A stretch of DNA of 28,223 nucleotides from a virus. The notes under the pieces are model-generated. The model saw only the letters and a program-made list of their open reading frames with translations. It was not told the DNA's origin and did not search any database. The stretch is from IMG/VR virus record IMGVR_UViG_3300040801_001358, positions 1 to 28,223 of that record, one strand, 5' to 3'. A program made the translations under genes and the position numbers. Shown here piece after piece: positions 1 to 28,223 of the stretch; position 1 is the first letter of the stretch, and every line of letters begins with the position of its first letter.

Positions 1-665
1 TATCCGGGTTTAATGGCAATCTTCAGGGGGTGGATAACGATGTACAAGCTGCGTTAGACCGGATTGACGACCTAGAAATTGCCGGGGAAATTAATACTGC
101 GTCTGCTCTTGGAACAGGTGCGCCTGTTTTTAAAGGCAAAGCTAATAAGGATCTTCAGTTTTACAATATTAAAAGTGGAGACCCGGCGCTACAAGTAACG
201 CTAGACGGCGTACATAATGATATCGTATTAACGCACACGAACTATATTTTCCATGCATATAATGCTGCTGGTGGCGTTAGTCTTACTAGTACACAGTGGT
301 CTGCTCTAACATGGACAGACGAAGTGCGAAAAGATAGCATATACACCCATCAAAATAACTCGGCAGAAATTACGTTCACTAGTCCAGGTGACTACTTAGT
401 TACTGTGGATATAACAACAGAAGTTACCGTTGATGATAGAACTACCGCTGTTTTTAGAATGACCTTGGACGGTGTTGAAATTCCTGGTACTCGGGCGATG
501 AACTATCAAAGGTTGGTCGCAGATCCAGGAACAAATTCTGTGATAACCCGGTTTATAACCGTGACAGCGGGCCAGGTACTTAAAGTTGAAGGTTACTCAA
601 ACCGATCCTCAAGTGGTGTCCGGACACTTGCTGATGGTTGTCGTATCTACATCGAAAAGAAATAG
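1..665 (+). CDS. Tail fibre/tail-spike type protein, C-terminal part (5' partial)
   Basis: The reading frame is open to the left edge of the window, so this is the end of a longer gene. A GTG at position 30 could be taken as a start, but the codons before it (from position 3) read SGFNGNLQG and join smoothly to VDNDVQAALDRIDDL. That F-N-G-N-L...VQ-ALD-ID-L pattern is a common linker in phage fibre and appendage proteins, so the GTG is internal. The rest (about 150 residues) is rich in beta strands with alternating hydrophobics, like the C1q/TNF jelly-roll domains that end many phage fibres and trimerise. Role: probably a virion appendage touching the host surface. Sure it is coding; fairly sure of the fibre-like class; receptor unknown. 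Confidence 0.75.
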   Translation, partial: SGFNGNLQGVDNDVQAALDRIDDLEIAGEINTASALGTGAPVFKGKANKDLQFYNIKSGDPALQVTLDGVHNDIVLTHTNYIFHAYNAAGGVSLTSTQWSALTWTDEVRKDSIYTHQNNSAEITFTSPGDYLVTVDITTEVTVDDRTTAVFRMTLDGVEIPGTRAMNYQRLVADPGTNSVITRFITVTAGQVLKVEGYSNRSSSGVRTLADGCRIYIEKK

Positions 666-694
666 TTGACCAGAAGAGTATCTTTCGGTATTAT
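666..694 (+). promoter_or_regulatory. sigma70-like promoter before the gene at 715
   Basis: TTGACC (666-671), a 17-base spacer, then TATTAT (689-694). Transcription would start near 701, only a few bases before the ribosome site. It begins one base after the stop codon of the fibre gene. It resembles the promoter at 2719-2748: both start GTTGAC[C/A]AGA[A/G]GA and both leave a very short leader. Confidence 0.55.
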
Positions 695-714
695 CTTTGG
701 TTAAGGAGGAGCTA

Positions 715-1125
715 ATGTCGCATACTAAAGTTCGTGAGCCTAAAGCACAGGAAAATCCGGGGCCTAAACTATCACTAGACCCGGATATTTTAATTAGTGA
801 GTTCAAAAATTTGGATGCACAACTGGCAGCGATTAACGCAACTATCCAAAAAGCCGTTGAAGCTATCCAGAATAAACAGGAAGTTATCAAATCTGTCAAG
901 GCAGAGGGCCAAGTTATCCTTGGGAAAATGGACATGCTAGCAAGGATTTTGAATGGTATGGGTATTGACCCCCGCACTCTGGTAGCTCAGGCAGAAATTC
1001 CTGCGGAAGAATTTGGGGAAAAAGAACCTATTTTTTCTGAGGAAAAACCCCCAAAAAAGGATCAAGTAGCTGAAAATAAAGAAGATGCCCGCGTTACAGC
1101 TATTAAACAGCGTTTTCGGAAGTAA
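715..1125 (+). CDS. Small coiled-coil phage protein, unknown role
   Basis: A 136-residue protein starting at ATG 715, chosen because AAGGAGGA lies at 703-710; an in-frame TTG at 697 lies upstream of that site and is less likely. Residues about 30-90 form one long predicted helix with a heptad-like pattern (LDAQLAAINATIQKAVEAI), so a coiled-coil oligomer is likely. The C-terminal third is charged and proline-rich (EKEPIFSEEKPPKKD), probably disordered, ending in a basic tail. It has its own sigma70-like promoter just upstream, suggesting expression apart from the fibre gene. I do not recognise the family. Position after a fibre gene would suit a virion or assembly protein, but nothing in the sequence proves it. 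Confidence 0.85.
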   Translation: MSHTKVREPKAQENPGPKLSLDPDILISEFKNLDAQLAAINATIQKAVEAIQNKQEVIKSVKAEGQVILGKMDMLARILNGMGIDPRTLVAQAEIPAEEFGEKEPIFSEEKPPKKDQVAENKEDARVTAIKQRFRK

Positions 1126-1127
1126 CC

Positions 1128-1196
1128 TCCTCCTAGCCGCTTTATTCAGTGTATAGAACTGTTGGAACGTATGTTCCCAATAGGAAAATAGGAGGA
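1128..1196 (+). promoter_or_regulatory. Leader with anti-ribosome-site pairing before gene 1201
   Basis: TCCTCCTA (1128-1135), directly after the upstream stop codon, is a perfect 8-base complement of TAGGAGGA (1189-1196), the ribosome site of the next gene. Between them is a 7-bp hairpin with one bulge (TTGGAAC 1162-1168, loop GTAT, GTTCCCAA 1173-1180). RNA reading through from upstream could hide the ribosome site; RNA starting inside the leader could not. Confidence 0.4.
1141..1154 (+). promoter_or_regulatory. Candidate phage promoter motif (TTTATTCAGTGTAT)
   Basis: This 14-mer nearly matches TTAATTAAGTGTAT at 24004-24017 (12 of 14), and both are followed shortly by AACTG. It lies in an intergenic leader between an anti-ribosome-site run and the ribosome site. 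No sigma70 -35/-10 pair fits here. A phage-specific (late) promoter is a guess based on the repeat and on the phage's own sigma-like gene. Confidence 0.3.
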
Positions 1197-1200
1197 TGTC

Positions 1201-1632
1201 ATGAGCGAGTTTGATTACACTTTTGAAGAGCGGCAGCGGTACATTAACGCAGGGCTGTACATCCCGTTCTATATCGAAACCCCTATTGGGGATGCTGATA
1301 TTGTTATCGGGGCAGAGGCAGCAGATGTCATTGAGGTGAGCATTCAGGTGGTTGACCCAGGTGGGGATGCCATCGAAGAGGCGATGGTATTGACTGTAAC
1401 GGCGTGCAGTGATGCAGTGGGAACTACACCCGCAGCCACTTCAGGCGGGATTGCAGCTACTACCGGAGCAGTCTTGAATGAGCTTGCGGTTGATACTAGC
1501 TACCAGATTGTTACAGACGAATTCGGTTTGGCTGTAATTGAGGTTACTGAGGTTGCAGCTAAGGATGTTTACCTGGGTATCATTCTTCCTGGTGGTAAGT
1601 ATATCGTAACTGAAGCTCTCAGCTTCGCCTAA
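1201..1632 (+). CDS. Small beta-rich structural-type protein
   Basis: A 143-residue acidic protein with GGAGG at 1191-1195 in front of ATG 1201. The first 30 residues (MSEFDYTFEERQRYINAGLYIPFYIE) are polar/aromatic. The rest is beta-rich with an A/T/G-rich middle (about 75-100), and a segment FGLAVIEVTEV...DVYLGIILPG that looks like an Ig- or Greek-key-type strand pattern, as in phage decoration or fibre-associated proteins. It is followed by a rho-independent terminator, so it is the last gene of its transcript. The strong ribosome site and isolated terminator suggest a well-expressed virion protein. Family not recognised; a head decoration or fibre accessory role is inference. Confidence 0.85.
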   Translation: MSEFDYTFEERQRYINAGLYIPFYIETPIGDADIVIGAEAADVIEVSIQVVDPGGDAIEEAMVLTVTACSDAVGTTPAATSGGIAATTGAVLNELAVDTSYQIVTDEFGLAVIEVTEVAAKDVYLGIILPGGKYIVTEALSFA

Positions 1633-1666
1633 TTTTAAATAATTTTTCTAAAATTTTTTCTACTTC

Positions 1667-1698
1667 GGGAGTAGCTTAGCTGCTCCCTTATTTATTAT
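1667..1698 (+). terminator. Rho-independent terminator
   Basis: GGGAGTAGC (1667-1675), loop TTA, GCTGCTCCC (1679-1687): a 9-bp stem with one G-T pair, followed by the T-rich run TTATTTATTAT. It closes the transcript of the gene ending at 1632. Confidence 0.75.
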
Positions 1699-1726
1699 AA
1701 GGACGGGTTTAATATTGGAGTTTTAA

Positions 1727-2125
1727 ATGCCTAAAAGCGCAAATATTCGTAGATTAATTGAGTTAGAACAGCGCTTTGATAAAGATCATGCCGTAATCTG
1801 GGAGTTTGAGGGCAAGCAGGTTAAGGCTTGGTCGTTGAAAAATATCCCTGAGGTTGCAGTTGCTGAAGCTGTTCTTCCTGCTGGGGTTGAATTTCCCATC
1901 CATAAGCATGATGAATCTGAAATTTTGATTTGTTTTTCTGGAAGGGCAGACTGCGTTGTTCAGTGTGGAGCCGATGGAGAGGCTATTGTACCTTTGACAC
2001 CAGGTAAATGTGTCTACCTTTTACCAAAGGTCGCCCATTGTATTAGAGCGAAAGAAGAAACTAGGTTTATAGCTGTTACTGTTCCGGCTGCTCCTGGGTT
2101 TCCTACGGAGGCTTTGGATGAGTAA
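1727..2125 (+). CDS. Single-domain cupin protein
   Basis: A 132-residue protein with an exact cupin motif 1, G(X)5HXH(X)3E(X)6G: G53, H59, H61, E65 and G72. The second motif has G93, P100 and H104. H59, H61, E65 and H104 are the usual metal ligands, so a metal-bound beta-barrel is very likely. Whether it is an enzyme, a small-molecule sensor or a structural protein cannot be told; cupins cover many reactions. ATG 1727 follows TTGGAG with about 7 bases spacing. Its end overlaps the next gene by 8 bases, so the two are probably translated together. Single cupins occur in some phage genomes, usually without a known role. Confidence 0.9.
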   Translation: MPKSANIRRLIELEQRFDKDHAVIWEFEGKQVKAWSLKNIPEVAVAEAVLPAGVEFPIHKHDESEILICFSGRADCVVQCGADGEAIVPLTPGKCVYLLPKVAHCIRAKEETRFIAVTVPAAPGFPTEALDE

Positions 2126-2450
2126 CAACGAATTTTCAGACAGCAATGGAAACGGGAAAGATAGAGAGCTTTTCCGAGAATACCGGAGATTGATTTTGTC
2201 TGAGTTAGAACGATTAGGGCGCGAACAAGAAAGGTTTAGCGCCCGAACAGAGCAAAAATTACTAGATTTAGAACATGTTTTGATGGCAAAAATGGATACG
2301 GTTAAAAGTGATGTATCTGATCTTAAGAGTGATTTTAGAGCCCATGAGAGAGAACGAAAAGTTCTGAGCAGTGTTTGGGGTCTTCTGGGTGGGGCTATCC
2401 CTATTGTTATGTGGTTGTTTTACCAGTTACTATCCGGGGCAGGTGGATGA
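2118..2450 (+). CDS. Coiled-coil protein with C-terminal membrane anchor
   Basis: A 110-residue protein. Residues 16-82 are a charged helix with coiled-coil character (YRRLILSELERLGREQERF...). Residues about 85-105 (SVWGLLGGAIPIVMWLFYQLL) form one membrane segment near the C-terminus. This layout resembles XhlA/hemolysin-type small phage proteins found in some lysis modules, but no holin or endolysin is seen beside it. Start ATG 2118 has GGAGG at 2107-2111 and overlaps the cupin stop. Its own TGA overlaps the next ATG (ATGA at 2447-2450), so cupin, this gene and the next form a coupled set. A lysis or membrane role is inference. Confidence 0.8.
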   Translation: MSNNEFSDSNGNGKDRELFREYRRLILSELERLGREQERFSARTEQKLLDLEHVLMAKMDTVKSDVSDLKSDFRAHERERKVLSSVWGLLGGAIPIVMWLFYQLLSGAGG

Positions 2451-2716
2451 GTTTAAAAGAAAAGTTCGCGGCCATTAAGAAAAAAGGGTTTAAAATTAAC
2501 CTTATTTCTATCCCTACGCGATCAAAACCCCAACAAATTGAACATAGTATAAGGACGGAATTTGATCGTAATAGAGTTATAAAAACTCTTGAGCGTGTAC
2601 AGAAATTCATTGATGGTATCGTTATTTTTAAAAGACTGCCTAGTTCGTTGGACCTTGATCAACTTTCAGCCGAAGTTGACGGTTTGATTACTCATCTAAA
2701 ATCATACAAAGAGTAG
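2447..2716 (+). CDS. Small basic protein, unknown
   Basis: An 89-residue protein. The open frame extends upstream to 2375, but the ATG at 2447 is preferred because it forms an ATGA overlap with the upstream stop, typical of coupling, and follows AGGTGG. The N-terminal half is basic (KEKFAAIKKKGFKI...PTRSKPQQ). The C-terminal half is helical (RVIKTLERVQKFIDGIVIF...LITHLKSYKE). No membrane segment. I do not recognise it. It is the last gene before a new promoter. Confidence 0.7.
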   Translation: MSLKEKFAAIKKKGFKINLISIPTRSKPQQIEHSIRTEFDRNRVIKTLERVQKFIDGIVIFKRLPSSLDLDQLSAEVDGLITHLKSYKE

Positions 2717-2718
2717 TG

Positions 2719-2748
2719 TTGACAAGAGGATATTAACCTGCATATAGT
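2719..2748 (+). promoter_or_regulatory. sigma70-like promoter before the sigma-like gene
   Basis: TTGACA (2719-2724), 18-base spacer, TATAGT (2743-2748). The -35 box is a perfect consensus. The expected start is near 2755, about 12 bases before ATG 2767. The host polymerase could therefore transcribe the downstream sigma-like gene without phage factors. Confidence 0.65.
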
Positions 2749-2766
2749 TATTCTTGGAGAGTAACT

Positions 2767-3552
2767 ATGGCGTCTGGTTGGTTTGCCTCTTTAGGCTGGT
2801 GGGAACAAAAAAAGGCATATGAAGCCTTTAATTTGTATAGGTTAGAGCCCACCCCAGAACATTATGATGATGCTGTTAATAAGGCATTACCAATTATCCG
2901 CGTCGTATATTCTACACAAAAATTCAAAGTTACTTACGGGGGCGATGAGGACGATCTCATCGCCCATGCTGCTTTAACGATTACAAAAGCTCTTCCCAAA
3001 ATGATTAAAAAGCCCACGCATAAACTGGACGACGATAAGAAGTATATGCGCTATTTGTTTACCTGTGTTATTAACGCCTTTTATCGAGAATACGATATCC
3101 TCCACGGAAAACACAACAAACTTCAGCGTAAACTGACGGAGCATTCTGAGCGAGCTACAGCGAATACTACGAGTAGAAATTTTAAACAAGTAGAAGCGGA
3201 GATGACGTTAAAGCACTTGCCCCAACAGCTATATGCCTTAGCCGAGGATATGATTCGTTTTACAGGACAGGATCGCCAGATATGTGTCTACATTATTAAC
3301 CAGCTAATCGAAGGACGCGAGGTAGCCAAATCGGTCTTACAACTTACAGGTTGTAGAGACCGTAATTTTTTTATAAGCTACTGTGAAGGATTACTCTTAC
3401 AAGCCTTTATTCAACTGAGAAGGAGAAAGGTGCTTGCAGAAGTGCCTGATACCGTGGATGGTTATGATGATTTAGAGGTTCCTGACTTCTCAGATGACTG
3501 GGCTTTTTGGGAGGCGGATGATGACTCGGCAGCATTTAATTTCTCTGATTGA
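2767..3552 (+). CDS. Putative phage sigma factor (region 2-like, possibly gp55-type late factor)
   Basis: A 261-residue protein. Residues about 58-125 look like sigma70 region 2: an acidic helix start (GGDEDDLIAHAALTITKAL), then a run YMRYLFTCVINAFYREYDIL like the core-binding and -10-reading helices, then basic residues (HGKHNKLQRK). Residues 146-222 are helical and may act as a second DNA-binding part (CRDRNFFISYCEGLL). The tail (230-261) is very acidic with spaced aromatics (DDWAFWEADDDSAAFNFSD); T4 gp55 also ends in a short hydrophobic/acidic sliding-clamp contact, so a similar role is possible. ATG 2767 follows GGAGA at 2756-2760. A host-type promoter sits directly upstream. Family assignment is by pattern only; a non-sigma helical protein remains possible. 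Confidence 0.5.
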   Translation: MASGWFASLGWWEQKKAYEAFNLYRLEPTPEHYDDAVNKALPIIRVVYSTQKFKVTYGGDEDDLIAHAALTITKALPKMIKKPTHKLDDDKKYMRYLFTCVINAFYREYDILHGKHNKLQRKLTEHSERATANTTSRNFKQVEAEMTLKHLPQQLYALAEDMIRFTGQDRQICVYIINQLIEGREVAKSVLQLTGCRDRNFFISYCEGLLLQAFIQLRRRKVLAEVPDTVDGYDDLEVPDFSDDWAFWEADDDSAAFNFSD

Positions 3553-3742
3553 GGAAAAGTGGATTCAGGATGCTAGGAAAGATATGAAAAAGCGCGGTAC
3601 AGAAGGTGCGTTTAGTGCTTCTGCTAAACGTGCGGGTATGGATACGTGTACCTATGCTCGGAAAATTATGTCCGGGGATATCTCGGGTAATAAGAAGCGT
3701 GCTAATTTCGCCCTTAATACAGGGTGCAAAGGAAAAGGATAG
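3521..3742 (+). CDS. Small basic phage protein with GTEGAF-AKRAGM pattern
   Basis: A 73-residue basic protein overlapping the end of the sigma-like gene by 32 bases. ATG 3521 is chosen because GGGAGG (3509-3514) is 6 bases upstream; ATG 3518 is a near alternative and ATG 3494 less likely. The pattern W-I-x-x-A, G-T-E-G-A-F (26-31), A-K-R-A-G-M (35-40), Y-A-R-K (45-48), ANFA (61-64) matches a small protein seen repeatedly in large phages and viruses, whose function I do not know. Basic charge suggests nucleic-acid or virion contact, but that is inference. Confidence 0.75.
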   Translation: MTRQHLISLIEEKWIQDARKDMKKRGTEGAFSASAKRAGMDTCTYARKIMSGDISGNKKRANFALNTGCKGKG

Positions 3743-3745
3743 GTA

Positions 3746-3871
3746 GACACCTTGAGTGTAGCCTTTGTGTACGGCATAATCTTGATTATTGGTGCATGGG
3801 CCGATTTATATCGGGCAACAGTATATGAGAATAAGATAATCTGTACACACCGTGATCTTACTCAAGGTGTC
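3746..3871 (+). ncRNA. Candidate multi-branched structured RNA / leader
   Basis: A perfect 12-bp inverted repeat closes the element: GACACCTTGAGT (3746-3757) and ACTCAAGGTGTC (3860-3871). Inside is a 9-bp stem (3766-3774 with 3841-3849, one G-T pair). Inside that are a 5-bp hairpin with a CTTG tetraloop (3776-3789) and a 5-bp hairpin with a TTAT loop (3801-3814). The 3' arm is followed by CTTTTTATATTAT, as in a terminator, and also contains AAGGTG, the only ribosome-site-like sequence ahead of ATG 3883. It could be a small RNA with its own 3' end or a leader that controls the next gene. Not a tRNA: no T-arm or acceptor layout. Confidence 0.4.
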
Positions 3872-3901
3872 CTTTTTATATTATGGATGAAACAAATTTA
3901 G
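3752..3901 (+). CDS. Possible 49-residue membrane peptide (TTG start)
   Basis: An open frame from TTG 3752 to TAG 3899-3901. AGGTAG ends 5 bases before the TTG. The product has a hydrophobic stretch (VAFVYGIILIIGAWADLY) and would overlap the next gene's start by 19 bases. It lies wholly over the candidate RNA structure, and its start codon is in the 5' arm of the closing stem. Translation of it would open that stem and expose the next ribosome site. It may be a leader peptide, or a chance frame. Confidence 0.25.
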   Translation: MSVAFVYGIILIIGAWADLYRATVYENKIICTHRDLTQGVLFILWMKQI

Positions 3902-4146
3902 TTCCGGAGATATTTTATACTCTTATGAACCAAGTAGAAAAACTCGAAGAACTTGACGAAACAACACTGTGGCGATATTATGATGGTCTAGACAATGACC
4001 CCAGTTTCATTCCAGAACTGGTGTCTCTTGTGGGACCGGAAATTTTTGGGTTGCTAGTAAAGTATTTTGGAGGGAAGTCGATCCCTATTCCTACGGCAGA
4101 GCAGATTCTAAGTATTGTGAGGAAAAATGACGAAGCTGGAGACTAG
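3883..4146 (+). CDS. Small acidic protein with KYFGGKSIPIPTAEQI pattern
   Basis: An 87-residue acidic protein. Residues 45-72 read LVSLVGPEIFGLLVKYFGGK then SIPIPTAEQI, resembling the fold start of Mor-type transcription regulators, in which a helix is followed by a FGG-x-x-x-x-I/V-P turn. The C-terminal DNA-binding half of Mor is missing, so regulation is only a suggestion. No normal ribosome site lies close to ATG 3883; AAGGTG at 3864-3869 is 13 bases away and inside the paired arm of the upstream RNA element. The end overlaps the next gene by 20 bases. Confidence 0.7.
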   Translation: MDETNLVPEIFYTLMNQVEKLEELDETTLWRYYDGLDNDPSFIPELVSLVGPEIFGLLVKYFGGKSIPIPTAEQILSIVRKNDEAGD

Positions 4147-4666
4147 AGGCTTAGTTCACCAATTAGCAACAGAACTAATGGACGCTGTGTCTACAGGGGG
4201 TCAAGTAGATGACGAACTACTCAGGACCACCGAAAATTTTATTAAGGCCCACCAACTTATGGTCCAGCTATTATATGTTAGTATGGTAGTTGATCGGATC
4301 ACTCAACTTCCGCACTATTTTAATGCTCTAGATGCAATTGTCGAAGATGTAGATACTCATGATCTTGCTGAGGCAGATGCAACGACCAAGCTAAGAGCAG
4401 TAACAGCGATTAATGCTGCGATCAAATCCAAGGTAGATATTATCAACAACATGGTTGCCTCAAAGGATGCTACTGGCTTGCTGGTAGCTAATTTTAAGGA
4501 TATGTTTGGGCATAACATTGAACTCTTTGAAGAGGGAGAGGGTCAAGAGTTAATGTCCAAAATCCAGGGTATGAAGCCAGAAAAGAGACAGCGTGTTTTG
4601 GGTGGGGTTGTTAATCTGTTGCGGACGCTCGCGGAAGAAGAGGAAAAGAAAGATAATGACAAGTGA
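4127..4666 (+). CDS. Helical protein upstream of terminase, unknown
   Basis: A 179-residue, almost all-helical, acidic protein starting at ATG 4127 inside the previous gene, with GTGAGGA just before it. Residues 95-130 (ADATTKLRAVTAINAAIKSKVDIINNMV) form amphipathic helices; the C-terminus is highly charged (AEEEEKKDNDK). In T4-type phages the small terminase subunit is a helical protein of similar size just before the large one, so this is one candidate, though several genes lie between and no DNA-binding motif is visible. I do not recognise the family. Confidence 0.8.
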   Translation: MTKLETRGLVHQLATELMDAVSTGGQVDDELLRTTENFIKAHQLMVQLLYVSMVVDRITQLPHYFNALDAIVEDVDTHDLAEADATTKLRAVTAINAAIKSKVDIINNMVASKDATGLLVANFKDMFGHNIELFEEGEGQELMSKIQGMKPEKRQRVLGGVVNLLRTLAEEEEKKDNDK

Positions 4667-5015
4667 AGAAGAGAAGAAACTGGTAGCAAAGGCTAAAAGA
4701 TTACGTGCCGCAGGAAAATTTGTGACTACGAATACTATTGATAAGAATGAAAAGTATGGTGACGCGGCACGGAAGGTAGCGGTTATACTTGGGGAGTTGT
4801 ACCCAAATGGTATTACTCCAGATCAGTATCCTAATGCACTATTGTTGATCCGGCTTTTGGACAAGGTTGTTCGTTTATCTTCTTACACTCCAGAACGTAT
4901 GGCAATTGATGATGAGAGTCCTTGGGTGGATGTTGCTGGCTACGGTTTACTTGGCGCTGAGTTATTTATGGATGCGGATGACTCAGGCTTAGAACCTGGG
5001 AGGTATGACCTTTAA
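4656..5015 (+). CDS. DUF6378-like phage protein
   Basis: A 119-residue protein. Key pattern: YGDAARKVAVILGEL (34-48), then NALLLIRLLDKVVRLS (61-76), and DESPWVDVAGYGLLGAELF (86-104). This YG...K-R-L...D-S-W-V-D-x-A-G-Y arrangement is that of DUF6378-type proteins found in many phages, a helical fold reminiscent of MazG-like or nucleotide-modification-associated domains. No activity is established that I know of. ATG 4656 is chosen although the frame opens upstream at 4593, because the conserved part begins after it and it overlaps the previous stop by only 11 bases. The stop is joined to the next start as TAATG. Confidence 0.75.
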   Translation: MTSEEEKKLVAKAKRLRAAGKFVTTNTIDKNEKYGDAARKVAVILGELYPNGITPDQYPNALLLIRLLDKVVRLSSYTPERMAIDDESPWVDVAGYGLLGAELFMDADDSGLEPGRYDL

Positions 5016-5320
5016 TGTGGGAAACAATTTTAATTGGAAGTGTCATTCTATTTTTAATCAATGTTATCTTTTGGTTTATAGCTGTCCGTATCTTCAGTAT
5101 GGTATACCAGGATAAGTTTGATATGGTCGTAAAGATAATTCATGAAGGTATGGCTGAGCGAGATGCTAAATTGCGAGTAGTACAGGCGATGTTAACCAAG
5201 GCGTTTGTTACAGATACTCGCTTATTTGATATTCTAATAGAAGAGGGTGACGAGTCTGGGGTGTCGAGCGCAATTTCAGAGGAGTTCTTACATGGACGTG
5301 AAAAAGAAAATCAGGGATGA
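5015..5320 (+). CDS. Small membrane protein
   Basis: A 101-residue protein whose ATG shares a base with the upstream stop (TAATG at 5013-5017). Residues 3-30 (ETILIGSVILFLINVIFWFIAVRIF) form one strong N-terminal membrane segment. The remaining 70 residues are charged and helical (FDMVVKIIHEGMAERDAKLRVVQAML) and would lie in the cytoplasm if the N-terminus is outside. No lipobox. It might be a holin-like or membrane-tethered protein, but a single membrane segment plus a long soluble tail is not diagnostic. Confidence 0.8.
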   Translation: MWETILIGSVILFLINVIFWFIAVRIFSMVYQDKFDMVVKIIHEGMAERDAKLRVVQAMLTKAFVTDTRLFDILIEEGDESGVSSAISEEFLHGREKENQG

Positions 5321-6092
5321 ATTAGACGGTTTCGTTTTAACGGTAGCCGGAGCGTATAATGATCTCATTCCAGATGATGTTTCCGAAACAAAATTCACCA
5401 AGGTTGTAGACAAAGTCTCTGATGCCCGAGACCATGCCGAAAAGAACCTTGTAACGCTCGCTAATGATATCGTAGTCGAGACTACGGTGGCTTTTGAGGA
5501 AGCGGCTCAGAAGCGTTCAGAGCGCCTTACGAAGATAATCCCAGGGGATATTGCATTCAAAGCAGAGGTGGAAGCACCGGGGACTGCTCCTATTTTAGAG
5601 GCTTCAGTACGGACTCCACCAAAATTGGAAGGACCGGCTACTCCGCTGCCTAGAGACGTGAGAGGATCTGTAGAGGGCGCTTTGCCCGATATGGATGCGT
5701 TAGTCGAAGCGGCAGAGAATTCTCTGAGTCAAGGGGGGCTAGGTTCTAGTGCGGGGTTGGTGGATATAGATAATAATGTCCGGGTAAACCATGATCTAGG
5801 ATTAACGGTTGCGGAAGAAAATCGTATAAAACAGGGGCTACCTCCTAAAATCAACCGTCCTACCATACATATTACGGGGGAGAAGGCGGTAAAAAAGGAG
5901 CAAGCACCCCCGGCTGCTTCGGCTGCGCCGAAGGCAGCTAGCTATGAAAATGAAATGAAGCAGATTGGTAAGATAGCTGTTAAGTATACAAACTCTGAAA
6001 ATGAGGGTGTTGCTATGCTAGCATCGAGCATTCTAACGATTGTGGAAAACGCTCTCAACGAAAATTTTACTGTGCCCCCAAAGGAGGAATAA
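5292..6092 (+). CDS. Modular helix-linker-helix protein, unknown
   Basis: A 266-residue protein. The frame opens at 5247, but ATG 5292 has GAGGAG (5279-5284) ahead and is preferred; it overlaps the previous gene by 29 bases. N-terminal 85 residues are helical and charged. Residues about 95-150 are a proline-rich stretch (PGTAPILEASVRTPPKLEGP), and 195-230 is an A/P/K-rich linker (KKEQAPPAASAAPKAAS). The last 35 residues form another helix. Such a linker-rich layout suggests a flexible adaptor. Family not recognised. Confidence 0.8.
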   Translation: MDVKKKIRDELDGFVLTVAGAYNDLIPDDVSETKFTKVVDKVSDARDHAEKNLVTLANDIVVETTVAFEEAAQKRSERLTKIIPGDIAFKAEVEAPGTAPILEASVRTPPKLEGPATPLPRDVRGSVEGALPDMDALVEAAENSLSQGGLGSSAGLVDIDNNVRVNHDLGLTVAEENRIKQGLPPKINRPTIHITGEKAVKKEQAPPAASAAPKAASYENEMKQIGKIAVKYTNSENEGVAMLASSILTIVENALNENFTVPPKEE

Positions 6093-6093
6093 C

Positions 6094-6462
6094 GTGTCCT
6101 ACCAAGACTTCCAAGACTGTGGGGCTTTGGTCACGCTTAAAGTTTTTCTTATTGGGGGCGGGGAATTAACAGCTACAGATGCTTTCCGTACTGATAGTAT
6201 CGAAGAAGCTAAGAATATGGCTTTGAATATCTTTTCTACGAGTAAGGGGTTACTCGTATATGGGGATAGCATATTAGTTGTAGATGCAGTTGCTGCTATT
6301 AAAGTTATTGAAGTGACCTTTATTGATTTAGCAGATAGTTCTAATAACAACTGGCTAGCAGCAATAGACGTTTTTGAGCGATTTATGGAAGAACAAGATG
6401 TTCAACAAAAAACAAACAGACCTCGCACGGCTATTGCCGAACCTTGGTTTGACGGACCTTAA
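6094..6462 (+). CDS. Small alpha/beta protein before terminase (GTG start)
   Basis: A 122-residue protein starting at GTG 6094, set by a perfect AAGGAGG (6081-6087) one turn upstream; the in-frame ATG at 6040 lies inside the previous gene without a good site. Alternating strands and helices are visible (LVTLKVFLIGGGELTATDAF, SIEEAKNMALNIF, GLLVYGDSILVVDAVAAIKV). The 3' end overlaps the terminase gene by 65 bases, so coupling is likely. It is the gene immediately before the large terminase, the usual place of a small terminase, but it lacks the expected helical DNA-binding look. Family not recognised. Confidence 0.75.
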   Translation: MSYQDFQDCGALVTLKVFLIGGGELTATDAFRTDSIEEAKNMALNIFSTSKGLLVYGDSILVVDAVAAIKVIEVTFIDLADSSNNNWLAAIDVFERFMEEQDVQQKTNRPRTAIAEPWFDGP

Positions 6463-8476
6463 TTCAGAGGATGAAGAGCTTATAAAAGATATTATTGGGC
6501 TAATTTCTAAAACCGGGGATACCTCTATTTTAGATGATATTTTTCTTCTGGATTATGCCACCAAACCAGTTACTCCAGCCGAGTTTTTAAACTCCCGGTA
6601 TTATATGGGTCCATTTGTGGATGCGCTATACCCAAAATGGAAGGAAGAGCTTTTGTATGTTTTAGACCCAGCGAATAAAATTAATGAATGGATTTTATAC
6701 GGGTCTATTGGAACGGGAAAAACGTCTGCTGCGTGTATTGCTCAATTTTATAAGCTGTACTGGCTAACCTGTATGAAATCTCCGCAAAAGATCTTCGGTC
6801 TTGCGGAGCACTTTCCAGTATACCTAGCTTTCTTTTCTGTTACGAAAAGCAAGGCAGAGGATGCTATTTCTACCAAGTTCCAGAGTTTGATGAACATGTC
6901 TCCATACTTCCGTGAAGTTCTCCCTAAGAACCCAAGAAAAGTATTCTTACAGGGGGCAGCGAACCTATTTGGGGCAGGCTATCGTGAACATCCCAAAAAA
7001 GACGATTTGTTTGAGCTTGTGTTGCCTCATAATCTACACCTGCTATTCGGTTCTCAAACCCAGCACGCGCTATCGTTGGACGTGTTCTCGGCTACTCTCG
7101 ATGAGATGAACTTCCGTGGTAAGAAGTCCATCAAAGAAGAAGATGACGAGAATAGTGCTCAAGCACTTTACCACCAGGTTCGCACTCGTATTGAATCCCG
7201 GTTCCAGGTTACAGGGTATAACCCAGGATTAGTTATTAATATATCGTCAGCTAGGGCTTCTGATTCGTTCGTTGAACAGCGGATACAAGAAGTTCGTGAT
7301 CGTAAACTAACCAATGTTCATATCTCTGATTTTGCTCTATGGGATGTTAAACCTGGAAGATATGGCAAAGAGTATTTTCAGGTTTTTGTTGGTTCCGGGT
7401 TCCGGTCTTCTCGTATTTTAACTCCTGGAGAAACTATTGCCGATATGCGTCCTGGGGAGAGGATTATTGAGGTACCCGAGATCTTCCGGGAGTCTTTTGA
7501 AACCGGCCTCGATGCGGCAATCCGGGATTTAGCTGGTGTGGCTACAGCGTCTATTAGTAAGCTATTTAAACACCGAGAAGTTATTATTGAGGCAAATGGG
7601 GTGTATACGAATCCTGTTCAGCCCGAAACAATCGAAGTTGGAATGAAAAATAGCCTAGAGATATTTGACTTTTTTGATATTGACGAAATAAGCCGATATG
7701 ATAATGTTGCCAGACATTTGAATAACCATCCTAGAGCAGGAAGATTTATCCACGTTGACTTAGCAAAGAATGCAGACTGCGTTGGTATTACTGGTTTGTG
7801 TATCCCGTATTATTACGAAAAATCTTTCCCACATTATGACAACAACAAAGAACAAGTAACCCTGAAGCTTCCTTTTATTTTTGTTGATTTTTTCTGTCGT
7901 ATTAAGGCTCCAAAACTAGACGAAATTTCTTTCGAGAAGGTTAGACAGTTTATTGTATGGTTACGAGATAATGCTGGGTATTCTGTTGTCCGAGTTTCTT
8001 ATGACTCTTGGCAGTCTATTCACTCTATTCAGCTATTAAAGGAAAATGGGTTTGAAGTTGAAACAGTTTCTGTAGATAAAACGGATGAACCGTATATGGA
8101 ACTTTTAAATGCTTTTACTGAGCATAGAATAATGAAGCCCCCACATGCAGTTTTAGATGAGGAACTTCGGCAGTTAGAGCATAATATTTCTGCGGCTCGG
8201 GGGGCTGTGGATCACCCTAGAAAGGGGTCCAAAGACGTAGCGGATTCCCTCGCAGGAGCTTATGCGAATGCACTGTCCTATATCCATAAGAATGGTTTTG
8301 GGGCTATTGGTTCTCAATTGGTACAAGAGAGAGTTATTCCTGGTTTGTTTGCTAAACATCCTAAGGAGATTAAGGCAGCCAAACTTTCAAAAGAAATGGG
8401 GTTTGATGAACCCGTGTATCTTGAATCTGGTTATGATGGCAGATTTTATGGAAAATCTAGAATTGCCCAGAGATAA
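6398..8476 (+). CDS. terL: Terminase large subunit (ATPase-nuclease)
   Basis: Packages DNA into the prohead: ATPase motor plus headful nuclease. ATG 6398 (692 residues) is preferred because GGAAGA lies at 6387-6392; an upstream in-frame TTG (6374) has no site. Walker A is GSIGTGKTS (102-110); Walker B is VFSATLDEMNF with D235-E236. SSARASDSF (about 283-291) suits the ATPase coupling motif. The RNase H-like nuclease part shows HVDLAKNADCVGI (acidic D454), VSYDSW (D536) and KDVADSLAG (D616), the three-acid pattern of terminase nucleases. The length is above T4 gp17 (610). It overlaps the upstream gene by 65 bases and is followed by structural genes and the portal. Confidence 0.95.
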   Translation: MFNKKQTDLARLLPNLGLTDLNSEDEELIKDIIGLISKTGDTSILDDIFLLDYATKPVTPAEFLNSRYYMGPFVDALYPKWKEELLYVLDPANKINEWILYGSIGTGKTSAACIAQFYKLYWLTCMKSPQKIFGLAEHFPVYLAFFSVTKSKAEDAISTKFQSLMNMSPYFREVLPKNPRKVFLQGAANLFGAGYREHPKKDDLFELVLPHNLHLLFGSQTQHALSLDVFSATLDEMNFRGKKSIKEEDDENSAQALYHQVRTRIESRFQVTGYNPGLVINISSARASDSFVEQRIQEVRDRKLTNVHISDFALWDVKPGRYGKEYFQVFVGSGFRSSRILTPGETIADMRPGERIIEVPEIFRESFETGLDAAIRDLAGVATASISKLFKHREVIIEANGVYTNPVQPETIEVGMKNSLEIFDFFDIDEISRYDNVARHLNNHPRAGRFIHVDLAKNADCVGITGLCIPYYYEKSFPHYDNNKEQVTLKLPFIFVDFFCRIKAPKLDEISFEKVRQFIVWLRDNAGYSVVRVSYDSWQSIHSIQLLKENGFEVETVSVDKTDEPYMELLNAFTEHRIMKPPHAVLDEELRQLEHNISAARGAVDHPRKGSKDVADSLAGAYANALSYIHKNGFGAIGSQLVQERVIPGLFAKHPKEIKAAKLSKEMGFDEPVYLESGYDGRFYGKSRIAQR

Positions 8477-8488
8477 GATAAACTGTGC

Positions 8489-8504
8489 TTTATTAAGATG
8501 ATTG
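8489..8504 (+). promoter_or_regulatory. Weak copy of the candidate phage promoter motif
   Basis: TTTATTAAGATGATTG lies 29 bases before ATG 8518 in a 41-base gap. It resembles the stronger copies at 1141 and 24004 only in its first half, so it may be chance in an AT-rich gap. Confidence 0.15.
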
Positions 8505-8517
8505 ACGGAGGTCTATT

Positions 8518-8937
8518 ATGAGCTTTTTCGAAAAACTAGACGAACATATTGATAACATGTTGTCTGAAGGTGTACTCCCAGACTCTGAGGAGATTATAGA
8601 AATGGAAGTCGGCCCAGTACTACATGATGGTACTGTCCCAAATCAGAAGGCCGGTCCTCAACATCCTGGTCCTTGTGGTGGCCCTGTTTCTGCTCCATCG
8701 GCTAGTTTCCCTTGGTTGGGGAATACTAGAGCCGCAGGACGGTTTCCGGGTGCTAGTGTTGGTCAAGATGGGTTTAACTATACTCCTCCTATGTTTAGCA
8801 ACCAAAATCGTCTGCATCCCCCGGCGATGTTTAGTGGGGCTGCAACAGGTATGGCTGAGGATAGTGGGGTTGACTCAGAAGCAGTTATTGATGCCGTTCT
8901 TGCGGATCTACAGGCTCTGCGCGATTCCGAAGAGTAA
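8518..8937 (+). CDS. Gly/Pro-rich protein between terminase and portal
   Basis: A 139-residue acidic protein with GGAGG at 8506-8510 before ATG 8518. Ends are helical and acidic (SFFEKLDEHIDNMLSEG; EAVIDAVLADLQALRDSEE). The middle (about 38-110) is low complexity, rich in G, P, A, F and N (HPGPCGGPVSAPSASFPWLG), with no regular fold expected. Helical ends joined by a flexible aromatic/glycine stretch suggest a linker or virion-associated protein. Family not recognised. Confidence 0.8.
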   Translation: MSFFEKLDEHIDNMLSEGVLPDSEEIIEMEVGPVLHDGTVPNQKAGPQHPGPCGGPVSAPSASFPWLGNTRAAGRFPGASVGQDGFNYTPPMFSNQNRLHPPAMFSGAATGMAEDSGVDSEAVIDAVLADLQALRDSEE

Positions 8938-8949
8938 AGAGGTGGCCCA

Positions 8950-10044
8950 ATGGCTTCCTCTTTGAAACGACTTGCTAAGCAAAGCTTGGCTGGGGCTAAG
9001 AAACGGGTTCCTCTGCACCCCTTAACACCGGAGCAGGCAACTGAGGTTATCTTTACCGTGTTAAACGCTTCCCCAGCCCCTCTTCTTAGAGCCGCAGCAA
9101 ACTCTAAGGCGGGGAAAGCTTTGCCTAGAAATGTAAATCCCCAAACTTTTGCTAGTATTATTCACTCCATTTTAAACTTAAAACGGGGGAGCGTGTACGC
9201 GGCAACAGTTACAGCTATTGATGCTGATGAGGTATTTCATTCTGATCGTTTTGCAGTATCACTTAAACGGCTTGGGGTTATGGATGAGATTGCAGCAAGC
9301 TTATCAGCTAACGGGTTTGACGCTATTGCTTCTCTAGTCCAGAACAAGGCCCCTTTTTGGTGGGCAGAAATGTCTGCTATGGAGCTAGAAACTGTACGTA
9401 AAGAAATGTCTGGTAGTTTCACCCGTATTCTTCGACGTTTTTCAGAAGACTTAAATGAAGAAGAAGTAGACTCTCTAATCGAGGCAACGGTATTTAGCCT
9501 TCCAGCTAGTATCTTGCCAGGGAAGCTACAGTTTATGTACGGGGCAGCCCAAGCCACTTTGGGGGCAAACCAGAGCCAGTATACCGGTATGGTTAGAAGG
9601 ATTGCCACGAACCCCAATATTACATTATTAAACCCGAACAGTAGTTTAGATGCGACGTTTGAATCGTACCATCAGCATCTTATGACGAATATCTCGGCGT
9701 TACAAAAGTTGATGCCCAAGGCATCTTTTGCTGGGTCATCTTTGAGCACATCACAGCTACAAAGAATCTTTAGAGACCCACAATTTATCCGACAACTGAA
9801 GAAGGCATTTATTGCTTCTCATCAACGGTCAACACATTCTGTTAATTTAGATAAACTTTACCGAGCTATGAGGCAGTATAATGTTGGGAGTGAACTCCAA
9901 CGAGCTTCCAAAATGCGAGCTAATGTAACTTTGTCAGAAGATGCGGTATCGGCAATAACGAGTAGTATTGTCGGCCTTTTCTCTGCTTTTGCAGGAGATA
10001 CCAAAGGGCAGTCATTACCGTTTATATCTGCAATCAAGGGGTAA
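8950..10044 (+). CDS. Helical structural-type protein before portal
   Basis: A 364-residue, mostly helical protein with AGAGGTGG just before ATG 8950. N-terminus is basic (SLKRLAKQSLAGAKKRV). Residues 170-230 include FSLPASILPGKLQFMYGAAQATLG, and the C-terminus (DAVSAITSSIVGLFSAFAG) is hydrophobic/small-residue rich. No membrane segment is convincing and no enzyme motif is visible. It ends 3 bases before the portal start, so it is in the same translation unit. By position it is probably a head or portal-vertex protein. Family not recognised. Confidence 0.85.
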   Translation: MASSLKRLAKQSLAGAKKRVPLHPLTPEQATEVIFTVLNASPAPLLRAAANSKAGKALPRNVNPQTFASIIHSILNLKRGSVYAATVTAIDADEVFHSDRFAVSLKRLGVMDEIAASLSANGFDAIASLVQNKAPFWWAEMSAMELETVRKEMSGSFTRILRRFSEDLNEEEVDSLIEATVFSLPASILPGKLQFMYGAAQATLGANQSQYTGMVRRIATNPNITLLNPNSSLDATFESYHQHLMTNISALQKLMPKASFAGSSLSTSQLQRIFRDPQFIRQLKKAFIASHQRSTHSVNLDKLYRAMRQYNVGSELQRASKMRANVTLSEDAVSAITSSIVGLFSAFAGDTKGQSLPFISAIKG

Positions 10045-10047
10045 TAT

Positions 10048-11775
10048 ATGGCTGAGATGATGAATAAGCTACGTCAAGGGCTTATCCGTATGACGAAGCT
10101 GGATCAGGTTATCCGGCAACAGATGGCACTGTCTTCACAGGTGGGGGGAATTCAGACCCATTTTAGTGCTACGGATGATCTTGTGGGTGACCTTGCCGTT
10201 ATTGAGGAGACACTAAGCCAGTTTAACCTAATTACTCGGATGCACCGTGAACGTCGGATGCGGTACCGAGATTACGAAGCAATGGATAACTATGGTGATG
10301 TGTCTGTCGCTTTGGATATTTACGCTGAAGAGGCAACGCAGAACGATCTTGTTAAAGATACCAATCTTTGGGTTACAGGGGATGATAAGGTTGTCCAAAT
10401 CCTTGAGTCCTTTTTTGAGAAGCAACGTATTCGGACCCAAGTGTACGGCTTTGCCAGAACGTTAGCTAAATATGGAGATCTATTCGTTTCTGTAAGGTAT
10501 GATGTTAATGGAATTTCAAGCCTTCTTTATCTCCCCCCAGACTACGTAGAACGGATTGGTCTAGGGGTAGACAAGGTTAAGTACTACAAGCTTGAAAACC
10601 AGCTTAAACAAGTTTCTCCTCGTAAAGATGGAATGCTCCTTCCTTGGGAGTGTGTGCATTTTAGACTGCTCTCCTTCGGGTTTTCAACAATCTATGGTAG
10701 AGCAATTATAGAAGCTGCTAGAAAACGGTGGTTGCATCTAAAGCTTCTTGAAGATGCTGTGGCAATTTATCGGTTGAACCGAGCAGTTGAGCGGTTGATT
10801 TTCTATATTGACGTTGGTTCTGCTTCCCCTTCTGAATCTCTGCGTATTGTCAATCAGTATAAGCGGAAGTTCGGGAACAAGCGGTCGTATGTCGATCCTA
10901 GCACGCAGACTTTCGAGCAGCAGTATGACCCGCACAACATGCTTGAAAACATCTTTTGGCCGGTTAATAGTGCCACGGAACGGTCAAGAATTGAAAAGCT
11001 TAACCCTCCCCCGGAACAAGGACAACTCCAGGATCTGGACCACTTCAACCAGAAGCTATTCGTGGCTCTAGGTATTCCTAAGGATTTTCTAACTGGAGAA
11101 GTAACTGGAACTTGGAATAGCCGGGAATCCCTCGCCCTGCAAGATGTTCGTTTTTCTCGTAAACTTCACAGACTCCAACAGGCTGTTTTAGAGGGCCTTG
11201 AAACATTGTGCCGGTTCCATCTTGCTATCGTCTTAGGAGACGCTGATGCTGCTCAATCGGCCAATTTCCAGCTTCATATGTCTGATATTTCCAAGGTTGC
11301 TCGTCAACAGTACGACCAAGTCTTGTTGAATCGGGCTCAGTTGATGACTGTGCTTAACGATATGAGTCTCCAGATGAACCTGAATAGGGAAGTCTGGTTG
11401 TATTGGATTTTTGAAAACTACTTCCCAGATCTTCCTAAAGATCTTATTTCACATGTCATTATTCCTGATGCCGAGCTATCCAAAGCAAGTATGGATATTG
11501 CTCAAGCGAACCAACCACCGCCAGCAGCTACGGCGAAGCCAAAGGCGAAACCGAAAAAGAAAGCTAATGAGTCTGTCCGGGAACTTGTTCTTAAAGATAT
11601 AGACGGGGATAAGCGTGGTGTGTTAAAAGAACTTCTAGAGGAGTACACACCCCCAGAGGATTCGTTCTCTCAAACACTTATTGAAAAGCCTAAAATTGAG
11701 AAAGAATGGCTTACTCAATTAGTAGAGAGTTACAGTAGAAAGAAGAGCAATAATACTCTAACAGAGGAGAGCTAA
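10048..11775 (+). CDS. Portal protein (T4 gp20-like)
   Basis: Forms the ring at the head vertex through which DNA enters and to which the tail attaches. The gp20-type signatures are clear: RYRDYEAMDNYG then VSVALDIYAEEAT (72-97), LLEDAVAIYRLNRAVERL and IFYIDVG (233-257), and the region around IPKDFLTGEVTGTWNSRESL where gp20 proteins carry a conserved turn. Length 575 against about 524 in T4. The extra part is C-terminal: an A/P/K-rich linker (about 495-520, QPPPAATAKPKAKPKKK) and a charged helical end. AAGGGG lies at 10036-10041 before ATG 10048. The stop shares a base with the next start. Confidence 0.92.
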   Translation: MAEMMNKLRQGLIRMTKLDQVIRQQMALSSQVGGIQTHFSATDDLVGDLAVIEETLSQFNLITRMHRERRMRYRDYEAMDNYGDVSVALDIYAEEATQNDLVKDTNLWVTGDDKVVQILESFFEKQRIRTQVYGFARTLAKYGDLFVSVRYDVNGISSLLYLPPDYVERIGLGVDKVKYYKLENQLKQVSPRKDGMLLPWECVHFRLLSFGFSTIYGRAIIEAARKRWLHLKLLEDAVAIYRLNRAVERLIFYIDVGSASPSESLRIVNQYKRKFGNKRSYVDPSTQTFEQQYDPHNMLENIFWPVNSATERSRIEKLNPPPEQGQLQDLDHFNQKLFVALGIPKDFLTGEVTGTWNSRESLALQDVRFSRKLHRLQQAVLEGLETLCRFHLAIVLGDADAAQSANFQLHMSDISKVARQQYDQVLLNRAQLMTVLNDMSLQMNLNREVWLYWIFENYFPDLPKDLISHVIIPDAELSKASMDIAQANQPPPAATAKPKAKPKKKANESVRELVLKDIDGDKRGVLKELLEEYTPPEDSFSQTLIEKPKIEKEWLTQLVESYSRKKSNNTLTEES

Positions 11776-12164
11776 TGTCGGTCACTTTTCAAAAACTAGC
11801 GACCAGGATACAGAAAAGCTATGACAATGACCCGGATGCCCCACAGATTACACAACCGCAGTTGGTGGGGATTATGCACCGGGTATTCTATTTAATTGGG
11901 GATGCTCTATCTTCAGGTGAAGATGTTTATTTAGAAGGATTTGGCCGTTTTTATCCGGATTGTAAACCTCCAAGAAAGGTCAAATCGGGGTTGACTTCTT
12001 CTACCCATGTTACAGATTATAAGGTTTTTGTGAAGTTCAATCCGTTTAAACAGCTTAACAACCAGGTTGAAATTTACCTGAAACGACTAGGGCTAGATTT
12101 TAATTTTAACTCAGATACTCAAGAGGAGGAAAATGATGTTACCGCATTTGAAGAAAGAAAATAA
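11775..12164 (+). CDS. HU/IHF-like DNA-binding protein
   Basis: A 129-residue protein. Residues 28-62 (QLVGIMHRVFYLIGDALSSG, EDVYLEGFGRFYP) match the HU helix then the G-x-x-V-x-L-x-G-F-G-x-F hairpin, and 62-106 (basic PPRKVKSG arm, KVFVKFNPFKQLNNQV) match the rest of the fold, where HU has V-x-F-K-P-G-x-x-L. HU proteins bend DNA. A phage copy beside the portal could bind virion DNA, or the fold may be reused as a structural part, as is known for some phage head-tail connector or tail proteins with HU-like folds. ATG shares a base with the portal stop; GAGGAGA is at 11764-11770. Its end overlaps the next gene by 32 bases. Confidence 0.7.
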   Translation: MSVTFQKLATRIQKSYDNDPDAPQITQPQLVGIMHRVFYLIGDALSSGEDVYLEGFGRFYPDCKPPRKVKSGLTSSTHVTDYKVFVKFNPFKQLNNQVEIYLKRLGLDFNFNSDTQEEENDVTAFEERK

Positions 12165-12315
12165 TGCTGCACAGCAACCCTTTGTCTCTATTGACCAAGA
12201 GATTGCCAGTTTACACCAGGACAGGCACCCAGTTACTCCAGCTAGAGATGTGCCTAACACAGCTTTAGATAAAAAAGAGCCTCAAAATGATGCCGAGGCA
12301 ACTAACCGAAGCTAA
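12133..12315 (+). CDS. Short hydrophilic protein, unknown
   Basis: A 60-residue polar protein (MMLPHLKKENNAAQQPF...), probably disordered. GAGGAGG (12123-12129) lies ahead of ATG 12133; ATG 12136 is equally possible. It overlaps the previous gene by 32 bases and the next by 29 bases, which supports it as a real, coupled gene. Family not recognised. Confidence 0.65.
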   Translation: MMLPHLKKENNAAQQPFVSIDQEIASLHQDRHPVTPARDVPNTALDKKEPQNDAEATNRS

Positions 12316-13048
12316 AACTATTGGTGATCATGCTGCGGCGGATAGACCATGGAAACATCATGCAATTGCTGCTACAGTTCGTGCGGCTATCCGCCCTGGC
12401 AAACACCAAGCCCTACTAGATGTAGGTCAGAGGGTTATTTACCCTCGTTTTGCTCGTTTAGAAGCAAAGTTCAGACGAGATCTTGACGATGTTTTTAATA
12501 ACTTGTCTGCCTACCCTACACATAGGGTAAAGAAAATTTTCCGCCAAGCATACATCGAAGCTTTTCAATTGGGGCAATTGGCTGCAACCGGAAGCATGAC
12601 TGCTCCCCTTCCTACCCTTAAACCAGAAGATAAGCGGTGGCTTGAAACATTTTTGGATAAGGAGTACAAGCTTTGGAAAAAGTTTATTGCTGACGTGGAA
12701 AATAAGCGAGGAAAACTGGATTACACAAGACGAAAAGAGATGTATGTCCAGGCCCTCAAAGCAATGTACAATAGCTCTAGAGTGCTCGCTACTCCACCGA
12801 TGACCTTATACTACTGGGAAACGACACCATCAGAGCATTGTCCACATTGTTTGTATCTACAACTTAAAAGCCCCTTTATAAAAGAAAATCTCCCGACTAT
12901 TCCGGCGTCAGGAGATACAAAATGCCTGTCTAATTGTAAGTGTCATTTACGAATTGAGCACGCAACAGTAGCGAAATATATCCAGGTTAAAAGAAAGGCT
13001 CCGTCTCGTGATGAGCTTCTTCGAGGAATGCGAGCAGTATCTAAGTAA
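12287..13048 (+). CDS. Head morphogenesis protein, Mu gpF-like C-terminus
   Basis: A 253-residue basic protein. Residues 45-165 are helical. The end carries a cysteine/histidine cluster: C185-x2-C188 (EHCPHC), then a SGDTKC turn and C213-x3-C217-x-C219-H220 (CLSNCKCH), the typical ending of Mu gpF/SPP1 gp7-type minor head proteins and probably a zinc site. Those proteins sit near the portal and help head assembly. ATG 12287 (or 12290) overlaps the previous gene; only a weak AAGAG is upstream. The position close after the portal fits the role. Confidence 0.6.
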   Translation: MMPRQLTEAKTIGDHAAADRPWKHHAIAATVRAAIRPGKHQALLDVGQRVIYPRFARLEAKFRRDLDDVFNNLSAYPTHRVKKIFRQAYIEAFQLGQLAATGSMTAPLPTLKPEDKRWLETFLDKEYKLWKKFIADVENKRGKLDYTRRKEMYVQALKAMYNSSRVLATPPMTLYYWETTPSEHCPHCLYLQLKSPFIKENLPTIPASGDTKCLSNCKCHLRIEHATVAKYIQVKRKAPSRDELLRGMRAVSK

Positions 13049-13081
13049 TTTGTGGTATTCATTATATGATAGAGGTGTTAT

Positions 13082-13528
13082 ATGAGCCTAAAAGAGTATT
13101 TAGATGCTTTCATTGAAGAAGCTGTTGTAGAGTTAGTAGACCCTGATGTTGCGGCATATATTCTTCTATCGGAAGACTTTTCTTTTGAAGATATCAGTCG
13201 TAAGGAATTACTAGAAACTGTAACAAAACGAGTCATTTATCGTGGAGGTCATAAACTCACTGTTGCACGACGTGGGCGTCCTAACCCAGCAAGGTCTATC
13301 AAAGCTAAACAAGCGGCTAGGAAAAGTATGGCTCGTCGTAAAGCTGCCCAGCGAAACCCAGCAACTAAGCGTAAGCGTAAAATGGCTATGCGGATGCGTA
13401 AATCTGTTACTGGGAGTCGTAAGGCAACTTATAGAGGATTCCATGGAACGAAACGGCATGGTGGACCTAGAAGAATCCGGCCTAAGATTAGACGACCGGC
13501 GTTCTCACGTCCTCCTCGTAGGCGGTAA
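13082..13528 (+). CDS. Very basic phage structural-type protein
   Basis: A 148-residue protein. The first 50 residues are acidic/helical (LKEYLDAFIEEAVVELVDPD). From about residue 48 it becomes extremely basic (RVIYRGGHKLTVARRGRPN, then repeated K/R clusters to RRPAFSRPPRRR). This split, including V-x-R-x-V-x-x-G-x-x...RRGRP, is like small basic proteins found near the capsid genes of many large phages. It could bind DNA, or the acidic part could dock on another virion protein. ATG 13082 follows GAGGTG at 13072-13077. Ends 2 bases before the next gene. Confidence 0.8.
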   Translation: MSLKEYLDAFIEEAVVELVDPDVAAYILLSEDFSFEDISRKELLETVTKRVIYRGGHKLTVARRGRPNPARSIKAKQAARKSMARRKAAQRNPATKRKRKMAMRMRKSVTGSRKATYRGFHGTKRHGGPRRIRPKIRRPAFSRPPRRR

Positions 13529-13530
13529 TA

Positions 13531-16500
13531 ATGGAAAAATATGATCGGTACGGAACAGCCCTTATTGTAGAAGCATACGGCCCAGGAAGAGGGTTGGCTG
13601 ATGTTGAGCAGCCTATTCCTGGGGGTTGGAAAGCTGTGGATGATTTAGAGGTTGAAGAGCTATTTAAGCCTCGTCTTCAAACTTTTAATATCCCTACAAA
13701 ATTAGCTTTTTCCGCGTTACTTAGAGTGGGCGGAAATCCCAAAATGTATGTTCGTGGTGTGCCTGATTCTGAAGGCAGTATTGTTGACTCTATCAAAAGC
13801 CCAACGAGTTTAACCACTCTTGCAAAAGATGTAAAAACAGTAACCATGGAGGGGCATCCACCACACTCATTTCGAGTGTATATTACAGGGCCTGCTCCGG
13901 ATGAGTTTAAGAAGCTTGTTAAAAACGCTCACACACTTTGGCTTGAACATGAAAAAAAGCCAGAAGTAACAACCTTAGAAAAAGTTCAACGAGTTCTAGA
14001 CCAGTATGTCCGGACAAAAATGTCCCGTCCAGTCATAAATTGCTGGATTGAATTTGCTGTTGAAACAGAAGAGGGGGCTAGACCTTCCGGGCATACTAAC
14101 ACGAAGTTTTCCTATGTTCAGACGGGCTATAGTGTGGCTGCCCATGCGGGTGGTTATGCTGCCCAGACTCCTAGTGAAGAAGAACAGCGCTGGCTTACTA
14201 CGCAGGATAGAAAAGAGCTAAAAAACATAGGCAATGTAGATAAGCTAGCTAACGCGGTTTTAAATCGGTACTATCATGACGTTTGGAAGGTTTTTAAACG
14301 TTACGTTTATGATGACCCTTATGGAGTTGTCCACACTATCCATCATGAGTTAAAAAAGGGTGAAGTCAGAATTGCGTATGATAAGACTAAGGGGAAACCC
14401 GTACCGACCTCAGCTACAACTCCTGAGAAAAAGTATGATCCTTCAGAGCCGCATAAAAATCCTGTCTTGTACCCTGCTTCTTCTGGGACTGTGTATGACG
14501 CGGTTACTAAACGGAGAACCCCGTTAACTCATCCGCACCAGGGGTATGTGACAAGCACTAATCCTAGACCAAGATCTGGCGTTGTAGCTTCTATTAGACA
14601 GACCGCTGGTGATGTTGGTAACATGCTCATTAGTGCCGATCCAAAAGATCGTGTTGTCCAACACGCCGATGGATCATTTACTCGCCCTGACCCGCTACCC
14701 CCACTTGTGGGGAAAATGGTTCCAGAATCCCCAGTAAAACCCCTGGTAGATACAGAGAAATACAAGGCCATTTTTGGTATTTACTATGACCACCCGATGA
14801 TTGTTCCTAAGTTGAGTAGGCAGGTGTACTGGTATGGGAGCAGGGAACAATTTTTCCGAGCAGTATTTGAATATGCTGTTATGACTGGGGATAGACCTGT
14901 TTTAGCCTACCATATTTTTGGTAAGAAAGGTAACCGAGCTAATATTTCTATAAGCCGTAAGGAGTTAGAACTTGACGGCAGTATTGAAGGACGGAGAGCA
15001 CAAGAAGCGATTGATAAAACTATCGAGGCTTTTCATAGGGAAGTTAAACGAGGTGTGGCTCTTTGGCCTGCTAAAATTGCTAAATGGTTGGGTGTGTCGG
15101 TCGATTTGTCACAGAATGACATTCCAGTAAACCCCCTGAGAGATATGCCTAAGGGGAAAAAGATTGACCCTGAGGGTTGGACAAAGTATAGAAATTATAT
15201 TAGGAACCAATCCCGGCAGGTTTTGGGCTTGAATTTCCAAGCACAGCTAGCTAAGAAGTATATCAACCCAACACTTGGTCAAAAAGAGAGATATAAGTTT
15301 TCCCGGCATGAGATCCCGGCACGAGTAGGTTTAGCAACAACGGTCAAGTATACGGGAGAACGAGATAAGCAAGGGCGTCCAGTTGAACCGTGGGGTGTTT
15401 ATCTGGTTGAATACCTATTAGCACATAAAACCTTAGGTATGCACGGCAGCACGTATATGATTCCCTTGAATATTGTTCGTGCTAATGAAGATATCCCTCC
15501 TAGAGGAACGTTGAAGCGGTGGTCTCAAGCAGAATATATGACTTTGATGCGGGAGAAATTTCCCAAGTATAACTTGCACACGCTTAGTAATTGGCGGTTT
15601 TTACGTGCAAGAACAGACCATCATTTTCCATTTTCTCGGCTTATTCGTGTTTCAGTTGCTCTTGAAGAAGACCTTCCTAAGATTAATGCCCAGCTATCTC
15701 AACGAGGGGTACGAAATATCCAACGGACTACTTTTGGGTACAAAATTGATGGGATCGAGTGGGATGCTTACCAAATGGTGGTAGCTATGCCCCCATCGGT
15801 AGCAGAAAAAGAGTTTGGGCTAATTCATCGAGCAGCGTACTCAAGATTAATCTTGGACGAGCCTAGAATTGTTGAACAATTACGTCGTGGAGTAAAAGGT
15901 AACAGACGTTCCTTAGTGGCCTTTGGGCTCTCTCCTGTAGCTATGTCATCAGAGTTTCTTACCTCACCGTGGTCAAAAGCAGACCCAAAGAGTATTGACC
16001 CTAATGACTTTGGCCCTACTATGACCATTCTTCCTCCGGGGTATTTTCAAAGTAAGATTGGTCAACAATGGGTACCTAAGGTTCATGAGCATTTAAATGA
16101 GGCTGGGGAAGTAGTCGCCCGAGCTATTGTTGGTTATGAACACGCTAATAATCCAGAAGAACGAATGGACACTTGGTTAAAATACGCTAAGAAAATTGTA
16201 GAAAAGACTAATGAAGTCGAGTATGATATCCGCCATTATTTGAGGGCATTAGCTAACGTTAAAATGGAGCAACGTAGTCGGTTAGGTCAAGAATTGGACC
16301 AAAACTTAGAGCTTTATATCAAATACGTTAAAAGAGAAGTTACACCTACAGGAGGAAGCTACACTATTCCTGTAGTTATGTATCGAATTGGTTTGGCTAC
16401 ATACCAAGCTCCTGTTGGTTCTTCGAAAGTTAGAACGGATTGGTTAACCATTAAAGCTCCGTCAGAATCTGTAGCCCAACTACTAATTTTGTATAGACTG

Positions 16501-16758
16501 CTTCGTCGTTCTGCGGCTAATAAGCAATTAGGTAACGCCATGAAAATTAGGTCCGCAGGAGGAAAATTTAGAATTTTCCCCGATATGAATGCTCGTTTAC
16601 TGGCTCAGTGGGCTAAAGCTAATTTCATTGTTATCCGCCAAGATGAGCCAAAAGGAATTCGTAGAATTGCTCCTAGGATTCGTTTTGATCGTAAAGATTT
16701 AGATCGTGGAGCTATAGATTCCCATCATCTATTAGCTAAGTTGTTGAGGATTGATTAA
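13531..16758 (+). CDS. Very large (1075-residue) basic protein, unknown
   Basis: The largest gene here. I recognise no family. ATG 13531 follows AGGCGG closely. The protein is basic and rich in R, K, Y and P. Residues about 280-410 are a proline-rich, probably flexible stretch (HPHQGYVTSTNPRPRSG). Several places show a strand-then-helix unit with P between (FRVYITGPAPDEFKKLVKNA near 115; WLTIKAPSESVAQLLILYRL near 990). No nuclease, polymerase, protease or lysozyme motif is visible. Its length, lack of membrane segments and place between portal and protease suggest a virion protein, perhaps internal, but that is inference. The stop shares a base with the next start (TAATG). Confidence 0.9.
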   Translation: MEKYDRYGTALIVEAYGPGRGLADVEQPIPGGWKAVDDLEVEELFKPRLQTFNIPTKLAFSALLRVGGNPKMYVRGVPDSEGSIVDSIKSPTSLTTLAKDVKTVTMEGHPPHSFRVYITGPAPDEFKKLVKNAHTLWLEHEKKPEVTTLEKVQRVLDQYVRTKMSRPVINCWIEFAVETEEGARPSGHTNTKFSYVQTGYSVAAHAGGYAAQTPSEEEQRWLTTQDRKELKNIGNVDKLANAVLNRYYHDVWKVFKRYVYDDPYGVVHTIHHELKKGEVRIAYDKTKGKPVPTSATTPEKKYDPSEPHKNPVLYPASSGTVYDAVTKRRTPLTHPHQGYVTSTNPRPRSGVVASIRQTAGDVGNMLISADPKDRVVQHADGSFTRPDPLPPLVGKMVPESPVKPLVDTEKYKAIFGIYYDHPMIVPKLSRQVYWYGSREQFFRAVFEYAVMTGDRPVLAYHIFGKKGNRANISISRKELELDGSIEGRRAQEAIDKTIEAFHREVKRGVALWPAKIAKWLGVSVDLSQNDIPVNPLRDMPKGKKIDPEGWTKYRNYIRNQSRQVLGLNFQAQLAKKYINPTLGQKERYKFSRHEIPARVGLATTVKYTGERDKQGRPVEPWGVYLVEYLLAHKTLGMHGSTYMIPLNIVRANEDIPPRGTLKRWSQAEYMTLMREKFPKYNLHTLSNWRFLRARTDHHFPFSRLIRVSVALEEDLPKINAQLSQRGVRNIQRTTFGYKIDGIEWDAYQMVVAMPPSVAEKEFGLIHRAAYSRLILDEPRIVEQLRRGVKGNRRSLVAFGLSPVAMSSEFLTSPWSKADPKSIDPNDFGPTMTILPPGYFQSKIGQQWVPKVHEHLNEAGEVVARAIVGYEHANNPEERMDTWLKYAKKIVEKTNEVEYDIRHYLRALANVKMEQRSRLGQELDQNLELYIKYVKREVTPTGGSYTIPVVMYRIGLATYQAPVGSSKVRTDWLTIKAPSESVAQLLILYRLLRRSAANKQLGNAMKIRSAGGKFRIFPDMNARLLAQWAKANFIVIRQDEPKGIRRIAPRIRFDRKDLDRGAIDSHHLLAKLLRID

Positions 16759-17933
16759 TGGCGCATATTACTGTCGAAAGACATGTTATCTACTTAGAAG
16801 CTGTAAGATACTCTGGGGATCGGGATCAAACCCATCTTCGAGTTCGTTCTCTGCGGCTTCCTTGGGGGCAAAGTTCGTCTCCTAGAACTGTTCTGTATAT
16901 GGATGAAGAACAGTTTGGTGGCGTGCAAGGCCGAGTAGACGGGCAGTCTTTAGACGCGATGAAAAATTTCTTTTTAGGACGAGGTTACCCTCATCCAAAG
17001 TTGATCGTTGCAAGTGTTACAGACAATGACTTAATGAGCAAAAAAGAGATTGGACAGACACTTGTTGCTAATTATAAACAGGATATAAGAGAGCTTAGTA
17101 ATACAGGGGTGAGACTGGACTCGCCGTTTCTTGGTGAGGAGGATTTTGCGACTCAGATGGCAAGATACCATCAAGGAGATCAAGAAACTTGGAGTAGAGA
17201 AGCGGCTTCTATACCTGGTAAGGAGCAATATTATAAACCGGAATATCCAAAACATGGGTTTAATACTATCTGGCTGTTATATGACCCTACTCGTCCTGGG
17301 AGACAGATGCTCCCTAAAGATAGGGCAATACGACTGGCTAAAACTGTTCTAAGAGATTCCTTTGCCACAAAACTTTACCGAGGGCATCGTGGTCGTCAAA
17401 AATTATGGGAGAAAAATACCCCGGTAATTCTTGGTGTAGGGTATATGCTCCAGTATTGGGTAAAGAATCCTGCTCCAGATGCTGTCAGATTGGAAAGTGT
17501 GGATCAACGGGTTCGTGCGTACCTTAGTCGTGTTCTGCCCTCTTCTAGGCGTTCGGAGGTTAGTTCCGGGGCACAAGTTTGGTATGCTTTAGGTTTACGG
17601 GAACTCCCTAAACAAAGTATGCGTTATGAGCCAACCCCTGGAGGGAGAATTCGTCGGTATACTACTTTTCGTCCTGGGGTAGGGATAACAACGGCTAGGC
17701 CGGATGAAACAGCCAGATATGTGCCTTTATTTACTGTTCAGGGGCGGAACTTAGAAGATGCGAGAGAGAGAGCGGAGCGAAAACTTTATCGAATGATCAA
17801 GGGGCCAGATTTAAAACTTAAGAATCTCGCTTATGTATGGGACAGAGAATGGTCCGCAGCTAACCGAAAATTGGTTACTCGTAATTCTTTGCAAATGTTA
17901 CAGCAACGGATTAGGGCTATGAAGAACCAATAA
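16758..17933 (+). CDS. 391-residue basic protein, unknown
   Basis: Coupled to the 1075-residue gene through TAATG. Basic, with mixed strands and helices. Residues about 305-345 (TARYVPLFTVQGRNLEDARERAERKLYRMIKG) repeat the strand, turn, long helix ending in LY-R pattern seen near the ends of the 1075- and 499-residue neighbours. Followed by a 65-base gap with a new ribosome site, so it may end a translation unit. No enzyme motif seen. Family not recognised; probably works with the gene before it. Confidence 0.88.
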   Translation: MAHITVERHVIYLEAVRYSGDRDQTHLRVRSLRLPWGQSSSPRTVLYMDEEQFGGVQGRVDGQSLDAMKNFFLGRGYPHPKLIVASVTDNDLMSKKEIGQTLVANYKQDIRELSNTGVRLDSPFLGEEDFATQMARYHQGDQETWSREAASIPGKEQYYKPEYPKHGFNTIWLLYDPTRPGRQMLPKDRAIRLAKTVLRDSFATKLYRGHRGRQKLWEKNTPVILGVGYMLQYWVKNPAPDAVRLESVDQRVRAYLSRVLPSSRRSEVSSGAQVWYALGLRELPKQSMRYEPTPGGRIRRYTTFRPGVGITTARPDETARYVPLFTVQGRNLEDARERAERKLYRMIKGPDLKLKNLAYVWDREWSAANRKLVTRNSLQMLQQRIRAMKNQ

Positions 17934-17998
17934 TGTTAGAAAGTTTATCTTATTGGGGTTTATTAGATGTGTTCGTTTGAATATTATAGGAGGATACG

Positions 17999-18367
17999 AT
18001 GAATCGAGCAATTGACACCCTATTTTACCAGTGGGCTACTACTGATGATGACAAAAGAATTCCTACAATTATTGAAGATATTTCCGAGATGGAAGATGCT
18101 GAGAAGATTGATGTTCTACTAACTGAGTATGCCGGATATGTTGCAGAACTTATTGAAATGGAAGTTCTTTCTAGAGCTATTATTGATGAGAAAATCCAAA
18201 TGGCTCAAGAAGACCCTGAACTTGCAGAAGAAGATCAAGAGCTAGTAGCTAAAGCTATTATGGAATCTGATGATGTTTGTGAGATCCAAGAGGCGGTAGA
18301 CTCGTCTAAGAAAGCTCTAGAGCTTCTGCATAATAGTATGGTAAGAGTCTTCTCTCGTGAGGTGTAA
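17999..18367 (+). CDS. Small acidic helical protein
   Basis: A 122-residue strongly acidic, all-helical protein (DDDKRIPTIIEDISEMEDAEK; QEDPELAEEDQELVAKAIMES). TAGGAGG (17988-17994) lies ahead of ATG 17999, inside a 65-base gap after the previous gene, suggesting a strongly translated first gene of a sub-block. The acidic helical build would suit a chaperone, scaffold helper or partner of the basic proteins next to it. Family not recognised. Confidence 0.85.
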   Translation: MNRAIDTLFYQWATTDDDKRIPTIIEDISEMEDAEKIDVLLTEYAGYVAELIEMEVLSRAIIDEKIQMAQEDPELAEEDQELVAKAIMESDDVCEIQEAVDSSKKALELLHNSMVRVFSREV

Positions 18368-18369
18368 TT

Positions 18370-18843
18370 ATGGGTACACCACTTACAAGAGCATCGCAAA
18401 TTATTGACCCTGAAGCTGTTCAGAAAGCACTTGATGCGCTTTTGCACGGGGGAGACGAGCCTGCGGATAGAGATACCAGGGCTAAAGGTTGGAACGAAGG
18501 AGTTTATAACATGGAAGCTAAAAAAATGTGGTATGAGGAACTTTCAGATATCGACGCAGTTATTTCTGAAAACGTAGAGGTTCCCCTTACAACACTTCCT
18601 ACAGGAAATCTTGTTAATCAGATTGAGGAAGCTGTTGAGCGGTTAAGTACTTGGTATGCTGCCGCAGTACCAGTATTCCAAAAGCGGATGCTCCATATTC
18701 ATTATGATGAGCTTGCAGAAGTAGCTGGAGACCTCCGTGGTGGGAAGATCAACGCTGCGGAAGCTCAAGCTCGGTTTCATACTATTATGGCTGACGTAGC
18801 TGAAATTGAGGGCTTCTCTAAGTTTTTCATGACGGAGGGATAA
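18370..18843 (+). CDS. 157-residue helical protein, unknown
   Basis: Starts 2 bases after the previous stop with GAGGTG (18359-18364) upstream. Acidic and helical, with SSDxD-like polar N-terminus and long helices (LVNQIEEAVERLSTWYAAAVPVF; YDELAEVAGDLRGGKINAAEAQARFHTI by segments). No membrane segment and no enzyme motif. The neighbouring genes on both sides are co-directional and tightly packed, so it belongs to the same block as the acidic protein before it. Family not recognised. Confidence 0.85.
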   Translation: MGTPLTRASQIIDPEAVQKALDALLHGGDEPADRDTRAKGWNEGVYNMEAKKMWYEELSDIDAVISENVEVPLTTLPTGNLVNQIEEAVERLSTWYAAAVPVFQKRMLHIHYDELAEVAGDLRGGKINAAEAQARFHTIMADVAEIEGFSKFFMTEG

Positions 18844-18846
18844 GAT

Positions 18847-19206
18847 ATGCCAACCCTCGCTTTTGATGGGTCGGTTATCTATTCTACCGCTGTAGATCGT
18901 AGAGAAATAGTTTATATCGCCCCGTCGTATACCGTGGAGGTATTGTCCACCCACGCGCAAACTAGTGTTGCTGCGGGGAATTCTCACACATTTGATTTTG
19001 CAAACCACCCAAATGGACAGGCTACAAACTTCATGTTATCTCTTTCTGAGGGTGATGTAGATGTAGCTATTACTAATAGTTCTGGAACAATCACATATGC
19101 TAATGTAACTCCTTCAGGTATGTTGATTTTGATGAACGTTATTATAGACCAGGTGGTTATTACTGCGAATGCCGATTCTGTTTATGACATGATCGCAGGA
19201 GGATAG
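18847..19206 (+). CDS. Small beta-rich protein, decoration-like
   Basis: A 119-residue protein with GGAGGG at 18835-18840 before ATG 18847. Nearly all beta: alternating hydrophobics (IVYIAPSYTVEVLS, FMLSLSEGDVDVAITN, MLILMNVIIDQVVITAN). Small, beta-rich, well-translated proteins of this size in phage head clusters are often decoration or head-surface proteins; that is the best guess, not shown by any motif. Ends 1 base before the next gene. Confidence 0.85.
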   Translation: MPTLAFDGSVIYSTAVDRREIVYIAPSYTVEVLSTHAQTSVAAGNSHTFDFANHPNGQATNFMLSLSEGDVDVAITNSSGTITYANVTPSGMLILMNVIIDQVVITANADSVYDMIAGG

Positions 19207-19207
19207 A

Positions 19208-21367
19208 ATGAGTAATCTTCCTAAGCTCCCCGATCTTGGGCAATTTTTTGGAGACACAGGCGGGCCAGGGATGACCACCCCAAATGCTCCTAGTACAGAG
19301 AGCCAGAAAAATTGCCCATTTCTTGACCCTAAAATGGGGGAGTTTTGTACTCTAGATGGAGCGCTGTGCCCTTTTGTGGGGTTTAATTATCGTCGTTGCC
19401 GTAAGTACACTAATAACATGGCAAAAGCCAACATGCAACCTGCTGCTCCTAGCGCAAATAATTCTAGTGGGGGCGGGCCACCTAGAGTAGAATCGCTAAC
19501 AGAAGCAAGACAAGGCCCACGGAAACCCCGGCGTAAAAAAGACGCCAAAAAAGGGGGGTCTGAACCTCAAAAAAGAGAGCCGGTAGATATTGCTGGGGTA
19601 GATGTTCGTAATTTACCCCAAGAGGTTCAAGTTTTTGCGGCACATATTGCTCATCATGCTTTAAATGACCCTGATGAAATAACTAAGCAGGATAAAGAAG
19701 AGGCTGTCAAAAGCTATTTACAGTCAAGACGGACTCCTGATCCAACGTACTATGACCCTACACATGAAAATTACATTTTAAAAGGCGTTCATGGTGACCT
19801 TTTAGCCGCTGCTTTACACCAGATTCATGGTATCGGAGTTAGTAGAGCTAGGGGGATGGGGGGTGACTACACCCAAATAGCCCATGCTCAAGCAGGAGAA
19901 ACCTTTAACCGCAGCAACATGAAGGAACGCGAAGACGCTTATAAAGCAGCCCAAGAAAAGAAGGATCGTTCTGCGTTAGAAATTTTTGCTAACCCCCAAA
20001 TTCAGGGGGATAAACCTCGTGGAGGACCGACTACGGATGACCCCGAGGATGTAGAAGTAGCTCGGGCTGTGAGATCTGCTCCTCGTTCTCCTAAACCAGA
20101 AGAGAATGTCCCTCCTCCCCCACCAGGAGAGGCTGAGGCTCCTCCGGGGGGTAGACATCCAACAGGAGTAGCCCCAACCTCATCTACAACGGGGAAAGTT
20201 CATAGGGTTGTGTTGCGTCGGAGTGTTCATAAAGCTCCTGGAACTCGTCCTTTTTCTGTATCGGCAGATAAGGTAGACCAGGAAGAGAAGCCGAAGAAGA
20301 AAAAGCCTACAAGGTATGTCGGTAGTGAGAGTACTATGCCGCAGGCATCTTATGAAAAGATGACTTATGAGCAGTTTGAACAATACTTAGACGACTACGT
20401 GGACCCGTTATCTCCTACAGAAAAGAAACATCTTTTTCCTAATATTGGAGAGCCTGGGCATCCGGCAAACTATGAAACTTTTAAAAAGCAACTTTTAGCT
20501 AAAGCGCATAGGCAAGCAGAGCTAAAAAACTTTAAAGCAATCGCGGATTCTTACCGGATACTTTGGGATGATCGAAAAGGTTTACATGATATCCAGCGTA
20601 ATAAGCGGGAGTTAGAAAGAGCTTGGGATCAAAATCTAGAGTTGTTGAAACAGTACCCTGTAGGAGATCGTAAAGCTCTCGAAATGGTATTGAATAAGAC
20701 AAAAACAGATCCTAAACAACAGGAAATAGCTGCTAAGTTCATGAATAAGCTCGTTGATCGTGCTTATGATATTGAAGCTAAAACGATGAAGATTGGTAAG
20801 AATGATCTTACTGTTTTTCTCCGGCAAGTTAAGCTCCCCACGTTTAACCGGCAAGACTATGAAGTCATGCGTATGGCTGAACAAATGGGGCTTATTGCCA
20901 TTCAAAAGCAGCATCAATATGGTCGGGGCTATGGTCGTTGGAATACCTGGAATCTATTCTTCAAACAAGTTGTAGTACCATTCATTTTGTACTACACGGA
21001 TAACTCTAAACTTATCCAACCACTTATGCGTCTTTGGCCGCAAGCTCTATTAGACCAGTTCTATTTTGCATATGTTCGAAATGTTCTTCCTAAGTTAAAG
21101 AAACAAGATGTTCCTGAGTTGGTTCCATCTAGAGATACAAAGTTTTTGACGAGTGTAAAAGTATCTGGTAAACGTGGAGAACGGATTTTGCGAGGATGGG
21201 ATGCCGATGCGTTGCTCCCGCCAGATAGAGCAGTTCTTCAAACTAGATGGTACCCAACGACAAAAGAAACCTGGGGGAAACGGAGACACTCTGTTCTTAT
21301 GGCTAGATATGAAAAAGCCAAAGCGAAGCTCCCAGAGGTAACCAGGAAGACGTTTCTAAGGAGATAA
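19208..21367 (+). CDS. 719-residue protein with N-terminal four-cysteine cluster
   Basis: GCAGGAGG just before ATG 19208. Residues 36-64 hold C36-x10-C47-x6-C54-x9-C64 with CP starts (CPFL, CTLDG, CPFVG, RRCRKY), a likely metal site (zinc, or iron-sulfur). Then a basic low-complexity stretch (about 100-125), a region around 140-240 with H-rich helices, a proline-rich linker (about 300-330, PPPPPGEAEAPPGG), and a helical, basic C-terminal half (about 380-719) with KNDLTVFLRQVKLPTF and FFKQVVVPFILYYTDN. Not recognised as a whole. The multi-domain layout with flexible links, between portal and protease, suggests a virion or DNA-associated protein. Ends 1 base before the next gene. Confidence 0.9.
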   Translation: MSNLPKLPDLGQFFGDTGGPGMTTPNAPSTESQKNCPFLDPKMGEFCTLDGALCPFVGFNYRRCRKYTNNMAKANMQPAAPSANNSSGGGPPRVESLTEARQGPRKPRRKKDAKKGGSEPQKREPVDIAGVDVRNLPQEVQVFAAHIAHHALNDPDEITKQDKEEAVKSYLQSRRTPDPTYYDPTHENYILKGVHGDLLAAALHQIHGIGVSRARGMGGDYTQIAHAQAGETFNRSNMKEREDAYKAAQEKKDRSALEIFANPQIQGDKPRGGPTTDDPEDVEVARAVRSAPRSPKPEENVPPPPPGEAEAPPGGRHPTGVAPTSSTTGKVHRVVLRRSVHKAPGTRPFSVSADKVDQEEKPKKKKPTRYVGSESTMPQASYEKMTYEQFEQYLDDYVDPLSPTEKKHLFPNIGEPGHPANYETFKKQLLAKAHRQAELKNFKAIADSYRILWDDRKGLHDIQRNKRELERAWDQNLELLKQYPVGDRKALEMVLNKTKTDPKQQEIAAKFMNKLVDRAYDIEAKTMKIGKNDLTVFLRQVKLPTFNRQDYEVMRMAEQMGLIAIQKQHQYGRGYGRWNTWNLFFKQVVVPFILYYTDNSKLIQPLMRLWPQALLDQFYFAYVRNVLPKLKKQDVPELVPSRDTKFLTSVKVSGKRGERILRGWDADALLPPDRAVLQTRWYPTTKETWGKRRHSVLMARYEKAKAKLPEVTRKTFLRR

Positions 21368-21368
21368 T

Positions 21369-22868
21369 ATGGGCCGCAGCACAGCACGTAAAATAACGCC
21401 TGTCCATACCGCTGTAGGTGGTGCTCGCCCTGCTGACTTTGAAGGGGCAGATTTTTCTCTGCGTGGTTTTTGGATTCACCCTACTCGTAGGCTTACGGTA
21501 GAGGTGCCTATTCTACAACATGGATTTTACCCAAAACTGGATCATACAGATTTAGATATTGAGCGCCAGGTGCAATATCGTATGGTTCAAATGCCCTCGT
21601 TATCCGATCTTCGTAAGGCAGGGATTGAGGCAGATCAGGCTGCTTTCATAGCTGAAATTTGGGTACACCCAAGGTACATCAAAAACTGGAATTACTTCAG
21701 GACTGATTTTCCGGCTAACGTCAAAACGTTGGTTAGAAATACTAATTTTGCTTTTGTTTTCCCCGCAAATGACATGCCTTTTGCAAGATTTAAGAGAAAA
21801 GAAGTACTCCAATTTTGGCGGTCGGCATTTACGCCATTATTTATCGACGGGAAGCACTATACTTCTGGTCGGATGAGCATGTTTTTTGTGGCCCCTCCGC
21901 ATGTTTCCGCTGGGTTCAGACGTAAATTAAATCTCGAACATGATGAAGATTTTAACAACCTAGTTGAGTGGAGTCCGGAAGAATGGCGGTTGCGGCAAAC
22001 AAGGATGCGGCGACCAAGTATGCGTAGAGAAATTTCTCCTGAAATTTTTTATGGTTTCCGCCCACAGGTTGTAGATGAAACTTCTGCCCGGTTAGAACGA
22101 GAGATTGGGCCGATTATAACATCTAAGCTTGGGATTGACCCTCGCTCTAATGAAGGAAAAGCAATCCTTCATATACTGCAAGATAAAGAACTCAGTAAAT
22201 CTTTACTTGCAAAGACTCAAAATAAAAAATACCGTTTTCCTGCGGTTAAAGCTTGGGTGAAATATAACTTGTGGCCTCGTATTAGTTCCTTTGCCAAGGA
22301 AGAAGGAGCGGCTATTGGTCGTTCCATGCTTGATTTCGCTTTTAAAACTACAGTTACCGTAGCTGTAAACGCCATGTTAGAAAAGTTAGTTGGGAGACCT
22401 ATTGAAAATCCTAAGGTTGCTGCTAGATATAAGCGGCGTTATCCTACGAGGTATATAGTCCGACAAGCTGCTGGGAAGTTTGAATATACTCCTTCTCAGT
22501 ACTCTACTGCTACTCAAATTGGTGCGGGGACACTGTCTTATAAATTCCGCACAAATGCACAAGATAAAGAGTCTATGATGAACGCACTTAGACAAGAAGC
22601 GTTCAGGCTTTATAAGCAGTTGTCTGGAGATGATGTCGGTCCTATTGGTAAAGAATTTATCAAGATCTCCTTTGCTCCCGGTGACCGAGTTAGGCTTTCT
22701 CTGGATTCTAAACAAATAGAGCACTTCTACCATGAAGTTCCTGAGTATCTATTAGGAAACTTTGCAAACCCAGATTGGGCAGAAAGCGCAAAAGTTTACT
22801 TACGGATGGTTGAGCGGGATATCAATAGTATTTACCAGGAAATGAAACTAAGTGGCGCAGAATATTAA
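21369..22868 (+). CDS. 499-residue basic protein, unknown
   Basis: AAGGAGA (21358-21364) precedes ATG 21369. N-terminal 230 residues are mixed alpha/beta with many aromatics (IHPTRRLTVEVPILQHGF; AEIWVHPRYIKNWNYFRTDF). Residues about 300-335 include a helix LDFAFKTTVTVAVNAMLEKL. The C-terminal part has paired strands then a helix (GTLSYKFRTNAQDKESMMNA, LRQEAFRLYKQLSG), like the ends of the 391- and 1075-residue proteins. No enzyme motif recognised. Follows the Cys-cluster protein by 1 base. Confidence 0.9.
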   Translation: MGRSTARKITPVHTAVGGARPADFEGADFSLRGFWIHPTRRLTVEVPILQHGFYPKLDHTDLDIERQVQYRMVQMPSLSDLRKAGIEADQAAFIAEIWVHPRYIKNWNYFRTDFPANVKTLVRNTNFAFVFPANDMPFARFKRKEVLQFWRSAFTPLFIDGKHYTSGRMSMFFVAPPHVSAGFRRKLNLEHDEDFNNLVEWSPEEWRLRQTRMRRPSMRREISPEIFYGFRPQVVDETSARLEREIGPIITSKLGIDPRSNEGKAILHILQDKELSKSLLAKTQNKKYRFPAVKAWVKYNLWPRISSFAKEEGAAIGRSMLDFAFKTTVTVAVNAMLEKLVGRPIENPKVAARYKRRYPTRYIVRQAAGKFEYTPSQYSTATQIGAGTLSYKFRTNAQDKESMMNALRQEAFRLYKQLSGDDVGPIGKEFIKISFAPGDRVRLSLDSKQIEHFYHEVPEYLLGNFANPDWAESAKVYLRMVERDINSIYQEMKLSGAEY

Positions 22869-22882
22869 GTGGGATACTCCTA

Positions 22883-23587
22883 ATGCACCCTAGTCAGGCT
22901 AAAGCTATTTTCATGATTGAACGAGGCGTGACTCATATCACGGACAAACTCTTAGAAGAGTTTGATGTGGATGAAGCTGACGCTCTCGAAATCGTCCGGA
23001 GTCTTCCTGATTTAAGGCATAAGTTGCAGCATGGAGGGATACACTCGCTATACGAAGAGGCTAAAAAGAGTGTTGCTGCTGTAGTGAACTCCCCCAAAAA
23101 TCCTAAGGAATACTACCCAGGGCATCCAGGGTATCTCCCTCCGATAGCAACTAAGGATGTCTTTAACGAGCACATGGCTAAAGCTATGGAGCCGTATGTA
23201 ATAGCAATAGCTAAAAAAGTAGCCCAAGATCGCGGTATACAGCCCCCTAACGAGGCGGCAATAAAACGGGAGTTAGGACGCACAGACTGGGCCAAAGCAG
23301 CATACGAGGCTAAAAGGATGCCAAGGAAGCCCCCTCCAGGGAAAGTTCGTCTATTTTTTAACAAATGGGTTTTTAAACCAATAGGCAAGGTGTTAGACCT
23401 CCCACTAGAAGAAGTCTTTGGTTTAATTGGCGCTTCTGCGGTAATTTGGGTTATGTGGTCCACTTTTCATGAGCGTCTTTCAGAAATTGGGTCACCTTTT
23501 ACAAAAAGCGTTTTAAAAACTTTGGATTTTATGGCTGATCGCAAAACTAATAAATTTATGCGAAAGTATGGCAACCGATGGGCGTAA
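22883..23587 (+). CDS. 234-residue protein with one C-terminal hydrophobic segment
   Basis: ATG 22883 has only a weak GGGAT upstream, 14 bases after the previous stop, so it may rely on coupling. N-terminal half is helical (KAIFMIERGVTHITDKLLEEF). Residues 90-140 are basic with proline (PRKPPPGKVRLFFNKW). Residues about 183-203 (VFGLIGASAVIWVMWSTF) form a possible membrane or buried hydrophobic helix, followed by a basic tail. A membrane-touching virion protein, for example one acting during DNA entry, would fit; no motif proves this. Overlaps the next gene by 10 bases. Confidence 0.85.
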   Translation: MHPSQAKAIFMIERGVTHITDKLLEEFDVDEADALEIVRSLPDLRHKLQHGGIHSLYEEAKKSVAAVVNSPKNPKEYYPGHPGYLPPIATKDVFNEHMAKAMEPYVIAIAKKVAQDRGIQPPNEAAIKRELGRTDWAKAAYEAKRMPRKPPPGKVRLFFNKWVFKPIGKVLDLPLEEVFGLIGASAVIWVMWSTFHERLSEIGSPFTKSVLKTLDFMADRKTNKFMRKYGNRWA

Positions 23588-23976
23588 AACGGCAGTGGAA
23601 AATTAAGAAATTAACTGAGCTAGCTGTTACCCCGGAAATTCGACAACAGCTTGTAACTGATATCATGCGGAGAAAATCTCCGCAGATACGTTTATACGCC
23701 TGGGATGTACACACAAATATTGCTGAGGAAGCTTTTTTTGACCAAATGAGTGCCGTAAAAAACTGGTATATACAGAACCGTCTTTGGGAACAGGAAAGTT
23801 GCCCCAAAGGCGTTTTACTTTATGAATGGGCAGAGTCTATTGACCAGGTATTAAAACATAGTGATAAAACTCACATAAAGAATATTCCATTAGCTTCCGC
23901 GCAAAAGATTCATGTTGCTATCTCACCTTCTGCACTACATGAGGATATGCAACGAACCCTGAAAAAGCAGGGGTAA
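23578..23976 (+). CDS. 132-residue basic protein, unknown
   Basis: ATG 23578 lies inside the end of the previous gene and no clear ribosome site is visible, so coupling is likely. Basic N-terminus (GVKRQWKIKKLTELAV), then mixed helix and strand with many aromatics (YAWDVHTNIAEEAFFDQM; NWYIQNRLWEQESCPKG). Last gene of the unrecognised block, before a structured gap. Family not recognised. Confidence 0.8.
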   Translation: MGVKRQWKIKKLTELAVTPEIRQQLVTDIMRRKSPQIRLYAWDVHTNIAEEAFFDQMSAVKNWYIQNRLWEQESCPKGVLLYEWAESIDQVLKHSDKTHIKNIPLASAQKIHVAISPSALHEDMQRTLKKQG

Positions 23977-23980
23977 GTCC

Positions 23981-24052
23981 CCCCCTATTCATATATTATT
24001 AGCTTAATTAAGTGTATTGGGAACTGGTGCATAGCCAGGAAATTATAGGAGG
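23981..24052 (+). promoter_or_regulatory. Leader with near-perfect anti-ribosome-site pairing before gene 24059
   Basis: CCCCCTAT (23981-23988), just after the upstream stop, pairs with ATAGGAGG (24045-24052) at 7 of 8 positions (one A-C mismatch). The same layout occurs before gene 1201. The C run could instead pair with GGGG at 23970-23973, so two folds compete. Confidence 0.35.
24004..24017 (+). promoter_or_regulatory. Candidate phage promoter motif (TTAATTAAGTGTAT)
   Basis: Second strong copy of the motif at 1141-1154, also followed by AACTG (24021-24025 region) and also placed between anti-site run and ribosome site. It lies 55 bases before ATG 24059. No standard sigma70 pair with good spacing is visible in this gap. 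Confidence 0.3.
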
Positions 24053-24058
24053 TAAAAC

Positions 24059-24331
24059 ATGGCATTTCCGAACATGGATCTTCAGTCTCTACCTGCGATC
24101 ATTGATTTGCGTGTGGGGACGGATCAAGCAGAACGGGCGCTTCAGCTTTCATATTGGCAGGTTTGGGCGGCGGTTCAGAGTCTTAATTTCATTAAGACCA
24201 GCGAACTGTATCCTGAGCAAGTTAAGAATGCAGGTGATGAAGCTAGTTTTGACACTGCCCTGGATACTCTCATTACGGCCCTTGTAGCCGCAGTTGTTGA
24301 GTATGATGCTATCTGGGCGATGCTTCCGTAA
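24059..24331 (+). CDS. Small helical protein, strongly translated
   Basis: A 90-residue protein with TAGGAGG (24046-24052) before ATG 24059. Mostly helical (AERALQLSYWQVWAAVQSL; FDTALDTLITALVAAVVEYDAIW), with an A/V/L-rich C-terminal helix that could be membrane-near or buried. First gene of the protease-capsid group, with its own structured leader. Family not recognised; small helical proteins before the protease in T4 (gp67, gp68) are prohead core parts, a possible parallel by position only. Confidence 0.8.
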   Translation: MAFPNMDLQSLPAIIDLRVGTDQAERALQLSYWQVWAAVQSLNFIKTSELYPEQVKNAGDEASFDTALDTLITALVAAVVEYDAIWAMLP

Positions 24332-24343
24332 GGAGGATAATTC

Positions 24344-24700
24344 GTGGAACCCCGTCGTCTTATTGACTTAGAGATTATTCCGAACGTTTCCCTTACCCGG
24401 TTTCATTTGGATGTAGAAAACTCTATGTTACCTGATAGTTCGACGGAGCTTCACGTTGCTCACCACGCTGACGGTGATTTAAACGAACCAGCCCAATGGT
24501 ACAACATTTATGAGCACCCAACAGAAGAAATCATTGAAGTAGCTCGTAAACAACTCCGTATTAATAGGGAAGATTGGAGAATCCTCGAACACATGCTCGG
24601 CAGTTTTCGTTGGGTTATCTACAAACACTCTGACCCTTCCGAAATTCGTGTTGATGTCTCCGCTATGAAAGACGGAGAATGGACAACGACCTACTTCTAG
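24344..24700 (+). CDS. 118-residue protein before the protease (GTG start)
   Basis: GTG 24344 is set by AAGGAGG (24330-24336), which overlaps the upstream stop. Mixed strand/helix, acidic, with H/W-rich stretches (LHVAHHADGDLNEPAQWYN; EDWRILEHMLGSFRWVIY). No recognised motif. It is the gene directly before the prohead protease, so a head-assembly role is plausible by place. Confidence 0.8.
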   Translation: MEPRRLIDLEIIPNVSLTRFHLDVENSMLPDSSTELHVAHHADGDLNEPAQWYNIYEHPTEEIIEVARKQLRINREDWRILEHMLGSFRWVIYKHSDPSEIRVDVSAMKDGEWTTTYF

Positions 24701-24710
24701 GAGATCACTG

Positions 24711-26192
24711 ATGACTGAACTTTATGACGTTATGCCCTTTGAATACCAGATAACTGAGTCTGCAAATGGGCGGCTGCGTGTTGAAGGAGTGTTTCAGCGG
24801 TCTGATGTAGCGAATGCCAATAAGCGGGTTTATCCTCGCAGCATTTGGGAGAGAGAACTTAAAGAACCGCGTGTTAGAGAAGCGTTGGAAAGCAAAGCCA
24901 TGTTTGGGGAACTTGATCACCCCGCAGATGGTAAAACGTCTTTAAAGCGCGTATCTCATGTGGTTACAGATTTGTCTCTGCAAGAAGACGGCACTGTTAC
25001 TGGTGCCGCCGAAATTTTGGGCACTCCTAATGGACAGATTCTAAAGACCCTTTTTGAATCTGGCGCACAAGTCGGCATCAGTTCCCGTGGTTCCGGCAGT
25101 GTCCAAAATGGTGTTGTACAGGAGGACTTCAAACTGGGTACTTTTGATTTTGTAGCGCGTCCTTCAACCCCAGGTGCGCTCCCCCGTCCAGCGGGGGAAT
25201 CCAACAGTAGAGGAGTTCATACGGAAGATGAGATTGAAAAGGTTCAAATCTTATCCACAGATGACTCGTCAAGTAAGGGAGACCTTTTTGATAAGTTCTT
25301 TGCGGAATTAGAGAGCTTTGATTCAAATCTGTATGAAGAAGCCTTTACGGGGGACATAAACGAAGTAGCTAAGGATGTTATTGGCCTGTATAATTACATT
25401 GCTAATAATGATGTTACTTCGGAGATGATTGAAGAAGTAAGTGGTGCGGTTATCCAGCTTACAGGCATTCTTACAGAAATGGCTGCACAGCAACCCGAAA
25501 ATGCAGATATTATTGCAGATTTATTAAACAAAGTTGAATTAAGTAGGCGGGCGCTTATTTGGAAAGATCCCGCAGGAAATATTAAGGAGGAACCGATGAA
25601 TAAGCTTGAGTTCATTAAGGAACGCCTGAACAGTCAACAAGTTGATGAGCAGGTACAGTTGGAGGCTGAGATGGATGAACTTCGTGCTCAGCTAAACGAA
25701 CTCAGCGACGAAGAGCTTATTGAAGTTGCCATCGAAACTGGGGCGATTGACCCGGATGACCTTATTGAGGACGATGACAATGACGATGGATCTGAAGTTG
25801 ATCTTCAACAGCTTTTTGACTATGTCGAAGGGCTGGAGAATCAACTGCAAGAAGCTAGTGGTCTGATCGAACAGATGGCTGGTGCTCTTGAAGAAGCTGA
25901 TGTAGATGGTATTGCGCTGAAGTATGAAGCGGCGCTTGGTATCATCCAGGAAACTGTAGCCCGTTATCAATTGCTACAAGAGGCTGTTGGTGGCGAAGAT
26001 AAGGCCAACGAGTTGATGGAAAGCCATCTGAGCAAGCTCGAAGGTAATACAGACAGTGTTGAGGAATCCGCTGACGATGGCAGCAGCCTTGTTGAAGGTG
26101 TTCTCAACGAAGATGGTTCGGAAGACGCAAACATGAAAGAGTATCTTCGACTTGCTGAAGGTGCCAAGCAGCGTCTTAACCTGACAAACTAA
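24711..26192 (+). CDS. Prohead protease (T4 gp21-like) fused to scaffold-like tail
   Basis: Serine protease that matures the prohead by cutting scaffold and capsid proteins. Residues 1-160 match the gp21 family: NKRVYPRSIWEREL (37-50), FGELDHPADG with H70, SLKRVSHVVTDLSL, GTPNGQILKTLFESGAQVG (104-122), SSRGSGS with S124/S125, DFKLGTFDFVARPSTPGA. H70 and one of S124/S125 are the likely catalytic pair. The rest (about 165-493) is acidic and helical, like a scaffold: LQEASGLIEQMAGALEEAD and similar. Length 493, about twice T4 gp21 (212). AGGAGA lies at 24699-24704. An internal in-frame start at 25596 would make the scaffold part alone. Confidence 0.93.
   Translation: MTELYDVMPFEYQITESANGRLRVEGVFQRSDVANANKRVYPRSIWERELKEPRVREALESKAMFGELDHPADGKTSLKRVSHVVTDLSLQEDGTVTGAAEILGTPNGQILKTLFESGAQVGISSRGSGSVQNGVVQEDFKLGTFDFVARPSTPGALPRPAGESNSRGVHTEDEIEKVQILSTDDSSSKGDLFDKFFAELESFDSNLYEEAFTGDINEVAKDVIGLYNYIANNDVTSEMIEEVSGAVIQLTGILTEMAAQQPENADIIADLLNKVELSRRALIWKDPAGNIKEEPMNKLEFIKERLNSQQVDEQVQLEAEMDELRAQLNELSDEELIEVAIETGAIDPDDLIEDDDNDDGSEVDLQQLFDYVEGLENQLQEASGLIEQMAGALEEADVDGIALKYEAALGIIQETVARYQLLQEAVGGEDKANELMESHLSKLEGNTDSVEESADDGSSLVEGVLNEDGSEDANMKEYLRLAEGAKQRLNLTN
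25596..26192 (+). CDS. Nested scaffold protein from internal start
   Basis: ATG 25596 is codon 296 of the protease gene, in frame (885 bases in), and is preceded by AAGGAGG (25584-25590) at a 5-base spacing, the best possible ribosome site and the only such site I found inside a gene here next to a start codon. The product would be 198 acidic, coiled-coil residues (LEFIKERLNSQQVDEQVQLE; QLFDYVEGLENQLQEASG), like T4 gp22 or lambda Nu3. In lambda the scaffold Nu3 is made the same way inside the protease gene C. Scaffold is needed in excess over protease, which explains a strong internal site. Confidence 0.75.
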   Translation: MNKLEFIKERLNSQQVDEQVQLEAEMDELRAQLNELSDEELIEVAIETGAIDPDDLIEDDDNDDGSEVDLQQLFDYVEGLENQLQEASGLIEQMAGALEEADVDGIALKYEAALGIIQETVARYQLLQEAVGGEDKANELMESHLSKLEGNTDSVEESADDGSSLVEGVLNEDGSEDANMKEYLRLAEGAKQRLNLTN

Positions 26193-26225
26193 GAATTTTG
26201 GGATATTATATAAGGAGGATCTACT

Positions 26226-27578
26226 ATGCAAGCCCAAGAAATTAACGCGCTGGGTGATCGTGGAAAGGCTCTTGCCAATGGCAAGTGGCGTCCGCTTGTA
26301 GAGAGCATTGAAGATGCAACTACACGCGAACTGACAGCCATTCTTCTGGAAAATCAGCGCCTGTTTGTTGATAGCTTGGAAGAGGACGTGAAGATCCAAA
26401 GCATTGGTTCTTTCGAGAAATTCGTATTTCCGATTGTCCGTGCCGTCTTCCCTAACCTCATCGCCAAGGACATCGTTAGCGTTCAGCCCATGACTGGGCC
26501 GACTTCGCTGGTGTTCTATTTGGATGCCGTTTATGGCACTAACAAAGGCTCTGTAAGAGCCGGTGACACCATGTTTAGTGCTCGTAAGGGTCACCTTGCT
26601 GACGACCAGTATTCGTCTGAGGCAGTTTCGGGTGAAACCCTTAATAACACTTTTGCTGGTGGTACTGCAACTGGCGTTCTTAACTTCCACTCTGCCCGTC
26701 CAGGTACTTTCTGGGCCACCGATGGTGTTGAAACCTTCACTGATAATGGTGTTGGTGGCATTATTGGTAGCGCTGGCGGAACTGGTACAATTAACTATGC
26801 GAGTGGTGCTGTTAGCGTTACTCCAAATGCTGACCCAGGTAATGGTACAGCCCTGACGGTTAACTACTACTACAACTCTGAGGGTAGTGACCAAGTACCT
26901 ATCGTTGATATTAACCTGTCCAGCGTACCGGTTCGTGCGATCCCGCACAAGTTGCGTGCTCGTTGGTCAGTAGAAGCTGCTACTAACCTGAAGGCTATTC
27001 ATGGTATGGATGCCGAGTCAGAGTTGGTTGCGCTTCTGTCTGAGAAGATCCGGTGGGATATCGACCGCAGAATTATCAGTGACTTGTTCACTATCGCTGC
27101 GGCTGGTTCGGTTACCTGGAATAAGCCTGCCCCGGCTGCTGTGTCGTATAACGACCACAAGCAGACTTTCATTGACGCTCTCATTGAAGCATCTAACCTG
27201 ATCTTCCGTGCGACTCGTCGTGGAACTGGTAACTTCGTGGTTTGCGGTACTAACGTATCTAACGTTATTGAGTCGCTCTATGGCTTCCGTCCGCAAGCTG
27301 TTGCTGGTAACGGTGTTGTGTTTATTGGTACCCTACAGGGACGTTGGTCAATCTATAAAGATCCGTACATGGATGCGGATACTTTCCTTGTTGGTTGGAA
27401 GGGTTCTAGCTTCCTTGAGGCTGGTTATGTATATGCACCTTACGTGCCGCTGTACACTACTCCAACCTACGTACTAGACGACATGCTAAACCGTAAGGGG
27501 ATGATGTCTCAGTACGGTGTAAAGGCGATTAACGGTGACTTCTACGCAACTGGTGAGGTTACCTACAACGTCGTGTAA
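26226..27578 (+). CDS. Major capsid protein (T4 gp23-like)
   Basis: Builds the head shell. The gp23 signatures are VFPNLIAKDIVSVQPMTGPT and SLVFYLDAVYG (74-103), and KLRARWSVEAATNLKAIHG, DAESELVALLSEKI with IDRRII (about 243-280). Length 450 against 521 in T4. Residues about 131-222 look like an inserted beta domain (GTINYASGAVSVTPNADPGN, TALTVNYYYNSEG). The N-terminal helical part likely contains the protease cut; LVE26-S27 fits the gp21 rule (L/I-x-E before a small residue), but this is a guess. Uses CTG, CGT, GGT and AAC codons far more than its neighbours, as expected of the most abundant protein. Strong AAGGAGG at 26211-26217. Confidence 0.95.
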   Translation: MQAQEINALGDRGKALANGKWRPLVESIEDATTRELTAILLENQRLFVDSLEEDVKIQSIGSFEKFVFPIVRAVFPNLIAKDIVSVQPMTGPTSLVFYLDAVYGTNKGSVRAGDTMFSARKGHLADDQYSSEAVSGETLNNTFAGGTATGVLNFHSARPGTFWATDGVETFTDNGVGGIIGSAGGTGTINYASGAVSVTPNADPGNGTALTVNYYYNSEGSDQVPIVDINLSSVPVRAIPHKLRARWSVEAATNLKAIHGMDAESELVALLSEKIRWDIDRRIISDLFTIAAAGSVTWNKPAPAAVSYNDHKQTFIDALIEASNLIFRATRRGTGNFVVCGTNVSNVIESLYGFRPQAVAGNGVVFIGTLQGRWSIYKDPYMDADTFLVGWKGSSFLEAGYVYAPYVPLYTTPTYVLDDMLNRKGMMSQYGVKAINGDFYATGEVTYNVV

Positions 27579-27608
27579 GGTGTCGATTTAGTCAATATTT
27601 CGTAACTA

Positions 27609-27639
27609 TAGCCCCTCTTCGGAGGGGCTTGTCTTTATT
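27609..27639 (+). terminator. Rho-independent terminator after the capsid gene
   Basis: GCCCCTC (27611-27617), loop TTCG, GAGGGGC (27622-27628): a perfect 7-bp stem with the very stable UUCG loop, then TTGTCTTTATT. It would limit read-through from the highly expressed capsid gene. Confidence 0.85.
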
Positions 27640-27666
27640 ATTAGGAAAGTTGAATTGGAGGATACA

Positions 27667-28223
27667 ATGGCTGACAGCAGACCGGAAAAATTTGTGTATG
27701 TACATACAAGACCTACAAACGTGTGTTTTAACGGGGTATCTTTGCCCGTACTCCCAGGGGATGTCATAAAGTGCTACCCAGAGTACATTGCTAGCTTCAT
27801 TCCTGAGAAGTTCTATAAGAAAGTTCCGCCAGGGAGCAAGAAAGACCAACAGAAGGTTAAACATAACATTCCTAGAACGCCTATTTTTATGCGTCCTGAT
27901 CCTACTGGTGGGTTGCCAATGAAGTCTAACCCCAATACTCCTTCTAGGCTAAAGAGCAAGCTCCAGCAAGGGCCGGTTTCTCCTGCTTTAGTTGAGGAAG
28001 TACTGGATGACAACCCCTATGATCTGGGTGTGGATAAAGAAGCTACACTGGAAATGGGGACTGCTCTGGATGTTCCTTCTGTTCCTGAGCCACGAATGGA
28101 AACGCTTACTACCGTTCCTCCCTCTTCAAGAGTAGAAACTAAAGAGGAGGTTATCCCCGAGGATAACCAGCTAGAGGTCGAACAAGTTGAAGAGGTAGTT
28201 GAGCAAGTTGAAGAGGTAGTTGA
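27667..28223 (+). CDS. Protein after the capsid gene with C-terminal EQVEEVV repeats (3' partial)
   Basis: An open frame from ATG 27667, with TTGGAGG before it, to the window edge (185 codons and 2 bases). The first 60 residues look folded (EKFVYVHTRPTNVCFNGVSL; YPEYIASFIPEKFYKKVP). From about 60 on it is P/S/T/E-rich and probably disordered (RTPIFMRPDPTGGLPMKSNP; DVPSVPEPRMETLTTVPPSS), ending in two full 7-residue repeats EQVEEVV and the start of a third. In T4-type genomes this slot after gp23 often holds head vertex or connector genes, but this does not resemble gp24. Family not recognised. Confidence 0.8.
   Translation, partial: MADSRPEKFVYVHTRPTNVCFNGVSLPVLPGDVIKCYPEYIASFIPEKFYKKVPPGSKKDQQKVKHNIPRTPIFMRPDPTGGLPMKSNPNTPSRLKSKLQQGPVSPALVEEVLDDNPYDLGVDKEATLEMGTALDVPSVPEPRMETLTTVPPSSRVETKEEVIPEDNQLEVEQVEEVVEQVEEVV
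28180..28223 (+). repeat. 21-base tandem repeat coding EQVEEVV
   Basis: Two copies (28180-28200 and 28201-28221) differ at one base (GAA/GAG at the first codon), and a third begins at 28222. They keep the reading frame and code a heptad E-Q-V-E-E-V-V. The array runs off the window, so the copy number is unknown. Confidence 0.85.

Follow-up and report, generated by a model that had tools for sequence, protein, structure and literature searches.

A clade-specific block of nine new protein families in the head gene cluster of a T4-type phage: candidate internal virion proteins

By sequence comparison, nine consecutive genes of an uncultured phage form a clade-specific block of about 10.4 kb among the conserved head genes of an otherwise T4-like head cluster, and their products are new protein families. 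In our assessment the balance is even that this block encodes the internal-virion set of a T4-type myovirus, meaning prohead-core proteins, ejected proteins or both. We analysed a 28,223-base stretch of DNA (the window) that makes up one IMG/VR record in full and ends upstream of the tail genes.

Layout and distribution of the block

The nine open reading frames listed in a preliminary description are all present on the plus strand with the lengths given there. The largest product, P0001 (13531–16758; 1075 residues, pI 9.7), is basic and nearly free of cysteine, and P0002 (16758–17933; 391 residues, pI 10.1) is basic and cysteine-free. Three small acidic proteins (pI 4.1–4.6) come next: P0003 (17999–18367; 122 residues, pI 4.1), P0004 (18370–18843; 157 residues), which is the best-conserved member at about 63–81% identity, and P0005 (18847–19206; 119 residues). 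The remaining four are P0006 (19208–21367; 719 residues, pI 9.6); P0007 (21369–22868; 499 residues, pI 9.8), which consists of a conserved N-terminal alpha/beta domain, a basic linker and a helical part; P0008 (22883–23587; 234 residues, pI 9.5), with a moderately hydrophobic segment at about residues 173–191; and P0009 (23578–23976; 132 residues, pI 9.4), which overlaps the end of P0008. The larger proteins had been called basic, and P0001, P0002, P0006, P0007, P0008 and P0009 indeed fall at pI 9.4–10.1. The heaviest members have masses of 122, 82 and 58 kDa, and the nine proteins sum to about 390 kDa.

We consider all nine to be real genes rather than chance reading frames because tblastn finds homologues of 9/9 in related contigs, in identical order and at 25–85% identity, because most carry clear Shine-Dalgarno sequences, and because they are closely spaced, with gaps of at most 65 bases and overlaps of up to 10. 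A promoter scan returned no more sites than were found in shuffles.

Searches of Pfam, PHROGs, NCBIfam and PADLOC linked none of the nine proteins significantly to a family whose function is known; P0005 matches phrog_16410, a family of unknown function, weakly (E 3e-4). When P0001, P0002, P0004, P0006 (full length and N-terminal module) and P0007 were used as profile queries, the PDB yielded nothing significant. The initial impression that the block holds no recognisable family is thus borne out in these libraries, and clear similarity to an enzyme from outside the virion, which had been named as a result that would speak against a virion role, was looked for there and not found. Profile comparison of all block proteins against all others detected no mutual relatedness, and no paralogues occur elsewhere in the genomes. 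The AlphaFold model of P0001, built from eight sequences, was poor (pLDDT 54), and we discarded its structural matches, which were generic helix bundles.

Relatives were collected by portal and capsid searches. The complete block, in identical order by tblastn, is present in eight contigs (G000, which is the window, G012, G013, G002, G007, G009, G008 and G010), and two partial contigs are consistent with that order, one stopping (G001) and the other starting (G005) within P0006. Since the figures for G008 and G009 are identical, these two are probably one population, which gives about seven independent complete blocks. No loss of a block gene was seen within the clade: the preliminary description had asked whether the block stays together in related genomes, and its order is kept in every relative. 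Identity to the window's proteins ranges from about 25% for P0002 up to 82–84% for the closest relative's P0003 and P0004, and the capsid and portal proteins of the block-bearing relatives are 78–94% and 61–87% identical, respectively. We conclude from these values that the block is under selection and kept whole, and that its large members change more quickly than the shell.

We call the block clade-specific because profile and tblastn matches are confined to relatives, and because it is absent from a more distant cousin and from the nearest cultured T4-type phages. In the collections searched, every phage found to have it has a capsid protein at least about 78% identical to that of the window. 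Profiles of P0001, P0004, P0007 and the P0006 N-terminal module, run against 2.9 million viral contigs, recovered no contigs beyond the known relatives; those of P0007 and the capsid protein found no relative among 84,980 bacterial and archaeal genomes, and we therefore infer no host. A nucleotide search of phages gave no match, and tblastn against cultured phages gave none for P0001 and P0007 and only chance-level ones for P0004 and P0005. In the cousin (G014, L077), with a capsid protein 45% identical, the terminase, the portal, the HU-like gene and the gene at 12287 are kept and are followed by different genes, among which profiles of all families detected no block homologues. The cultured T4-type phages Molly_1 and Mel-JY01 have 1–3 small genes from portal to protease, which lie almost side by side, and in SP-15 and LIS04 the two are separated by ribonucleotide reductase genes.

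Neighbouring head genes

The flanks are as first described, with a T4-type portal upstream (10048–11775, plus strand; phrog_213, E 2.6e-39) and a prohead protease downstream (24711–26192, plus strand; Peptidase_S77, E 8e-20; phrog_207, E 1.6e-45). The protease is fused to an acidic scaffold-like part (pI 4.2, net charge −64), and a nested in-frame start with a conserved AGGAGG indicates that 25596–26192 (plus strand) is probably also made as a separate scaffold protein. The gene of the gp23-like major capsid protein follows (26226–27578, plus strand), so that portal, protease and capsid protein are present in order. Upstream of the portal lie a terminase-like gene (at 6374) and, between these two, a gene for 364 residues and one for an acidic protein of 139 residues (8518–8937, plus strand) with a conserved LxE followed by G at residues 15–17. 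In one relative (G002), the capsid gene is followed downstream by genes for the sheath (phrog_23, E 1.5e-101) and the baseplate wedge (phrog_219, E 4e-59). From this relative's genes we conclude that the phage group has contractile tails; the same location led us to reject the block as tail genes.

The interval from portal to protease holds five further genes that the preliminary description left out. Directly behind the portal is an HU-like DNA-binding protein (11775–12164, plus strand; PF00216, E 1.6e-8; phrog_379). The next gene (12287–13048, plus strand) encodes a basic minor-head candidate of 253 residues with a conserved LxE followed by A at residues 6–8. Its C-terminal CxxC...C...C pattern presumably resembles that of Mu F/SPP1 gp7-type minor head proteins, an assignment for which Pfam gave no confirmation. 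The third is a histone-like protein of 148 residues and pI 11.7 (13082–13528, plus strand), and two small genes (24059 and 24344) lie downstream of the block.

The histone-like protein consists of an N-terminal tag, an LxE (residues 43–45) and a Lys/Arg-rich body, and in 7/7 sequences an L/I-x-E stands immediately before this body. Its first 23 residues are shared with the acidic 8518 protein (E 4.5e-5 in 1 of 435 pairs compared), and the N-terminal profiles of the two are reciprocal best non-self matches among 1,109 open reading frames (E 0.01–0.15). We regard the shared stretch as a candidate capsid-targeting tag. For T4 IPIII, the first ten residues suffice for head entry, and the tag is removed by the protease (PMC9026906). 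We searched the block proteins for the candidate tag and found it on none.

Charge, cysteine content and a candidate protease site

The basic charge of the large block proteins is conserved. Orthologues of P0001, P0002 and P0007 have a pI of 9.4–10.7 in all relatives, though they are only about 25–60% identical, and P0006, P0008 and P0009 are basic in nearly all; among 218 other open reading frames of at least 200 residues, 17% exceed pI 9.3. Cysteine makes up 0.04–0.09% of P0001, P0002 and P0007 compared to 0.9% for everything else in these genomes, which makes it 10–20 times rarer. A low cysteine content (0.5–0.8%) is a general feature of the structural proteins; when the five large block proteins are pooled, cysteine is rarer in them than in the remaining structural genes, as seen in two genomes (P 8e-4 and 5e-7). 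Basic cysteine-free proteins are present elsewhere in the structural region too.

P0006 combines a conserved N-terminal module of four cysteines (19313–19399, plus strand; Cys 36, 47, 54 and 64), a variable K/P-rich middle and a conserved C-terminal region ending in FLRR. Behind the module lies a candidate prohead-protease site, L-T-E followed by A (residues 97–99; 19496–19504, plus strand). The LxE and the A or G after it are kept in 8/8 sequences covering this stretch, and the surroundings are poorly conserved. All four cysteines precede the site in 5/5 relatives checked, so cleavage at this point would leave a mature protein free of cysteine, similar to its neighbours. Across the block, LxE sites are not enriched (2/33 conserved-E columns vs 2/51 for R). 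Across all families, LxE with a small next residue is enriched, with 15/184 conserved-E columns compared to 3/175 for D and 2/124 for K, and this comes mainly from scaffold, capsid and minor-head proteins. Judging from these alignments, P0006 is the sole block protein with a convincing candidate site.

Possible roles of the block

The internal-virion reading is suggested by the location of the block in the head cluster, on one strand and with tight spacing, between the portal and minor-head genes on one side and the protease-scaffold and capsid genes on the other. It is also suggested by the conserved basic charge together with the cysteine depletion, the LxE site of P0006 and a protease of the T4 kind, and by neighbours that resemble T4-style cargo, namely the two proteins that share a tag, one of which has an LxE before its basic body. 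It is weakened by the absence of this tag from the block proteins, the lack of a confident fold and the single convincing site, as well as by the three acidic members, the basic cysteine-free proteins elsewhere and the fact that PHROGs searches gave no match to a known internal or ejection protein family. The preliminary description had proposed that the block is probably one system, made up of internal virion proteins, a large portal-vertex complex or something delivered into the host. What holds is that the genes belong together, in a kept order, within the head cluster and outside known families; of the three roles, the internal virion one is favoured by composition and by one protease-type site.

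If the block is such a set, the basic P0001, P0002, P0006, P0007, P0008 and P0009 would gather during prohead assembly around the very acidic scaffold from the protease-scaffold gene, the small acidic P0003–P0005 would join as partners, and the whole set would be enclosed with the portal. The protease would then cut at L-x-E before A or G and strip the four-cysteine module from P0006, and the basic, cysteine-free mature proteins would remain with the DNA in the head as a core or a DNA-bound inner body. At infection, at least some block proteins may exit together with the DNA. We infer each of these steps, from packaging and scaffold-mediated recruitment to cleavage and ejection.

Among the closest likenesses is that to the core and internal proteins of T4 (gp67, gp68, gp22, IPI-III and Alt). 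There, core genes occupy the space from portal to protease, a Peptidase_S77 protease cuts at LxE-type sites, and basic internal proteins go with an acidic scaffold; the block corresponds in its position, the protease family, the candidate LxE site and its basic, putatively internal proteins beside an acidic scaffold, and an N-terminal tag is carried here by the 8518 and 13082 neighbours. The block differs from T4 in that it is much longer, shows no sequence similarity in our searches and lacks the tag on its proteins. Giant phages (SPN3US, and phiKZ with its inner body) pack many large proteins in a head with a T4-related protease, as we propose for the block. Their ejection proteins are not always processed (PMC5694885), just as a clear site is found here in P0006 but in no other block protein. 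The SPN3US protease cuts after AXE (PMC10052503), compared to LxE at our candidate site. These giant phages carry a virion RNA polymerase; we found nothing similar and no family match for one, and PHROGs searches did not link the block to these phages.

The alternative that fares best, although we think it only about half as probable, is that the block serves head assembly or the portal vertex without being ejected: its products would be additional components of the scaffold, core or portal collar in a head of unusual design, used in building it and afterwards kept or lost. The block occupies the position that the established T4 map gives to the small core genes 67 and 68 and adjoins the scaffold gene, and its strict retention throughout the clade would suit an assembly role. 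However, the members of 122, 82 and 58 kDa far exceed T4 core proteins, the kept basic charge and strong cysteine depletion have no obvious need in a collar, and block protein identity is much below that of portal and capsid.

It is less likely that the block proteins are delivered along with the DNA to counter host defences or take over the cell, in a role similar to that of Dar in P1 or of Alt and the IPs in T4. Its proteins are large, fast-evolving and clade-specific, and lie within a virion gene cluster. T4 packages Alt and IPs (PMC9026906), and P1 packages six Dar proteins, including ones of 251, 109 and 69 kDa (PMC9024508). As in our phages, the Dar proteins vary from small to large and belong to a phage that has a contractile tail and a prohead protease; they are packaged in the head, and some of their genes adjoin portal and protease (PMC9024508); for the block, packaging is a prediction. 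Gene order and sizes differ, however, no sequence similarity to Dar, to Alt or to an enzyme family was found, and the block is never lost in relatives, whereas Alt is dispensable in T4 (PMC9026906).

The first 185 or so residues of P0007 (9–185) might be taken in favour of this counter-defence alternative, as they consistently though weakly resemble GNAT-type acetyltransferases. The AlphaFold model, from eight sequences, is middling (pLDDT 66), and the resemblance is below significance: Foldseek matches are mostly GNATs with a best E of 0.013, and VIA gives Z 5–6 with an rmsd of about 4 across about 110 residues. The usual acetyl-CoA loop of GNATs is Q/R-x-x-G-x-G/A. At this place the P0007 alignment, in a register taken from the weak model, reads R-[GTS]-[DE]-F-P-A without the central glycine, so that the usual loop is not seen. 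We treat the GNAT-like fold as a weak lead only.

A little less probable again is that the block encodes an as yet undescribed multi-protein ejection apparatus, whose basic, cysteine-free proteins, with one hydrophobic helix each in P0006, P0007 and P0008, would leave the head of the contractile-tailed phage ahead of or with the DNA and form a conduit, or a complex that translocates DNA, in the host envelope. Such a role has so far been described mainly for short-tailed phages, and gp14/gp15/gp16 of T7 and gp7/gp16/gp20 of P22 are multi-protein sets that leave the head with the DNA. The sizes are similar, and moderately hydrophobic segments lie at roughly fixed positions in the three proteins, with a peak near one position in 8/8 P0008 sequences, in most full-length members of P0006 and in 6/8 of P0007. 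Unlike in T7 and P22, the tail of a relative is contractile, and the mean Kyte-Doolittle maxima of these segments (1.3–1.6) are below the typical membrane threshold, so we do not claim membrane insertion. PHROGs gave no convincing match to the P1 Dar, T7/P22 ejection or phiKZ inner-body families; as the fold models are poor, a remote relation at the level of fold may still exist.

We consider it very improbable that these are non-virion genes, such as replication or transcription factors, lying in the head cluster by chance: the ribonucleotide reductase genes of SP-15 and LIS04 indicate that non-virion cargo is able to land between portal and protease, but no library searched returned an enzyme family, the composition of the block is unlike that of other proteins of the genome, P0006 has a conserved protease-type site, and the gene order is fixed across all relatives.

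Considered as a set of internal virion proteins, the block is as a system a new variant among internal head proteins. It yields nine new protein families with ready alignments. If its products are in the particle, a T4-type head would carry about 390 kDa of unique protein sequence without a recognised relative, and the short list of phages with large internal protein sets would grow. Such a set could then be gained as a single block between portal and protease, and it would be a ready target for studies of structure and delivery.

A nested start in the protease gene

Within the prohead protease gene (24711–26192), which is fused to an acidic scaffold-like part, lies a nested in-frame ORF on the plus strand (25596–26192). 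A strong Shine-Dalgarno sequence, AGGAGGAA, is followed there by an in-frame ATG, and this arrangement is kept in all nine of the contigs checked. At the protein level, the Shine-Dalgarno and ATG stretch encodes the conserved residues KEEPM. Judging from sequence, the start at 25596 probably allows the scaffold to be made alone as well. In lambda, Nu3 arises in this way within C.

Small proteins of the head cluster and packaging genes

Directly 3′ of the portal gene, an HU-like DNA-binding protein is encoded on the plus strand (11775–12164; PF00216, E = 1.6e-8), and this gene is retained even in the distant cousin G014. The otherwise unrelated proteins starting at 8518 and 13082 have their first 23 residues in common (8518–8586 and 13082–13150, both plus strand), a stretch that is a candidate capsid-targeting tag. 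In G014 (contig of L077; 100408–109176), the terminase, the portal and the homologue of the 12287 minor-head candidate each carry a large in-frame insert, which is unusual for three packaging genes so close together; in the case of the 12287 homologue, the inserted sequence is an intein that contains a LAGLIDADG domain.

Other genes in the window and its relatives

The related contigs G002 (160660–162912, 750 aa) and G010 (60942–63146, 734 aa) encode, where their structural regions end farthest from the block, a large, basic, cysteine-free protein (pI 10.2–10.3), which may be a further member of the proposed internal virion set (13531–23976). G002 also carries a cobalt-chelatase-type gene, whose 854-aa product has a CobT-like VWA domain (21746–24310; PF11775, E = 6.9e-14). 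The 101-aa protein at 5015–5320 has an N-terminal hydrophobic segment, strong in all relatives examined, and is possibly a lysis gene product.

A hypervariable insertion in the capsid protein

The major capsid protein (26226–27578, plus strand) is highly conserved except for a hypervariable insertion at residues about 133–225. Within these phages, the insertion is related to stretches of the tail sheath and of baseplate/tail proteins; examples are G005 12126, G012 20008, G010 33868 and G002 154322. It is as if head and tail had a surface domain in common.
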